DNA of 58,818 nt from positions 1 to 58,818 of the forward strand of contig CANFLS010000015.1 of the NCBI GenBank assembly GCA_947447955.1. The letters run 5' to 3'. The translations under genes and the position numbers were made by a program. Origin of the DNA: Flavobacteriales bacterium. GTDB taxonomy: Bacteria; Bacteroidota; Bacteroidia; NS11-12g; UBA955. Positions 1 through 58,818 of this stretch are shown piece by piece. How positions within the stretch are numbered: position 1 is the stretch's first letter; each line of letters opens with the position of its first letter. The notes under the pieces were generated by a model. It saw only the letters and a program-made list of their open reading frames with translations. It made no database searches and was not told the origin of the DNA.

Positions 1-1604
1 ACATTCATGTTGGTTTGTTAGATGATCTTCAAGATTTATTTGAAGAAGAGCTGCCTAAATCAAAATGGAACGAAATATTATCTACCGACCTGCCGGATTA
101 TGAATTGCCGTCAAATTTTGTTGCGGATTTAAGAGAATACCAAAAAGAAGGATATAACTGGATTAAATTTTTACTTGAAAATAAATTGGGTGCTTTACTA
201 GCCGATGATATGGGTTTGGGTAAAACAATTCAAACACTTGCCGTTATTCAATCAATGATCAACCATGAATACCATCCCACCACTGTTCATCGCCATATGG
301 CGTTTGAAGAGGTTGAGAAAGTACTCAATGGCACTTCTATTATCCCTCCAAACCAATTCTACCAAGGTCCAACTTTGGTAATTTGTCCTAAATCGCTTTT
401 ATACAACTGGCAATCAGAGGCAAATAAATTTTGCCCAACCTTGAAAGTGATGAAGTACAATGGAATTCACAGACACAAATTAATTAGTGAATTTGCAGAC
501 ATGGATTTGGTTGTTATGAGTTATGGAACAATGAGAAATGATATCGAAATTCTGAAATGTTTTGAATATCGTTGTGTTGTTCTTGATGAAAGTCAAGCAA
601 TTAAAAATCCAAGTTCATTAACGGCTAGAAACTTGCTCAAATTGAACGCACGTAACAGGATTGCTTTAACTGGTACTCCAATTGAAAATACCTTATTGGA
701 TATATGGAGCCAAATGAATTTCTTGAATCCAGGTTTATTGGGGTCGTATTCATTTTTTGAAAATCAGTTTATTAAGCCTATTGAAAAGTCTTCAAACGCC
801 AAAAAAGCAGAGGAGTTAAGGAAATTCATTGATCCATTTGTACTTAGAAGAACCAAAAGTCAAGTGGTGAAGGAACTTCCTCCCAAAGTTGAGAAAATTC
901 ACTATTGTGAAATGAGTCCAGCACAGGAAGAATTATATGAGAAAGTCAAAAGTCAATATAGAAATGAGATTTTGAATCATGTAAATCAAGTTGGAATTAG
1001 CAAATCGAGGTTGAAAATATTCAACGGATTGATGCATCTGCGTCAACTTGCTTTGAATCCGAGTTTGAAGGACGAAAATTACGAAGGGGGCAGTGGTAAA
1101 GATGATGAAATTTCAAGGATGTTAATTCGTGCAATTGAGAATGGACATAAAATATTATTGTTCTCTCAATTTGTGGGATACCTTAAAAACATTGCAGAAT
1201 TGTTGAAAGAATCTAAAATCCAATATTGCTATTTGGATGGTTCAATGGACGAAAAAGAAAGAGCGCATCAAATTGATTTGTTTCAAAATACACCTGAAAT
1301 TAAAATATTCTTGTTGAGTTTGAGAGCTGGAAATAGTGGAATTAATTTAACTGCAGCAGATTACGTATTTTTGGCCGATCCATGGTGGAATCCATTTACC
1401 ATGAAGCAAGCTGAAGATAGGGCACATAGAATTGGTCAAAACAAAACAGTGATGAGTTATAAGTTCATTACCAAAAATACCATTGAAGAAAAGATTTTGG
1501 CGTTACAAATGAAGAAAACCCGATTGGCGGAGAGCATTATTCCAGACGAAGATGTGGTACTGACCAATCTTGATATTGAAGAATTGGAGGACTTATTAAC
1601 TTAA
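1..1604 (+). CDS. SNF2-family DEAD/DEAH-type helicase, C-terminal part (5' end outside window)
   Basis: The reading frame is open back to the window edge (in-frame codons from base 3), so this is the C-terminal part of a larger protein. The SNF2 ATPase core is visible: Walker A DDMGLGKT near base 205, a DESQ box in place of DEAH near base 585, and LTGTPIEN near base 667. The helicase C-terminal lobe follows, with LFSQF, LDGSM, RAGNSGINL and the arginine-finger region AEDRAHRIGQ. Bacterial members are thought to remodel DNA- or RNA-bound protein complexes using ATP; the substrate here cannot be read. The stop is 1 nt before the ung start, so co-transcription with ung is likely. The family call is firm; the exact role is unknown. 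Confidence 0.93.
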   Translation, partial: IHVGLLDDLQDLFEEELPKSKWNEILSTDLPDYELPSNFVADLREYQKEGYNWIKFLLENKLGALLADDMGLGKTIQTLAVIQSMINHEYHPTTVHRHMAFEEVEKVLNGTSIIPPNQFYQGPTLVICPKSLLYNWQSEANKFCPTLKVMKYNGIHRHKLISEFADMDLVVMSYGTMRNDIEILKCFEYRCVVLDESQAIKNPSSLTARNLLKLNARNRIALTGTPIENTLLDIWSQMNFLNPGLLGSYSFFENQFIKPIEKSSNAKKAEELRKFIDPFVLRRTKSQVVKELPPKVEKIHYCEMSPAQEELYEKVKSQYRNEILNHVNQVGISKSRLKIFNGLMHLRQLALNPSLKDENYEGGSGKDDEISRMLIRAIENGHKILLFSQFVGYLKNIAELLKESKIQYCYLDGSMDEKERAHQIDLFQNTPEIKIFLLSLRAGNSGINLTAADYVFLADPWWNPFTMKQAEDRAHRIGQNKTVMSYKFITKNTIEEKILALQMKKTRLAESIIPDEDVVLTNLDIEELEDLLT

Positions 1605-1605
1605 T

Positions 1606-2283
1606 ATGTTTGGCTTATCAGAAGAAAAAGCTTGGTATAAAATATTGAGAAATGCCCACCAGTTAAGTGGGTTGAAAAGAATTCATAATATTTTAAATCA
1701 AAAGGTTAAGCAAGGTGCAATTATTTATCCTTCGCAAAATGACATTTTAAAAGCCCTTGAATTGTGTGATTTCAATGATGTAAAAGTTGTAATCATTGGT
1801 CAAGATCCATATCACGGAATTGGCGAAGCGAATGGTTTGGCGTTTTCAGTAAATGAGGGAGTTAAAATTCCACCATCGCTAAAAAATATTTTCAAGGAAA
1901 TTGAAACTGAGTTTGATTGTGAACCTTTTACATCTGGCGATATTCAGTTTTGGGCAGAACAAGGTGTTCTATTGTTGAATACCATTCTCACTGTTGAAAA
2001 AGATCAGCCTTTGTCGCATCAAGGAATTGGATGGCAAAACTTTACTAATTTTTGTGTTGGGAAATTATCGGAAGAACATAAAAAGATCATTTTCATGCTA
2101 TGGGGAAACAATGCCAATCAAATGATCCAATGCATTGATGAAACCAAGCATATCATTTTAAGTTCGGTTCATCCTAGTCCTTTATCAGCGCACAAAGGAT
2201 TTTTCGGCAACAACCACTTCAAAAAGGCAAACAAACTTCTCCGCAAAATGGGCAAGGAGCCTATTCAGTGGTTTAAAAGTTAA
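1606..2283 (+). CDS. ung: Uracil-DNA glycosylase (family 1)
   Basis: Removes uracil from DNA to start base-excision repair. The 225-aa length is normal for family 1. The water-activating motif GQDPYHG is at residues 66-72 with the catalytic Asp at 67. The uracil-binding LLNTILTVE segment and the DNA-intercalation motif HPSPLSAHKGFFG near residue 190 are both present. The ATG lies 1 nt after the upstream helicase stop with no Shine-Dalgarno site, so translation is probably coupled within an operon. Confidence 0.97.
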   Translation: MFGLSEEKAWYKILRNAHQLSGLKRIHNILNQKVKQGAIIYPSQNDILKALELCDFNDVKVVIIGQDPYHGIGEANGLAFSVNEGVKIPPSLKNIFKEIETEFDCEPFTSGDIQFWAEQGVLLLNTILTVEKDQPLSHQGIGWQNFTNFCVGKLSEEHKKIIFMLWGNNANQMIQCIDETKHIILSSVHPSPLSAHKGFFGNNHFKKANKLLRKMGKEPIQWFKS

Positions 2284-2350
2284 TTTTCCATCGAATTGGA
2301 CTATTTATTGAGTGTGAATATGTTTCATTCGCTTATTAAATAGATTTTTA

Positions 2351-2358
2351 TAGTTTTG
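2351..2358 (+). promoter_or_regulatory. -7 promoter element (TAGTTTTG) of ftsE-like gene
   Basis: Exact match to the Bacteroidota TAnnTTTG consensus. The GTG start at 2363 begins 4 nt after the box, so the predicted transcript is leaderless or nearly so. I see no clear -33 TTTG. Confidence 0.55.
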
Positions 2359-2362
2359 CTCT

Positions 2363-3052
2363 GTGGAATTGCCAATATCAATTAATCATGCTACAATTTA
2401 CCAGGGAAGAATTCCTGTGTTGCAATCTATTTCCTTAGACGTTAGTATTGGAGAGTTTGTATTTTTAGTAGGAAAAACTGGATCGGGAAAATCGTCTTTA
2501 TTAAAGACACTATATGGTGAAATCCCATTGATTGAAGGCAATGCAAAAATTGCAGATTTTGAATTAAACGGCTTGAAGCCAAGCCAGATACCTTTTCTAC
2601 GCAGAAAGTTGGGAATCATATTCCAAGATTTTCAATTGTTGTCTGACCGATCAGCCTTAGATAATTTGCTTTTTGTGCTAAGAGCTACCGGTTGGAAGAA
2701 TGATTTCGAAATGAAGCAACGCGCTTTGGAAGTCCTTGAAAAAGTAGGTTTGCAAACCAAGAGCTACAAGTTTCCAAATGAATTAAGTGGTGGCGAACAA
2801 CAAAGATTGGTTATTGCCCGTGCTTTATTGAACGACCCGAAAGTCGTATTGGCCGATGAACCAACAGGAAACTTAGATCCTGAAATCAGCGATGACGTAA
2901 TGACATTATTACATAAAATTTGTTCTGAGGGTACATCTGTAATTATGGCAACCCACGATTATAGATTGATTCAAAAGTTTGGTGGCACCATCTACCAAGT
3001 AAAAGATCAAAAATTGACGCAAATCAACGATTTTGCGCAATTGAATTGGTAA
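2363..3052 (+). CDS. ftsE: FtsE-like ABC transporter ATP-binding protein
   Basis: ATPase subunit of an FtsEX-type or LolD/MacB-type ABC system. In FtsEX it couples cytoplasmic ATP hydrolysis to peptidoglycan hydrolase control at division. Walker A GKTGSGKS is at residues 37-44, the ABC signature LSGGEQQRL near 141, Walker B VVLADEP near 160 and the switch His in MATHDYR. The 229-aa length fits FtsE. GTG is chosen as start because it directly follows a TAGTTTTG promoter box and the N-terminus aligns with the family. No ftsX gene is adjacent. The FtsE assignment is by overall resemblance; a LolD-like role is possible. Confidence 0.8.
   Translation: MELPISINHATIYQGRIPVLQSISLDVSIGEFVFLVGKTGSGKSSLLKTLYGEIPLIEGNAKIADFELNGLKPSQIPFLRRKLGIIFQDFQLLSDRSALDNLLFVLRATGWKNDFEMKQRALEVLEKVGLQTKSYKFPNELSGGEQQRLVIARALLNDPKVVLADEPTGNLDPEISDDVMTLLHKICSEGTSVIMATHDYRLIQKFGGTIYQVKDQKLTQINDFAQLNW
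3008..3041 (-). terminator. Minus-strand intrinsic terminator inside the ftsE 3' coding end
   Basis: Read on the minus strand, AATTG-CGCAAA pairs with TTTGCG-T-CAATT (11 bp with a 1-nt bulge, 8-nt loop) and runs into a short T tract. It would end the transcript of the membrane-protein gene at 3053-4519, whose stop abuts the ftsE stop. It is the weakest of four such sites in the window. Confidence 0.5.
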
Positions 3053-4519
3053 TTAGTACAATTCTGTAAGTTTAATATCTTGGGCAATGTTAGGTCTAAC
3101 AATTGCCGTCGTATGTTTTTTGAATTTTTTGCTAAAAATTTCACTTTGGTTGTCGATTCCAGAAACCACTGATTTTCTATCTATAGAACTATTGTTGTTC
3201 AAGGCATCGGTTAATAAAATGCACTTTGAATAATCACAATTTGATTCATTGTTAAAATCGTCGATACTTTTAACCGTGATATTTAATTTGCTAAATTTTG
3301 ATGTTAATTGATTGTATTCTATGTAGTTATTAAAGAGAATATTGTTGTTAGAAATAAATATGACTGGCAAATTGTTTATTTTTGAAACATCATTGATATT
3401 TTTCGTGATTCTCGAAACTGCTTTAAAGTCAAATTGTTTGCTTGGAATGATATAGAATATTGAATTCCAAATAATTAAGAATAAACTGAATAATTTCAAA
3501 AGAGGATTTATAACTAAATTACTTTGAAAAAGGCAAATGATCATTAACATAGGAATCATAATCATGAATTCTGCATTTCCTTCCGAGTAAAAAGCGAATA
3601 AAAAATGAAACAATAAATTTAAAATCAAAGGATTAGAATAATTCAAATGGGCTTTGATTTTTTTGAGGGATATAGATTTGATACTTTGAATCAATATGAA
3701 AAACCGTGAATAGAATAGGGTTGTAGTCAATAAAAATATTCCTATAATAGAAATGATATAAACCTTGTAAATTTTTATAATTAGCAAAATATCGCCATGA
3801 ATTTGAATAAATGTTCGAATGAAGTTTATTGGTGTAAATAATATGTTTTTTATTCCAAGTGAAGTAGTTACCTGTCCTTGATGCACATCGTAAAATGGCA
3901 ATTGATACCAGGCAATTCTGTAGTGTACTGCATATCCTACATAAATTGAAACAATTGCAGCGCATGAAATCAGCAAAGGCTTCCAATTTTTATTTTGAAT
4001 GATGTCCGAAATTGCAAATCCCAACAGCCAAAAAATATGAATTTGATGGAATAATACAGCAATCGACAAGAACAAATAGGTCCAAACTTTATTTGCTTTT
4101 TTGAAATGAAAATATGTCCCCAATAAACTAAATAAAATTGGAAGAATGTAGGTTTCGTTTTCACCAGAATACCGAATAAATCCAAATCCAAATGCCACAA
4201 ACATCATCGCCCAAATGTTCTTTTCATTTGAGGGATTGATAATTTCTAAGATGAGAAAAAAGAGATATAATGCAATTCCGCTCCAAATAACATTCAGTAA
4301 ACTAAAAATATAAATTGGACTGGCTTGAGGAAAAAGGCTAGAAATTGGCCAAGAGATAAATGCTGTAAAAGGTTTGTAAAGAATATGATGGGGTGAAAAA
4401 AAGTCATGTTTTAGAATCTCGCAAGCGTATCCCCACCCATCACCGGTATGTCCCAATGGCAAGAAATTGATACGAAATTTCAGGTAAAGAAATAATATGA
4501 ACAATGCCTTTTGTTTCAT
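3053..4519 (-). CDS. Polytopic membrane protein, GT-C glycosyltransferase-like, unknown function
   Basis: 488 aa with about ten hydrophobic helices over residues 1-365 and a soluble C-terminal tail of roughly 120 residues. The early loop TGDGWGYA and a later HQIHIFW pair resemble the acidic and His loop motifs of GT-C fold lipid-linked glycosyltransferases, but I cannot place it in a named family. It is convergent with ftsE (no gap between stops). Its 5' end overlaps the promoter region of the cca gene, so the two genes diverge from a shared 40-60 nt segment. Function is inferred only from topology. Confidence 0.7.
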   Translation of the reverse strand: MKQKALFILFLYLKFRINFLPLGHTGDGWGYACEILKHDFFSPHHILYKPFTAFISWPISSLFPQASPIYIFSLLNVIWSGIALYLFFLILEIINPSNEKNIWAMMFVAFGFGFIRYSGENETYILPILFSLLGTYFHFKKANKVWTYLFLSIAVLFHQIHIFWLLGFAISDIIQNKNWKPLLISCAAIVSIYVGYAVHYRIAWYQLPFYDVHQGQVTTSLGIKNILFTPINFIRTFIQIHGDILLIIKIYKVYIISIIGIFLLTTTLFYSRFFILIQSIKSISLKKIKAHLNYSNPLILNLLFHFLFAFYSEGNAEFMIMIPMLMIICLFQSNLVINPLLKLFSLFLIIWNSIFYIIPSKQFDFKAVSRITKNINDVSKINNLPVIFISNNNILFNNYIEYNQLTSKFSKLNITVKSIDDFNNESNCDYSKCILLTDALNNNSSIDRKSVVSGIDNQSEIFSKKFKKHTTAIVRPNIAQDIKLTELY

Positions 4520-4548
4520 TGCTCACAAAGATAATCAAAAGCCTTGCT

Positions 4549-4556
4549 TATCTTTG
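4549..4556 (+). promoter_or_regulatory. -7 promoter element (TATCTTTG) that sets the cca start
   Basis: Exact TAnnTTTG match 4 nt before the GTG at 4561. An in-frame ATG at 4504 lies upstream of this promoter, so it would not be in the transcript. The predicted mRNA is leaderless. Confidence 0.6.
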
Positions 4557-4560
4557 TATC

Positions 4561-5970
4561 GTGAATAACAACCCTTTGAATCACGACATATTTCAGAAAA
4601 TCTCTGATACAGCCGAGGAATTGAAACTCGAGGCGTATGTTGTGGGTGGTTTTGTGAGGGATTTGTTTTTAAAGCGATCGAATAAGGACATCGACGTAGT
4701 TTGCATTGGATCTGGGGTTGATTTTGCTCAGCATTTATTTCAATCGCTAAAAGGGGATAAACATATTGCGCTGTTTAAAAATTTCGGAACTGCACAAATC
4801 AAATACAATGAATTTATCATTGAAATTATAGGTGCAAGAAAAGAAAGTTACCGAAAAGAATCTCGCAAACCCATAGTTGAAGATGGTAGTTTAATTGACG
4901 ATCAAAATAGGAGAGACTTTACCATCAACTCACTTTATTTGTCTTTGAATAAACATAATTTTGGTGAATTGTATGATCCTTTTAATGGGGTTCAAGACAT
5001 TCAAGATGGCATTATAAAAACGCCTAACGATCCTGATATCACTTTCAGTGATGATCCATTGAGAATGTTGAGAGCAATAAGGTTTTCTGCACGATTGGGA
5101 TTCAAAATTGAAGCAAAAACTTATGTTTCAATTTGTGAAAATGCGCACAGAATTGACATTGTTTCTCAAGAAAGGGTAACCGACGAAATCAACGCAATGA
5201 TAATGGGCGAGAAACCAAGCTTAGCGTTTGATATTATGTATAAAACAGGATTGCTTGTTCGCTTCTTTCCCGAATTTGTTGCATTGCATGGCATTGAAAC
5301 CATTAATGGCAAAAGTCATAAAGACAATTTTTACCATACTTTACAGGTTTTAGATCAAACTTGCGCACTTTCTGATAGTTTGTGGTTACGTTGGGCTGCA
5401 ATTTTGCACGATATAGCCAAACCACCAACCAAAAGATTTGACCCAAAAGTAGGATGGACATTCCATGGCCATGAAGATAGAGGGTCTAGAATGGTGAAGG
5501 GGATATTTAAGCGTTTGAGATTGCCCTTAGATGAAAAAATGCGCTATGTTGAAAAACTGGTCTTGATGCATTTACGTCCAATTGTTTTGTCTAAGGAAAT
5601 TGTAACGGACAGTGCTGTTCGTAGATTGATATTTGAAGCAGGAGAAGACATTCAAGATTTAATGATTTTGTGTACGGCCGACATTACTAGTAAGAATGAA
5701 CAAAAAGTTGCCAAACACATTAAAAATCTTGCGGTAGTATCACAAAAAATAGAAGATGTTCTTGCCAAAGATGAATTGAGAAACTGGCAACCGGTATTTA
5801 CAGGAAATCATATCATGCAATTGTTTGAAATTCATAATCCTAAGCATATTGGCATGATCAAAGATGCTGTAAGAGAGGCAATTCTAGATGGAAGTATTCC
5901 CAATGAAATTGAATTTGCTATTGAATATGCAAAAAAATACGCCAATGAAATTGGCGTATTGATTAAGTAA
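4561..5970 (+). CDS. cca: CCA-adding tRNA nucleotidyltransferase with HD domain
   Basis: Adds or repairs the 3' CCA end of tRNAs using CTP and ATP. The nucleotidyltransferase head has GGFVRD at residues 29-34 and the metal-binding DID at 43-45. The RRDFTINSL and DDPLRMLRAIRF motifs follow, as in class II enzymes. An HD phosphohydrolase domain is marked by LHDIAKPP and FHGHEDRG. At 469 aa it fits the Bacteroidota HD-containing form. The GTG start is chosen over the in-frame ATG at 4504 because the TATCTTTG promoter lies between them. Its last codons contain a terminator for the facing gene. Confidence 0.93.
   Translation: MNNNPLNHDIFQKISDTAEELKLEAYVVGGFVRDLFLKRSNKDIDVVCIGSGVDFAQHLFQSLKGDKHIALFKNFGTAQIKYNEFIIEIIGARKESYRKESRKPIVEDGSLIDDQNRRDFTINSLYLSLNKHNFGELYDPFNGVQDIQDGIIKTPNDPDITFSDDPLRMLRAIRFSARLGFKIEAKTYVSICENAHRIDIVSQERVTDEINAMIMGEKPSLAFDIMYKTGLLVRFFPEFVALHGIETINGKSHKDNFYHTLQVLDQTCALSDSLWLRWAAILHDIAKPPTKRFDPKVGWTFHGHEDRGSRMVKGIFKRLRLPLDEKMRYVEKLVLMHLRPIVLSKEIVTDSAVRRLIFEAGEDIQDLMILCTADITSKNEQKVAKHIKNLAVVSQKIEDVLAKDELRNWQPVFTGNHIMQLFEIHNPKHIGMIKDAVREAILDGSIPNEIEFAIEYAKKYANEIGVLIK
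5931..5960 (-). terminator. Minus-strand intrinsic terminator inside the cca 3' coding end
   Basis: Perfect 11-bp arms AATACGCCAAT / ATTGGCGTATT (5936-5946 and 5950-5960) enclose a 3-nt loop. On the minus strand the stem is followed by seven T. It lies about 40 nt past the stop of the DUF2147 gene (5998-6453) and is read through the last codons of cca. No T tract follows on the plus side. Confidence 0.8.
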
Positions 5971-5997
5971 TATATTTGAGAATAAATTTATTTCAGG

Positions 5998-6453
5998 TTA
6001 ATTGGTTTTGGTCCAAATTGCAGTTCTACCAATCATTGAAATCCCAACATAACCCCTTACATTTAACTTATCTCCAACTAAGGTAATGTTGCAACTGTAT
6101 GTTTTGCCATTTTTAGGATCGTAGATGGTTCCATCTTCCCATTCTTTGTCATCGGCATCAAATTCAAAGTTATTTAAAAGAATTAATCCATTTATTTCAA
6201 CGTTTCTCTTTGAAGCATCTGGGTTTTTCTCGTCAACCTTGGGCTTGCCATTTTTGGTAGGTTCTTTTAGCCAATAAATTTTGCCAAAATACTTGCCTTT
6301 GAATTTTCCATTGATAGCTTTAAAAACATGAATTTTAGCAGTACCTTCTTGGTTTAACCAATTTCCTAAAATGTCGTCAGCTACTTGTGCTTTTAAAGTT
6401 GGCGTACACGCTAAAATTAAAGCAATGATTGATGAATAAATAAAGTTTTTCAT
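5998..6453 (-). CDS. Exported DUF2147 family protein
   Basis: 151 aa with an N-terminal signal peptide (hydrophobic SSIIALILAC, cleavage near LKAQ). The mature part starts with DDILGNWLNQEGTAKIHVF, the typical DUF2147 opening, and keeps GKIYWLKEPTKNGKP, the DGTIYDPKNGKTY loop and a C-terminal GRTAIW. DUF2147 proteins are secreted or periplasmic beta-rich proteins of unknown function. The gene is monocistronic on the minus strand, and its transcript appears to end at the terminator inside cca. Confidence 0.85.
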   Translation of the reverse strand: MKNFIYSSIIALILACTPTLKAQVADDILGNWLNQEGTAKIHVFKAINGKFKGKYFGKIYWLKEPTKNGKPKVDEKNPDASKRNVEINGLILLNNFEFDADDKEWEDGTIYDPKNGKTYSCNITLVGDKLNVRGYVGISMIGRTAIWTKTN

Positions 6454-6553
6454 AATTTAAATGATAATAAATTGCAATTAATAACAAGTTTGTGAAAAAA
6501 CAATTCAATTAATCATAAAACAACCGATTTTTTTTGGCAATTTTGCAGTAATT

Positions 6554-7825
6554 ATGTTATTAATCTCAAATATTCGACAAAATAAAGATGAAATCATCTC
6601 TAGATTAGCAATTAGGGGCTTTGATGCAACTGCTACTATCAACGAAATATTGAGCATCGACGAGCAGGCTCGTCAGGCTAGAACCAATATGGAACAAAAT
6701 CAAGCACTTGGCAATCAGTTGTCGGCGCAAGTAGGTTCCTTATTCAAAGAAGGCAAAAAAGAGGAAGCAGAAGCCATTCGTAAAGAATCGGTCCGTTTGA
6801 AGGAAGAGCTAAAGTCCCTCGAAATTACAGTTGAAGAAAAAGAAACAGAACTGAAGAATTTATTGGTAACATTGCCAAATACGCCTAACGTTTCTGTGCC
6901 TAAAGGAAAAGATGCAAATGATAATTTTGTATCATCTATTTATGGCGATAAAGTGAATTTGCACGAAGGTGCATTGCCTCATTGGGAGTTGGCTACAAAA
7001 TACGACATCATCGATTTTGAGTTGGGTGTAAAAATAACCGGTGCAGGTTTTCCTGTTTACAAAGGAAAAGGTGCAATTTTTCAACGAGCTTTGATTCAGT
7101 TTTTCTTAAATGAAGCTGGAAGTCAAGGGTATATGGAAATTCAACCGCCATTGATGGTGAATTCAGAAAGCGGTTATGGTACAGGTCAATTGCCTGATAA
7201 AGAAGGTCAAATGTATCATTCTACCATCGATGATTTATATTTGATTCCAACGGCAGAGGTTCCCGTGACCAATATTTACAGAAATGTAATGTTGAACGAA
7301 TCTCAATTGCCAATTAAAAACTGTGCGTATACTCCTTGTTTTAGAAGAGAAGCAGGAAGTTATGGTGCCCATGTGAGAGGTTTAAACAGATTGCATCAAT
7401 TTGATAAAGTTGAAATTGTACAAATTGTAAAACCAGAAAACTCATACGAGGTTTTGGAAAGTATGCAAAACTATGTTCAAAGCTTATTACAGAAATTAGG
7501 TTTACACTACCGTGTTTTATTGCTTTGTGGTGGCGATATGGGATTCACCAGTGCCAAAACCTATGATATGGAAGTTTGGTCACCAGCCCAAGAAATGTGG
7601 CTTGAATGTTCTTCTGTGAGCAACTTTGAAACATTCCAAACCAACAGGTTGAAATGCAGATATAAAAATGCTGAAGGAAAAACAGAGTTGGCACATAGCT
7701 TAAATGGCAGCGCATTGGCTTTGCCAAGAATTGTAGCTGCTTTGTTGGAAGCCAATCAAACTCCTGAAGGAATTGTTGTTCCTGAGGTTCTCAGAAAATA
7801 CACAGGATTTGATTTAATTAACTAA
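6554..7825 (+). CDS. serS: Seryl-tRNA synthetase
   Basis: Class II synthetase charging tRNA-Ser. The N-terminal antiparallel coiled coil (about residues 30-105) binds the tRNA long arm. The catalytic domain shows motif 2 (CFRREAGS) and motif 3 (LNGSALALPRIVAALLE). The 423-aa length is standard. The ATG follows a near-consensus CAATTTTG box by 8 nt, so the leader is very short. It heads a tight run serS, dinB-like, cbs, map, MBL hydrolase with gaps of 3 nt or less or overlaps, except 7 nt before map. Confidence 0.97.
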   Translation: MLLISNIRQNKDEIISRLAIRGFDATATINEILSIDEQARQARTNMEQNQALGNQLSAQVGSLFKEGKKEEAEAIRKESVRLKEELKSLEITVEEKETELKNLLVTLPNTPNVSVPKGKDANDNFVSSIYGDKVNLHEGALPHWELATKYDIIDFELGVKITGAGFPVYKGKGAIFQRALIQFFLNEAGSQGYMEIQPPLMVNSESGYGTGQLPDKEGQMYHSTIDDLYLIPTAEVPVTNIYRNVMLNESQLPIKNCAYTPCFRREAGSYGAHVRGLNRLHQFDKVEIVQIVKPENSYEVLESMQNYVQSLLQKLGLHYRVLLLCGGDMGFTSAKTYDMEVWSPAQEMWLECSSVSNFETFQTNRLKCRYKNAEGKTELAHSLNGSALALPRIVAALLEANQTPEGIVVPEVLRKYTGFDLIN

Positions 7826-7828
7826 GTC

Positions 7829-8359
7829 ATGGATAAACCTGTTTATGTGGCTGATAAATTCGATTGGGATAGGGATATTTCAATAGAAGAATTGTTGCAA
7901 AGCGTAATTGCGATCAAAGAATTTCCCAATCAATTGGCTAAAATTATGCCTTCTTTAACTGAAGAAGACTTAAACAAAACCTACAGAGAAGGTTCTTGGA
8001 CAATTAAAGAAATCATTCACCATTTGGCAGATTCACACATGGTTGCTTTTATTAGAACCAAACATGTAGTTTCTCAAGATACCACCGAAATTCATCCTTA
8101 TGATGAAAACAAATGGGCTGATCAAATTGATTATTCGTTTCACCACGAAGCGAGCTTTATGATTTTGTTGGGAGTTCATCAGCGTTGGAGTTTGTTTTTA
8201 CTCGAATGCCTTAAAAATCCTACCGAACATTTGGCAAAATCGGTTTATCATACCGGTTCAAAACGACATTTATCGTTGAGTCAATTGATTGCATTATATG
8301 CTTGGCATGGTCCACATCATTTGGCACAAATTCAATTTGCTTTAAAAAATAATTCATGA
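7829..8359 (+). CDS. DinB/YfiT-like putative metal-dependent hydrolase or thiol transferase
   Basis: 176-aa four-helix DinB-fold protein. The metal-binding His residues are visible in IIHHLADSH and WHGPHHLAQI, as in YfiT (BstA-like) proteins. Family members include thiol S-transferases and metal-dependent hydrolases; the substrate cannot be told from sequence. It starts 3 nt after serS and its stop overlaps the next ATG (ATGA), so it is translationally coupled to the cystathionine beta-synthase gene. A thiol-related role near a cysteine-pathway enzyme is an inference only. Confidence 0.85.
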   Translation: MDKPVYVADKFDWDRDISIEELLQSVIAIKEFPNQLAKIMPSLTEEDLNKTYREGSWTIKEIIHHLADSHMVAFIRTKHVVSQDTTEIHPYDENKWADQIDYSFHHEASFMILLGVHQRWSLFLLECLKNPTEHLAKSVYHTGSKRHLSLSQLIALYAWHGPHHLAQIQFALKNNS

Positions 8360-9726
8360 AATATTTCGAGAATATTCTCCATACAATTGGCAACACACCT
8401 TTGGTGAAAATCAATAAAATAACCAAGGATTTGCCTTGTACTGTTTTGGCTAAGGTTGAAACTACCAATCCTGGAAATTCAATCAAAGATAGAATGGCCT
8501 TGAAAATGATTGAAGATGCCGAGAAATCTGGCGCTTTGAAACCTGGAGGAACCATCATTGAAGGTACCAGCGGAAATACAGGAATGGGATTGGCTATTGC
8601 TGCGGTAATAAAAGGATACAAATGTATTTTTACCACAACCGATAAACAAAGTAAAGAAAAGGTAGATGCTCTGAAAGCATTCGGCGCTGAAGTGATTGTT
8701 TGTCCTACCGATGTTGAACCAGAAGATCCAAGGAGTTATTATTCTGTGAGTTCTAGATTGGCTGCGGAAATCCCAAATGCATGGAAACCAAACCAATATG
8801 ATAATTTAAGTAATTCTCAAGCGCATTACGAACAAACGGGTCCTGAAATTTGGGATCAAACCGATGGGAAAATCACCCATTTGGTGGTTGGTGTCGGAAC
8901 AGGGGGTACCATTTCTGGTACAGCCAAATATTTAAAAGAGAAAAACCCCAATATCAAAGTCTTTGGAATAGATACATACGGGTCTGTATTCAAAAAATAC
9001 CTAGAAACTGGAGAATTCGATAAGAACGAAATTTATCCATATATCACTGAAGGTATAGGTGAAGATTTTTTGCCTGCCAATGTCGATTTTTCATTGATTG
9101 ATAAATTTGAAAAAGTAACAGACAAAGATGCGGCAGTGATGACAAGACGCATTCCAAGAGAGGAAGGTATATTTTCTGGAAATAGCGCGGGCAGTGCCAT
9201 GGCTGGAATTATGCAATTGCAAAACGAATTCAAAGCTGGCGATGTGGTAGTTGTTATTTTCCATGACCATGGAACCCGTTATTTGGGCAAAATGTTCAAT
9301 GAAGATTGGATGAGAGACAGGGGCTTTTTGCCTGCAAATGTTACCAAGTCGGCGTTGGATTTGATTCAGAATCACATGCATCATCCGTTGGTTTATTGCC
9401 ATGAAGATGATTTGTGTGAAACGGTATTTGAAAAAATGCAGAAGTATGGCATTTCTCAAATTCCAGTGATGAACCAAAGTGGTGCGTTTGTTGGAAGTAT
9501 TGAAGACAATCATTTTTATGCTGAATTATTGAAGAATAGTTCGTTAATGAAAAACACCGTAAGCAATATCATGCAACCGCCTTATCCCATAGTTGCGTTT
9601 TCTGAAAGCATTGAAAAACTATCGTCAATGATCAATAAGCAAAACAGTGCTTTGTTGGTGATGGACATGGGTGGAAATTGGCATATCATTACAAAACAAG
9701 ATGTTATAAGGGCAATTGCCGAATAA
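8356..9726 (+). CDS. Cystathionine beta-synthase (PLP enzyme with CBS domains)
   Basis: PLP-dependent beta-replacement enzyme of the cysteine synthase fold, joining serine and homocysteine (or acting on O-acetylserine). The PLP lysine is K44 in NPGNSIKDR, and the phosphate loop is GTSGNTG. GVGTGGTISG and SGNSAGSA follow. After about residue 335 come two CBS repeats (ISQIPVMNQSGAFVGSI, then SALLVMDMGGNWHIITKQD). At 456 aa the layout matches bacterial CBS-type enzymes lacking the heme domain. It overlaps the preceding gene by 4 nt. Confidence 0.92.
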   Translation: MKYFENILHTIGNTPLVKINKITKDLPCTVLAKVETTNPGNSIKDRMALKMIEDAEKSGALKPGGTIIEGTSGNTGMGLAIAAVIKGYKCIFTTTDKQSKEKVDALKAFGAEVIVCPTDVEPEDPRSYYSVSSRLAAEIPNAWKPNQYDNLSNSQAHYEQTGPEIWDQTDGKITHLVVGVGTGGTISGTAKYLKEKNPNIKVFGIDTYGSVFKKYLETGEFDKNEIYPYITEGIGEDFLPANVDFSLIDKFEKVTDKDAAVMTRRIPREEGIFSGNSAGSAMAGIMQLQNEFKAGDVVVVIFHDHGTRYLGKMFNEDWMRDRGFLPANVTKSALDLIQNHMHHPLVYCHEDDLCETVFEKMQKYGISQIPVMNQSGAFVGSIEDNHFYAELLKNSSLMKNTVSNIMQPPYPIVAFSESIEKLSSMINKQNSALLVMDMGGNWHIITKQDVIRAIAE

Positions 9727-9733
9727 TAAACAG

Positions 9734-10498
9734 ATGGCTATTAATATCAAAACCCCAGAACAAATTGAGGGAATTAGAAAAAGTTCTCATTTGGCAGCCG
9801 AAACGCTGAAATACATGGAGCAATTCATTAAACCAGGTGTAAAAACAATTGAGCTTGACAGAATCTGTGAGGAATTTGTAAGAAGTCACGGTGCAACTCC
9901 TGCAACAAAAGGATATCGTGGGTTCAAGCATTCATGCTGTATTTCGGTAAACGATGTAATTTGTCATGGTGTTCCCAATGAAACTGTTTTAGAATTTGGT
10001 GATATTGTAAACATAGATGTTACCACCATTTTGAATGGTTACTTTGGTGATACTTGCAAAATGTATTACGTTGGAGAACCAACTGAATATGCAAAAAAAT
10101 TGGTTGAAGTTACCAAAGAATGTTTGAAAATAGGAATGCAGCAGTGCTTTCCAGGCAATCAATTAAATAATATTGGTTTCCACATTGCTGAACATGCCCA
10201 CAAACACGGTTACAGCGTTGTTTATGAATTTTGTGGACATGGGGTTGGAATTAAATTCCATGAGGAACCAGATGTATCGCATATTGCCGATAAAAATACG
10301 GGTCCTAAGTTGAAGCCGGGAATGATCTTTACCATTGAGCCAATGATAAACGCCGGAAAAGCACGTTGTAAAATTGACAGAAAAGATGGTTGGACAGCCC
10401 GTACCATTGATGGCAAACTAAGTGCACAGTTTGAACATACCATTTTGATTACTGAAACTGGTTGTGAAGCTTTGACAGACGTTTACGGAGATTTCTAA
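9734..10498 (+). CDS. map: Methionine aminopeptidase, type I
   Basis: Removes the initiator Met from new proteins. Metal ligands and catalytic residues are visible: His in VICHGVPN, Asp in VNIDVT and GDTCKM, His in GHGVGIKFHEEP, Glu in FTIEPMI and Glu in QFEHTIL. The ATG at 9734 (7 nt after the cbs stop) is preferred over the in-frame TTG at 9716, which would overlap cbs and add six unconserved residues. The stop is 1 nt before the next gene. Confidence 0.95.
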   Translation: MAINIKTPEQIEGIRKSSHLAAETLKYMEQFIKPGVKTIELDRICEEFVRSHGATPATKGYRGFKHSCCISVNDVICHGVPNETVLEFGDIVNIDVTTILNGYFGDTCKMYYVGEPTEYAKKLVEVTKECLKIGMQQCFPGNQLNNIGFHIAEHAHKHGYSVVYEFCGHGVGIKFHEEPDVSHIADKNTGPKLKPGMIFTIEPMINAGKARCKIDRKDGWTARTIDGKLSAQFEHTILITETGCEALTDVYGDF

Positions 10499-10499
10499 A

Positions 10500-11348
10500 A
10501 TGAAAGTTCACGTTATTCCTACCGGTAATTTCAAGTTAGACGGGGGAGCCATGTTTGGCGTTGTTCCAAAAACCATTTGGAATAAATTAAATCCTTCCGA
10601 TGAAAACAACATGTGCAATTGGGCTATGCGCTGCTTGCTGGTTGAAACAGAATCTAAATTGATATTAATTGATACCGGAATTGGAAACAAACAAAGTGAA
10701 AAGTTCTTTGGCCATTACTGGTTAAACGGTGAACACTCGTTATTGAACTCATTAAAGGCCGCAGGATTCAACAAAGAAGATATTACGGATGTTTTGTTGA
10801 CTCATCTGCATTTCGATCACTGTGGAGGCGCTATTGAGCGATTACAAGATGATTCTTTGGAGTTAACCTTTCCAAATGCAACGTATCATGTGAATGAAGC
10901 ACATTGGAATCATGCCAACAATCCCAATCCAAGAGAAAAAGCTTCGTTTTTGAAAGAGAATTTTGAATTGCTTGAAACATCGAACAAATTGAATTTTCTA
11001 CGCGAAAATGAAATCTTTGCCAATTGCATAGAAATCAAAGTGTTTAACGGACATACCATTGGTATGATTGCTCCATTGATTCACCTAGATAACGGCAAAA
11101 AAATACTTTATGCGGCTGATTTATATCCATCTGCCGCTCATATTCCTGCCAATTATGTTATGGCTTACGACATTCAACCCCTGGTTACGATGAAAGAACG
11201 TCAGTTGGTGAATGATTTGGCTCTAAAAGAAAATTGGATTTTCTTTTATGAGCACGATTTAAGCGTTGAAGCTTCGAAGATTGCCATAAATGAAAAAGGC
11301 CAATTCTATGCTATTGAGCATGGAGAATTGGCCAATTTGATAGGATAA
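10500..11348 (+). CDS. MBL-fold metallo-hydrolase
   Basis: 282 aa metallo-beta-lactamase-fold hydrolase. The zinc motif THLHFDHCGG gives H102, H104, D106 and H107. A further Asp lies in YAADLYPS, with late His residues in NGHTIGM and FYEHDL. The arrangement (early LIDTGIGNK, no lid domain visible) resembles the lactonase-like MBL subgroup, but the substrate is unknown. It is the last gene of the serS run. Its 3' codons hold a long hairpin that acts as a terminator for the facing gene. Confidence 0.85.
   Translation: MKVHVIPTGNFKLDGGAMFGVVPKTIWNKLNPSDENNMCNWAMRCLLVETESKLILIDTGIGNKQSEKFFGHYWLNGEHSLLNSLKAAGFNKEDITDVLLTHLHFDHCGGAIERLQDDSLELTFPNATYHVNEAHWNHANNPNPREKASFLKENFELLETSNKLNFLRENEIFANCIEIKVFNGHTIGMIAPLIHLDNGKKILYAADLYPSAAHIPANYVMAYDIQPLVTMKERQLVNDLALKENWIFFYEHDLSVEASKIAINEKGQFYAIEHGELANLIG
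11293..11333 (-). terminator. Minus-strand intrinsic terminator inside the MBL-hydrolase 3' coding end
   Basis: Arms GGCCAATTCT (11298-11307) and AGAATTGGCC (11324-11333) are perfect. Inside them ATGCT/AGCAT adds five pairs around an ATTG loop, with one GG bulge. On the minus strand the stem is followed by TTTTT. It lies just past the stop of the GT39-like gene at 11357. Confidence 0.75.
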
Positions 11349-11356
11349 TCGTTTTA

Positions 11357-14191
11357 TTATTCCATTTTTAAGAATTTCTTGTCGAATTCTTCAACACCCA
11401 TTCCTGTAATACTTTCATAAATGAAACGAATTGCAGTGATGCTATTTTGTTGATCGTCTTGGGTTTTAGCCTGTTGTAACATGGCCGCTTTATACCAATT
11501 GTCTAAATTTCCTTTGTCGTTAATACTCTGATAATATTGAGCTCCCAACATGTAAGATCTAGAATCCAAAGGACTTAACTCAACGGCTTTGTTCAGCGTG
11601 GTCATTACAGTATTGTCTTTCTTCATCAGTTGCGACTGGGCTTTCATGATATAACCTTCGGCATCTTGAGGGCGGGCATCCAAATATTGATCCATTACTT
11701 TAACCGCTTCATCATACTTTTTCAAGTTCATGTAAAACTGGTGTAATGAAAACAATCCTTTGCTGTATTCAGGGTAAGATTCAATGCTCTTTTTCGCACA
11801 AATAATAGCAGAATCTAGCATTCCTAAGTTGGCATATCCGTTTGCTAAGTAAAACTGGGTTTCGCTAGAAATTGGATCTACTTTCAAATAAGACTGTAAT
11901 TTATCGATTCCAAAGCGATAGTTTGTATCTTTTTCAATGGCTTTAATTCCCTCAAAATTATCTAATGAAAGACGTTTAATTACACAACCCATTGGTTTTC
12001 CATCAACCATAGGTGAAAACACGGTTCCTTTTGGAGGGAACTCACCAGAGGTAAGTCTGTCTTTGTCAAAATAGGCATTGTAAAAAATAGCATAATCCCA
12101 TTTCTTGTTACCCCTGTCGTCAAATCTTGTAAAACCAACATGCACATTCTTGTCGTTTCTGCAGTAGTATTTTACCTGATCCATTCCATATGTCAATACT
12201 TCGTATTTTTTTGAGGGATTCTTTCTCGCTACATTTTCTAAGAACCATTCTGCACTTTGACGCAATCCAGCCAAATAATAATCCATTTCATATTTGCCAT
12301 AAGCACCTTTGGTTCCTCCAATAGTTTCATTGAAATAAATGTAGGAGAGGGAGGTATTTGCGAAAATGAACTTAGCAGGTAAGGCAGTCAATAGAACCGC
12401 TAAAATTGCAGAAATTGGCAACTTTATTTTTATCATTTTTTGCAATTTTGCATATCCCAAAACGCCCACCATTACAAAACATGGAATGGTAAACAATACC
12501 TGACGTAAACCGCCATATACTTGAGAATGATTGATATAAATATAGAATATTGGGAAAATTGCAGCAAAAACAATTAAGAATTCTTCAATTGTGAATTCTT
12601 TACGTTTGATAAGGGTAGCAACAAGGAAAATAACAAATCCAACCAAACTCACCAAAGGCAATGTAATGAATACATACTTTGTTAAGTAGTAAGCAGGTAA
12701 AACATCTGAATCGAACATCCGTCCCTCAAAAAGCTGACGGATACTGCCCGCATAATTGGTAAATGATTTTAATGCAACGAAAGGATTGGTAAAAGGTTGA
12801 TCCCATCCGTATGGCCAAACATATACACCCAATAGGTAACTGCCCAATGAAATTCCACCTAGCCAAATAATCCATTTGCCAAATTGATTCCATTTTAATT
12901 TCAAGAAGTTACTTAGACCAATTGTTTCGATGAATTTAAGTCCCGCATACATAATGAAAATGGCAATAGATAACAATCCCCCAATACGAATACTAATACC
13001 CAAAGCAGTTCCAACAATTAATCCCAAAATACTAGACCATCTGAAATTCGGGAAGTTTGAGAAAACTTTAATGGCGTAATACAACGACATGATATAACCC
13101 AAAGCGAAAGGAACGTCCTTTGGATTGTTCAAAGATTCACCGAAAAGGCGAGGAGTAAATATCAAAATGGCAAAGGCAACAGCACCCCAGAACCAACTTC
13201 CTTTGGTAAGTCGGCGAACAATCAATGAACTGTATAGCATAATAAAGAATCCAAAAATTGCGTTCCAGAAATGTCGGAATCCCATAATGTCATCGGTTCC
13301 AAAGAAATGCGCCAAGATGGTGGTAAAAGTATCAAAACTAGATCCATACAAGTGCATTAACTTTTCTGGGTCTACCAAAGTTGCTGTATTCACACCTTCG
13401 TTTTGATAAACAGAGGCTAAGGTCTTCATTTTTTGACCCTTTAACAAATTTGTATCAATTGGAATAGACTGACCAATTTTATCTAAATAGTAATTGGCTG
13501 TTAATTTTGAATATTCGTATTGCGTAAATTCATCACCCGACACACCTGCTTTTTTGCTCATTCCAACCAAGAAAAATAATCCTATAAGGGAAACGAGCAC
13601 AAAGGCAAGTTTTGAAATATTTGTAAATGACTTAAAATAGTAATTTGCAATTTTTGCATGTTTGCTATTTAAATCAGTCTTCCAACTGCTTTTGGGTGCT
13701 TCTAACGCATCCAATTGAAGTATATATTCTTTAGAACACGTTTTTTCAACTGCGTAGGCCAATTCTGCTTGGCTTTTTGGAATGTAATTTTGATCAATGA
13801 ATCTGCTTAGCGTTTCTGCATCCATCAAAACAAACGAAGCCAAATCGTGTTGCGCATTGCTTCCTAAAAACAAATCTTTCAACGCTTTTCCCTTTTTGAA
13901 AGTAGAAGCAACGCAATAACTTCCATTTTTAGGGTTTTGAGGGACCAAGGTCAGAGCTTTATTGGTTTGGTTGGTCTTTAAGCAAGCTGGATTATACGCT
14001 ATTAAATACCAATCAGAAGTTTGATTTTTAAGGTCATTTAACATTTCAATTCCTGAATGGGATGAAACGTAATGGTAGCTCGAACTAGATTCAGTGTTGA
14101 ATGACTGACTTTCTGAAATGAAACCCAAAGAAATTGTCTTTTTTGCTGTTGGATTTTTGATTTCAACCGTATTCTGTGTCTTTTTTGCCAT
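11357..14191 (-). CDS. GT39-like membrane glycosyltransferase with C-terminal TPR repeats
   Basis: 944 aa in three parts: a soluble N-terminal segment of about 185 residues that I do not recognise, a polytopic membrane domain (about residues 190-600), and after a soluble stretch a TPR array at about 750-930. The first loop of the membrane domain has SGDEFTQYEYSK, like the acidic loop of GT39/ArnT-type lipid-sugar-dependent transferases. The start is the ATG at 14191 (MAKKTQ), because a TATGTTTG promoter box lies between it and the in-frame GTG at 14221. Donor and acceptor are unknown. Confidence 0.75.
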   Translation of the reverse strand: MAKKTQNTVEIKNPTAKKTISLGFISESQSFNTESSSSYHYVSSHSGIEMLNDLKNQTSDWYLIAYNPACLKTNQTNKALTLVPQNPKNGSYCVASTFKKGKALKDLFLGSNAQHDLASFVLMDAETLSRFIDQNYIPKSQAELAYAVEKTCSKEYILQLDALEAPKSSWKTDLNSKHAKIANYYFKSFTNISKLAFVLVSLIGLFFLVGMSKKAGVSGDEFTQYEYSKLTANYYLDKIGQSIPIDTNLLKGQKMKTLASVYQNEGVNTATLVDPEKLMHLYGSSFDTFTTILAHFFGTDDIMGFRHFWNAIFGFFIMLYSSLIVRRLTKGSWFWGAVAFAILIFTPRLFGESLNNPKDVPFALGYIMSLYYAIKVFSNFPNFRWSSILGLIVGTALGISIRIGGLLSIAIFIMYAGLKFIETIGLSNFLKLKWNQFGKWIIWLGGISLGSYLLGVYVWPYGWDQPFTNPFVALKSFTNYAGSIRQLFEGRMFDSDVLPAYYLTKYVFITLPLVSLVGFVIFLVATLIKRKEFTIEEFLIVFAAIFPIFYIYINHSQVYGGLRQVLFTIPCFVMVGVLGYAKLQKMIKIKLPISAILAVLLTALPAKFIFANTSLSYIYFNETIGGTKGAYGKYEMDYYLAGLRQSAEWFLENVARKNPSKKYEVLTYGMDQVKYYCRNDKNVHVGFTRFDDRGNKKWDYAIFYNAYFDKDRLTSGEFPPKGTVFSPMVDGKPMGCVIKRLSLDNFEGIKAIEKDTNYRFGIDKLQSYLKVDPISSETQFYLANGYANLGMLDSAIICAKKSIESYPEYSKGLFSLHQFYMNLKKYDEAVKVMDQYLDARPQDAEGYIMKAQSQLMKKDNTVMTTLNKAVELSPLDSRSYMLGAQYYQSINDKGNLDNWYKAAMLQQAKTQDDQQNSITAIRFIYESITGMGVEEFDKKFLKME

Positions 14192-14201
14192 AAATTCATT
14201 A

Positions 14202-14209
14202 CAAACATA
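14202..14209 (-). promoter_or_regulatory. -7 promoter element (TATGTTTG) of the GT39-like gene
   Basis: Exact TAnnTTTG on the minus strand, 10 nt before the ATG at 14191. It falls inside the longer reading frame that begins at GTG 14221, which argues for the shorter protein. Confidence 0.55.
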
Positions 14210-14258
14210 AGAAATCTTCACTTATTCAGGATTAATCTTTTTAATTTGCATTTCAGTT

Positions 14259-15266
14259 ATGATAAAAGTTGGAATTGTAGGCTTGGGCTATTGGGGTCCA
14301 AATTTGGTAAGAAATTTTCAATCGGTAAATGGCGCTGAAGTACATTCAGTAGCAGATTTTGACAATAACAGATTGCAAAAAATTCATCAGTTATATCCCA
14401 AAATTAATCTTTGCAACGATGCGAATGAGATTTTTGAAAATCCAGAAATTGATGCGGTTGTTTTGGCTACGCCTATTAACACCCATTACGATTTGGCAAA
14501 AAAAGCTTTGTTAAAAAATAAAAGTGTAATGGTTGAAAAACCTTTGGCTACGAGCAGGGCAGAAGTTTTGGAATTGATGGAAATTGCCGATGCCAGGGGA
14601 TTGAGTTTGATGGTTGATCATACCTTTTTATATACAGGTGCCGTTCAAAAAATAAAAAGTGTGATTGACAGTGGCGAATTGGGTCAGCTTCAATACTTTG
14701 ACAGTACACGAATTAATTTGGGGCTGTTTAATCCGAATTGGAGTGTAATTTGGGATTTGGCTGTGCATGATTTATCGATTTTCGATTATATTTCAGGTGG
14801 TAAGAAGCCGGTTGCGGTAAGTGCAACAGGAATTGCCCACACCAAAATGGGAATTGAAAACTTGGCTTATATTTCTTTGTTTTTCGACGACGATACATTT
14901 GCGCATATTACTTCAAGTTGGATTAGTCCTGTAAAAATCAGGAAAACCTTGATTGGCGGCACAAAAAAGATGATCATTTATGATGATGTAGAGCCAACGG
15001 AGAAAATTAAAATTTACGATTCAGGTTTTTCTGTGAGTACCCCAGAAGACATGCATAAATGGCTGATAGATTACCGATTTGGTGATATTTATATTCCGAA
15101 GTTGCCTCAAATTGAAGCATTGAAGGGTGTAGCTGAAGATTTTATCAAGTCAATTTCTGAAAAAACAACGCCATTGGGCAATGCAAATAGCGGTTTAAAT
15201 GTGGTTACGATTCTCGAAGCTGCTCAGAAAAGCTTGGTCAATCGTGGAGAGACGATAATTCTCTAA
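14259..15266 (+). CDS. Gfo/Idh/MocA-family NAD(P)-dependent oxidoreductase
   Basis: 335 aa. The N-terminal Rossmann fold has GLGYWGPNLVRN at residues 8-19 and the family EKP motif at residues 93-95 with the catalytic Lys. The C-terminal alpha/beta substrate domain includes WDLAVHDLSI. It resembles sugar-nucleotide dehydrogenases of the WlbA type, which oxidise a UDP-linked sugar for polysaccharide synthesis, but no neighbours confirm the substrate. It is divergently transcribed from the GT39-like gene; a sugar-related link is an inference. Confidence 0.87.
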   Translation: MIKVGIVGLGYWGPNLVRNFQSVNGAEVHSVADFDNNRLQKIHQLYPKINLCNDANEIFENPEIDAVVLATPINTHYDLAKKALLKNKSVMVEKPLATSRAEVLELMEIADARGLSLMVDHTFLYTGAVQKIKSVIDSGELGQLQYFDSTRINLGLFNPNWSVIWDLAVHDLSIFDYISGGKKPVAVSATGIAHTKMGIENLAYISLFFDDDTFAHITSSWISPVKIRKTLIGGTKKMIIYDDVEPTEKIKIYDSGFSVSTPEDMHKWLIDYRFGDIYIPKLPQIEALKGVAEDFIKSISEKTTPLGNANSGLNVVTILEAAQKSLVNRGETIIL

Positions 15267-15307
15267 AAAACAAAAAATAAACATTAGGAAAATTGATTTA
15301 TGTCATA

Positions 15308-15315
15308 TAAATTTG
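15308..15315 (+). promoter_or_regulatory. -7 promoter element (TAAATTTG) of rpsA
   Basis: Exact TAnnTTTG match. The transcript should start near 15320, giving a leader of about 24 nt that contains the rpsA Shine-Dalgarno site. Confidence 0.6.
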
Positions 15316-15325
15316 CGCCCTATTC

Positions 15326-15334
15326 AAAGGAGGA
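15326..15334 (+). promoter_or_regulatory. Strong Shine-Dalgarno site (AAAGGAGGA) of rpsA
   Basis: Long complementarity to the anti-SD of 16S rRNA, 9 nt before the TTG start at 15344. It fixes that TTG as the start, because no ATG lies nearby in frame. This is the clearest SD in the window, where most genes have none. Confidence 0.75.
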
Positions 15335-15343
15335 ACCCTTAAA

Positions 15344-17497
15344 TTGACTAACGAAAAAAACGAAAACAACATTGAAGAAACTCAAGCAGTTTCGGAAGTT
15401 GCCCCAAAACAAAAGGCAGCTTCAAAAGTTTCAGGACACGATGATTTCGATTGGGATGCAGATGATGCAGGTTTTCAATCGTACTCTTCAGATGAAAGAA
15501 ACGTATTAGAAGAGTCTTACTCTAAAACATTTAGCCCAGTTGTTGAAAAACAAGTGGTTAAAGGATTGGTTGTTGCTATTAACGATAAAGACGTTGTAGT
15601 AAACATTGGATTCAAAAGTGATGGACTAGTTCCAAGAACAGAATTCAGAGACAGACCAGAATTGGCAGTTGGCGACGAAGTAGAAGTATTTGTCGACATT
15701 GCTGAAGACAAAATGGGTCAGTTGATCCTAAGCAGAAGAAAAGCATTACAAGAAACTGCGTGGGAAAAAATTGTTGAAGCTCATGCAAATGATATTGTTG
15801 TTACAGGTTATGTTCGCTCTAGAACTAAAGGTGGATTGGTTGTTGATGTATTTAGCATTGATACTTTCTTACCAGGTTCACAAATCGACACTAAGCCAGT
15901 AAGAGATTACGACCAATACGTTGGTAAAAACATGGATTTTAAAATTGTTAAAATCAATGATGTTTACAAAAACGTAGTTGTTTCTCACAAAGCATTAATT
16001 GAAGATGATATTGAAGCTCAAAAATCTGAAATCTTATCTCGCCTAGAAAAAGGACAAGTATTAGAAGGTGTTGTGAAAAACATGACAAGCTTCGGTGTAT
16101 TTGTTGATTTGGGTGGAATTGACGGATTATTGCATATTACTGATATTTCTTGGGGTAGAATCAATCACCCAGAAGAGGTATTGAAATTAGATGATAAAAT
16201 TAACGTAGTTATCTTAGATTACGACGATACCAAAAAACGTATTTCTTTAGGATTGAAGCAATTGTCTTCTCACCCTTGGGATAATTTAGAAGCCGACATC
16301 GTTGAAGGTTCTAAAGTTAAGGGTAGAGTTGTATCTGTAGCTGATTACGGTGCATTTATTGAAATTAAACCAGGTGTAGAAGGTTTGGTTCACGTGAGTG
16401 AAATGAGCTGGAGTTCACACTTACGCAATCCTTCTGAGTACCTTAAAGTAGGTGAAGAAATCGAAGCGTTGGTATTGTCACTTGATCGTAACGAGCACAA
16501 AATGAGCTTGGGTATCAAACAATTGAATACCGATCCTTGGATCAGCATCACCGACAGATATCCTTTGGGTAGCAAGCACACTGGAGTAGTTAAAAACTTA
16601 ACTTCTTACGGTTTGTTCTTGGAACTTGAAGAAGGTATTGATGGTTTGGTTCACGTTTCTGACTTAAGTTGGAACAAAAAAATCAAGCATCCTTCTGAAT
16701 TCGTGAAAAAAGGCGAAAAATTAGATGTTGTTGTATTGGAAGTTGATTCTGATAACAGACGTTTGAGTTTGGGTCATAAACAATTGGAAGAAAATCCTTG
16801 GGAAACTTTCGAAACTATCTTCACTATCGGTTCTATTCACGAAGGAACTGTAATGAACATCAACGACAAAGGTGCTACTATCCAAATGCAGTATGGTGTT
16901 GAAGCGTTTGCTCCAACCCGTCACATTAAGAAAGCAGACAACAAGCCGTTGAAAGAAGACGAAGTTCTTGAGTTTGAAGTAATCGAATTTAGCAAAGATT
17001 CTAAACGTATCATTGTTTCTCATACAAACATCTGGAAAGGTGCTGAAAGAGCGAAGAATGATTCTGATGATAAATCTAGAGGTGGAGATAAATCTCGTAA
17101 AACTACAGGTGGAAAACCAGTTAAGAAATCTGGTAATTCTTCAGAGAGATCTACTTTGGGTGAATTGGATGCCTTCACTGAATTGAGAGCACAATTTGCA
17201 GAAGCTGAAAAAGGCAACAAAAAAGCAGCAAAAGCGGAAGCTGATGCAGCTGCAGCGAAAGTTGAAGCCGATGCTAACGAAGTAACTGCAGCAACTGCCG
17301 TATCTGGTGGAATCACTGAATTGAAATCATTGGCAGGAGTTGGTCCAGCTATGGTGAAAAGAATGAATGCACTTGGTGTTAATACTGTTGAAGAATTAAC
17401 TTCATTAACTGAAGATAAAATCGCTTCTATGGTTGAAACCGATAGCAAGATTTCTGCAGAACAGTGGAACAAATGGATGACTGAAGCTAACGCTTAA
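15344..17497 (+). CDS. rpsA: Ribosomal protein S1 with C-terminal helix-hairpin-helix extension
   Basis: Binds mRNA on the 30S subunit. After an acidic N-terminal tail of about 70 residues, six S1/OB repeats are visible from about residue 71 to 565, such as GVVKNMTSFGVFVDLGG and GRVVSVADYGAFIEIKPG. A basic Ser/Lys-rich linker and an Ala/Glu-rich segment follow. The last 60 residues form a helix-hairpin-helix-like domain (LKSLAGVGPAMVKRMNALG). At 717 aa it is longer than the E. coli protein (557 aa). The start is a TTG with a strong SD. A terminator follows the stop by about 20 nt. Confidence 0.95.
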   Translation: MTNEKNENNIEETQAVSEVAPKQKAASKVSGHDDFDWDADDAGFQSYSSDERNVLEESYSKTFSPVVEKQVVKGLVVAINDKDVVVNIGFKSDGLVPRTEFRDRPELAVGDEVEVFVDIAEDKMGQLILSRRKALQETAWEKIVEAHANDIVVTGYVRSRTKGGLVVDVFSIDTFLPGSQIDTKPVRDYDQYVGKNMDFKIVKINDVYKNVVVSHKALIEDDIEAQKSEILSRLEKGQVLEGVVKNMTSFGVFVDLGGIDGLLHITDISWGRINHPEEVLKLDDKINVVILDYDDTKKRISLGLKQLSSHPWDNLEADIVEGSKVKGRVVSVADYGAFIEIKPGVEGLVHVSEMSWSSHLRNPSEYLKVGEEIEALVLSLDRNEHKMSLGIKQLNTDPWISITDRYPLGSKHTGVVKNLTSYGLFLELEEGIDGLVHVSDLSWNKKIKHPSEFVKKGEKLDVVVLEVDSDNRRLSLGHKQLEENPWETFETIFTIGSIHEGTVMNINDKGATIQMQYGVEAFAPTRHIKKADNKPLKEDEVLEFEVIEFSKDSKRIIVSHTNIWKGAERAKNDSDDKSRGGDKSRKTTGGKPVKKSGNSSERSTLGELDAFTELRAQFAEAEKGNKKAAKAEADAAAAKVEADANEVTAATAVSGGITELKSLAGVGPAMVKRMNALGVNTVEELTSLTEDKIASMVETDSKISAEQWNKWMTEANA

Positions 17498-17518
17498 TCT
17501 AAATACTAAAACATAAAT

Positions 17519-17552
17519 AAAAGCACCGCTCAATGCGGTGCTTTTGTTTTTT
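17519..17552 (+). terminator. Intrinsic terminator after rpsA
   Basis: Arms AAAAGCACCGC (17519-17529) and GCGGTGCTTTT (17535-17545), loop TCAAT, then GTTTTTT. Strong and GC-rich. Confidence 0.9.
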
Positions 17553-17556
17553 ATAC

Positions 17557-17564
17557 TAACTTTG
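17557..17564 (+). promoter_or_regulatory. -7 promoter element (TAACTTTG)
   Basis: Exact TAnnTTTG match just after the rpsA terminator, 7 nt before the ATG at 17572. Confidence 0.5.
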
Positions 17565-17571
17565 CACTTTT

Positions 17572-18210
17572 ATGAGGGCCCAATTATTTCTCGCTTTCTT
17601 TATAAGCTTGTTACATGGATTTATTCCCAGCCATTGGTTGCCCTTAGCGTCATTGGCGCATAAAATGAAGTGGAATAAGTTTACAACTTATCGCTATGCT
17701 TCTATGGCCGCTTGGGCCCATTCTATTGGAACCATTCTCATAGGATTGGTCATTTATTTTGTTACCAATGGATTTCTTAAGAAATTCAAGAACAGCGCCA
17801 AAACAAACAATGACTTTTTACTCAATTTGCCATTCGAAAAAATAGGGGGAATCATCCTTATATTACTAGGAATTTGGTTTTTATACAGACATTACAAGCA
17901 CCACCATTTTCATTTAGATCCTGTTAATTCAGGGGAACATAAATGGATTTTTGGCACAATCTTGCTATCTATGTTCTTATCGCCATGCATGGAAATTGTA
18001 GGTTACTTTTTCACTTTAGCACCTTCAGGTTTTCCAACCATTATTTCACTGATATTGGTATACGCAATTTCTACATGGATCAGCATCCTAACCGGTGTAT
18101 TCATTGGTTATAACGGCATGAAAAAACTAGATGCCCACAAATGGGAACATAATTCGGGAATCATTACCAGTGCGGTAATTATACTTTCTGGAATTATGCT
18201 TCTATTCTGA
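17572..18210 (+). CDS. Polytopic membrane protein, HupE/UreH/LysE-like
   Basis: 212 aa with about six membrane helices. Early HGFIPSHWLPL, a central His-rich loop (RHYKHHHFHLD) and SPCMEIVGYF resemble nickel/cobalt or UreH/CcdA-type permeases, where His or Cys residues in helices contact metals or thiols. The family match is by pattern only. It is monocistronic: a promoter box lies 7 nt before the start and the rpsA terminator just upstream. It converges on the transporter gene at 18231. Confidence 0.65.
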   Translation: MRAQLFLAFFISLLHGFIPSHWLPLASLAHKMKWNKFTTYRYASMAAWAHSIGTILIGLVIYFVTNGFLKKFKNSAKTNNDFLLNLPFEKIGGIILILLGIWFLYRHYKHHHFHLDPVNSGEHKWIFGTILLSMFLSPCMEIVGYFFTLAPSGFPTIISLILVYAISTWISILTGVFIGYNGMKKLDAHKWEHNSGIITSAVIILSGIMLLF

Positions 18211-18230
18211 GAAATTCAATCTCGAATTAC

Positions 18231-18965
18231 TTAATTTTCTTTCCCTAGGTAGCTGTCAATGATACCATGCACAAAATAGAGCAGGGGCAACAACACAACC
18301 GACATAATGAGCTTATAGATGTAATTGATAGTTCCAATGGCCATTACTTGCTTGAAGGAAAATATCCCTCCGATATAAAAAGCGATAATTAACACCACAT
18401 AACTGTCAATAAATTGACTCACAACGGTACTTCCTGTTGCCCGTAACCAAATAAATTTGTTGTTTGTTTTGTCCTTGATTTTGGTAAAAATGAAGGCATC
18501 TACCATTTGACCTACCAAAAAGGCCACCAACGATCCAATGATAATCATCAAGCCCGCACCAAAAACGGAATTGTAGGCAGTCGACATATCCGCTATTCCT
18601 TTCTTGCTTCCAGACCCTATCCAAAAGTCGGCACCGTTCAATCCCATTGCCACCCTCACCATAACAAAAGAATAAATGAGCATAATTACCGTCAAATACG
18701 ACAATTTGCGAACTCCCTCTTTTCCAAAGTATTCGTTGATGATGTCTGTCATGATAAATACAAAAGGCCAAAGAATAACACCGGCGGTCATGTTAAAGCT
18801 ATTGGTTTCTCCAAATAAAGTGATTTTGACTGGATTAAATCCAAGAGTGGCTTCTAACGAAAATATTTTGGCACCTATAAATTCAGCAACAATGGCATTG
18901 GTTAAGAAAAAAGTACCTAAAATAAGAAAGAGTTTGTTTTTGCGTTTATCAAATTCGGCAGACAT
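18231..18965 (-). CDS. Queuosine precursor transporter (VUT/YhhQ family)
   Basis: 244 aa, six or more membrane helices. The opening LFLILGTFFLTNAIVAEFIGAKI and the DIINEYFGKEGVRKL loop, then VGQMVDAFIF and the RATGSTVVSQFIDSYVV segment, are typical of DUF165/VUT proteins. E. coli YhhQ imports queuosine precursors, and most members are annotated accordingly. No que genes are nearby. The ATG lies 5 nt after a TAGTTTTG promoter box, so the mRNA is likely leaderless. Confidence 0.9.
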   Translation of the reverse strand: MSAEFDKRKNKLFLILGTFFLTNAIVAEFIGAKIFSLEATLGFNPVKITLFGETNSFNMTAGVILWPFVFIMTDIINEYFGKEGVRKLSYLTVIMLIYSFVMVRVAMGLNGADFWIGSGSKKGIADMSTAYNSVFGAGLMIIIGSLVAFLVGQMVDAFIFTKIKDKTNNKFIWLRATGSTVVSQFIDSYVVLIIAFYIGGIFSFKQVMAIGTINYIYKLIMSVVLLPLLYFVHGIIDSYLGKEN

Positions 18966-18970
18966 AATTC

Positions 18971-18978
18971 CAAAACTA
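18971..18978 (-). promoter_or_regulatory. -7 promoter element (TAGTTTTG) of the VUT transporter gene
   Basis: Exact TAnnTTTG on the minus strand; the start codon follows after 5 nt. Confidence 0.55.
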
Positions 18979-19056
18979 ATTCAAAATAGACACACTAAAA
19001 AATGTGTAAAACCCTTTTTATTTAATATTTCAACAATATTTAACTTGCAAGAGTAA

Positions 19057-20097
19057 ATGAAATTCATTTTTAACAAACACATATTGACAATATGTTTCTT
19101 GACATTGTTTCATCAAACAATTGCTGCACAGCCTGGTTCATCAGAAAATCAGTTGGTAAAAAAAGGCATGCAACAGCAGCAAGACAACGATTATTCTAAT
19201 GCCATTAAAACCTATGATCAGTTAATTTCTATTGCGCCTCAAAATGCAAATTATTGGTATAATAGAGGAGTGGTTAAGTTGCAAGTGAAAAACTATGGAG
19301 ACGCAGTTGTTGATTTAAACAAAGCCATTTATTTAGATACTGCAATTATTGAGGCTTATTACAACCGACATTTGGCGTATAAATTCACTTCGAACTTCCA
19401 ATTTGCCTTGGCCGATATTTCTCATTATTTGATTGCTTTTCCTAATGATGCAGAATCGCACAAATCTCGATATGCACTTTCACTTCAAATGAAGGAATAT
19501 GAATATGCAGAATTGGATGCTGTTTGGATGGTGAAAAATAACATTGGAAGCGATACCGTAAAAATTCAACTGCTTTCTATTTATGATGCCCAAAAGAAAA
19601 GCAAAGACAAGTTCAATTTTCTAAATTATGAGATTACTCAAAATCCAGAAAATTCAAAAATGTACTATTTCAGAGCGGTTTGCTTGCATGAAATGGAGAA
19701 ATATTCCCAGTCAAATACGGATATAGATAGGTTTTTATTGTCAGAACCTAAAAATGTAGATGCATTAAAATTAAAGTTCGATAATTGCTTTTTTTCTAAG
19801 GACTTTGATCTGGCAGTTAAAATTATAGAAGAACTCATCGACGATAATCCCTCAAACGGAACCTACTTGGCCGATTACGGACATGTTTTGTTACAAACCA
19901 AAAAGTGGAAAGATGCCGAAAAGAAATTCACCCATGCAATTAAAATGAAAACGGGTAATTTATCTTACGTATATTTGGGAAGAGGAATAGCAAGGTTCAA
20001 TTTAGGAAAATTGGGTTTGGCTTGCCAGGATTGGGATAGGAGTTTATTGATGGGCGAGAAAAATGCAGCCATCTACATTGAAAAACATTGTAAGTAA
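19057..20097 (+). CDS. Exported TPR-repeat protein
   Basis: 346 aa with a signal peptide (ILTICFLTLFHQTIAAQ, cleavage near AAQ). The mature part is built of TPR motifs: NAIKTYDQLISIAPQNANYWYNRG, DAVVDLNKAIYLDTAIIEAY and later DAEKKFTHAIKMKTG. TPR arrays act as protein-binding scaffolds; the partner is unknown. The lytic transglycosylase gene starts 5 nt later, so the pair is probably an operon and a role at the cell envelope is likely by context. Confidence 0.82.
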   Translation: MKFIFNKHILTICFLTLFHQTIAAQPGSSENQLVKKGMQQQQDNDYSNAIKTYDQLISIAPQNANYWYNRGVVKLQVKNYGDAVVDLNKAIYLDTAIIEAYYNRHLAYKFTSNFQFALADISHYLIAFPNDAESHKSRYALSLQMKEYEYAELDAVWMVKNNIGSDTVKIQLLSIYDAQKKSKDKFNFLNYEITQNPENSKMYYFRAVCLHEMEKYSQSNTDIDRFLLSEPKNVDALKLKFDNCFFSKDFDLAVKIIEELIDDNPSNGTYLADYGHVLLQTKKWKDAEKKFTHAIKMKTGNLSYVYLGRGIARFNLGKLGLACQDWDRSLLMGEKNAAIYIEKHCK

Positions 20098-20102
20098 GAG
20101 AT

Positions 20103-21083
20103 ATGAAGAGAATTATTAAGTCTATTTTGTTTGGAGGGATATTTTCAGGATTGATGTTGTCCTTTACGTCTGGAAATAATCCGTCGAGAGTAATTACAGA
20201 AAGAAACACCAATTTCACATTTAAAAACGATAGTCATTATATTATTAATGCCGACACATTCCATTTTTTGTCGATTGAAGATGATTCAAATGCAGTTGAC
20301 TTTTTGAGTTCGCCAAATGTGGTATTTTGGATGAGGGACATTTTGTTGTCGGCAGATTCGTTTTTGGTGGTGAATCAAACCACCCGACAGGTAATAGATG
20401 TGGTACATAAAGATGCAATCCAAAAGATTGATAGGAGTCAAAATTTAACCACGCTAGGATCTTTATATGCAATGAAACATTCAGTTCCCTCAAATCATAA
20501 AATAAAGTTTGTAAGGGGCCGTAAAGAGTTTTTTAATTATTCTGTGGTGGGACCAAAGCTAAAAATTGCAAATTCGGTTTTTGAATCTGTAGGTGTAAAT
20601 CCTATGGTATCACAATTGCTATTGTTGATTGAAAGTCCTAGCAACCACAAAGGAGTTTCACAATCTGGAGCGGCGGGTCATTTTCAGATTATGCCATCGG
20701 TTGCCAGAAAGTACGGATTAAGAATCAGTAAAGGGGTAGATGATCGTTTAATTTTTAGCAAAAGTGCTTATGCAGCTGCGAGGTTGGTAAAGGAATATTG
20801 TGTCCCTCAAGCAAAAAGAATTTGTATTAAAAACAACATCGAGTTTAATACGGATGCATTGTGGTTTAATTTACTTGTTTTGCATATTTACAATGCGGGA
20901 GCAGGAACTGTTGCCACGGCGGTAAAACACAACGAAAATGGCATAGACGGAAATGATTTGATCAAAAGATTGTGGCATACAAATGTGGGTGCATTCCAAA
21001 ATAGTTCTCAAAACTATTCTCAGGTATGCTTGGCAAGCTATCTTGGCTATAAAGAATTTTTAAAATCGAACATTGGAAAGTGA
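20103..21083 (+). CDS. Lytic transglycosylase (SLT domain, MltD-like)
   Basis: 326 aa. A hydrophobic N-terminal segment (SILFGGIFSGLMLSF) serves as export signal. The SLT fold occupies about residues 155-310: catalytic Glu at E177 in LLLLIESPSNH, then SGAAGHFQIMPSVARKYGL and LHIYNAGAGTV. It cleaves the MurNAc-GlcNAc bond of peptidoglycan, forming 1,6-anhydro ends. No LysM domain is seen. It is coupled to the TPR gene upstream. An intergenic AT-rich stretch without clear signals precedes the act promoter. Confidence 0.88.
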   Translation: MKRIIKSILFGGIFSGLMLSFTSGNNPSRVITERNTNFTFKNDSHYIINADTFHFLSIEDDSNAVDFLSSPNVVFWMRDILLSADSFLVVNQTTRQVIDVVHKDAIQKIDRSQNLTTLGSLYAMKHSVPSNHKIKFVRGRKEFFNYSVVGPKLKIANSVFESVGVNPMVSQLLLLIESPSNHKGVSQSGAAGHFQIMPSVARKYGLRISKGVDDRLIFSKSAYAAARLVKEYCVPQAKRICIKNNIEFNTDALWFNLLVLHIYNAGAGTVATAVKHNENGIDGNDLIKRLWHTNVGAFQNSSQNYSQVCLASYLGYKEFLKSNIGK

Positions 21084-21300
21084 TTTTTATCATGTTTTCA
21101 TGCAGTATTCAGTACAATTGTTCATTAATTCCACTGTAGATAAAGCGAAAAGTGTATCGAAAAATACACATTTTATAAATTACCACAAAAAGTTGTTTTG
21201 TGTAAATAGTAGAATTTCAATCATATATTGATATAATTTAGATAGATTTCAAATTGCAAATGATGTTAACAAAATGTTTTATGTGGAGCGATTCACTATC

Positions 21301-21308
21301 TATATTTG
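21301..21308 (+). promoter_or_regulatory. -7 promoter element (TATATTTG) of the act operon
   Basis: Exact TAnnTTTG match. It lies downstream of the in-frame ATG at 21274, so translation must begin later, at ATG 21337. Confidence 0.6.
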
Positions 21309-21336
21309 CGACGCGATTAAAGATTTCGTAAAAGAC

Positions 21337-22653
21337 ATGAGTATAAATCGATTCAAATTTTGGGCGTTGGCAGCGCTTTTAGCTGTTTCAGTACCAAGTT
21401 TTGCGCAAGACAAGCCAAATGCCGATGAAGGTAAAAAGCTTTATGAAGCAAACAACTGTGGCAGCTGTCATGCATTAGACAAGAAAGTTGTAGGTCCAGC
21501 ATTGCGTGGCGTGGACACTAGGAGAACAAACGAGTGGATTATCCAATGGGTAAGAAACAACAAAAAATTTAGAGAGAGTGGCGATCCAGATGCAAACAAA
21601 TTGTATCAGGAATACGGTGGTGCTGCAATGAACATTTTCGAAAACTTGACACCTGCTCAAGTTTTGAATATTGTTGAGTACATCAAAACCGCACCAGCTC
21701 CTGCAGCAAACAAAGGACCAGTTGTTGATCCTAACGCTTCTGCAGACAAGGAAGACCCTACAACTAAATACATTTTGTTGATTCTTGTTGCTGTTTTTGG
21801 AATTATTCTATTTGTTTTGGCAAAAGTAAACAAAACGCTAAAGCGTGTTGCTGCCGATAAAAATCCAGAAGATTTTGACGACATGCACGTTGACAACCGC
21901 AAGTTCTACCAAAAAGTGCTTCCTAGCGTTTTGGCAAATATGAACCCAACCGTATTGGCAATCTTCACTGTATTGGCAATTGGCGTACCAGGTTCATATT
22001 ATGGATATAAATTTGCCATTACCGAAGTAGGTGTTCAAAAAGGATATGCCCCAACTCAACCAATTGCATTCTCTCACAAATTACATGGAGGTGACTTGAA
22101 AATTGATTGTAAATATTGTCACTCAACAGTTGAAGAAAGTAAGAGTGCAAGTATCCCTGCATTGAATACTTGTATGAACTGTCACAAAGGTGTTCAGTTA
22201 ACAGACAAATACAACGGAGAAATTTCTCCAGAAATCAAAAAGATCTATAAAGCTTTGGATTATAATCCTGAAGCGAAACCAGGTGAAGAGTATGGTAAAA
22301 ATCCTTCTCCAGTTCGTTGGGTTAGAATTCACAATCTACCAGATCACGCTGTGTTTAATCACTCACAACACGTTAAAGTTGGTAAATTACAGTGTCAAAA
22401 CTGTCACGGACCAATTGAAAAAATGGAAAAGGTTCAACAATGGAACAATTTACAAATGGGTTGGTGTATTGATTGTCACAGAAACACTGGAATTGATGTA
22501 GCAAATAATAATTATTATTTAGCATTACACGATAAAGCGAAAAAAGATATTAAAGCTAACAGTAACCACAGCCAATATTTTGGTCCAGATGGTAAGGTGA
22601 AAATCACGCCTGCAATGAATGGTGGTTTAGAGTGTGCAAAATGTCATTATTAA
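21337..22653 (+). CDS. actA: Alternative complex III multiheme cytochrome c subunit ActA
   Basis: 438 aa electron-transfer subunit of the quinol-oxidising membrane complex ACIII. A signal peptide (AALLAVSVPSFAQ) leads to a class-I-like cytochrome domain with CGSCH at residues 41-45. Two hydrophobic helices follow (residues ~140-165 and ~195-225), then a multiheme domain with CKYCH, CMNCH, CQNCH, CIDCH and CAKCH. Six CXXCH motifs are present in total. The ATG at 21337 is chosen because the promoter box lies upstream of it and the signal peptide begins there. First gene of actABCDEF. Confidence 0.93.
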   Translation: MSINRFKFWALAALLAVSVPSFAQDKPNADEGKKLYEANNCGSCHALDKKVVGPALRGVDTRRTNEWIIQWVRNNKKFRESGDPDANKLYQEYGGAAMNIFENLTPAQVLNIVEYIKTAPAPAANKGPVVDPNASADKEDPTTKYILLILVAVFGIILFVLAKVNKTLKRVAADKNPEDFDDMHVDNRKFYQKVLPSVLANMNPTVLAIFTVLAIGVPGSYYGYKFAITEVGVQKGYAPTQPIAFSHKLHGGDLKIDCKYCHSTVEESKSASIPALNTCMNCHKGVQLTDKYNGEISPEIKKIYKALDYNPEAKPGEEYGKNPSPVRWVRIHNLPDHAVFNHSQHVKVGKLQCQNCHGPIEKMEKVQQWNNLQMGWCIDCHRNTGIDVANNNYYLALHDKAKKDIKANSNHSQYFGPDGKVKITPAMNGGLECAKCHY

Positions 22654-22674
22654 TAACTATTAAAAAAACAAATC

Positions 22675-25600
22675 ATGTCAAATAATATAAAATATTGGAA
22701 AGGCGAAGAGGAGTTAAACAGAGATGCAAGTTTTATTGCAGCTCAAAAAAATGAGTTTAACGAAGCATTGCCCTTAGAGGAAGTATTATCGGAAGATGGA
22801 TTTGAATTAAATTCTAATCGTCGTGATTTCCTTAAGTATTTTGGATTTAGCGTAACAGCTGTAACATTAGCTGCATGTTATAAAACAAAAGTAAGGCATG
22901 CCGTGCCTTATTTAGTGAAGCCAGAAGATATTACACCAGGTGTAGCAAACTATTTCCGTTCAACTTGTGGAGGTTGCTCTGTAAGTTGCGGTATTGAAGT
23001 AAAAGTGAGAGAAGGTCGTCCAATTAAAGTAGACGGTAACCCTGACTCTGTTATATCAAACGGTGGATTGTGTGCATCAGGTCAAGCTTCTATCTTGTCG
23101 CTTTACGATACTGAAAGATTGGCAAACCCATTATCTAAAGGTGCTGAAGTTACAGATTGGACAAAAATGGATGCTGATATCGTGGCTGAATTGAAAAAAA
23201 TCCAAACTGCAGGTGGTAAAATTGCCTTGGTATCTGGATCTATCAATAGTCCTTCAACATTAAAAGCAATTGAAGCATTCAAAACAGTATATCCAACTAC
23301 AGAACATGTATCTTATGATGCTGTATCTTACAACGGTATGTTGAATGCAAACCTTGCAGATTTTGGAAAACGCGCATTGCCACGTTACAACTTTGAAAAA
23401 GCAAAAACTGTAGTAAGTTTTGGTGCTGATTTCTTAGGTACTTGGTTGTCGCCGGTTGAATTTACCAAAGGTTATACAAAACACAGAATTCCAACTGTAG
23501 AAGGTGGAATGTCTATCCATATCCAATTCGAAAGTTCATTGAGCATGACCGGTACTAATGCCGATTATCGTTTCCCAATGCAATCTTCTAGAGAATTGGC
23601 TTATGTAACAACTTTATACAATGCAATTGCCCGTGCTTCTGGAGCTAAAGAAGTTGCAGTTCCTACCAATTCTGAATTGGCAGGTAACTCAATTGAAAAA
23701 GCATCAAAAGCTTTGTTGGCGCAAAAAGGAAGTTCAATCGTAATCTCTGGAAGCAACAATGTTGAAGTTCAAAAAGTAATCAATGCAATCAACGCTTTAT
23801 TGAATAACTATGGTTCAACCATCGATATGGTGAATTCTAGTAACCAATTCAAAGGCGACGATACTGCAATGAACAATACTTTGAATGGTTTGAAAAATGG
23901 ATCTATTGCGGCTGTAATTTTCTACAACGCAAATCCAGTATTTAACCATAACAAAGAATGGTCAGTTGCAATTTCAAAAGCAAAATTGTCTGTTTCTTTC
24001 TCTCAAAGCAAAGATGAAACAGCAGCAGTTTGTGGTTACGTTTGTCCTGATAACCACTACTTAGAAAGTTGGTCTGATGCTGAACCAGTAAACGGAGTAT
24101 TCCACTTTACTCAGCCTACCATTTCTAACGTATTCAACACACGTCAAGCACAAGAGTCGTTGTTGAGTTGGGCTAACGCACTTCCTTCAACAGATGGCGA
24201 TTCATTGAAATCAAAAGGTATCCTTTCTCAAAAACCTCATGCAGCAGCGTTCTACTTGTTTATCAAAAACAACTGGATGGCTAAATTTGGTTCAGACGAA
24301 GCTTTCAACAAAGTGTTGGAAATGGGTATCTACCAAGAAGCTCCTTTGGCTTCAGTTTCAGCTTATGCAGGTAACCTTGCATCAGTTGCAGAAGCTGCTA
24401 TGAAATCATCTAAATCTACAGGAATTGATTTGGTACTTTACCAGTCAGTGGGTATGAGAGATGGTGCTAGCGGAAATAACCCTTGGTTATACGAATTACC
24501 AGATTCAGTAAGTAAAGTTTGTTGGGATAACTACGTAGCTCTTCCAAAATCATTGGCTGAGAAATTAGGAATCGCTGAAGACGATACTGTAAATATTGAA
24601 GTAAACGGAAATAAATTAAGCAACGTTCCTGCATTAATTCAACCAGGTCAAGCAAACAATACTGTTTCTTTGGCAGTTGGATTTGGACGTACACACGCTG
24701 GTAAAGTTGGTGGTTCTGTTGAAAAAGGATTCAAATCAGTGGGTGTGAATGCATTCAACTTTGTTAATCCTACAGATCGTAGCTACGTGATTGGTGATGT
24801 TAAAATTACCAAAGGTGACGAAACGTATCACTTGGCACAAACTCAAACGCATCATAGTATTGAGGGACGTGACATTGTTCGTGAATCAACTTTTGCAGCT
24901 TGGCAAAAAAATCCAAAAGCTGGAAACGACAAAGCAAAAACACACGTTTATACGATTTGGGAAAAACGCGATTACCGCAAAGATGGTTCTCCAAACCATT
25001 TGTGGGCAATGGCAATTGACTTGAATGCTTGTACTGGTTGTGGATCTTGCGTAGTAAGTTGTTCAATTGAAAACAACGTTCCAGTTGTAGGTCGCGATGA
25101 AATTCGTTTGCGTCGTGAAATGCATTGGATTCGTATTGACCGTTACTATTCTTTTGCAAACACACACAAAGATCAATTTGAAGGTGCTAACTATATTACC
25201 CGTGAAAAACAAATTGCGGAAGTAGATAGTCATGACAAAGGTGAATATGCTCATTGGGAGAATGTAAATGTGATTCATCAGCCTATGATGTGTCAACATT
25301 GCGCAGCTGCTCCTTGTGAATCAGTTTGTCCTGTATTGGCAACCACACATAGTTCTGAAGGTTTGAACCAAATGACATATAACCGTTGTATTGGTACTAA
25401 ATATTGTGGAAACAACTGTCCTTATAAAGTACGTCGTTTCAACTGGTTTAGATACAACGACAATGACGCATTTGATTTCCACTTCAACAATCCATTGGGT
25501 AAAATGGTAATCAACCCTGACGTAACAGTTAGAACCCGTGGTGTGATGGAAAAATGTTCATTCTGTGTTCAACGTATCCAAGAAGGTAAATTGAAAGCAA

Positions 25601-25815
25601 AACGTGATGGCAAATCTCCACAAGAAGTAGAAGTGAAAACAGCTTGTCAAAAAGCTTGTCCTTCAAACGCTATTGTATTTGGTGATTTACACAACGAAAA
25701 TAGTGAAGTGAGCAAATTATATAAAAACGAAAGAGGATTTGGTGTATTGGAAGAATTGAACGTTCAATCTTCTGTAATGTACATGACAAAGATTCGTAAT
25801 ACTGAAAACATTTAA
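22675..25815 (+). CDS. actB: Alternative complex III iron-sulfur/molybdopterin-like subunit ActB
   Basis: 1046 aa. The N-terminus has a twin-arginine motif (SNRRDFLK) with a hydrophobic stretch ending LAAC, so export by Tat and possibly lipidation. About residues 55-760 form the molybdopterin-oxidoreductase-like B1 domain, which in ACIII carries no molybdenum cofactor. The B2 domain (from about 780) carries four Fe-S cysteine clusters: CTGCGSCVVSC, CQHCAAAPCESVCP, CIGTKYCGNNCP and CSFCVQRI with CQKACP. It passes electrons from quinol toward ActA. Confidence 0.95.
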   Translation: MSNNIKYWKGEEELNRDASFIAAQKNEFNEALPLEEVLSEDGFELNSNRRDFLKYFGFSVTAVTLAACYKTKVRHAVPYLVKPEDITPGVANYFRSTCGGCSVSCGIEVKVREGRPIKVDGNPDSVISNGGLCASGQASILSLYDTERLANPLSKGAEVTDWTKMDADIVAELKKIQTAGGKIALVSGSINSPSTLKAIEAFKTVYPTTEHVSYDAVSYNGMLNANLADFGKRALPRYNFEKAKTVVSFGADFLGTWLSPVEFTKGYTKHRIPTVEGGMSIHIQFESSLSMTGTNADYRFPMQSSRELAYVTTLYNAIARASGAKEVAVPTNSELAGNSIEKASKALLAQKGSSIVISGSNNVEVQKVINAINALLNNYGSTIDMVNSSNQFKGDDTAMNNTLNGLKNGSIAAVIFYNANPVFNHNKEWSVAISKAKLSVSFSQSKDETAAVCGYVCPDNHYLESWSDAEPVNGVFHFTQPTISNVFNTRQAQESLLSWANALPSTDGDSLKSKGILSQKPHAAAFYLFIKNNWMAKFGSDEAFNKVLEMGIYQEAPLASVSAYAGNLASVAEAAMKSSKSTGIDLVLYQSVGMRDGASGNNPWLYELPDSVSKVCWDNYVALPKSLAEKLGIAEDDTVNIEVNGNKLSNVPALIQPGQANNTVSLAVGFGRTHAGKVGGSVEKGFKSVGVNAFNFVNPTDRSYVIGDVKITKGDETYHLAQTQTHHSIEGRDIVRESTFAAWQKNPKAGNDKAKTHVYTIWEKRDYRKDGSPNHLWAMAIDLNACTGCGSCVVSCSIENNVPVVGRDEIRLRREMHWIRIDRYYSFANTHKDQFEGANYITREKQIAEVDSHDKGEYAHWENVNVIHQPMMCQHCAAAPCESVCPVLATTHSSEGLNQMTYNRCIGTKYCGNNCPYKVRRFNWFRYNDNDAFDFHFNNPLGKMVINPDVTVRTRGVMEKCSFCVQRIQEGKLKAKRDGKSPQEVEVKTACQKACPSNAIVFGDLHNENSEVSKLYKNERGFGVLEELNVQSSVMYMTKIRNTENI

Positions 25816-25832
25816 CCCCAAAAGCAAAAGGA

Positions 25833-27182
25833 ATGATACACGATTCATTAATAAGGGAAAGATTGGTAACCGGCGACAAAACTGCGGCCGACGTTACCCG
25901 CGACATTGCGCGTCCCATTTTAAATCAACCTACCAAATCTTGGAAAATTGGATTTACATTATCCCTAATTTTCTTAGGAATATTTGGTATCAGTTTATTT
26001 AACACAATTTGGACAGGTATTGGTGTTTGGAACATTAATAAAACAGTTATGTGGGGTTGGGATATTACCAACTTCGTATTCTGGGTAGGTATTGGTCACG
26101 CGGGAACTTTGATTTCTGCAGTGTTATTACTATTCAGACAAAAATGGAGAATGTCTATTAACCGTTCTGCAGAAGCAATGACAATCTTTGCCGTTGTTTG
26201 TGCTGCTATGTTCCCTGTATTCCACATGGGACGTGTTTGGGTAGGTTATTGGGCTTTGCCATTGCCAAATGCTTTTGGTTCTTTATGGGTTAACTTTAAC
26301 TCGCCATTGTTGTGGGACGTATTTGCGATCTCTACATACTTTAGCGTATCGTTGTTGTTTTGGTATATTGGTTTAATTCCTGATATCGCTACAATTCGTG
26401 ATAAAGTAAAAACAAAAACAGCTAAATTTTGGTATGGTTTCTTCTCAATGGGTTGGACAGGTTCTACAAGAACTTGGGCTCGTTATGAATTGATCTCTTT
26501 GATTTTGGCTGGTTTAAGTACGCCTTTGGTACTTTCTGTACACACCATTGTATCCACTGACTTTGCTACATCTATTGTACCAGGTTGGCATACAACAATC
26601 TTCCCTCCATATTTCGTTGCCGGTGCAATCTTCTCTGGTTTCGGTATGGTTGCTACATTGTTGGTTGTGGCTAGAAAAGTAATGAACTACGAAAACTACA
26701 TTACAATTGGACACTTAGAAGCGATGACAAAAATTATCATGGTAACTGGTTCTATTGTAGGTATTGCATATTTAACAGAATTCTTTATTGCTTGGTATTC
26801 AGGTGTTGAATACGAACAATACGCTTTCATTAACCGTGCTACTGGACCATATTGGTGGGCTTATTGGAGTATGATGAGTTGTAACCTTCTTGCACCTCAA
26901 GTATTTTGGTTCAAATGGGCTAGAACTACACCTTGGTTTATCTTTATCATGAGTATCGTGGTAAACGTAGGTATGTGGTTTGAGCGTTTTGTAATCATTG
27001 TAACTTCATTGCACCGTGATTATTTGCCAAGTAGCTGGGTTATGTATTCAGGATCATTAACGGAAATAGGCTTGTTCTTGGGTACTTTTGGTATCTTCTT
27101 TACTTGCTTCTTCCTATTTGCTAAGTATATGCCAGTAATCAACATGGCTGAAGTTAAATCAATTTTGCGTAACCGCGAATAA
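25833..27182 (+). CDS. actC: Alternative complex III membrane subunit ActC (NrfD-like)
   Basis: 449 aa NrfD/PsrC-type integral membrane protein with about ten helices. ACIII has two such subunits (ActC, ActF); ActC is the one associated with quinol oxidation. Long conserved stretches such as WGWDITNFVFWVGIGHAGT and SVHTIVSTDFATSIVPGWH are seen. The start is 17 nt after actB, in operon order B-C. No SD at a useful distance (AAGGA abuts the ATG). Confidence 0.94.
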   Translation: MIHDSLIRERLVTGDKTAADVTRDIARPILNQPTKSWKIGFTLSLIFLGIFGISLFNTIWTGIGVWNINKTVMWGWDITNFVFWVGIGHAGTLISAVLLLFRQKWRMSINRSAEAMTIFAVVCAAMFPVFHMGRVWVGYWALPLPNAFGSLWVNFNSPLLWDVFAISTYFSVSLLFWYIGLIPDIATIRDKVKTKTAKFWYGFFSMGWTGSTRTWARYELISLILAGLSTPLVLSVHTIVSTDFATSIVPGWHTTIFPPYFVAGAIFSGFGMVATLLVVARKVMNYENYITIGHLEAMTKIIMVTGSIVGIAYLTEFFIAWYSGVEYEQYAFINRATGPYWWAYWSMMSCNLLAPQVFWFKWARTTPWFIFIMSIVVNVGMWFERFVIIVTSLHRDYLPSSWVMYSGSLTEIGLFLGTFGIFFTCFFLFAKYMPVINMAEVKSILRNRE

Positions 27183-27201
27183 TCGATAGGAGATTCATAA
27201 A

Positions 27202-27768
27202 ATGGGAATTTTAGATAAAAAATTAAGTCTTAGAAACCGCAGCAAAATGCTTGTGGGTATTTGGGAAGACGAAGATAAATTGGTTGAAGCTACAAGCGCT
27301 TTGGTGCACGATGGCGTTCATATCCATGATATTTACACACCTTATCCAGTTCACGGTTTAGAAAGAATTATTGGTGCGCGTAGAAGTAGATTGGCTAGAG
27401 TTGCATTCTTATGCGGTTTAACCGGTTTTATTTTGATGACTACCATGATTTGGTATATGTACGTTCTTGATTGGCCAGTAAACGTTGGTAACAAACCTGT
27501 ACGTTTTACCCCAAGCTGGATTCCAGTAATGTTTGAAGGTACTGTATTGTGCACAGCTTACGGTATGGGATTCTTCTTCTTTTGGAGAAACCGCTTGTTA
27601 TTGGGAGTTAAAAATGATTTGTTAGACGATAGACAAACTGATGATCGCATGGTAATTGCAATTGAGTGTGTTGAAGGTATGAACGAGTCTGATGTTTTAA
27701 ATACGATGAAATCTAATGGCGCTGTTGAGTTAAGAGAATTAAATCACGGTGTTCAAACAACAATCTAA
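27202..27768 (+). CDS. actD: Alternative complex III subunit ActD (DUF3341)
   Basis: 188 aa with the DUF3341 domain: LVGIWEDEDKLVEATSALV, IHDIYTPYPVHGLE, then two membrane helices near residues 65-90 and 105-130, then a cytoplasmic ferredoxin-like tail. It is a structural subunit of ACIII. A plausible SD (AGGAG, 9 nt before ATG) is present, unusual in this genome. Its stop codon overlaps the actE start by one base. Confidence 0.93.
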   Translation: MGILDKKLSLRNRSKMLVGIWEDEDKLVEATSALVHDGVHIHDIYTPYPVHGLERIIGARRSRLARVAFLCGLTGFILMTTMIWYMYVLDWPVNVGNKPVRFTPSWIPVMFEGTVLCTAYGMGFFFFWRNRLLLGVKNDLLDDRQTDDRMVIAIECVEGMNESDVLNTMKSNGAVELRELNHGVQTTI

Positions 27769-28406
27769 TGTCTAAAAGAATGAGTAAAAAAATTCAAATA
27801 ATCATTGGTACCATTGCTACTGCATCACTTGTTACAAGTTGCGTAAGTAGAGGTGAAAATACCGGTTGGGAATATGCTCCTGATATGTATTATTCTAAAG
27901 GTTACGAACCATATAACCAAGCTGATTCAAACAGTGTAAGTCCTTATGGTATGTCTATGCGTGAACCTGTTGCAGGTACCGTAGCATACGGAAAAGCTGA
28001 TTACAAATATGCACTTCCAAACTCTGGTGAAGGTTATGAAGCTGCTGCAACTCAAGTTGTAGCGCCAGCCGATTTAACCGATGCTGACGGAAGAGGTAAA
28101 TACCTTTACGAAATTTATTGTACCCCTTGCCACGGTTACCAAGGTAACAACGACGGTGAAGTGTTCAAGAAAGTTGCTACATTGAAACCAGCTTGGAAAG
28201 GATATACCGACGAGTATATCAAAACTTTGCCTGAAGGTAAAATCTATCATACATTGGTTTATGGTAAAAACAACATGGGTAGCCATGCTTCTGTATTGAA
28301 ACCAGTTGATAGATGGAGAGTGATCAAATATGTTAAACAATTGAGTGCTGCCTCTGCTGCTCCCGCTGCCGCTGCTACCACCCAAGATTCTACTAAAAAG
28401 AATTAA
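27768..28406 (+). CDS. actE: Alternative complex III monoheme cytochrome c subunit ActE
   Basis: 212 aa lipoprotein-type cytochrome c. The signal segment ends in ASLVTSC, a lipobox. One heme site is seen: CTPCHGYQGNNDGE near residue 120, with an axial Met likely in the GKNNMGSHAS loop. It ends in an Ala-rich tail. A second in-frame ATG lies 12 nt downstream (MSKKIQI) and is an alternative start. It overlaps actD by 1 nt and precedes actF by 20 nt. Confidence 0.92.
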   Translation: MSKRMSKKIQIIIGTIATASLVTSCVSRGENTGWEYAPDMYYSKGYEPYNQADSNSVSPYGMSMREPVAGTVAYGKADYKYALPNSGEGYEAAATQVVAPADLTDADGRGKYLYEIYCTPCHGYQGNNDGEVFKKVATLKPAWKGYTDEYIKTLPEGKIYHTLVYGKNNMGSHASVLKPVDRWRVIKYVKQLSAASAAPAAAATTQDSTKKN

Positions 28407-28426
28407 TTCCAAGGAAAAGAAATAAT

Positions 28427-29851
28427 ATGGGACACGGACATCATATTGAAATAAAACAGGAAACATTTGTTGTTCCTGCTAGAGCAAAACAATTCTCAAT
28501 GATCTTTATGGTTGTGGGATTGATTTTAGCTGGTATTGGAATTGCCAAAATTGACAAATCTGCTGCTGGTCATGACGAACATGCTAAAGTTGAAGCGAAA
28601 GCGGAAGGACATGATTCTCACGAGGCTGCGAAAGGCCACGAAGAACAAGAACATACTGCTGCAGCTGCTGAACACCACACAGAAGAACATGCAAATGTTA
28701 TGACTGAGAAATTTGGACCAAGAATGGAGTATCACACAATTGATCATCCTTGGCAAACCAAAATTTGGGCAAACTTATTGGTTGCTGGTTACTTCTTCTT
28801 AATGATTTCTTTGGCATCAATGTTTTGGATTACCATCCAATACGCTGCAAACGCAGGTTGGTCTGCTGCCATCAAAAGAATTCCTGAAGCAATGTCAACC
28901 TTTATCCCTGTTGGGTTTATCGTTTTGTTGATCTCTGTATTTATCGCGAAAAACGATATCTACCACTGGGCCCACTACGAACACCTCGGTTTGAAACCAG
29001 GACAAGAAGGATACGATAAAGTATTAGACGGTAAATCAGGTTTCTTGAACTCTACCATGTTCTTTGTTTTCCCAATTGTACTTGTTACAATTTGGATGAT
29101 TCTAGGACGTAGATTGAGAAACTTATCTGTTCAAGAAGACAACGGAACAAAAGGTGACATCACCTTCCACAACAAAAGTATCAGAACTTCTGCAATTTTT
29201 GCAGTAATCTTCGGATTCACAATTAGCTTCATGGCTTGGTTCTTTATCATGAGTGTTGACGCTCACTGGTATTCTACCATCTTTGGTGTATACAACTTCA
29301 TTACTCACTGGGTAACTGCAATTACCATTATGGCATTGTTGGTTGCTTATTTGAAGAGCCTTGGTTACTTAAACATTGTTTCTGATGAACATATCCATGA
29401 CTTAGGTAAATTTATGTTCGCCTTCACCATTTTCTGGGCGTACATTTGGTTGTCTCAGTACTTGTTGATCTGGTATGCACAAATTCCTGAAGAAATGTAT
29501 TACTACCAAATCCGTTTTGAACAATACAAAGCCAATTTCTTAACCAACCTTGTAATGAACTTCTGTTTGCCTTTCGCATTGCTATTAATGCGTTCTGCTA
29601 AAAGAAACCGCTACGTTTTGGGTATCGTTGGTTCAATTATGATCTTAGGTCACTACCACGACGTTTGGTTCATGGTATTCCCAGGTGTTTTTGGACCAGG
29701 TATGCAAGTTGGATTACTTGAAATTGGTGTGTTCATGTTCTTTGCTGGATTGTTCTTAATTTGGACATTAACCGCGTTGACAAAACGTGGATTGGTTCCA
29801 GTCAATCATCCTTTCATTGAAGAATCAGCTCATCACGACGTTGGGGTTTAA
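28427..29851 (+). CDS. actF: Alternative complex III membrane subunit ActF (NrfD-like)
   Basis: 474 aa, second NrfD-like membrane subunit with about ten helices. After the first helix (IFMVVGLILAGIGIAKI) comes a His/Glu/Ala-rich hydrophilic segment at about residues 45-90 (GHDEHAKVEAKAEGHDSH and so on), absent from ActC. Conserved parts include FFLMISLASMFWITIQYAA and SVDAHWYSTIFGVYNFI. It is the last gene of the operon: a strong terminator follows and no cytochrome oxidase genes come next. Confidence 0.93.
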   Translation: MGHGHHIEIKQETFVVPARAKQFSMIFMVVGLILAGIGIAKIDKSAAGHDEHAKVEAKAEGHDSHEAAKGHEEQEHTAAAAEHHTEEHANVMTEKFGPRMEYHTIDHPWQTKIWANLLVAGYFFLMISLASMFWITIQYAANAGWSAAIKRIPEAMSTFIPVGFIVLLISVFIAKNDIYHWAHYEHLGLKPGQEGYDKVLDGKSGFLNSTMFFVFPIVLVTIWMILGRRLRNLSVQEDNGTKGDITFHNKSIRTSAIFAVIFGFTISFMAWFFIMSVDAHWYSTIFGVYNFITHWVTAITIMALLVAYLKSLGYLNIVSDEHIHDLGKFMFAFTIFWAYIWLSQYLLIWYAQIPEEMYYYQIRFEQYKANFLTNLVMNFCLPFALLLMRSAKRNRYVLGIVGSIMILGHYHDVWFMVFPGVFGPGMQVGLLEIGVFMFFAGLFLIWTLTALTKRGLVPVNHPFIEESAHHDVGV

Positions 29852-29868
29852 TCTTTAACGTTCATATT

Positions 29869-29902
29869 AAAAAGGCTGTTTCTTTCGGAACAGCCTTTTT
29901 TT
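29869..29902 (+). terminator. Intrinsic terminator ending the act operon
   Basis: Arms AAAAAGGCTGTT and AACAGCCTTTTT with loop TCTTTCGG, then further T. The A/T-rich flanks on both sides allow use in either direction. Confidence 0.9.
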
Positions 29903-29948
29903 ATGCCTAAATTTCAATACATCACTTTATTCACTAAATTAAAAAACC

Positions 29949-29956
29949 TAAATTTG
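29949..29956 (+). promoter_or_regulatory. -7 promoter element (TAAATTTG) of valS
   Basis: Exact TAnnTTTG match; the ATG at 29962 follows after 5 nt, so the valS mRNA is probably leaderless. Confidence 0.6.
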
Positions 29957-29961
29957 TAACA

Positions 29962-32574
29962 ATGGAAATTTCCTCAAAATATAATCCCTCAGAAATAGAA
30001 AATAAATGGTATCAATATTGGCTTTCTCAAAAATATTTTGAAAGCAAACCCGATCACCGAACTCCTTATACAATTGTTATTCCTCCTCCAAACGTTACCG
30101 GTGTTTTGCACATGGGACATATGTTGAACAACACCATCCAAGACGTGTTGATTCGCAGGGCAAGAATGCAAGGATTTAACGCTTGCTGGGTGCCAGGTAC
30201 CGACCATGCCAGTATTGCCACCGAAGCTAAAGTGGTGAAATTGCTCGAGTCTCAAGGAATTAAAAAAACCGACCTTACCCGTGAAGATTTTTTGAAGCAT
30301 GCCTGGGAATGGAAAGAAAAGTACGGCGGCATCATTCTTGAACAATTGAAAAAACTAGGTGCCAGCTGCGATTGGAACCGTACCCGTTTTACCATGGAGC
30401 CTAAACTCTCCGAAGCAGTTGTGGATGTGTTTGTTGATTTGCATAACAAAGGACTCGTTTACCGTGGTACCAAAATGGTGAACTGGGATCCTCAAGGCAA
30501 AACTACCTTAAGTGACGAAGAGGTGATTTTCCGCCAAGTGAAAGATCAATTGTATTACGTAAAATATGTGGGTGTTGATTTTGAGGGACATTTGGAAGTT
30601 GCCACTGCACGTCCTGAAACAATTGCCGGCGACGTGGCCGTTTGCGTAAATCCAAACGACGAACGCTATAGTCACCTCATTGGTAAAAAGGTGAGGGTTC
30701 CACTGATCAACAGAGAAGTGACCATCATTTCCGATGACTATATTGAAATTGAATTTGGTACCGGGGTTTTGAAAGTAACCCCAGCACATGACATTCACGA
30801 TTATGAAATTGGATTGAAATTCAACCTTCCCGTTATTGATACCTTAAACGACGATGGTACAATTTCAGAACAAGGGGAGTTGTTTGTTGGCAAAGACCGC
30901 TTTGAAGCGCGCAAGCTTTGGGTGAAAGATTTAACCGAGAATGACCTTTTGGTTAAAGTGGAAGAGTATACCCATAACGTAGGTTTCTCTGAAAGAACCG
31001 ATGCCGTTGTGGAACCGAAAATTAGTACCCAATGGTTTTTAGACATGAAGAAATTCATGGAGAAAAATCCTGAGGTTTTATCATCGGTAATGAACGATGA
31101 AATTAAATTCTATCCTGAAAAATTAAAAAATACTTACCGCCATTGGATTGAAAATATCCGCGATTGGAACATTTCTCGTCAGTTGTGGTGGGGACATAGA
31201 ATTCCGGCATGGTATGCACCAAGTGGTGAGTTTGTTGTGGCGCACAACTTAGATGCCGCTTTTGATAAGTTCGTTGAAAAAGGAATAACCGTGAACAAAA
31301 ATCAAATCACCCAAGACGAAGATGTTTTGGATACTTGGTTCAGTAGTTGGTTGTGGCCAATCTCTGTATTTGATGGTTTTGACAAAGACAATCAAACTGA
31401 GTTGGATTACTATTACCCAACAAACGATTTGGTAACTGCCCCTGAAATCATGTTTTTCTGGGTTGCCAGAATGATCATGGCAGGGTATGAGTACAAAAAA
31501 GAATTGCCATTCAAAAACGTGTACTATACTGGTATTGTTAGAGATAAGCAACGTCGCAAAATGAGCAAAAGTTTGGGCAACAGTCCTGATCCTTTGGATT
31601 TGATTGCGCAATTTGGTGCCGATGCAGTTCGTTTGGGAATGCTGTTGTGTTCTCCAGCGGGAAATGATATTTTGTTCGATGAATCGCAAATTGAACAAGG
31701 AAGAAATTTCTGTAATAAAATTTGGAACGCTTTCCGTTTGGTTCATGGGTTTGAAACGGTTGATACCGACATGCGTCCCTACGAAAAACAAGGAATTGAA
31801 TTGATGCACAGCAGAATTTCGGCAGTATTGGCAGAAAATGAAGCACATTTTGCAGCATTCAAACTCAGCGATGCCCTCATGAATTTGTACAAATTGATTT
31901 GGGACGATTTCTGCAGCGTGTATTTGGAAGTAGTAAAACCTGCATTTGGAGAGAAAATTTCTGAAGCGGCGAAACAAAAAACGGTTGAAATTTTCGAAAT
32001 ATTGATGAAGGCAATTCATCCTTACATGCCGTTCATTACCGAAGAAATATTCCAGGCGTTGAACAATGGAACTCCTGAAAAGGCGTGTACCATCAGCGAG
32101 TATCCAACTGCCCAAGATTTGTCGGAGTTGAATTTAGATTTGCCAATTGCTTTCGTTTCTGAAATAAGAAATATTCGCAGCCAGAAAGGGTTGTCACCTA
32201 AGGAGAAATTGGAAGTTTTCGTTGCTAAACCTTCTATTGAGATTACCACATATAAAGAATTGATTGTGAAGCTTTCAAATATCGATTTGAATTTCGAAAA
32301 TACCGATTCTAGCAATGTGGTTGTCTTTATATCTGGCACATCGGAAGTGAAGGTGATCTTGAACATCGAAATCAACAAAGAAGAGGAAATTGAGAAAATC
32401 CAAAAAGACATTTCTTATTTGGAGGGATTCATTGCGTCGGTTGACAAGAAGTTGTTGAATGAGAAATTCGTAGCCAACGCCCATCCGGATGTAGTTGCGA
32501 AAGAACAACAAAAGAAAAACGATGCCTTAACCAAAATCGAAAACTTCAAGATCCAGATTGCATCTTTGTCGTAA
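29962..32574 (+). CDS. valS: Valyl-tRNA synthetase
   Basis: 870-aa class I synthetase charging tRNA-Val. The HIGH-type motif is HMGH (in VTGVLHMGHMLNN, residues 45-57), and KMSKS is present (RRKMSKSLGNS, near residue 534). An editing domain is inserted between them (ATARPETIAGDVAVCV). The C-terminal coiled coil (from about residue 795, INKEEEIEKIQKDISYLEGF) is the usual valS arm. The downstream terminator is one copy of a repeat found again 2.3 kb later. Confidence 0.97.
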   Translation: MEISSKYNPSEIENKWYQYWLSQKYFESKPDHRTPYTIVIPPPNVTGVLHMGHMLNNTIQDVLIRRARMQGFNACWVPGTDHASIATEAKVVKLLESQGIKKTDLTREDFLKHAWEWKEKYGGIILEQLKKLGASCDWNRTRFTMEPKLSEAVVDVFVDLHNKGLVYRGTKMVNWDPQGKTTLSDEEVIFRQVKDQLYYVKYVGVDFEGHLEVATARPETIAGDVAVCVNPNDERYSHLIGKKVRVPLINREVTIISDDYIEIEFGTGVLKVTPAHDIHDYEIGLKFNLPVIDTLNDDGTISEQGELFVGKDRFEARKLWVKDLTENDLLVKVEEYTHNVGFSERTDAVVEPKISTQWFLDMKKFMEKNPEVLSSVMNDEIKFYPEKLKNTYRHWIENIRDWNISRQLWWGHRIPAWYAPSGEFVVAHNLDAAFDKFVEKGITVNKNQITQDEDVLDTWFSSWLWPISVFDGFDKDNQTELDYYYPTNDLVTAPEIMFFWVARMIMAGYEYKKELPFKNVYYTGIVRDKQRRKMSKSLGNSPDPLDLIAQFGADAVRLGMLLCSPAGNDILFDESQIEQGRNFCNKIWNAFRLVHGFETVDTDMRPYEKQGIELMHSRISAVLAENEAHFAAFKLSDALMNLYKLIWDDFCSVYLEVVKPAFGEKISEAAKQKTVEIFEILMKAIHPYMPFITEEIFQALNNGTPEKACTISEYPTAQDLSELNLDLPIAFVSEIRNIRSQKGLSPKEKLEVFVAKPSIEITTYKELIVKLSNIDLNFENTDSSNVVVFISGTSEVKVILNIEINKEEEIEKIQKDISYLEGFIASVDKKLLNEKFVANAHPDVVAKEQQKKNDALTKIENFKIQIASLS

Positions 32575-32589
32575 TTCATTTGTAATTAC

Positions 32590-32652
32590 CGATAAAGCTA
32601 TATTTGATATTGTATAAACACTAAAAAAGGACGTTGAAAGACGTCCTTTTTT
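32590..32652 (+). repeat. 63-nt direct repeat, copy 1 (valS terminator region)
   Basis: Aligns without gaps to 34903-34965. By hand count 56 of 63 positions match, and the last 36 are identical. Weaker similarity extends about 12 nt further upstream. The two copies bracket the RloA/RloB-like pair. Confidence 0.85.
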
Positions 32653-32656
32653 AGTG
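32619..32656 (+). terminator. Intrinsic terminator of valS
   Basis: Perfect 16-bp arms CACTAAAAAAGGACGT and ACGTCCTTTTTTAGTG around a TGAAAG loop. The inner GC pairs followed by six T make it a terminator; it can also work on the minus strand. Confidence 0.9.
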
Positions 32657-32817
32657 ATGTTTTTGTCACAGTAATTTGAAAAATTGTGACATAAATTCAT
32701 ACCATTTATCTGTTTAAACCTGTGGATTTAATTTTAATATTTGGGAATAAAAGTCAAGATGGATCTAAACTTTTTTCTATTTATTTATACTTGTAGTATT
32801 TTGCAATATTTTGAACT

Positions 32818-32836
32818 TGATAGATTTCTATCATGT
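32818..32836. promoter_or_regulatory. Palindromic 19-nt motif shared with the lipoprotein promoters
   Basis: TGATAGATTTCTATCATGT; differs by one base from 43504-43522, and the inverted copy of the latter lies at 52244-52262. It sits about 45 nt upstream of the -33 element of the RloA-like gene. Likely the site of a dimeric regulator. Confidence 0.45.
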
Positions 32837-32880
32837 AAATATTGTTTTGTGTATTTTTTGGCTATTTTCATCCTTATTTG

Positions 32881-32912
32881 TTTGTTTTTTGATTATTAAA
32901 TAAGTAAATTTG
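32881..32912 (+). promoter_or_regulatory. Promoter of the RloA/RloB-like pair
   Basis: -33 TTTG (32881-32884), 20-nt spacer, -7 TAAATTTG (32905-32912). This matches both parts of the Bacteroidota consensus. The predicted leader is about 20 nt. Confidence 0.7.
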
Positions 32913-32938
32913 TGAAATAATCACAAAAAATACATTTT

Positions 32939-34216
32939 ATGTTAAATAAATTCTCTTTTGAAAATGTGCTTTCATTTAAAGAGCCTCAAACGTTTTCTAT
33001 GTTAGCATCGGCTAAAAAGGAACGTTTGTTTGACGACAGTCAAAACTATGTAGAAATTGCGAAGGATAGTAAAACGCTGTCAACGGCTGTAATGTATGGA
33101 GCAAATGCAAGTGGCAAGAGTAATTTGATTAAAGCCATGATGCATTTCAGGAATTTCATAGTTACAGGGAATCAAAACTTGGATAGTTTGGAATTCGCGG
33201 TGCCCAATTTTCAACTTGATACTGCAAAAGCAAACTCGCCCTCACAATTTGAAATAGAATGCATTTGGAAAGAGAAAAGCTATCGTTATGGATTTAGTGT
33301 TTTAAATTCTGGTATAGAGGAAGAATGGTTGTATGTGAAAGAAAAGCGTGAATCAGAGGTTTTTTATCGCCAAAAACAAGAATTTACTATCCCCTCAAAA
33401 AATAAAATTTTAAATGAATTGACTTCCAAAAAGATGGTTCATTCTAAAGCTTTTTTAGTTACCATTGGTGCGCAGTTTAACGATACTTCTTGTGCCGGTT
33501 TTTTGGAATGGATTCACCACTTTAACATAATCTCAGGTATAGATGATCGCTTGTACAAAGACTTCACTGTAAGCAGAATGAAAGAGAGTAGTGCTTTTAG
33601 TAAAAAGGTTATTGAACTGATTAAGTTTGCAGATTTCGGCATCGAAGATATTTCTATAAATTCAATTCCAGGTCAAAACATTAAATTCACTGTAGGCGCA
33701 AACTCAGGAGTAGAAGTTGAACCGGGTACAATCGATGATTTGATGTCCAAGAGGTTTGTGTTAAATTCAAAAGGAATGCCTGAATTAAAAGAGTTTCACT
33801 TTGGCCTATTTGAATCAGAGGGAACTCAAAAGTTTGCACATATTGCAGGACCAATTTTAGACGTTTTAGAAAAGGGTAGTGTTTTGGTGATTGATGAATT
33901 AGATACAAAACTTCATCCTGAACTTACAGAACGATTGGTGCTTTTATTTCACAATAAAGAAATTAATACCAACCATGCTCAATTGATTTTCACATCCCAC
34001 AATACAAATTTATTGGATGCGAAAATATTCAGAAGAGATCAAATCTTTTTTGTAGAAAAAGACTCATTTGGTTCGTCAAACTTGTATTCTTTGGCAGACT
34101 TTAAGAAAGACGGAAAATCAACTCGAAATGACGAAAATATTGAGCTTAATTATTTAAAAGGAAAATATGGAGCCTTGCCGTTTTTAGGTGATTTTGATAA
34201 TCGTTTAAATCGCTAA
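32939..34216 (+). CDS. AAA15-family ATPase, RloA/AbiLi-like
   Basis: 425 aa ABC/SMC-like ATPase of the AAA15 (OLD-related) group. The N-terminus FSFENVLSFKEPQTFSM is typical. Walker A is GANASGKS at residues 54-61, Walker B is LVIDELDTKLHPE near residue 319, and the SHN switch follows in FTSHNTNLL. No nuclease domain is fused. The RloB-like gene starts 3 nt later. RloA/RloB and the lactococcal AbiL pair share this layout and are linked with phage abortive infection. A defence role here is inferred from family and context. Confidence 0.88.
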   Translation: MLNKFSFENVLSFKEPQTFSMLASAKKERLFDDSQNYVEIAKDSKTLSTAVMYGANASGKSNLIKAMMHFRNFIVTGNQNLDSLEFAVPNFQLDTAKANSPSQFEIECIWKEKSYRYGFSVLNSGIEEEWLYVKEKRESEVFYRQKQEFTIPSKNKILNELTSKKMVHSKAFLVTIGAQFNDTSCAGFLEWIHHFNIISGIDDRLYKDFTVSRMKESSAFSKKVIELIKFADFGIEDISINSIPGQNIKFTVGANSGVEVEPGTIDDLMSKRFVLNSKGMPELKEFHFGLFESEGTQKFAHIAGPILDVLEKGSVLVIDELDTKLHPELTERLVLLFHNKEINTNHAQLIFTSHNTNLLDAKIFRRDQIFFVEKDSFGSSNLYSLADFKKDGKSTRNDENIELNYLKGKYGALPFLGDFDNRLNR

Positions 34217-34219
34217 TGG

Positions 34220-34831
34220 ATGACAGGGCATACGATTCATAAAACCCCAATGAGAGGTCGTCAGATTGTGAGCCAACACAATTTGAGAAAAACTTTTATG
34301 ATTTTTACGGAAGGACAAACTGAGGAGGGATATTTTAAAAAGTTTAAGGTTCGGTGCAAAACTATCACGGGTGGTAATGCCCTGCGAATTGTTGAAGAAG
34401 CAATCGTACAGAAGAACAATATAAAAAGGCCAATAGATGAATTCTGGGTGGTATTTGACAAGGATGCAACTTTTAAGAATGACTTTTTAAAAGCGATTAA
34501 ATTAGCCAATGATAATCAATTAAATGTTGCATTTAGCTGTGAAGCCTTTGAAATATGGTGGCTTTTTCATTTCATGGAAATATCAGCACCCATTCAAAGG
34601 AAAGAGTATGAAAAGAGAATCAAAAAGCATTTGCCGGATTATTCAATTAGAGATAAAGGTATTCAACAAGGTGAACGAATGTGGATGTTGCTTGATAAAT
34701 TTAAAGCAATTGGCATTGCAAATGCAAAAATGGCACATTTGAAATTTGTTCAACCTCAGAATGCTTTTGAGCAAAGCGTGACAACAGTATATACATTGGT
34801 GGAATCTTTAGCTACAAATATGTTCAGATAA
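34220..34831 (+). CDS. RloB/AbiLii-like protein
   Basis: 203 aa of the RloB family. TEGQTEEGYFKKF at residues 30-42 and VVFDKDATF at 77-85 give the acidic residues (E31, D80, D82) of a TOPRIM-like metal centre. SCEAFEIWWLFHF is the family's mid-protein motif. It is predicted to be a nuclease-like effector working with the ATPase encoded just upstream. No restriction-modification genes are adjacent, unlike in Campylobacter rlo loci. Confidence 0.85.
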   Translation: MTGHTIHKTPMRGRQIVSQHNLRKTFMIFTEGQTEEGYFKKFKVRCKTITGGNALRIVEEAIVQKNNIKRPIDEFWVVFDKDATFKNDFLKAIKLANDNQLNVAFSCEAFEIWWLFHFMEISAPIQRKEYEKRIKKHLPDYSIRDKGIQQGERMWMLLDKFKAIGIANAKMAHLKFVQPQNAFEQSVTTVYTLVESLATNMFR

Positions 34832-34864
34832 ATTAACGTTAAGTTATTTCCTTTCCAAACATTT

Positions 34865-34890
34865 GACACTAAATATAAAAAGTGTCTTTT
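34865..34890 (+). terminator. Probable terminator after the RloB-like gene
   Basis: Arms GACACT and AGTGTC around a 10-nt AT loop, followed by TTTT. Short stem, so moderate strength. It lies just before the second repeat copy. Confidence 0.5.
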
Positions 34891-34902
34891 GTTTGAAATT
34901 GG

Positions 34903-34965
34903 CGATAAAGCCAGATTTTAAAGAGTATTAACACTAAAAAAGGACGTTGAAAGACGTCCTTTTTT
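34903..34965 (+). repeat. 63-nt direct repeat, copy 2 (duplicate terminator)
   Basis: Gap-free match to 32590-32652. It keeps the 12-bp arms AAAAAAGGACGT/ACGTCCTTTTTT and so still forms a terminator. It diverges just after the six T, where copy 1 continues the stem. Confidence 0.85.
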
Positions 34966-35033
34966 GTTGAGGAGTACGGAAGTCAACTTGTTCAATTATT
35001 CCAAAATTGGATGAATTATTAAATTAAAGAGAG

Positions 35034-35056
35034 ATTATTTGTTGGTAACAAATAAT
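35034..35056. promoter_or_regulatory. Inverted-repeat operator of the AbiEi-like gene
   Basis: Perfect 10-bp arms ATTATTTGTT and AACAAATAAT with a GGT spacer. It overlaps the -33 TTTG, and a further half site (ATTTGTT) lies in the -7 region. AbiEi antitoxins are known to bind inverted repeats in their own promoter, so this is a likely autoregulatory site. Confidence 0.6.
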
Positions 35057-35068
35057 AGTGTATATTTG
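35038..35068 (+). promoter_or_regulatory. Promoter of the AbiEi-like gene
   Basis: -33 TTTG (35038-35041), 19-nt spacer, -7 TATATTTG (35061-35068). Good match to the Bacteroidota consensus, embedded in the operator. Confidence 0.6.
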
Positions 35069-35093
35069 TTACGAATTAATACTATTGTAATCA

Positions 35094-35699
35094 ATGGAAC
35101 TAACTGAAAAGCAAATAATAGCAAGGATTAGAGCACATGGTAGAGGTTTTGTTTTTACAACAAAGCTATTTTCTGTATTGATTGACGATTCTGCCAGTGT
35201 TAGAACAGCCTTAACTAGGTTGGTTCAGAAGTAATCAATCAGGAGACTTGCGCGTGGATTATATGATTTGCCAGATGTTCATCCCCAGCTAGGTAAAGTT
35301 ATGCCTTCAATTGAGAAGGTCATCGAAGCAATCAAAGCATCAGATGCAATAGAAGTTCAGCCCACAGGCGCATATGCGGCCAATCTGCTCGGATTGTCAA
35401 CGCAGATACCCATGATAATTGAGCTTTATACTAACGGACCAAAAAAGACCATAGGTATTGGGAAGCAAGTAATAATTCTCAAACCAACTACCCCTAAAAA
35501 TATGATTGGGGCTGGAACCAAAGCAGGACTTATTCTTCATGCACTTAGACAAATCGGGAAAGATAATATCACCGTTGAAATGATTGAGCAAATAAAAAGT
35601 CAAATAGAAGAAAAGGATATCAAGCATATCAAAAAGCAGATTCAGTTTGCTCCAATGTGGATTGCCAAAATTATGCGTTCACTCATTAATGAGAAATAA
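35094..35699 (+). pseudogene. AbiEi-like antitoxin (DUF6088) interrupted by an in-frame stop
   Basis: One frame runs from ATG 35094 to TAA 35697-35699 but is broken by TAA at codon 47 (35232-35234). Both halves belong to the same family. The winged-helix N-terminal part ends TALTRLVQK, and after the stop the frame resumes SIRRLARGLYDLP. It then continues with the antitoxin core LLGLSTQIPMIIELYTNGP and IGAGTKAGLILHALRQIGKDN. The intact protein would be about 201 aa. The expected AbiEii nucleotidyltransferase toxin is not downstream. Probably an inactivated remnant; readthrough or sequencing error is possible. Confidence 0.82.
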
Positions 35700-35702
35700 A
35701 CC

Positions 35703-35927
35703 ATGAATACGTTTTTCCGTTATAATACCTTAGATTATGAAGGAATTTTAACCAATGGCGTAAGAGTTTTACCAACTAAAGAAAGCTGGGCAGATTGGCG
35801 AGGAGATTATTCGCGAACAGCTGTAATGATTTATATAGATGTACCTTCGTTTGAAGAGTTAATGTCATTTGCTGAACAATTGGAGAATGAATTTAATGAG
35901 TGGGTTAAAAAAAATGCACTTCGCTGA
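35703..35927 (+). CDS. Small hypothetical protein
   Basis: 74 aa, soluble, acidic, no recognised family. It starts 3 nt after the AbiEi-like frame and would be co-transcribed with it, in the place where AbiEii is usual, but it is far too short and lacks nucleotidyltransferase motifs. Residues 40-70 (AVMIYIDVPSFEELMSFAEQ) suggest one strand and an amphipathic helix. Its last codons and stop lie in a hairpin that is a good minus-strand terminator, so part of this sequence may be kept for that reason. Confidence 0.5.
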   Translation: MNTFFRYNTLDYEGILTNGVRVLPTKESWADWRGDYSRTAVMIYIDVPSFEELMSFAEQLENEFNEWVKKNALR

Positions 35928-35934
35928 GTGCATT
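35907..35934 (-). terminator. Minus-strand intrinsic terminator inside the small ORF's 3' end
   Basis: Arms AATGCACT (35913-35920) and AGTGCATT (35927-35934), 6-nt loop. On the minus strand it is followed by eight T. It would end the long minus-strand operon whose last gene stops at 36080. Confidence 0.8.
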
Positions 35935-36079
35935 CCACAATTACGGTAATGTGGGCCACCATTTCCTTTACTCTTTGAGTAATGAAATATAAAGTTAATA
36001 TTATTTTAGAAAATTACAATGATAAATTTAATATCCTATTATTAGAAACAACATGAAGTCACAATTTGCGACCTCAAGT

Positions 36080-36772
36080 TTATAAAGCCCATTTGCCAAT
36101 AAATCCTATAGTTATTCCTTGTGATTTAGTAACGATATGCGGTATTCCGAAGGCAACCAAAAATGGTTGCATTGGATTTAAATCACTGAGGCCGCAATAA
36201 TAGGATAGCGAATTACCAAAGGTGAAATTTCCTTTTTTTAACCAAATGTAATCTATACCAGCAATGATTCCTTTGTCCAGTAATTGTTTATCTTCATTTG
36301 GATTTGCAGTTATGTTCGAATTAGAACTTGACGCGGAATTGTAGTAATTGAAGCCCAAATATCCCCCGAAATTAAGAGAAAGTGCTTTCGATTTAAAAGG
36401 CTTAATTTTGATTTGCAACGGTGTTTGAATAGTCCAATAGTTGTATTTCACATTAATATTATTAGAAATTAGATTGCCGTTATTGTCTAATGTAGTTAAA
36501 TGAGATAATTTTAATCCATAATTTATATTTCTGATGCCCAACGTTATTGAAAAAGTTGGATTCAATTCTTTTTCAACCGTAACTGCTTCATAATGTGACT
36601 GGCTAATATCGTATCTTTCAAAAAATGCATCTCCGTAATTGTGGAAATTATTGACGCCAGCCTCGAATTGTAGGCTCAACTTCTTTGTTTTTTGAGGGAC
36701 AGAAACCGCAGGCGATTGAGCAAATAAACTCAGTGCACTGAACATGAATAGGATAGTAGTGAGTTTTTTCAT
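36080..36772 (-). CDS. Exported protein, outer-membrane barrel-like, unknown
   Basis: 230 aa. Its signal peptide (TTILFMFSALSLFAQS) is the shared leader cassette described elsewhere here; identity with the gene ending at 39340 continues to KTKKLSLQ. The mature part is rich in alternating aromatic/polar strands (FSITLGIRNINYGLKLSHL, IQTPLQIKIKPFKSKALSLNFGGYLGFNYY). It ends in a strand with aromatic residue (GFIGKWAL), as in small outer membrane beta-barrels. No named family is recognised. Last gene of the minus-strand operon. Confidence 0.7.
   Translation of the reverse strand: MKKLTTILFMFSALSLFAQSPAVSVPQKTKKLSLQFEAGVNNFHNYGDAFFERYDISQSHYEAVTVEKELNPTFSITLGIRNINYGLKLSHLTTLDNNGNLISNNINVKYNYWTIQTPLQIKIKPFKSKALSLNFGGYLGFNYYNSASSSNSNITANPNEDKQLLDKGIIAGIDYIWLKKGNFTFGNSLSYYCGLSDLNPMQPFLVAFGIPHIVTKSQGITIGFIGKWAL
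36692..36772 (-). repeat. Leader cassette copy (MKKLTT... to VPQ)
   Basis: Encodes signal peptide plus SPAVSVPQ. Contains the perfect 12-bp palindrome TCAGTGCACTGA at 36730-36741. Near-identical cassettes begin the genes whose 5' ends are at 38615 and 39340. Confidence 0.8.
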
Positions 36773-36803
36773 AGTGTTTTTTTTCTTTAAATATTATCAT
36801 TTT

Positions 36804-38615
36804 TTATTCCACAACAATCAATTTCGATTGAATGTTTCCGCTTGGTTTTACAATGTAAATACCTGGAACTTGTATTCTAGTTGTGAATTGCATTTGATTT
36901 GTATCTCCTTTGATTTTTTCAATTTGTTTCCCTGTTAAATCAAATATTGAAATTTCATTCCCCGAATTTAAAGCTTGATTGAATTCTAAGTTGAGTTCTC
37001 CGCCAGCCACCACTGGATTCGGAGAGATTTTCAAGCCACCTTCCGACAATTTTGAAAAGCCAAACGTTGAGAGATTTTCTTTACAGACATTTGACACCCA
37101 GAAATTATAAGTGAACATGGATTTGTTTAATTTCAAACTCCAAACACTCTCGGTTGGATTTGCTTTCATGGAATACAAATAACAAAACATATGTCCCTCA
37201 TTGAAATTATTTGCCAAAAAATTGAAATTGGAATTTGCCAATTCAAATTCAGGCTTGAATTTCATGTTCGAATACGAATAAAGTTTGGTTGTAAACAATG
37301 ACGATTTAAACGTGTCGGCCAAAGAAACACGGGTCGAATCAAAATCAAACCATTTGTTTGTTCCTATGGTAACATACAATTTATTAGTATCGTCGGCCAT
37401 TAATTTGGCATAGGTAAACCCATTAACTGCCGATGATTCTATGGCCGAATACTTCAATCCATTAAACATAGAATCGAACGTTACAATTGCTTTACTCTCG
37501 ATCAATTTGCAATCAAGTGAATTGTTTGAATTATCTAAAATACCATTAGACGAATTGTTAATTGAAACCACATAATTATCACCACTCGTGTAAAGGATTT
37601 TACCCAAATTATTGAGATAAACAGGGCCATAACAACCAATATTAAAAGCATCAGTCAGTTTAAATCCACTAATTTTAAGCATTAAGTAATCTGTACCAGA
37701 ATATGGTGAAGGCAATCTTAGCACTGATTTATTTATTGCTATTTGTTGTTTAAATAAACTGGGCAAATCAATTGTATCGGTATATTGAATGATGGAAATT
37801 ATTTGTCCATTATTCTCTTCAATTTTGAAATTTAGAATTTCATTATTGGAATGTCCCAACAAATTAAAATTAATTACATTAAACGAAGTGTCTAATTTCA
37901 ATAAATACAAAGAATACGGATGATTATTTGGCATTTTCACAGCTGAATTAAGGGTGATTTCACTATTTATACTGGCGGTGAGAAAAACACCCTGTTTAGA
38001 ACGCAGAAATTCTATGTTTTTAGGATTCAACATAACTCCGTTGGCTGTTTTACCAATCTCATAATATTGAATTCCACTAAAATCATTGCTAATTTTAACC
38101 AATACAATTCTGGAATAGGATTTTGCAGCAATTGTTACTTTGCCCGACAATTGATAGGTGGCATTTGAGTAAACCACCAATGGAAAATAAACATTCCCGG
38201 CATCGTCGGTAGAGATTTTTACACTTTGCATCGGAATGGGAATATTCACTTGAATTTGTTGTTTTAATTGTCCCTCAGAATTAAATTTCACAAGAAAACA
38301 ACTATTTCTATTTGCTGTAATTGTTGAATTTAACTTAACTGAGTTGAACGCGCAAGAATCTTCCGACCAATAGGCCACTATGTAATCCCCATTTTTGAAT
38401 TTTATGGGATCAGAAACATTTGAATATGCGTATTTGGTGCTCAAGCTATTTGCATACGAAGTACACTGGGCATTTAGCAACGTTGAAATGCAACTTAAGA
38501 GCATTGCCAATGAAAGGGATTTGATTTTTTTCATTTGAGGGACAGAAACCGCAGGCGATTGAGCAAATAATCTCAGTGCATGGGAGATGAAAAGGAGAGT
38601 AGTGAGCTTTTTCAT
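36804..38615 (-). CDS. T9SS cargo protein with two stacked signal peptides
   Basis: 603 aa. The C-terminal 80 residues are a type A T9SS sorting domain (LKISPNPVVAGGELNLEF, IFDLTGKQIEKI, PGIYIVK). The middle is beta-rich with many 'L..D....V' strands, like SBBP/propeller-type surface proteins. The N-terminus is odd. A 27-residue leader cassette (ends AVSVPQ) is followed directly by a complete second signal peptide (MKKIKSLSLAMLLSCISTLLNAQ). The native start is probably ATG at 38534; the upstream cassette is joined in frame. Which start is used is unknown. Confidence 0.82.
   Translation of the reverse strand: MKKLTTLLFISHALRLFAQSPAVSVPQMKKIKSLSLAMLLSCISTLLNAQCTSYANSLSTKYAYSNVSDPIKFKNGDYIVAYWSEDSCAFNSVKLNSTITANRNSCFLVKFNSEGQLKQQIQVNIPIPMQSVKISTDDAGNVYFPLVVYSNATYQLSGKVTIAAKSYSRIVLVKISNDFSGIQYYEIGKTANGVMLNPKNIEFLRSKQGVFLTASINSEITLNSAVKMPNNHPYSLYLLKLDTSFNVINFNLLGHSNNEILNFKIEENNGQIISIIQYTDTIDLPSLFKQQIAINKSVLRLPSPYSGTDYLMLKISGFKLTDAFNIGCYGPVYLNNLGKILYTSGDNYVVSINNSSNGILDNSNNSLDCKLIESKAIVTFDSMFNGLKYSAIESSAVNGFTYAKLMADDTNKLYVTIGTNKWFDFDSTRVSLADTFKSSLFTTKLYSYSNMKFKPEFELANSNFNFLANNFNEGHMFCYLYSMKANPTESVWSLKLNKSMFTYNFWVSNVCKENLSTFGFSKLSEGGLKISPNPVVAGGELNLEFNQALNSGNEISIFDLTGKQIEKIKGDTNQMQFTTRIQVPGIYIVKPSGNIQSKLIVVE
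38535..38615 (-). repeat. Leader cassette copy fused ahead of a native signal peptide
   Basis: 81 nt, in frame, ending CCCTCAA immediately before the native ATG. Diverged relative to other copies (palindrome degraded to TCAGTGCATGGG). Confidence 0.8.
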
Positions 38616-38632
38616 AGTATTTATAATCTGGG

Positions 38633-39340
38633 TTAATTCCTAAGTTTTATTTGATATCCAATATTCAGAGATAAGGTAATTGCATCTCGATTTACGCGAT
38701 AGTTTTTATAAAATTCCTCAAATCCACCTCGTGGCTTTCCTAACAGGTTATTTTTTTCAAAATAATGAGTAAATCTTACATCCGTAGAAATGTAAAAATT
38801 GCGTAAAAAGCTGTATTTTAATGATCCGCCTAAACCGACACCCAAGCTGTTGTATTGGAACGTACTTACAATTGGCTCATTCCAACTAAATCGTGTATCG
38901 GCCACAATAACTTCTTCAATTCCTGATGATTTGTAATTTATATTAAATGTTGGGCTAATTGAGAATTTCTTGTATGAAATACTTTTGCCTATTTCTGCCA
39001 TAATAACATGATAAAATCTACTGACCACATCGCCTTGAATTCTATTCGCATAAGAATTAGATTTTTCATAGTAATTATAGTTTAGACCTATGAAATATTT
39101 TGATCCATTCAAAATTTTTAAACCAAATGTATACGGCGGCGTATATTGCGTGAACGGCTTATATAATCCGGGTGTAAAATTGTTGTTTTGAGAATAGTTA
39201 TTTAAAAAAATAGTTATTGGCATGCCGGCTTCAATTTGTAGGCTCAACTTCTTTGTTTTTTGAGGGACAGAATCCGCAGGCGATTGAGCAAATAAACTCA
39301 GTGCGCTGAAGAGGAATAATATGGTTGCGAACTTTTTCAT
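38633..39340 (-). CDS. Exported protein, outer-membrane barrel-like, unknown
   Basis: 235 aa. The signal peptide is the leader cassette (ATILFLFSALSLFAQS) and the first mature residues DSVPQKTKKLSLQIEAG are shared with the 36080-36772 product. Repeating amphipathic strands (LGVGLGGSLKYSFLRNFYIS, AITLSLNIGYQIKL) and a terminal aromatic/polar strand fit a small outer membrane beta-barrel. Beyond the leader, similarity to its paralogue is weak. It lies inside the minus-strand operon, 17 nt upstream of the T9SS cargo gene's ATG. Confidence 0.7.
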   Translation of the reverse strand: MKKFATILFLFSALSLFAQSPADSVPQKTKKLSLQIEAGMPITIFLNNYSQNNNFTPGLYKPFTQYTPPYTFGLKILNGSKYFIGLNYNYYEKSNSYANRIQGDVVSRFYHVIMAEIGKSISYKKFSISPTFNINYKSSGIEEVIVADTRFSWNEPIVSTFQYNSLGVGLGGSLKYSFLRNFYISTDVRFTHYFEKNNLLGKPRGGFEEFYKNYRVNRDAITLSLNIGYQIKLRN

Positions 39341-39380
39341 AAAGGTTTTATTTGGTAAAACGATAAAAAGATAATTGTAT

Positions 39381-39728
39381 TTAATTGGATAAAAATACAG
39401 AATTGTTAATTGTTAGTTTTTCAATGTGTTTACTGCCTTTGTTAAATGGATCTAGGACATTCCATCCTTCTTTGCAATATATGGTTGCAGTTTTTCCTAT
39501 GAGCGATTTCAATTCAGCGGTTTTAATTGTTTCAAAGCCTCTATTGATGTAAAAAGTACTTTTCTCGTTTCGTATTTTAAGGACAGCATCTTTAATGCCT
39601 CCTTCTTCAATCGATAATACTTCTCCTGTATAACTATTTATATTTTCCGAATTTGCGCTTTGTCTTGCTGCAATAATTAAGAATAGACTCAAGACAGCTA
39701 TTGTTGTTGTAAATAGTATTTTTTTCAT
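39381..39728 (-). CDS. Small exported hypothetical protein
   Basis: 115 aa. The hydrophobic N-terminus (FTTTIAVLSLFLIIAA) is a signal peptide or anchor without lipobox Cys. The mature part is a small beta domain (YTGEVLSIEEGGIKDAVLKI, KSLIGKTATIYCKEGW) with OB-like look, not assignable to a family. Its upstream spacer (39740-39780) is about 85 % identical to the spacer before the orphan leader at 43755-43795. Confidence 0.6.
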   Translation of the reverse strand: MKKILFTTTIAVLSLFLIIAARQSANSENINSYTGEVLSIEEGGIKDAVLKIRNEKSTFYINRGFETIKTAELKSLIGKTATIYCKEGWNVLDPFNKGSKHIEKLTINNSVFLSN

Positions 39729-39739
39729 GATCAGTTTTT

Positions 39740-39780
39740 TGTGTTATAACGATTGTGAAATATAAATATTGTTTTCATTT
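39740..39780. repeat. 41-nt spacer repeat, copy 1
   Basis: About 35 of 41 positions match 43755-43795 by hand alignment. Both copies lie just upstream of a minus-strand signal-peptide start. Confidence 0.6.
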
Positions 39781-40683
39781 TATTTTTATTCCATTAAACT
39801 TATCTGAACCTTTAATTTCAGGTTTCATTAAATTAAACCAACTCATTTGAATTTGTATTGATTTTCTATCTTTACCCATTAACGCGAGGCCCCTAACTCT
39901 AATTTGTTCATTTAGAGAATTTGAATTAACAAGTGTTTGATTTCCTGCAATTACACAACCAAATGGTGTGTGACCAAAAGTGCTATTTACCGAATATTCA
40001 CAATTGTCAAATTTGCCATATCCTTGAGGTATATTAATTAGATAACCATTACTAAGAATATTAGGGTCCACTGATGGACAGTATAAATTGCTATCATAAA
40101 ACCCTATAATGACTTCCAAATTGGGTTTACTTGTGTAATGCCCTTTATAAATCCCTTTAATTGGAGTAGGTTTATTGAATATATCTTTTTTCAAGTTTAC
40201 ATCATAGTAACTTTCTGAAGGCCACGTGAATATTTTATGTATAGATGTATCTCTACCATTATCTGCCGGAAAACAATTTTTGTTTGTATGCTTGTTTACT
40301 GCTATTAAAGTGATTTTATCATGCCTATTCTCAGGAAAACTGTTGAGAATTACTGATTTAGTATAATACTTCGATGCTCCAATTTCCCAAATAAATGAAT
40401 CCGCATCATTTAATGCCCTAAACCTAATTTTTGAATCCATTCTGTTGCCAGAAAATGTATCTGACTCTATCCAAATTTCATCCCCCTCCCAATCACATAG
40501 GTACTCTTCGATAACAAAATTAGCAGAAGTTTGCATTTTTCCTGAACAAGGATCATAATTCTCGCAGGCTGGGTTGCTTATGTCGTGGCATTTTTCCTTA
40601 CAACAGCCTTGGGCGATTATAAGAATCAAACTGCATAAACTCAGTGCACTGAATATGAATAGGATAGTAGCGAACTTTTTCAT
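39775..40683 (-). CDS. Cys-rich lipoprotein family, paralogue A
   Basis: 302 aa, first described here as part of a five-member family. Its leader is chimeric: MKKFATILFIFSALSL matches the barrel-gene cassette, then CSLILIIAQGCCKEKC matches the lipoprotein leaders. A lipobox (IIAQGC) predicts lipidation. The family motif C-K-E-K-C-x-D-x-x-N-P-x-C-E-N-Y-D-P-C follows. A PKD-like beta domain (SFIWEIGASKYYTKS) and a C-terminal domain ending FNGIKIK complete it. No known function. Its ATG overlaps the stop of paralogue B by 4 nt (translational coupling). Confidence 0.72.
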   Translation of the reverse strand: MKKFATILFIFSALSLCSLILIIAQGCCKEKCHDISNPACENYDPCSGKMQTSANFVIEEYLCDWEGDEIWIESDTFSGNRMDSKIRFRALNDADSFIWEIGASKYYTKSVILNSFPENRHDKITLIAVNKHTNKNCFPADNGRDTSIHKIFTWPSESYYDVNLKKDIFNKPTPIKGIYKGHYTSKPNLEVIIGFYDSNLYCPSVDPNILSNGYLINIPQGYGKFDNCEYSVNSTFGHTPFGCVIAGNQTLVNSNSLNEQIRVRGLALMGKDRKSIQIQMSWFNLMKPEIKGSDKFNGIKIK

Positions 40684-41570
40684 TGTAATTTCCTTCCTTT
40701 AAATTTGTATTTCCTATATGGAATATTTTTAATTGGATAACCACACCAGTATTCAGCTGACAGGGTGTTGTGGTTTAATTTGATATTTCCTCTTGACGGA
40801 GTATTGTATTTCGCAACGTCTCCAAATTGAATGTTGTGGCCGGTATATGTGCAAAAAAGTTCTATTTGTGTAAAAGTATCCATCATGTTTCTGAAATTCA
40901 CCAATGCAATTTCACCAGTACTTTGTGTTGTTGCAAAATTAAAATTCTTTTCGGTATGCAAACCTTCTTCAAAAGCCCAGGGTCTAATTTCTACTATTGA
41001 ACTATCCTTTTCACCTTCAAAAAGCACTTTATAAACGCCCATAATTGGCAGCTCAGTATTGGGCACAAAAGTAAATGTCTTTTCCAATGTATCTTTTCCA
41101 TCATCTAATGGAAAACACCTTAAATCAGGTTCTTTTTCTACCATTAGGGTCACCTTATATTTTCCCATAATTCCTTTATTTGAGGAAAAAGACCGCGCGT
41201 AAAAAGAATCCGTAATGGTCTCTGAACCCAGCTTCCAAGTAGTTTTCACACCAGGAGTCATACATTTAAATCCAATAAATTGACTATGCCGCGCCGAATA
41301 TAAAGGCCATTTATCATCTACAGGCGCACAGAAAACAGAATCTTCGTTGATGAACTTTTCGTCACCATTTACGGGCATAAATGTATTCATTAGTCCTAAT
41401 TTTATCGATGCTTTTACTGGGATTTTGCCATAGCACGGATCATAATTTTCACAGGCTGGGTTGTTATAATCATGGCATTTTTCCTTGTCGCAGCTTTGAA
41501 CGATTATCATAATCAAACTGCACAAACTCAGTGCACTGAATAGGAATAATATGGGTGCGAACTTTTTCAT
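40680..41570 (-). CDS. Cys-rich lipoprotein family, paralogue B
   Basis: 296 aa. Chimeric leader as in A (MKKFAPILFLFSALSL then CSLIMIIVQSCDKEKC), lipobox VQSC. Family motif CHDYNNPACENYDPCYGK. The middle contains the PKD-like segment TTWKLGSETITDSFYARS, and DDGKDTLEKTF matches the DGRDT turn of the other paralogues. The C-terminus ends FKGRKLQ, a variant of the family FNGxK end. Body diverged from A, C and D (low identity outside motifs). Unknown function, cell-surface or periplasmic lipoprotein by signal. Confidence 0.72.
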   Translation of the reverse strand: MKKFAPILFLFSALSLCSLIMIIVQSCDKEKCHDYNNPACENYDPCYGKIPVKASIKLGLMNTFMPVNGDEKFINEDSVFCAPVDDKWPLYSARHSQFIGFKCMTPGVKTTWKLGSETITDSFYARSFSSNKGIMGKYKVTLMVEKEPDLRCFPLDDGKDTLEKTFTFVPNTELPIMGVYKVLFEGEKDSSIVEIRPWAFEEGLHTEKNFNFATTQSTGEIALVNFRNMMDTFTQIELFCTYTGHNIQFGDVAKYNTPSRGNIKLNHNTLSAEYWCGYPIKNIPYRKYKFKGRKLQ

Positions 41571-41596
41571 AGATATTTTCCTTCTTTTGGGTTTTA

Positions 41597-42433
41597 TTAT
41601 TTTATTCTATAACCATTAAAAGTATTTGGATTTTTATAAATTGGATCCGGATTGGGTCCAAGATATAAGCCCAAATGATCGGATGAAGGAATTTCCGCAT
41701 GAATACTATCTAAAGTCTTGTTTAAAAGAAAAGTCATTCCCTCTCGCGATGTTGCAAAACGATTAGTATATTTATTTAATGAAAAATCCCACGGGCCAAT
41801 ATCCTTTGAATGATATCCATTTGGTAAATTATAATAAGCTGCAAACAATCCGTCTGGTTTACTATTTATGAATGTTACATTAAATGTATCATACGGTTTG
41901 GCCGTTAAAGACCCACGGAATACTCCGTTATATGAATCGCAAATACCTTTTCGGTATGCACGTATTATATAATGCTTTACCACCGTATCCCTACCATCAT
42001 CTCCAGCTTTGCATCTCGGATTGGGTTTGCGGCAAGTAATACACATAATGGTTATTGGCCCTTCTGTTCCTGGTACGTCTTCATCAAAAAAAACTGTGAC
42101 AGAATCTCCTCTGCGGTATTTTTTTTCGGCACCTATTTTCCACAGAACACTGTCATTTCCAACCTGCCAGCATTTAAAGATTTTATCACCAGTTCCTATT
42201 GTATCGTCTTCCGGCACCTTGTAATAGGTATGTAAATGGGTTTTGGCATCGATATAATCCATTACGATATCAAAATCTGCATTGCTCAATGGATTGGCCC
42301 TGCATGGGTCGTAATTTTCACATTCAGGATTAAAAGGGTCATTGCATTTTTCCTTGCAACAGCCTTGGGCGATTATAAGAATCAAACTGCATAAACTAAA
42401 GCTGAGTAGGCTGACTTGAAATTGGTTTTTCAT
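41597..42433 (-). CDS. Cys-rich lipoprotein family, paralogue C
   Basis: 278 aa. Leader MKNQFQVSLLSFSL then CSLILIIAQGCCKEKC. Family Cys motif then ADFDIVMDYIDAK. PKD-like domain with VLWKIGAEKKYRRGDSV and an extra Cys set CITCRKPNPRCKAGDDGRD. The C-terminal domain ends FNGYRIK. The body is about 88 % identical (hand count, 245 of 278) to the product of 52324-53160 on the other strand, so one arose by duplication. It lies between D and B in the minus-strand operon, with no promoter seen. Confidence 0.75.
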   Translation of the reverse strand: MKNQFQVSLLSFSLCSLILIIAQGCCKEKCNDPFNPECENYDPCRANPLSNADFDIVMDYIDAKTHLHTYYKVPEDDTIGTGDKIFKCWQVGNDSVLWKIGAEKKYRRGDSVTVFFDEDVPGTEGPITIMCITCRKPNPRCKAGDDGRDTVVKHYIIRAYRKGICDSYNGVFRGSLTAKPYDTFNVTFINSKPDGLFAAYYNLPNGYHSKDIGPWDFSLNKYTNRFATSREGMTFLLNKTLDSIHAEIPSSDHLGLYLGPNPDPIYKNPNTFNGYRIK

Positions 42434-42518
42434 ATTTGTTTGGCTTTTATTTCATTTTTAAAATTATGAATATTATGGACATAAAATCCAACAGAATAGT
42501 TTGTTGTTTAAAGGTCAT

Positions 42519-43442
42519 TTATTTTAATTTCACCCCATTAAAAACAAAGGTGGTTTCTTTTCCATTTTGTTGCGTTTGATATCTGTATTCTAACCTTACT
42601 TTATGTTTTCCATTGGCAGATGGTTGCGCATATGCGTGGAAATAAGTGATGCCAGATGACATCATCATCACCTGATTATCAGCAATTCGCGTGAGTTCAT
42701 CCATTTTCCATTTTCTTTGTTTATAACTCTCGAAATTTGGAAAACATTTTTCTAAAATTCTTTGTGACTCAATTCTTAAAGTATCGGCCTGTGGGAAACC
42801 AAATAAATTGATTCCTTCAACATCATAGGGTATACTTATGTAAGATTTTTCTTTTGGAATTGTCCAAGTGTAACATTTTGTATAGTCCCATGTTAAAACT
42901 CGTTTTTTATTGGGCTCATTTTCAAAGTATCCCTCAAAAGTACCATTCCATAAAAACTCATCCGCAAAAACCAAGGTTCGTTCGGATATATAAACGCTGT
43001 CTGCTGGATTGCGAGGTGTTTTGGGTATTTTTACCACTTTCAATTTAACAGGAATTGGATTCCAAATATTTGTTGAATCTTTTAGATAATCATCAAATCT
43101 TAATGCAACTTCCCTTGTTCTGAAAATGCGGTTATCATTTCCGATTGTCCATTCATAGCGTAGTGCATTTTCCTCTTTGGCAGTAAAAAGCACACCAGAA
43201 TTACATGCTACAATGGTGTCGCAAAATTCTGCAATTTCCTCTTCTTTATCCTGCCATCCAAATGGTTTCATTGATTGCCTCATTGTAAATACAGCTGAAG
43301 GCTTACCGTAATTGGGATCATAATTCTCACACTCTGGATTGTTTATATCATTGCATTTTTCCTTGCAACAGCCTTGGGCGATTAAAAGAATCAAACTGCA
43401 CAAACTAAAGCTGAGTAGGCTGATTTGAAATTGTTTTTTCAT
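42519..43442 (-). CDS. Cys-rich lipoprotein family, paralogue D (first gene of the operon)
   Basis: 307 aa. Leader MKKQFQISLLSFSL then CSLILLIAQGCCKEKC; family motif CNDINNPECENYDP. PKD-like part RYEWTIGNDNRIFRTRE; C-terminus ends FNGVKLK. It heads the minus-strand operon behind a TACATTTG promoter. Its promoter and first 43 codons form one arm of a 231-nt inverted repeat with the gene at 52324. Function unknown; predicted lipoprotein. Confidence 0.75.
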   Translation of the reverse strand: MKKQFQISLLSFSLCSLILLIAQGCCKEKCNDINNPECENYDPNYGKPSAVFTMRQSMKPFGWQDKEEEIAEFCDTIVACNSGVLFTAKEENALRYEWTIGNDNRIFRTREVALRFDDYLKDSTNIWNPIPVKLKVVKIPKTPRNPADSVYISERTLVFADEFLWNGTFEGYFENEPNKKRVLTWDYTKCYTWTIPKEKSYISIPYDVEGINLFGFPQADTLRIESQRILEKCFPNFESYKQRKWKMDELTRIADNQVMMMSSGITYFHAYAQPSANGKHKVRLEYRYQTQQNGKETTFVFNGVKLK

Positions 43443-43473
43443 ATAATTAATGAATTGTTCTTGAATATAAAAT

Positions 43474-43481
43474 CAAATGTA
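43474..43481 (-). promoter_or_regulatory. -7 promoter element (TACATTTG) of the lipoprotein operon
   Basis: Exact TAnnTTTG on the minus strand, 31 nt before the ATG of paralogue D. The 19-nt palindromic motif (43504-43522) lies just upstream, overlapping the expected -33 region. Confidence 0.55.
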
Positions 43482-43503
43482 AAACTTTATAAATACGATG
43501 TCG

Positions 43504-43522
43504 TGATAGATTTATATCATGT
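43504..43522. promoter_or_regulatory. Palindromic 19-nt motif, copy 2
   Basis: TGATAGATTTATATCATGT, one base different from 32818-32836. Its position by the -33 region of the lipoprotein promoter suits a regulator site. Confidence 0.45.
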
Positions 43523-43560
43523 GGTTGTCCTTATTTTGAGGTTTCATATTATTAAAATAC

Positions 43561-43703
43561 ATTCATTTAGACAAAGTTAGTGGATTTCAATTCAATTTTG
43601 TATGGTTGTGTGTGTACTAAAAAAACATGAAAACAATACTGAATTTTTAGTATGGCTATTTTTTAACTGTGTGAAAAACAAAAAATATATACACAGATTA
43701 ATT
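43561..43703. repeat. 143-nt interspersed repeat, copy 1
   Basis: Matches 49427-49568 at roughly 80 %, with a core of about 38 identical nt. The core carries inverted arms TACTAAAAA and TTTTTAGTA, so it can fold into a hairpin. Only two copies are seen in the window. Confidence 0.75.
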
Positions 43704-43750
43704 AAACTCAGTGCACTGAACAGAAATAGGATAGTAGCGAACTTTTTCAT
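43592..43750 (-). pseudogene. Orphan leader cassette without its protein body
   Basis: ATG at 43750 starts MKKFATILFLFSALSL, the shared cassette with the intact palindrome TCAGTGCACTGA (43708-43719). The frame then runs into the antisense of the 143-nt repeat and stops after 52 codons. No mature domain follows, so this looks like a leader left behind by recombination. Confidence 0.7.
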
Positions 43751-43754
43751 AATT

Positions 43755-43795
43755 TGTGCTAAAACGATTGTAAATTTTAAATATTGCTTTCATTT
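43755..43795. repeat. 41-nt spacer repeat, copy 2
   Basis: Matches 39740-39780. Lies directly upstream of the orphan leader. Confidence 0.6.
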
Positions 43796-43804
43796 GCTGA
43801 CAAC

Positions 43805-44470
43805 CTATTTAATTTCTAGATATATCGCATAATAATGCTTTACCTTAAACTTTTTATACCAATCATGGATATTTTCCTCTCCTAACAAACAATATGATTG
43901 CATATTTGAACCAGAATCAAACGGTGGTGAATATGCCAAAATAGGATATTCGGAATTAATTGGGACCTTCAATTTGTTGCTAGAACAGGAGTTTGCAATT
44001 CGTAAAGAATTATTGCTTTTACCTTTAAACTCAACAATAGTATTTAATCCAGGATAACCAATTTTCAATTTGAATTTGTCTTTTTGAAGAATGCCCGCAA
44101 ATGTTATTATTACTGATTTAGTAGAGTCTCCTGAGCTAGCTTTTTCTGCGAAATTGAACTCGCAAAACAAAGTGTCACCATTCATTACGATAGGATACCG
44201 ATGTTTTTGGGAATTGATATTTGAACTAAAGGTTGAATTGATTTTCCCGTTCTTGAATTCCTTTATCATAATGTTAAATACCTTTCCTTTTAATAAAGTG
44301 TCTTCACAATAGATTTTTTGAATTTGTATATCAGTTAATTCACACATATTCATTAAGTCAGCATTGTCAGCATTTTCAATGTATTTTGATAAAATAAAGG
44401 TACTGTCCATTTGTGACAATCCAGTCAACACATTGCTCAATACTGTGAGAATCAGAAATAACTTTTTCAT
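43805..44470 (-). CDS. Exported hypothetical protein
   Basis: 221 aa from ATG 44470, chosen because the signal peptide (LFLILTVLSNVLTGLSQ) starts there; an in-frame start 30 nt upstream would add ten hydrophilic residues ahead of it. The mature part is soluble and beta-rich with six Cys residues scattered (MCELTDIQIQKIYCED, SCSSNKLKVP). No family recognised and no match to the lipoprotein paralogues. Its transcript would run through the spacer repeat and orphan leader. Confidence 0.62.
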   Translation of the reverse strand: MKKLFLILTVLSNVLTGLSQMDSTFILSKYIENADNADLMNMCELTDIQIQKIYCEDTLLKGKVFNIMIKEFKNGKINSTFSSNINSQKHRYPIVMNGDTLFCEFNFAEKASSGDSTKSVIITFAGILQKDKFKLKIGYPGLNTIVEFKGKSNNSLRIANSCSSNKLKVPINSEYPILAYSPPFDSGSNMQSYCLLGEENIHDWYKKFKVKHYYAIYLEIK

Positions 44471-44628
44471 GGGTATATTCATTTCATTATTTTCAATCAA
44501 ACCTACTTAATTTCATTGGCTCTAACACTACCGGTTTTGGGGTTTAGGGAAATCCTAGTTTATAGTTGTTGAAAAATTCATTGTAATCAGTATCTAATGA
44601 AGTTGGTTGAATTAATTTTTAAATGGCA

Positions 44629-44644
44629 TTAGGGAAATCCCTAA
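44629..44644. promoter_or_regulatory. Palindromic operator candidate TTAGGGAAATCCCTAA
   Basis: 6-bp arms with AAAT centre, 18 nt upstream of the -33 box of the signalling unit. A direct repeat of its left 12 nt is at 44544-44555 and a half site AGGGAAA near 44651. Candidate site for the NarL-type regulator encoded downstream. Confidence 0.5.
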
Positions 44645-44661
44645 GTAATAAGGGAAAAATT

Positions 44662-44694
44662 TTTGCTTAGAATAGAATAAATTCAATAAGTTTG
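44662..44694 (+). promoter_or_regulatory. Promoter of signalling unit 1
   Basis: -33 TTTG (44662-44665), 21-nt spacer, -7 TAAGTTTG (44687-44694). The leader is about 88 nt, long for this window. Confidence 0.6.
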
Positions 44695-44787
44695 AATTTT
44701 AAGATACAAGAATAATCACAACAAAATAGTTTATGAGAATCACGCAATTGATGTCGAACGCCAATCATCCCTTATTGAGATAAAATC

Positions 44788-45423
44788 ATGCGAAATTTAA
44801 TTTACGTATATTACATTGTTCTTTTTTTGGCTAGTTTGTTGGCAATAAAAAATTTCAACAAACTCAATAAATCCCTCAAAATATTTGGCTTGCTGGTTGT
44901 ATTGACCTTTGTTTTTGAGCTATGCGCTTTTTATATGGCCAAAACAAGACATAATAATATTATCGTTTATGTGGTATTTACACCAATAGAGTTAATCCTA
45001 ATCAATTTTGCTTATTACACGCATCAAAAAGATTCTTTGTTTAGAAAAACAAGCATTGCTTTGACGCTCCTTTTTATAGTCTATTTCATAACTCAAATAG
45101 GCGGTTTGAATTTGTCTGTGTTCCCTGATAAATTGATAATGATAGAAAATATAATCCTTTGTATCATTGTTGCCTATTCAAGCTATTTGATTGTCAGCAA
45201 GCAACATTACATTGAAATGAAGAAAAATAAAATGATTTGGATCAATATGGGATTTTTGTTTTTTCTATCAACTTCATTTTTTATTTGGGGATTTCATCAT
45301 TTGATTAAAACAAACGAGATTAATCTAATTTTAAGATTCACATTAATTATCTCGAACATCATATTATATTCAACCATGGCATTGGTTTTTTTAAAAGTCA
45401 ACTTAAAAAGTGAAATCATTTAA
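44788..45423 (+). CDS. Multi-pass membrane protein of signalling unit 1
   Basis: 211 aa, about six hydrophobic helices with short loops; no soluble domain. Its gene overlaps the kinase gene by 14 nt, so the two are translationally coupled. The same layout (multi-pass protein, kinase, regulator) recurs at 49686-51710. Sequence similarity between the two membrane proteins is weak but length and topology agree. A sensing role for the neighbouring kinase is inferred from that conserved pairing. Confidence 0.7.
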   Translation: MRNLIYVYYIVLFLASLLAIKNFNKLNKSLKIFGLLVVLTFVFELCAFYMAKTRHNNIIVYVVFTPIELILINFAYYTHQKDSLFRKTSIALTLLFIVYFITQIGGLNLSVFPDKLIMIENIILCIIVAYSSYLIVSKQHYIEMKKNKMIWINMGFLFFLSTSFFIWGFHHLIKTNEINLILRFTLIISNIILYSTMALVFLKVNLKSEII

Positions 45424-46210
45424 TATAAATATTGATAATCAACTTATTGCGATATTTGTTGCAGGAATAATCATTCTGGTGGTTATTGTGAATATTTTAA
45501 TCTTTTGGTTTGTTTTATCTTATAAAAAAAGAGAGTTTGATTTGAAAATCAACAGCGAAAAGATCAACGCAAATTTTGAATTACAGTTGTTGAATTTAAA
45601 GAATGAAACAAGAAATACCGAAATGAAATATTTCGCTAGGGAATTGCATGATAATTTGGGTCAAATTACTTCACAGTTAAAAAGGTTTTTAGATTTTAAT
45701 ATTGAACAAAATAAAATAATTGATTCGAACTCCGGTAGTGAACTCATTGATAAACTAAAAATTGAGATTAGAAGACTTGCTTCACGATACAATCATTTCG
45801 TATTTGATGAGTTTAATTTAATTGATTCGATTTCAAATGATATACTCAGGATTTCAAAATTTTCGAATATGATGATTGATTTACATTTACCTGATGACGA
45901 AGTAATTTTAGAAAACCATATAAAAGCTGAGGTATTTCGCATTTATCAAGAACTAATCAATAATACTATGAATCATTCTAAAGCCAAAAACGTGAAGATT
46001 TTGATACATTCAAATCAATTGACTTCATTGGAAATGATCATTGAAGATGATGGAATCGGATTTGATCCCTCCCAAATGAAAAAAGGGTCGGGGCTTTATA
46101 ATGTAAGAGAAAGAGCGAATCAAATAGGAGGGTGTATCAATTTTACATCACATTCAGGAGTAGGGACATTGACAACTTTAACAATTAATAATTCTGTAAA
46201 TGCATCATAA
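45410..46210 (+). CDS. Sensor histidine kinase (HisKA_3 type), signalling unit 1
   Basis: 266 aa. One membrane helix at residues 12-37, then a coiled linker. Dimerisation/phospho-acceptor motif ARELHDNLGQ with H80. The HATPase domain has the N box (YQELINNTMNHSKAKNV), the G1 box (EDDGIGFDP) and the G2 box (GSGLYNVRERANQIGG). It lacks any sizeable extracytoplasmic sensor, so the signal probably enters through the separate membrane protein encoded upstream. The response regulator gene overlaps it by 11 nt. Confidence 0.9.
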   Translation: MKSFNINIDNQLIAIFVAGIIILVVIVNILIFWFVLSYKKREFDLKINSEKINANFELQLLNLKNETRNTEMKYFARELHDNLGQITSQLKRFLDFNIEQNKIIDSNSGSELIDKLKIEIRRLASRYNHFVFDEFNLIDSISNDILRISKFSNMMIDLHLPDDEVILENHIKAEVFRIYQELINNTMNHSKAKNVKILIHSNQLTSLEMIIEDDGIGFDPSQMKKGSGLYNVRERANQIGGCINFTSHSGVGTLTTLTINNSVNAS

Positions 46211-46880
46211 TCAAGAATTAAAATTAGCCATTATTGAAGATCATGTTGTGGTTAGGCAAGGTGTTGTAGAGGCATTGACAAGAACCAATGAAAAACTAAC
46301 TTTCATGATTGAAGCCGATAATGGTTTGGATTTTATTACCCAAGTAGATAATCGCGAAATTGCGATTGATATTGTATTGGTAGATCTCGAAATGAATAAA
46401 ATGGATGGTTTTGAAACAATTACCTGGTTAAAATCGCATTTCCCCGAAACAAGAATTATTGTCTTCACTCAAGTTACAGAAGAGCTGCGAATCAGGGAGG
46501 CTTTGAAGCTTGGTATTGATGGTTTTTTCGACAAATTCGGTAATGTTGCAGATTTGAATTCGGCTATTAACACAGTTGCCATGGGTGGCTCTTATTTTCC
46601 TGGCTACATTAAAGAAATTCAACACAAATTAATGAATGGCGTGAACATTGAAAAGTTAGAAGCCATGTCAACAGGTGTGTTTTTTACAGAAGAAGAGATT
46701 AATTTAATAAAACTTTGCTATCACGGTTATTACAATAAAGAAATTTCCAAAATGTTGAATTTAAGTGATAAATCCATTGAGTTTTACTTGAATAAATTGT
46801 ACAAAAAAATGAATGTTACGAATCGCATTGAAATGATTCGATATGCTTTAACGAACGAATTGATTCATGTGAAAAGTTAA
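46200..46880 (+). CDS. NarL/LuxR-type response regulator, signalling unit 1
   Basis: 226 aa. Receiver domain with acidic pocket (IIEDH), phospho-acceptor D62 in LVDLEM and the Lys switch in GFFDKF. C-terminal LuxR-type helix-turn-helix (EEEINLIKLCYHGYYNKEISKMLNLSDKSIEFYLNKLYKKM). It is the expected partner of the kinase it overlaps. Targets are unknown; the TTAGGGAAATCC sites upstream of the unit are candidates for autoregulation. Confidence 0.9.
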   Translation: MHHNQELKLAIIEDHVVVRQGVVEALTRTNEKLTFMIEADNGLDFITQVDNREIAIDIVLVDLEMNKMDGFETITWLKSHFPETRIIVFTQVTEELRIREALKLGIDGFFDKFGNVADLNSAINTVAMGGSYFPGYIKEIQHKLMNGVNIEKLEAMSTGVFFTEEEINLIKLCYHGYYNKEISKMLNLSDKSIEFYLNKLYKKMNVTNRIEMIRYALTNELIHVKS

Positions 46881-46917
46881 AATAGGTTTTACAATCTAAA
46901 TCTAAGATAAAATTAAA

Positions 46918-47184
46918 ATGAATAATCAAATAATAAAGTTGCGAAGTTTGAATTTAGGGACGGTACTTATTGTATTCACTGGTTTGTTTTTTTGCTTTGT
47001 ATTGAAATCTTACAGCTTGTCGTGTTTGTTTTTTACTGTATTACAATTGGTGAAATTCAAAAACGATAAAAACGTCATTTCTCGGCACAAGCAAAAAGGG
47101 ATATTGATAACCATGCTTATCCTTTTGCCCGTTGTTTTTGTTTTGGAATATCATTCAAGTTTTTTGTATCAGTTATTCAATTAG
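46918..47184 (+). CDS. Small membrane protein, hypothetical
   Basis: 88 aa with two or three hydrophobic helices (residues 14-45 and 62-80) separated by a basic loop (VKFKNDKNVISRHKQKG). No family recognised. It follows the regulator by 37 nt and may be co-transcribed with it. Confidence 0.5.
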   Translation: MNNQIIKLRSLNLGTVLIVFTGLFFCFVLKSYSLSCLFFTVLQLVKFKNDKNVISRHKQKGILITMLILLPVVFVLEYHSSFLYQLFN

Positions 47185-47334
47185 AATTGGAGAAAATGAC
47201 ACCATGAAAGGACTGAACAAAACACGACTTGTTTTTTTGGGGGATAGGGGGATTTTGCTCAAATTCATTCTCAATTAATTAACAGGCAACTAAATTAAAT
47301 CACTTCTTGTCACTATGCTAAAAAATAACTTATC

Positions 47335-47628
47335 ATGAATAAATTACTCTCAATCACAGCCATTGCACTGTTGTTCACAATATTTTCGTGCAACAAAGAA
47401 GAGCGCAAATCAATGACAGTTGTAAAAGACTGTTCTGGAACATATCTCCGAACAGACGGAAAAGACTTCCATGTTTGTAATCAGGAAAAGCTTTCATCGT
47501 TTTCAAGCGGAACGATTGTTACTGCCACCTTTAAGAAAATAGCAAGTTGTAAGCCATTAGAAGATCAATTTGTTTGTATGTTGTATCACAAAAACGAAGG
47601 TTGGATTGAAGTCTGTAATTTAAAATAA
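47335..47628 (+). CDS. Small lipoprotein, hypothetical
   Basis: 97 aa. Signal peptide with lipobox FTIFSC (Cys19), so a mature lipoprotein of about 79 aa. It contains a compact beta segment (DCSGTYLRTDGKDFHVCN, TIVTATFKKIASC) with five further Cys that could form disulfides. No named family. It has an isolated position, 150 nt after the preceding gene. Confidence 0.6.
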   Translation: MNKLLSITAIALLFTIFSCNKEERKSMTVVKDCSGTYLRTDGKDFHVCNQEKLSSFSSGTIVTATFKKIASCKPLEDQFVCMLYHKNEGWIEVCNLK

Positions 47629-47717
47629 ACCTTACCTGTTCTTCGATTGCATTTGTGAACTAAAAGTGTTTGAAATTTAACAAAGCAAATAATTGATATT
47701 CAAAAACTCAATCAAAT

Positions 47718-48818
47718 ATGAAAAAACTACTTTATTTAACGATTTTAATATTAAACTCGAATCTACACGCGCAAACTTTTGGATTAAAAGTATTAAGTAT
47801 TAGCGATTCATCGTTGATTACAAAAGATTTACGCCTTTTTGATTCCATGTGGCATTGTTGTTTAAGTAATTATGGGAAGAAGGATGTATCAAATTTGTTC
47901 GCCGACAGCGCTCCAACTGTTTCAAAAACAAATCCGATTACTTTATTAAATTTCATAACTGGTATAGATGTTCCATTGTCCGATGTATTTGGGTTTAAGT
48001 TGGTTGGTAGTCAAATTTTGAATGATTCGATTTTGTTATATCATTTAGATATGGGTTGGTTGCAGTTGGCAATTCCTTTTAATCGAATTAAAAAGAAACT
48101 GATGCGCTTTGAATCAATCAATTTTTTCGATTTAAATAAATTTAGATATAAGAATTTAACAGTGTATTCGATGGATCCAGTAAAACAAAAGGATCTTGAT
48201 GGTGCATTTAAAAAAATAGTTCAAACTGCGAAAGAATTAGACATAAACATTGATTCTTTTATAAAGCGAGAAATTGTAATTTATTCTGGAAGAACTATTA
48301 AAGAATCATATTCTTATGTTGGAGGACTTGAATATGTAAACTACTTTAATAAAGGTTCAATTTATGGAGGGATGGGTGATCCTTTCAATAATATAATTCT
48401 GTCTGGAATTCCAAAACCAATTCATATTCACGAGCTTTTGCATTTTTTGATTACATTTCCTTGTAATCAATTTATTGGTGAAGGATTAGCAAGTTATTAC
48501 GGTGGAATTGGCGCGACTTCTTATACAAACAATCTTCAAAAAGTATTAAAGATTATAAAGAAGAAAGATATTCATTCCTTTACAGATTTAAATATTTTAT
48601 GGAGGACTGACAACTATTTCAATTCTGTTCGTGGTAGTTATATTTTGTCAGCATTCATGTTGAGCAAGATTAAGAAGGAATTCAATCTTAAAACTTATCG
48701 CAATTTTGTATGGCACTGTCAAACGGACAGTGATATGATTATTAATTTGAAAGACCTTTATCAAGTGGATTCTGAAAAAGTACTTTTTGATAAATTATTT
48801 TGGGGAAAAATGCAATGA
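47718..48818 (+). CDS. Exported predicted zinc metallopeptidase (gluzincin-like), novel
   Basis: 366 aa with signal peptide (LTILILNSNLHAQ). Near the C-terminus HELLH at residues 238-242 is an HExxH zinc motif. E255 in GEGLASYYGG fits the third ligand of gluzincins such as the peptidase-MA group. The N-terminal 200 residues match nothing I know. Probably a periplasmic or surface peptidase; substrate unknown. No lipobox and no T9SS tail visible. Confidence 0.62.
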   Translation: MKKLLYLTILILNSNLHAQTFGLKVLSISDSSLITKDLRLFDSMWHCCLSNYGKKDVSNLFADSAPTVSKTNPITLLNFITGIDVPLSDVFGFKLVGSQILNDSILLYHLDMGWLQLAIPFNRIKKKLMRFESINFFDLNKFRYKNLTVYSMDPVKQKDLDGAFKKIVQTAKELDINIDSFIKREIVIYSGRTIKESYSYVGGLEYVNYFNKGSIYGGMGDPFNNIILSGIPKPIHIHELLHFLITFPCNQFIGEGLASYYGGIGATSYTNNLQKVLKIIKKKDIHSFTDLNILWRTDNYFNSVRGSYILSAFMLSKIKKEFNLKTYRNFVWHCQTDSDMIINLKDLYQVDSEKVLFDKLFWGKMQ

Positions 48819-48887
48819 TTAATTTAATGACATACAAGTTAATTCTTCAAATCAGAAAATCAATTTAATTATACTATTTCCGACCTA

Positions 48888-49421
48888 ATGAGACCTACAC
48901 ATATAATATTCATTCTACTTTCTTTGACCATGTTGCTTTCCTCATTCAGTGAGCGTCCAGTTTTTCGCTATGATGATATTTCCCTAAAAAACGATACTTT
49001 AAAGTGGTATTCATTTAATGAAGGACATTCAAAAGCGGTTAGGGAGAATAAAATTCTTATGGTCAACGTAAGCACGGAATCGTGTTATGGTTGTAAATTG
49101 ATGTTTAAACATACTTATACCCACCGTGGGGTCATCGATACCCTCAATAAGTACTTCATATGTGTTTATTTCAATCCACAAATCGACAGCAGTTATTTAC
49201 TCAATAGCAAAAAAGTAACACCTAAGGAACTGATAAAATATTTATTTGTTGATGAGCAGGTGGCATACCCAACTAGCTTGTTTTGGTTTCACCCAGAGTC
49301 CGAAGAAAAGCACTCCGTTCACAGTGGATTTAAGGAACCGCCCATCTTTTTAAAGTTGTTGTCCGCCGCACAGGCTATGCGTCCTTTTGGTTTTCTGGGA
49401 ATCAATTTAAAGATAGATTAA
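48888..49421 (+). CDS. Exported thioredoxin-like protein
   Basis: 177 aa. Signal segment FILLSLTMLLSSFS. The fold entry ENKILMVNVSTESCYGCKLM carries a C66-Y-G-C69 active-site motif. The order (KAVRENKILMVNVS, CxxC, later cis-Pro region QVAYPTSLFWFHP) follows DUF255/thioredoxin-7-type proteins. A role in periplasmic thiol-disulfide exchange is likely by motif. It may serve the Cys-rich lipoproteins nearby, which is inference. Confidence 0.72.
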   Translation: MRPTHIIFILLSLTMLLSSFSERPVFRYDDISLKNDTLKWYSFNEGHSKAVRENKILMVNVSTESCYGCKLMFKHTYTHRGVIDTLNKYFICVYFNPQIDSSYLLNSKKVTPKELIKYLFVDEQVAYPTSLFWFHPESEEKHSVHSGFKEPPIFLKLLSAAQAMRPFGFLGINLKID

Positions 49422-49426
49422 AATTA

Positions 49427-49568
49427 ATTCATTTAAACAAAGGCACTCAATTTCAATTCAATCTTATATGGTTCTGTACATACTAAAAAAACATGAAAAC
49501 AATACTGAATTTTTAGTATGACTATTTTGTAACAGTAAGAAAAACAAAAATATATGCAAAGATTAATT
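49427..49568. repeat. 142-nt interspersed repeat, copy 2
   Basis: Partner of 43561-43703, same orientation. It lies between the thioredoxin-like gene and signalling unit 2. Confidence 0.75.
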
Positions 49569-49589
49569 GAATATGAAAAAATGAAAATA

Positions 49590-49620
49590 TTGCAAATGAA
49601 CACGGGTGCAATTATCTTTG
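49590..49620 (+). promoter_or_regulatory. Promoter of signalling unit 2
   Basis: -33 TTG (49590-49592), 20-nt spacer, -7 TATCTTTG (49613-49620). The leader is about 60 nt. Confidence 0.55.
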
Positions 49621-49685
49621 ATAATCACACAATTAAAGGGAGAACATCCATTAATATCAATTAAATCCACAACAGAATCTTTAAT

Positions 49686-50312
49686 ATGCCCAAATATGCT
49701 TATTTGATACCCTTCCTGAATTTAATTCCCTTTTTCGCGGGATTCAATATTTTATTCAATTTTAAGGATGTAAAAGTAAAATTATTTAGTGCGTATTTGA
49801 TACTAACGGCGATCTGCGGATTAATTTGCTTTTATTTAGCAATGACAAATGGAAACAACCACTGGTGTTATAATATATATCAAATTATTGTATTCATTTT
49901 ACTTGCTTTAATATTTGATATTGAGTTTCAAAAAAAGGTATTTTTCAAAATTTCTGTTCTTGTTTCAATCTTTTTGATTTACAATACATATGCCACCGGG
50001 TTATTTATATTTAATCAAATAAATTTCAATATTATTTTTACCTGTATTGGCACTGTAAGCGGAGTTTGTATCAAAAATATAGTTGTTAATTCATTTGAAA
50101 AAGAATTCAATGAGTCTGATTTTTGGATGTATGGTGGTTTTTTTATTTTTAGCTTTGGAAATCTCTTCCTAGATCTATTTTTCACTATTGTAACCCATAA
50201 AACCAATTACTCAATATTGCATTTTTATGCAATTTATCAGATTGTTTTAAACGTAATTGTAAACTTAATATTTTTTAAAGTAGTCCTTTTGTTGAAGAAA
50301 AATGAGTATTGA
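49686..50312 (+). CDS. Multi-pass membrane protein of signalling unit 2
   Basis: 208 aa, about six hydrophobic helices, no soluble domain. Counterpart of the 44788-45423 product in size, topology and position. Similarity is mostly in the pattern of helices, with a shared early CxFYLAMT/CAFYMAKT element. Its gene overlaps the kinase gene by 11 nt. Presumed signal-sensing partner of that kinase. Confidence 0.7.
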   Translation: MPKYAYLIPFLNLIPFFAGFNILFNFKDVKVKLFSAYLILTAICGLICFYLAMTNGNNHWCYNIYQIIVFILLALIFDIEFQKKVFFKISVLVSIFLIYNTYATGLFIFNQINFNIIFTCIGTVSGVCIKNIVVNSFEKEFNESDFWMYGGFFIFSFGNLFLDLFFTIVTHKTNYSILHFYAIYQIVLNVIVNLIFFKVVLLLKKNEY

Positions 50313-51030
50313 ATTAATTGTAATTTTAGGTACCTCCACGTTCCTGATATTGTCCGTTCTTTTTGTCTTTTTGGCATTTAAATTCAGAGAGAAAATCGTG
50401 GCCAATCAGAATGAATTTTATAAATCGTTAATTCAATGTGAAATTTCTGAACGACAAAGAATAGCAAAAGAAATCCACGATGGAATAGGAGGTTTGTTGG
50501 GAATGGCAAAGTTTCATTTAAGTAACATTGATGAACTTGAGAAATTAAATTCTGCGCATGCCAATGAGATTATGAATGCTATGAAATTAATTGATTTGGC
50601 CAATGATGAAGCGAGAAACATTTCGAATGAATTATTACCAGCATCGATAATCCGATATGGCTTGAAAGGAGCAATTGAAGATTTGGTCAAAATATATAAA
50701 CCAAACTTTGAAATAGTGCTGTTTTTTGATTGCCAGGAAGAAATATCCAGTCAATTACAAGCTAATTTATATCGAATAGTAAATGAACTTTTAAACAATA
50801 CCAGAAAACACGCCAAGGCAGCCAAAGTTGAAATTGATTTTATTGCGGGTATAGGTAAAGTCATGCTCCATTTTAGTGATGATGGTAATGGATTTGATTT
50901 TTACGATAAAACAAATACTGATCAAGGTAATGGGTTGCGAAATATTGAAAACAGGGTCAAACTTTTCAATGGAAAATTAAATTATACGAATAATCAGGGT
51001 TCAATTTATAATTTCGAATTTCAACTTTAG
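50302..51030 (+). CDS. Sensor histidine kinase (HisKA_3 type), signalling unit 2
   Basis: 242 aa. One membrane helix (residues 3-27). Phospho-acceptor motif RQRIAKEIHDGIGG with H59. HATPase motifs RIVNELLNNTRKHAKAAKV, SDDGNGFD and GNGLRNIENRVKLFNG. Like its paralogue it has no extracytoplasmic sensor domain. The regulator gene begins 2 nt after its stop. Confidence 0.9.
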   Translation: MSIELIVILGTSTFLILSVLFVFLAFKFREKIVANQNEFYKSLIQCEISERQRIAKEIHDGIGGLLGMAKFHLSNIDELEKLNSAHANEIMNAMKLIDLANDEARNISNELLPASIIRYGLKGAIEDLVKIYKPNFEIVLFFDCQEEISSQLQANLYRIVNELLNNTRKHAKAAKVEIDFIAGIGKVMLHFSDDGNGFDFYDKTNTDQGNGLRNIENRVKLFNGKLNYTNNQGSIYNFEFQL

Positions 51031-51032
51031 TC

Positions 51033-51710
51033 ATGGAAAATAAACAATATATTATCGGTGTGGTGGATGATCATTTTGCAATCAGAGATGGGTATAAAAG
51101 TTTACTTGAAAAGTTGGATTTCATTGAAGATGTCAAAACTTATGAATCCATTGCTGAATTTCAAATTGATTATAAATCAAACAAATGCGATTTGATTTTC
51201 TTAGACATTGAATTGACCAACGAAAATGGATTGGATGCATGTCGAGAGATTAAAAACCACAATTCATACCTTAAAATTATTATCTTAAGTGCTTATCATG
51301 ATGACCAGTACATTATGAATGCATTCAATTCAAATGCAGATGGTTATTTATTCAAAGATGCCACTAAGAATGAGGTACAAGAATCAATTCAAAAAGTATT
51401 GTTCTCAGGTGAAAAGTATTTCAATCACGAAGCGCTTTCTGTGATTTTTCGCTTTCAAGAGTCGTTGAAGAAAAAGAAATCGAATAGTAAAACAGAGCTT
51501 TCAGACAGAGAAATTCAAATATTGAAATTAATTTGTGAGGGAAAGTCTAACGATCAGATTTCGTCATTGTTAAATCGCACAACGGCTACAATTGCAACAC
51601 ATCGACAAAACATCATGAATAAAGTTGGCGCTCACAACAGTTTAGAATTAATCAACTTTGGAATGAGTAATGGATTATATGTCCCTAATATTCATAATTT
51701 TAAAAAATGA
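51033..51710 (+). CDS. NarL/LuxR-type response regulator, signalling unit 2
   Basis: 225 aa. Receiver pocket VVDDH, phospho-acceptor D58 in LIFLDIEL, Lys switch in GYLFKDA. The LuxR-type HTH is canonical (LSDREIQILKLICEGKSNDQISSLLNRTTATIATHRQNIMNK). Expected partner of the kinase upstream. A small lipoprotein gene follows 24 nt later and may belong to the same transcript. Confidence 0.91.
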   Translation: MENKQYIIGVVDDHFAIRDGYKSLLEKLDFIEDVKTYESIAEFQIDYKSNKCDLIFLDIELTNENGLDACREIKNHNSYLKIIILSAYHDDQYIMNAFNSNADGYLFKDATKNEVQESIQKVLFSGEKYFNHEALSVIFRFQESLKKKKSNSKTELSDREIQILKLICEGKSNDQISSLLNRTTATIATHRQNIMNKVGAHNSLELINFGMSNGLYVPNIHNFKK

Positions 51711-51734
51711 AATAAAACAAAAAACCAAACAAAT

Positions 51735-52193
51735 ATGAAAAAAGCAATTTATTTATGCATGATTTTGACGACGTTATTCGTCGCTTGCGAAAAGGAAAAA
51801 CAAGAAGCTCCCAAATCTACCAGAGAACTTTTGGTTGAAAAAAAATGGTATCAAAAAGCAATTTTAGTTAATCCTGCATATTTGGGAATGACTAATCTCT
51901 ATGACAGTCTGATTCCTTGTCAAAAAGACGATATATTTACCTATCGTAACAATGGAAACTATGAAATAGACAACGGGATATTAAAATGCTACGCGAATAG
52001 TCCTCAGATTGATTCAGCAACATTGTGGAAACTGCAAGATAACAAGTTGATTCAATATTTAGATATTGGGTCTCAAATTTTGAGAGATACTTTTACGATT
52101 GAGTTAATTGATGAAAAAAATCTTCATTTAGGAATTTCGTTTAAGTATGGTAAAGAAACATATAAGTATCTTTATAAGTATGAAACTAGGTAA
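51735..52193 (+). CDS. Small lipoprotein, hypothetical
   Basis: 152 aa. Lipobox LFVAC at residues 14-18 followed by EKEKQEAPKSTRELL. The mature part has the 'lipocalin-like' layout common in Bacteroidota: an early LLVEKKWYQK strand, a mid YRNNGNYEIDNG turn, and late strands NKLIQYLDIG and LHLGISF. Family placement is tentative. It is probably co-transcribed with signalling unit 2. Confidence 0.6.
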   Translation: MKKAIYLCMILTTLFVACEKEKQEAPKSTRELLVEKKWYQKAILVNPAYLGMTNLYDSLIPCQKDDIFTYRNNGNYEIDNGILKCYANSPQIDSATLWKLQDNKLIQYLDIGSQILRDTFTIELIDEKNLHLGISFKYGKETYKYLYKYETR

Positions 52194-52221
52194 TGCTGAG
52201 TATGTTTTCTAGTAGATATCC

Positions 52222-52452
52222 AAACCTCAAAAGAAGAACGACCACATGATATAAATCTATCACGACATCGTATTTATAAAGTTTTACATTTGATTTAATA
52301 TTCAAGAGCAAGGTATCAAGTATATGAAAAAACAATTTCAAATCAGCCTATTCAGCATTAGTTTGTGCAGTTTGATTCTTATAATCGCCCAAGGCTGTTG
52401 CAAGGAAAAATGCAATGATTACAAAAACCCTGAATGTGAAAATTACGACCCA
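52222..52452 (+). repeat. Inverted repeat, right arm (promoter plus leader)
   Basis: Reverse complement of 43314-43544 without net indel. It includes the -7 box TACATTTG and the 19-nt palindrome (52244-52262). Confidence 0.85.
52285..52292 (+). promoter_or_regulatory. -7 promoter element (TACATTTG) of lipoprotein paralogue E
   Basis: Exact TAnnTTTG match, 31 nt before the ATG at 52324; same spacing as in the inverted copy before paralogue D. Confidence 0.55.
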
Positions 52453-53160
52453 TGTAGGGCCAATCCATTGAGTAATGCAGATTTTGATATCGTAATGGAT
52501 TATATCGATGCCAAAACCCATTTGAATACATATTACAAAGTGCCCGAAGACGATACAATAGGGACTGGCACATATACCTTTAAATGCTGGCAGGGTGGAA
52601 ACGACAGTGTTCTTTGGAAAATAGGTACCGAAAAAAAATACCGCAGAGGTGATTCTGTCAGAGTTTCTTTTGATGAGGACGTCCCAGGAACAGAAGGGCC
52701 AATAACCATTATGTGTATTACTTGCCGCAAACCCAATCCGAGATGCAAAGCTGGCGATGATGGTAGGGATACTGTGGTCAAGCACTATATTATAGATGCA
52801 TACCGAAAAGGTGATTACGATTCGTATAACGGAGTATTCAGAGGGTGTTTAACTGCCAAACCGCTTGATACATTTAATGTAACGATTATAAATAGTAGAC
52901 CAGACGGTATATTGGCAGCGTATTATAATTTGCCAAATGGGTATCATACAAGGGATATTGACCTGTGGGATATGAGACTTTATAAATATACTAATCGTTT
53001 TGCAACATCAGTAGAGGGAATAACTTTTCTTTTGAACAAGACTTTAGATAGCATTCATGCGGAAATTCCTTCATTAGACCATTTGGGTTTATATCTTGGA
53101 CCTAATCCGGATCCAATTTATAAAAATCCAACTACTTTTAATGGTTATAGAATAAAATAA
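52324..53160 (+). CDS. Cys-rich lipoprotein family, paralogue E (mosaic of D and C)
   Basis: 278 aa. Leader MKKQFQISLFSISL plus CSLILIIAQGCCKEKC and the promoter copy those of paralogue D (inverted repeat). From CRANPLSNADFDIVMDYID onward the body is that of paralogue C, about 88 % identical over the full length by hand count. The family Cys motif, lipobox and FNGYRIK end are intact. It therefore appears to be a recombinant of two genes on the other strand. The following hydrolase fragment begins just after its stop. Confidence 0.78.
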   Translation: MKKQFQISLFSISLCSLILIIAQGCCKEKCNDYKNPECENYDPCRANPLSNADFDIVMDYIDAKTHLNTYYKVPEDDTIGTGTYTFKCWQGGNDSVLWKIGTEKKYRRGDSVRVSFDEDVPGTEGPITIMCITCRKPNPRCKAGDDGRDTVVKHYIIDAYRKGDYDSYNGVFRGCLTAKPLDTFNVTIINSRPDGILAAYYNLPNGYHTRDIDLWDMRLYKYTNRFATSVEGITFLLNKTLDSIHAEIPSLDHLGLYLGPNPDPIYKNPTTFNGYRIK

Positions 53161-53341
53161 TTGAATATGAAAAATATATTGCTTCTGGGTATTTCCATCT
53201 TCCTGCTTAATGTTTGTGAAGCATTTAAGCCCCAAAAAGAATATGTGAATATTCCATCGGACTTTGGAATCAATTTCAAAGAAGTTAAACTAAAAACGCC
53301 AGATGAATACGCTTTGAACTCTTGGGTTTATGAACCGCAAA
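53136..53341 (+). repeat. 206-nt direct repeat, left copy
   Basis: Matches 55259-55464 with constant offset 2123 and 9 mismatches by hand count. It spans the last 25 nt of paralogue E and the first part of the hydrolase gene. Confidence 0.9.
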
Positions 53342-53370
53342 ACCAATTTTTTGGATACGTCGAGATTTGA
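53167..53370 (+). pseudogene. Truncated 5' copy of the alpha/beta-hydrolase gene
   Basis: From ATG 53167 (MKNILLLGISIFLL...) the frame follows the intact gene at 55290 up to NSWVYEPQ, then leaves homology at the repeat end (53341) and stops at 53370. It keeps the signal peptide but none of the catalytic triad. Confidence 0.85.
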
Positions 53371-53392
53371 ATCAAAGTTTCAAGAAAACTAT

Positions 53393-55249
53393 ATGTGCAT
53401 TAACAAACATATAAATATTACCAATAAAACAGTCCTAGTTATCTTACTGAGCCTGTTTTTGTTCATGAATAGACCTGTTTTTGGCCAACAATTCATTAAT
53501 GGCAAATTAACGTATAAGCCTATTATTGGAGGATACTTTAGTAACCCTTTTGCAAACGATATTTACATTTATAAAATGGGGGAGGATTACAAAAGATATT
53601 ACGCTTTACAAACCAGTACAACTTTGCAAAATTGCCGGTATTCCTGGCCCTCTGACAAAATGCCATACGTATATAATGAAATTCCTGGATTGGACACTTT
53701 AGATGTGCATGGTGGTAATTTTTCTTATCAAACAACAATAACTAGAATGTTAAAAGACCCCGCATATAGTTCAGTTAACGGAGTTTGGTATCCTAATTAC
53801 CGTACTGATTCCATATGCGAAATATCTTTGGGGTATAATTCGGATACCATGAGCAGACAAGGATGGAGTTTGGAACTCAATGCCCCATTAATTAAAGATA
53901 GTGCATATACCTTGCAATTTTCAATTAGAAGTGGAAGATTTAATATTGAACAATTATCCGAGAAATTTCATATTCGAAACTTAAATCCTAGAGCCAAATA
54001 CCAAATTGTTGTTGCGCAGTCTAATGACAGAAATGAGCCTGGAGAGGAGTTGTGTAGGATAGATAGGTTTGATATTGTGGGAAAGGATACTTTTCCTTTT
54101 CGTTTTTTGAGTCCGATTTTTGGAGATATTGACTTAGATGTTTACTATAAAATAAGAAAAAACATTGTAGGTAAAAATAATGGAAAGTATTTAACCTTTA
54201 AAATTCAACACAATATGAGAGAAGATACATTTTTTCGCTCTTTAAATCAATCTTTTAATTTTTTGCAGCCAAGGTGTGAAAATTATAGTAATAATCAAAT
54301 AAAAGTTTTTACAACAAGTTTTCTATTGGAAAGCCCGGTGAAAATATTGGGCGACACCATTTTGTGTAATACATCAACTGGTAATATACTTAAGGCTAGC
54401 TCAAATCATACTGCCGACAAATATCTCTGGTCGACAGGTGAAACCACCTCAAGTATAAGTGTTACAATGCCAGGTGTCTATTGGCTAAAAAAAGATCGAA
54501 ACGGAAGCTTAGGCTATGATACGATAGAAATCAAATTAGCCTCGTCCTACCAGGGAAAAAATATAGATACAAGTTTTTGTAGTAGAAATCTGTTGACCTT
54601 AGGCGATTCCGTAGCTGGGGTAAGTGATTACATTTGGAATACTGGCCAAACTACGTATGCTGTAAAGCCTACAATATCGGGTAGATATTTACGAACATTA
54701 ACAATGGGAAGTTGTTCATTCACCGATACGTTTAACGTAGAAGTAAAACCTTCTCATATGGCGATATCGTCAAACATATTCGAAATTTGCAAGGATAGTT
54801 CATATACTTTAAAAAGTTTAATCTCACCAGCGAGCTGGTATGCAGATGGCATATTGAAAAGTAGCAGTCCAGAGTATGATATTATTGCCAGCGAAGCTCA
54901 AGGTATTGTATTACTAACAATTAAAGAATGCGTTCAATTTGATACTATTCGTATTATTCCCATTTATTGCGGCGAACCTTCGGCAATTTATATTCCAAAT
55001 GCTTTTACCCCAAATAGCTCGGGCTTAAATGATACTTTTTACTATGTGGGCAAGGGTTGGGAACTTCAAAGTATGAAAATATATAATCGATGGGGACAAA
55101 AGCTATTCTATGCCCCCATGGCATGGAATGGTGAGTATATGCAAAAAGAATCCCCTGAGGATGTTTACCTTTACGTCATGCAATTTAAACATGTTCAAAC
55201 AAATGAAAAACGTTTCATCAACGGTGTTTTACATTTGTTGCGGAAATAG
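53393..55249 (+). CDS. Secreted protein with gliding-motility-type (CHU_C) C-terminal domain
   Basis: 618 aa. Start at ATG 53393 (MCINKH), because the longer frame from 53330 begins inside the duplicated hydrolase fragment and the signal peptide (VLVILLSLFLFMNRPVFGQQ) follows this Met. The middle shows Ig/PKD-like repeats (SNHTADKYLWSTGETTSSIS; SDYIWNTGQTTYAVKP). The last 90 residues are the type IX C-terminal domain (IPNAFTPNSSGLNDTF, IYNRWGQKLFY). Secreted to the cell surface. The gene lies exactly between the 206-nt direct repeats. Confidence 0.85.
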   Translation: MCINKHINITNKTVLVILLSLFLFMNRPVFGQQFINGKLTYKPIIGGYFSNPFANDIYIYKMGEDYKRYYALQTSTTLQNCRYSWPSDKMPYVYNEIPGLDTLDVHGGNFSYQTTITRMLKDPAYSSVNGVWYPNYRTDSICEISLGYNSDTMSRQGWSLELNAPLIKDSAYTLQFSIRSGRFNIEQLSEKFHIRNLNPRAKYQIVVAQSNDRNEPGEELCRIDRFDIVGKDTFPFRFLSPIFGDIDLDVYYKIRKNIVGKNNGKYLTFKIQHNMREDTFFRSLNQSFNFLQPRCENYSNNQIKVFTTSFLLESPVKILGDTILCNTSTGNILKASSNHTADKYLWSTGETTSSISVTMPGVYWLKKDRNGSLGYDTIEIKLASSYQGKNIDTSFCSRNLLTLGDSVAGVSDYIWNTGQTTYAVKPTISGRYLRTLTMGSCSFTDTFNVEVKPSHMAISSNIFEICKDSSYTLKSLISPASWYADGILKSSSPEYDIIASEAQGIVLLTIKECVQFDTIRIIPIYCGEPSAIYIPNAFTPNSSGLNDTFYYVGKGWELQSMKIYNRWGQKLFYAPMAWNGEYMQKESPEDVYLYVMQFKHVQTNEKRFINGVLHLLRK

Positions 55250-55258
55250 ATGATTAAA

Positions 55259-55464
55259 TTTTAATGGTTATAGAATAAAATAATTGAATATGAAAAATAT
55301 ATTGCTTCTGGGTATTTCCATCTTCCTGCTTAATGTCTGTGAAGCATTTAAGCCCAAAAAAGAATATGTGAATATTCCGTCTGACTTTGGAATTAATTTC
55401 AAAGAAGTTAAACTAAAAACGCCAGATGGATATGATTTGAACTCTTGGGTTTATGAGCCGCAAA
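55259..55464 (+). repeat. 206-nt direct repeat, right copy
   Basis: Partner of 53136-53341. It starts in non-coding sequence here, with the last 25 nt of paralogue E's coding end copied out of context. Confidence 0.9.
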
Positions 55465-56078
55465 CTGTTGATTCAAATACGCAAACCGTTTTGATACTCA
55501 ATTCCGATGCTGGAAATATGTCCTACAATATCGAATATGCTGCAAATCTGCAAATTAGAGGATATCGGGTTGTAACCTTCGATTACAGGGGATTTGGGAA
55601 AAGTAGTCCTTTTCAGTTCGATAGTTTAGATTTTTACAGCAACAAATTAGAAATAGATTGTAAAACTTTGGTTGATTATATAAATTCTGAATACAAGTCA
55701 AAGCCCCATCTTTTAGCACTTTCGCTAGGTAGTTTGGTGGTATTGAATAGCGCATCTAAAATTGATTCATTAACAGCCAATTACATTTTTGAAGGTGCCG
55801 TTTTTAACCCCGTGGCTTTTCTAAATAGAGTCGAAAAATACAAGCGTAAAAAGTTAAAATACAACGGTTTGGACTTAAAAAAATCAAGTTTATTGCCTAT
55901 TCATCATGTTTTAATTTTTGGGGGACTAAAGGACGATTACTCAACTGTTGATGACAGTATCGAATTTGTAAGGAACAATCAAAATGCCAATTTAATCGTT
56001 TTCAATGGCAATCATTTAGAAGGGATGAGGTCTTTGAATGAAAAGTACTTTGATTATATTTCTGTAGTGCTTCATTAA
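55290..56078 (+). CDS. Exported alpha/beta-hydrolase fold protein
   Basis: 262 aa. Start ATG 55290; the in-frame TTG at 55284 is not needed. Signal peptide LLLGISIFLLNVCEA. Alpha/beta fold: VLILNSDAGNMSYNIEYA, FDYRGFGKSS, nucleophile elbow ALSLGS (the first Gly of GxSxG is Ala), an Asp in GGLKDDYSTVD and a His in FNGNHLEG. A serine hydrolase or esterase-like enzyme; substrate unknown. A 5' copy lies 2.1 kb upstream. Confidence 0.82.
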   Translation: MKNILLLGISIFLLNVCEAFKPKKEYVNIPSDFGINFKEVKLKTPDGYDLNSWVYEPQTVDSNTQTVLILNSDAGNMSYNIEYAANLQIRGYRVVTFDYRGFGKSSPFQFDSLDFYSNKLEIDCKTLVDYINSEYKSKPHLLALSLGSLVVLNSASKIDSLTANYIFEGAVFNPVAFLNRVEKYKRKKLKYNGLDLKKSSLLPIHHVLIFGGLKDDYSTVDDSIEFVRNNQNANLIVFNGNHLEGMRSLNEKYFDYISVVLH

Positions 56079-56115
56079 TTTGGTAAATACTATTTTGAAA
56101 ATTCACAAACCAGTT

Positions 56116-56123
56116 TAAATTTG
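56116..56123 (+). promoter_or_regulatory. -7 promoter element (TAAATTTG)
   Basis: Exact TAnnTTTG match, 12 nt before ATG 56136. Confidence 0.5.
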
Positions 56124-56135
56124 TTATATAAAACC

Positions 56136-58818
56136 ATGATTCTAAATAAAAACAAATCAGTACTTTATGTGGTGCTGTTAATATTTATAATTCTTTCAAA
56201 TTCTTTGAATGGACAGAGGGTTTTAAGTTTTGCAGGTACACGCGGTGTCTATAAACAAAAAGTGTATGGATCATATTTATATATGATGCTCGGAACAGAT
56301 AACTACAGATGCGATTTGTACAGATTAAAACTTCCGAATGGCAATCCAGAACCCTTAGATACGGCAATAGATAATGGACAATCAGTTGTGATGTCAGACA
56401 GTGGCGTATTTTACATATCATTCAAATATGATGCGAATGGAAATGATGGCAAACATTATCTGAATTATTTTTCATTTTCAAAGAATTCAAAAGTGTTTTC
56501 AAAAGAAATCAATTTATATGTTGCACATCCGAACAGGACATGGCCAAGTTCTCCTAAGCTTGTAAATAATAAATATTACATCTCTGCTTTTTATAATGGA
56601 AAAAATTGTATTTGGGAGAGTGATGGTACAGATAAAGGTACTAAAGTTATTTTTTCAAGTGACATAGAAATAAAAGATTATCGAATTTTTTTCAATAAGC
56701 CACTTGTCATTTCGTCCATTGGAAATGATCTAGTCTTACTGGATCATAAAAATCAACAAATCTTAAAATACAAAGCCCCAGCATCGAACTATTTCATGTT
56801 TTACCACAACAGGAATGATGTTTGTATCCTTTTAAAAAATTCAAAGTTAATTCGATTAACTGAACAGTATCAAATAGATTCTATATCATTCGCGAACAAA
56901 GGATTTCCACATTATATCTCCTATGCGAATGACAGTATGTTAACAGGTTACAAACTGAATCAAACTTATACTTTCAATCTAAAGCTCACCCCTCCATATA
57001 CTTACGACAGTGTCCCTCCCTCAAAATTTCTTCAATCAATGGGTACTTATGTTTTGGATAGAACCAATAGTCAATTTATGTCAATATGGAGTATGAAGCA
57101 CGGTGTAGAAATGGCTTTTGCCCCGAGATTTGACAGTTTAAGATTTGTCAGAGATTTATATCCAGGACAAAGTTCTGGAATTTTCAATATTAAAAGTCCA
57201 GAGGAAATGCTGGTTGATAAAAACACAGCATACTTCTTTGGTAGAAATGGTTCAGATAAAAAGTATTATGTGTATTCATGCGATGGGAAAACAATGAAAA
57301 GTCATTTTCCCATTGATGTATCGCACAATGTTACTAAGTTAGTTTGTAAAAATGATAGTTTTTTAGTGTGGAGTTATTTTATAAAGGAGACATTTTATAT
57401 TGAAATTAGAAATTTATTTCAAAATGATACACAACCGGCTTTTAAATATTTCAAAAATGACAATCATGGAAAGAACGGAGAATGGTTGAGAACCGTAGCT
57501 AAAGTTTCGACATATTCCCAACTTATAGATTGGGGTTCAAAGACAATTTATAGCAATGCGGTAAAAAGCGACAAAAATGGAAATGTATTTACAAGTGCGA
57601 GTTTCAGTCAATCCACTGGCTATGGTAACTATTATATGTGTTATTCAGATACAAATTTATTTCAGAAGATTAAAGGCGATAAATTCATTGTAAAATACGA
57701 TTCTTTGGGTAATCTTCTATGGAATTTTTCATTTGGTAATTATAAGGATTTCAATCAAGAGAAATTTGGATTCGATATAGATAATCAAGGAGATGTGGTT
57801 GTGTCAAGCAAGTATTCGACCGAACTCTTCCTGGATACCCTTGTCCTAAAAAGCAAACAAGGTATAACTTATGCATTTAAATTAGACGGTCAAACAGGAA
57901 AGCTAAAATGGGTGAATGAATTTTTAGCGAATAGGTCTTTTAATTCTAGTCATGATCAGAAAATCACAATTGACAACGAAAACAACATCTATGTGAGTTT
58001 CCTTTTTTCAGATGGTAGGGCAAATATTGGATCATTTCAAATTAATTCGACAAAGAGTCCAGCAAATGCCATTTTAAAATTAGATAAAGATGGTAATAAT
58101 CTTTGGGCAAAATGCACAGAAACACCTTGGAATGATATGTATGGTTCGAGTAGAGACTTGAAATATGATTCTGTAAATCAATGTGTTTATGATTTGATTG
58201 GCCAAGGCGCGTACAATTGGAGTTCTTCATGTAAATATTCCGATTTCAGAAGCGTGTTGCATAAAATAAATAAAAACGGAGAATTCAATGAAATGCGTCA
58301 AATTGAAGGAGACGATTTGAATGGGTCAAGAGTCATGGCCATTACAAAAAACAATTCAGTTTTTGTAAGTGGATTTTATAGGGGTGATTTGTCTATTGCT
58401 CCATTGTCAACTAGAAGTGCTCTAGATAAAAACACGGGCTGCAACAAATGGGAGCAATTTAATGCGACTTTCAATGCAAAAAATGGAGAAGTTTTAAGTT
58501 TGCGTGGTACTCCTAATGATGAATTCTTTCCATTAGATATTTGTTCAGATTACCGATATATTTATGTTTTGGGGGCTAGTGGAATTCCGAATGAAAAAAT
58601 GTATTCATTGAGTATCCAACGCTATACACATTTTGGCCGTTTGGTTGGAAAACGTTTGTTAAACAAATGTCTTGTAGGTACTCCGTTTGATTTTAATGAT
58701 AATTATAATATTGCTCTTAACGGGAATTCTCACTTGATTATTTCGATGAATGCATATTCCATTATTGCTCCGTTTGATAATTTTGTTGACAATTACGAGG
58801 GACTTTCGGTATACAGAT
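56136..58818 (+). CDS. Large secreted beta-repeat protein (3' end outside window)
   Basis: At least 894 codons, open to the window end. Signal peptide VVLLIFIILSNSLNGQ. The N-terminal half has strand-turn repeats with Asp/Asn loops (GKNCIWESDGTDKGTKVI). The second half has repeated 'K.D..G...W...' units (FIVKYDSLGNLLWNFSF, AFKLDGQTGKLKWVNEF, ILKLDKDGNNLWAKC) typical of SBBP/propeller-like surface proteins of Bacteroidota. A type IX sorting tail is expected but not visible. Confidence 0.75.
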   Translation, partial: MILNKNKSVLYVVLLIFIILSNSLNGQRVLSFAGTRGVYKQKVYGSYLYMMLGTDNYRCDLYRLKLPNGNPEPLDTAIDNGQSVVMSDSGVFYISFKYDANGNDGKHYLNYFSFSKNSKVFSKEINLYVAHPNRTWPSSPKLVNNKYYISAFYNGKNCIWESDGTDKGTKVIFSSDIEIKDYRIFFNKPLVISSIGNDLVLLDHKNQQILKYKAPASNYFMFYHNRNDVCILLKNSKLIRLTEQYQIDSISFANKGFPHYISYANDSMLTGYKLNQTYTFNLKLTPPYTYDSVPPSKFLQSMGTYVLDRTNSQFMSIWSMKHGVEMAFAPRFDSLRFVRDLYPGQSSGIFNIKSPEEMLVDKNTAYFFGRNGSDKKYYVYSCDGKTMKSHFPIDVSHNVTKLVCKNDSFLVWSYFIKETFYIEIRNLFQNDTQPAFKYFKNDNHGKNGEWLRTVAKVSTYSQLIDWGSKTIYSNAVKSDKNGNVFTSASFSQSTGYGNYYMCYSDTNLFQKIKGDKFIVKYDSLGNLLWNFSFGNYKDFNQEKFGFDIDNQGDVVVSSKYSTELFLDTLVLKSKQGITYAFKLDGQTGKLKWVNEFLANRSFNSSHDQKITIDNENNIYVSFLFSDGRANIGSFQINSTKSPANAILKLDKDGNNLWAKCTETPWNDMYGSSRDLKYDSVNQCVYDLIGQGAYNWSSSCKYSDFRSVLHKINKNGEFNEMRQIEGDDLNGSRVMAITKNNSVFVSGFYRGDLSIAPLSTRSALDKNTGCNKWEQFNATFNAKNGEVLSLRGTPNDEFFPLDICSDYRYIYVLGASGIPNEKMYSLSIQRYTHFGRLVGKRLLNKCLVGTPFDFNDNYNIALNGNSHLIISMNAYSIIAPFDNFVDNYEGLSVYR

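Follow-up and report, generated by a model that had tools for sequence, protein, structure and literature searches.

One leader stands before several kinds of exported gene in the genome considered here. Sequence comparison indicates that duplication, combined with ectopic homologous recombination and gene conversion among exported-gene starts, probably explains how it was shuffled, with protein targeting apparently unchanged. In the window, that is, the whole stretch of 58,818 nucleotides analysed (contig C15), six minus-strand sites, with 5' ends at 36772, 38615, 39340, 40683, 41570 and 43750, each begin with this leader, as the preliminary description had reported. The two continuations given there are also present: three copies (36772, 38615 and 39340) run on into FAQSPA(V/D)SVPQ and two (40683 and 41570) switch to CSLIxII. 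The sixth continues into sequence devoid of a long ORF. Searching the genome itself with the leader returned eight clear copies, these six and two on contig C26 (E 4e-10 to 8.5e-32). This search, whose sensitivity can miss diverged copies, overlooked a ninth and diverged one on C26 (L018:5794-5845), which emerged from direct comparison of both contigs.

The leader is carried by barrel genes, to which it is native, by lipoproteins, by a T9SS cargo gene, whose own signal peptide is retained, and by non-coding sequence. The native pairing is seen in bar1 (36080..36772, minus strand), which encodes an outer-membrane beta-barrel of 230 aa (PF13568) and begins with an 82-nt leader copy (36691..36772). 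The bar2 gene (38633..39340, minus strand; 235 aa; leader copy at 39259..39340) has its 5' end in common with bar1, a diverged body and no Pfam match at E≤0.01. In the T9SS cargo gene (36804..38615, minus strand; Por_Secre_tail, PF18962), an extra leader of 27 codons (copy at 38534..38615) is fused in frame ahead of the gene's own ATG and signal peptide. Two minus-strand lipoprotein genes have hybrid leaders: leader nt 1-49 (40635..40683) in lipB (39775..40683) and nt 1-47 (41524..41570) in lipA (40680..41570) are fused to a CSL lipoprotein body. On the same strand, lipC (41597..42433) and lipD (42519..43442) have native lipoprotein leaders. Just upstream of lipC, the sequence at 42434-42490 is similar to a region (51671-51735) that takes in the 3' end of a LuxR-type regulator gene together with what lies beyond it. 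An orphan leader of 48 nt (43703..43750, minus strand) is joined to an intergenic segment, and the segment at and after its end (43551..43706) is 85% identical to 49417-49571. Further along, lipE lies on the plus strand (52324..53160); on that strand, 53136..53341 is a 206-bp direct repeat (95.6%) of 55259-55464, and an exported CHU_C gene (ORF 53330-55249) sits between the two repeats. The earlier view that the carriers are unrelated holds across classes, one leader being common to bodies of independent origin (barrel, lipoprotein and T9SS cargo). It does not hold for the barrel genes at 36772 and on C26, which are paralogues, nor for the lipoproteins with 5' ends at 40683, 41570, 42433, 43442 and 52324, which form one family.

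In a control set of 104 exported-gene candidates from 400 kb of the same genome, none of the 5,356 pairs has at least 36 of the first 48 nt in common (maximum 33). Within the two array contigs, chosen because they carry leader copies, 22 of 820 pairs have at least 36 of the 48 leader nt in common, and for 10 of these 22 identity is near chance immediately past the leader. Leaders are 94-96% identical in five of nine paralogue pairs, with nearly all codons the same and bodies often no longer alignable. In four pairs the 5' end is clearly much more similar than the body, synonymous sites included: their first 28 codons are 95-96% identical, with the same codon at 23/23 positions in bar1/bar3, 24/26 in lipB/lipA2, 24/24 in lipD/lipE and 23/24 in lipC/lipD, and in three of the four the bodies can scarcely be aligned. 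The fifth pair, lipC/lipE, has a 94% identical leader and 22/23 same codons. Outside the four clear pairs the effect is weaker or absent; leaders are just 81-87% identical in bar1/bar2, bar3/bar2, lipA/lipA2 and lipA/lipB, and in lipA/lipA2 the leader is scarcely closer than the body.

Comparison with relatives bears on whether selection alone could have kept the leaders alike. In all five relatives searched, a recognisable leader copy was found once, on a barrel gene; since diverged copies can escape the search, "single-copy" here refers to copies that can be recognised. The lipoprotein and T9SS pairings are absent from the relatives read. Against the relative G009, the bar1 leader is 73% identical with body windows at 75-85%, and the bar3 leader 70% with body windows at 63-90%. 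Thus, the barrel leader diverges between species like its body, and its likeness within the genome is not explained by constraint. Plain tandem duplication under strong signal-peptide selection, leaving leaders alike while bodies diverge, is accordingly quite unlikely. Tandem paralogues do exist, and lipoprotein arrays of the genomes G050 and G024 have a more conserved N-terminus and diverged bodies; one G024 pair has the same codon in just 10 of 19 conserved residues, a pattern that looks like selection on the N-terminus. Here, however, codons too are conserved in the five pairs noted above, the T9SS gene and the lipoproteins carry a leader that their relatives, where read, do not have, and mosaic genes are found. 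Simple duplication as the sole cause, which the preliminary description had named as the case that would overturn it, is insufficient given the pairings missing from relatives. Recombination accounts for the pattern better than constraint.

Counting sites at which the parents differ, lipA2 on C26 resembles lipB over lipA by 18 to 1 in nt 21-110, and lipA by 63 to 13 past nt 110; its upstream sequence (-129 to -10) is like that of bar2 over lipA, by 59 to 3. Likewise, lipE is like lipD from -99 to 50 (50 to 2), hence over at least its first 50 nt, and like lipC after about nt 110 (105 to 12). Both genes are recombination mosaics. Moreover, g115 (39381..39728, minus strand) precedes bar2 on C15 but lipA2 on C26, so that the same upstream sequence is followed by different bodies. 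The four-gamete test fails for eight of the 45 pairs of leader sites, although parallel changes can also produce such failures. Repeated recombination between gene starts, as first proposed, is upheld by the mosaics, by the occurrence of the leader once per relative genome and by the differing upstream/body pairings on C15 and C26.

It had also been proposed that the exchange re-targets proteins between secretion and lipidation. The evidence does not support this part: what is exchanged is the n-region plus some of the h-region, and the cleavage signals remain with the bodies. The motif that we take to be the lipobox stays with each lipoprotein body (IVQSC in lipA; IAQGC in lipB and lipA2, matching native lipC, lipD and lipE), LFAQ, presumably the barrel cleavage signal, stays with the barrels, and in the T9SS gene the extra leader stands before the gene's own signal peptide. 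Leader exchange does not appear to have changed protein targeting. As regards expression, the sequences just upstream differ among most of the leader copies compared, and the genes from lipC to bar1, spaced by -4 to 46 nt, may share one putative promoter.

The palindrome TCAGTGCACTGA was reported as perfect in four of the six window copies, and it is so (in bar1 at 36730-36741, in lipB, in lipA and in the orphan at 43708-43719); it is one base off at 39340 and broken in the T9SS copy. Allowing at most one mismatch, it has five matches in the window, a number reached by none of 100 window shuffles. Receptor shufflons of SusC type occur in Bacteroides, and a shufflon-like, site-specific recombination at this palindrome could swap leaders at a fixed point and re-target proteins. 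In its favour, the perfect palindrome occurs at five places genome-wide, every one inside this leader (one mismatch adds the 39340 leader and a place on C18), and two partners, the CSL body and the intergenic segment, both meet the leader inside nt 43-49, right after the palindrome. Such coinciding joins are not predicted by plain ectopic recombination. Yet the palindrome is perfect in five of eight leader copies and broken in three, it was not found in the leaders of any of the five relatives, and the predicted folding of the bar1 leader region is no stronger than that of shuffled sequence (z -0.19); a role in recombination, as earlier suggested, is thus not borne out. Nor is a fixed exchange point supported, joins being found at about nt 11-20, at nt 43-49, at nt 81 and between nt 50 and 110. 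All copies within each contig are in direct orientation, none of the genome's six matches to PF00589, the recombinase profile that the search covered, lies on C15 or C26, and the bodies keep their cleavage signals. Site-specific exchange is therefore very improbable. Inverted repeats were also inspected (25 of 80 pairs in the stretch taken from the window and 25 of 28 in that from C26) and set aside as mostly AT-rich and weak-looking; among them, pairs I2 and I17 hold the palindrome and link two leaders through it.

Two other readings were weighed. That the leader is a small, MITE-like mobile element inserting at gene starts might be suggested by its several unrelated contexts, including the orphan and a mini-ORF on C26. 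This is nevertheless highly unlikely: the right end varies (about 11-17, 48 and 81 nt), recognisable copies are confined to two arrays, and in relatives the leader belongs to the barrel coding sequence. Neither target-site duplications nor terminal inverted repeats are apparent in the alignments of the leader copies compared. Chimeras created by metagenome mis-assembly might be feared in a genome assembled in 70 contigs with short repeats. They are hardly to be expected here, where copies differ at many sites, open reading frames run across the coding junctions and separate mosaics lie on two contigs; repeats of this size are, moreover, shorter than common read lengths.

Under duplication with ectopic recombination and gene conversion, the two paralogous exported-gene arrays (36-56 kb of the window, and C26) would evolve by using the short, similar 5' ends of exported genes as recombination substrate. 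The leader itself is nothing more than the usual signal-peptide start found on an outer-membrane barrel gene, and its DNA would have been copied onto neighbours in this lineage. It would have joined lipoprotein bodies through the 7-nt in-frame match AGTTTAT found at the leader/lipoprotein-body junction, and been left ahead of the T9SS gene. On C26 it forms a mini-ORF that overlaps a lipoprotein-like gene at its start; the orphan is another survivor, as is a short remnant ahead of a thioredoxin-like gene. The leader repeats would then offer direct-repeat anchors for more unequal exchange. We infer the enzymology, which may be RecA-type crossover, conversion or a repair process that uses DNA taken up from outside. 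If the exchange brings any benefit, it would come from pairing gene bodies with array positions in new ways. A bolder reading, which is unlikely, supposes an active direct-repeat recombination system in a surface-protein operon adjoining a histidine kinase and LuxR-type regulator, in which unequal leader exchange would re-pair, lose and gain genes within the population, with nt 43-49 by the palindrome as preferred crossover.

Among known systems, the erp genes of Borrelia burgdorferi (ospE/ospF/elp, with an upstream homology box) offer the closest likeness, with constant leaders, variable bodies and recombinant mosaics. These are lipoproteins on cp32 prophages, in which promoter, leader and first mature residues are conserved. 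In the present arrays, by contrast, lipoprotein genes and a T9SS gene have acquired a portion of a barrel leader, the breakpoints lie at several positions, and the copies as a whole have no upstream region in common. Among the Bacteroidota, one report describes allelic exchange and domain rearrangement in Porphyromonas gingivalis surface proteins (PMC5266723). Those surface genes are similarly diversified by recombination, but alleles and adhesin domains vary between strains, while here 5' ends are swapped among genes of one genome. Shufflons and invertible S-layer promoters of Bacteroides also show recombination altering surface-protein genes (PMC12548429); the S-layer promoter inverts between repeats, whereas here the repeats are direct, no inversion was seen and the contig has no PF00589 recombinase. 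A Schistosoma japonicum gene family resembles ours, as described (PMC3434034), in having a similar signal sequence in common, and differs in being eukaryotic. No title among the open-literature matches listed concerned a leader passing from one to another of the barrel, lipoprotein and T9SS classes.

The arrays provide a clear case in which a signal-peptide start spreads across protein classes (barrel, lipoprotein and T9SS cargo) within a single genome of Bacteroidota type; the breakpoints can be read, and the outgroups indicate the state from which the spread probably began. Export-class prediction from the first 15 residues would mislead here. The pattern suggests that exported-gene starts, which resemble one another, are short and share an orientation, can serve as recombination anchors.

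The leader, a short signal-peptide start reading MKKFATILFxFSALSL, stands at all six minus-strand sites of the window where it had been described (5' ends at 36772, 38615, 39340, 40683, 41570, and 43750). An 82-nt leader query returned eight clear copies from the organism's own genome (2.8 Mb, 70 contigs): these six on C15, the contig that the window spans entirely, and two on a second contig, C26, at the starts of the barrel gene bar3 (17296) and the lipoprotein gene lipA2 (19519). The sensitivity of this search is limited, since it did not list a ninth, diverged copy on C26 (5' end at 5845 in L018, a C26 stretch with its own coordinates). This copy encodes a mini-ORF of 24 codons whose TGA overlaps the ATG of a lipoprotein-like gene having its own hydrophobic start. 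The 12-bp palindrome inside the leader is intact in five of the eight clear copies and has no other perfect occurrence genome-wide.

Such likeness between gene starts exceeds that of a control made of 104 exported-gene candidates (ORFs of at least 90 codons with K/R near the start and a hydrophobic stretch) drawn from 343 ORFs in a 400-kb sample of the organism's genome. Within the first 48 nt, no control pair out of 5,356 reached 36 shared positions, the maximum being 33. The window contig (C15) and C26, picked for holding leader copies, yielded 41 candidates and 22 of 820 pairs at this level, the orphan leader at 43750, which lacks a long ORF, being outside the count. In ten of these 22 pairs, the 102 positions that follow contain just 18-31 matches, near the chance level.

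Mosaic structure was read at sites where the two putative parents differ. Upstream, lipA2 sides with the barrel gene bar2 (38633..39340) over lipA by 59 to 3 (-129 to -10) and 5 to 0 (-9 to 20), then with lipB over lipA by 18 to 1 (nt 21-110); beyond nt 110 it is lipA-like (63 to 13). Similarly, lipE is lipD-like (50 to 2 from -99 to 50), undecided over 51-110 (3 to 2) and lipC-like beyond nt 110 (105 to 12). The gene g115 (39381..39728, minus strand) precedes bar2 on C15 and lipA2 on C26, with 84-96% identity per 25-nt window across the 250 nt upstream. The preliminary description had placed all exchange at one fixed point, which is not supported. In the hybrid leaders of lipA and lipB the junction falls within AGTTTAT (nt 43-49), common to both native leaders; the orphan exits at nt 48 into a segment 85% identical to 49417-49571; the T9SS gene (36804-38615, minus strand) has its junction at nt 81, immediately 5' of its own ATG; the thioredoxin-like gene of C26 retains just the first ~11-17 nt; and the mosaics change at about nt 20 and nt 110 (lipA2) and between nt 50 and 110 (lipE). 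That two junctions fall within nt 43-49 deserves mention, though the number is too small to establish a hotspot. The region upstream of lipC is similar to the terminal part of a gene for a LuxR-type regulator (51671-51735), and a 206-bp direct repeat (53136-53341 and 55259-55464; 95.6%), comprising the lipE 3' end and an abhydrolase gene start, flanks an exported CHU_C gene. The latter is placed as if inserted, with the abhydrolase gene start duplicated. Thus, exchange and duplication act on gene starts throughout the region, at several points.

Constraint on the leader could also keep gene starts alike. A codon-level comparison took in nine paralogue pairs and, additionally, the g115 pair. 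Over the first 28 codons, bar1/bar3, lipB/lipA2, lipD/lipE, and lipC/lipD reach 95-96% identity, with the same codon at 23/23, 24/26, 24/24, and 23/24 conserved residues, respectively; lipC/lipE show 94% and 22/23. Most later windows drop to 29-60% in lipB/lipA2, lipD/lipE, and lipC/lipD, stand at 63-89% in bar1/bar3 and remain at 82-96% in lipC/lipE. The g115 pair is 89-96% alike along its full length. Counting against recombination are the less similar leaders of bar1/bar2 (87%), bar3/bar2 (85%), lipA/lipA2 (82%, the body being nearly as close), and lipA/lipB (81%). Among relatives, G050 lipoproteins have most N-terminal codons in common, with bodies diverged in two of three pairs, and a G024 lipoprotein pair shares just 10 of 19 N-terminal codons, which fits selection. 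Between species, the leader is under no unusual constraint, since against the barrel of the relative G009 it has diverged comparably to later windows (bar1, 73% versus 75-85%; bar3, 70% versus 63-90%).

The barrel family occurs in six of 70 family genomes searched, own genome counted. In all five relatives the leader stands at the barrel start as the single match at E<=0.1, and the palindrome is absent; it reads MKKFVTILFIFSALDLFGQ in G009 and MKKFASILFLFxTLNLFGQ in G064, G067, G068, and G069. It is missing from the five T9SS-gene starts inspected (seven relatives found), in two of which the alignment begins at the second residue counted from the inner start, from eight lipoprotein N-termini inspected among 15 relatives (three in G050, two in G024, one each in G064, G003, and G021), and from the thioredoxin-like genes of G009 and G069. 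The G064 lipoprotein N-terminus, MKKQIHLGIFSLALLSLILTIGSC, resembles the native leader of lipC, lipD, and lipE. Therefore, the barrel with its leader is most simply the ancestral state, the remaining pairings having arisen in the organism's own lineage. The array gene families themselves are old neighbours: one G069 contig (C23, L125) carries barrel, thioredoxin-like and T9SS genes with a 376-aa gene like that at 47718-48818, and G064 (C137, L065) has T9SS, 231-aa-like and lipoprotein genes together.

The recombination between gene starts proposed in the preliminary description is supported by the mosaics, the repeated starts in the same orientation and the lineage-specific spread. Direct repeats would exchange sequence by gene conversion or homologous recombination, and the first lipoprotein hybrid presumably arose through one or more joins at microhomology. 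A site-specific enzyme is unsupported: all six genome-wide matches to PF00589, the one recombinase family searched, lie outside C15 and C26. Single-stranded folding of the bar1 leader region is no better than that of shuffles (z -0.19). In the nearest described case that we encountered, the erp genes of Borrelia, members are reported to have evolved from a single promoter/leader/localization sequence and a wide variety of bodies, recombining frequently (PMC10016077). Unlike erp as presented there, the present case crosses export classes and has several readable breakpoints.

As to gene content, bar1 (36080..36772) is an OMP_b-brl_2 barrel and the T9SS gene carries Por_Secre_tail (Pfam), while lipA, lipB, lipD, bar2, g115, and the 231-aa gene at 43805 have no Pfam match at E<=0.01 (lipC and lipE lay outside the scan). 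From lipC to bar1 the minus-strand genes are spaced by a 4-nt overlap up to 46 nt, and the array therefore looks operonic; 85 nt separate lipD and lipC. Histidine-kinase and LuxR-type regulator genes adjoin the arrays (45410-46880 and 50302-51710, Pfam-confirmed), each pair following a short ORF of membrane-protein character that has no Pfam match; three such sets occur (44788-46880, 49686-51710, and L018:11449-13382), that of C26 assigned by likeness only. The 16-mer TGATATAAATCTATCA lies, inside longer similar stretches, upstream of lipD, lipE, bar3, and a 401-aa C26 gene (43504-43519, 52247-52262, L018:7346-7361, and within L018:11309-11364), and may be where the adjacent LuxR-type regulators bind. 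An AAA_21 ATPase and RloB-like gene pair (PF13304, PF13707; 32939-34831), possibly a defence pair, lies near the array.

The exchange had been thought to re-target proteins between secreted and lipidated forms, but the putative cleavage signals remain with the bodies. The exchanged 48 nt encode the leader, whereas the hybrids lipB and lipA2 retain IAQGC, as in lipC, lipD, and lipE, lipA retains IVQSC and the barrels SLFAQ; we take the first two to be lipoboxes and the last a signal peptidase I site. In the T9SS gene the leader precedes the gene's own signal peptide, and its hydrophobic part has polar changes (SHALRL). By this reading of the sequences, the export class would be unchanged for every protein.
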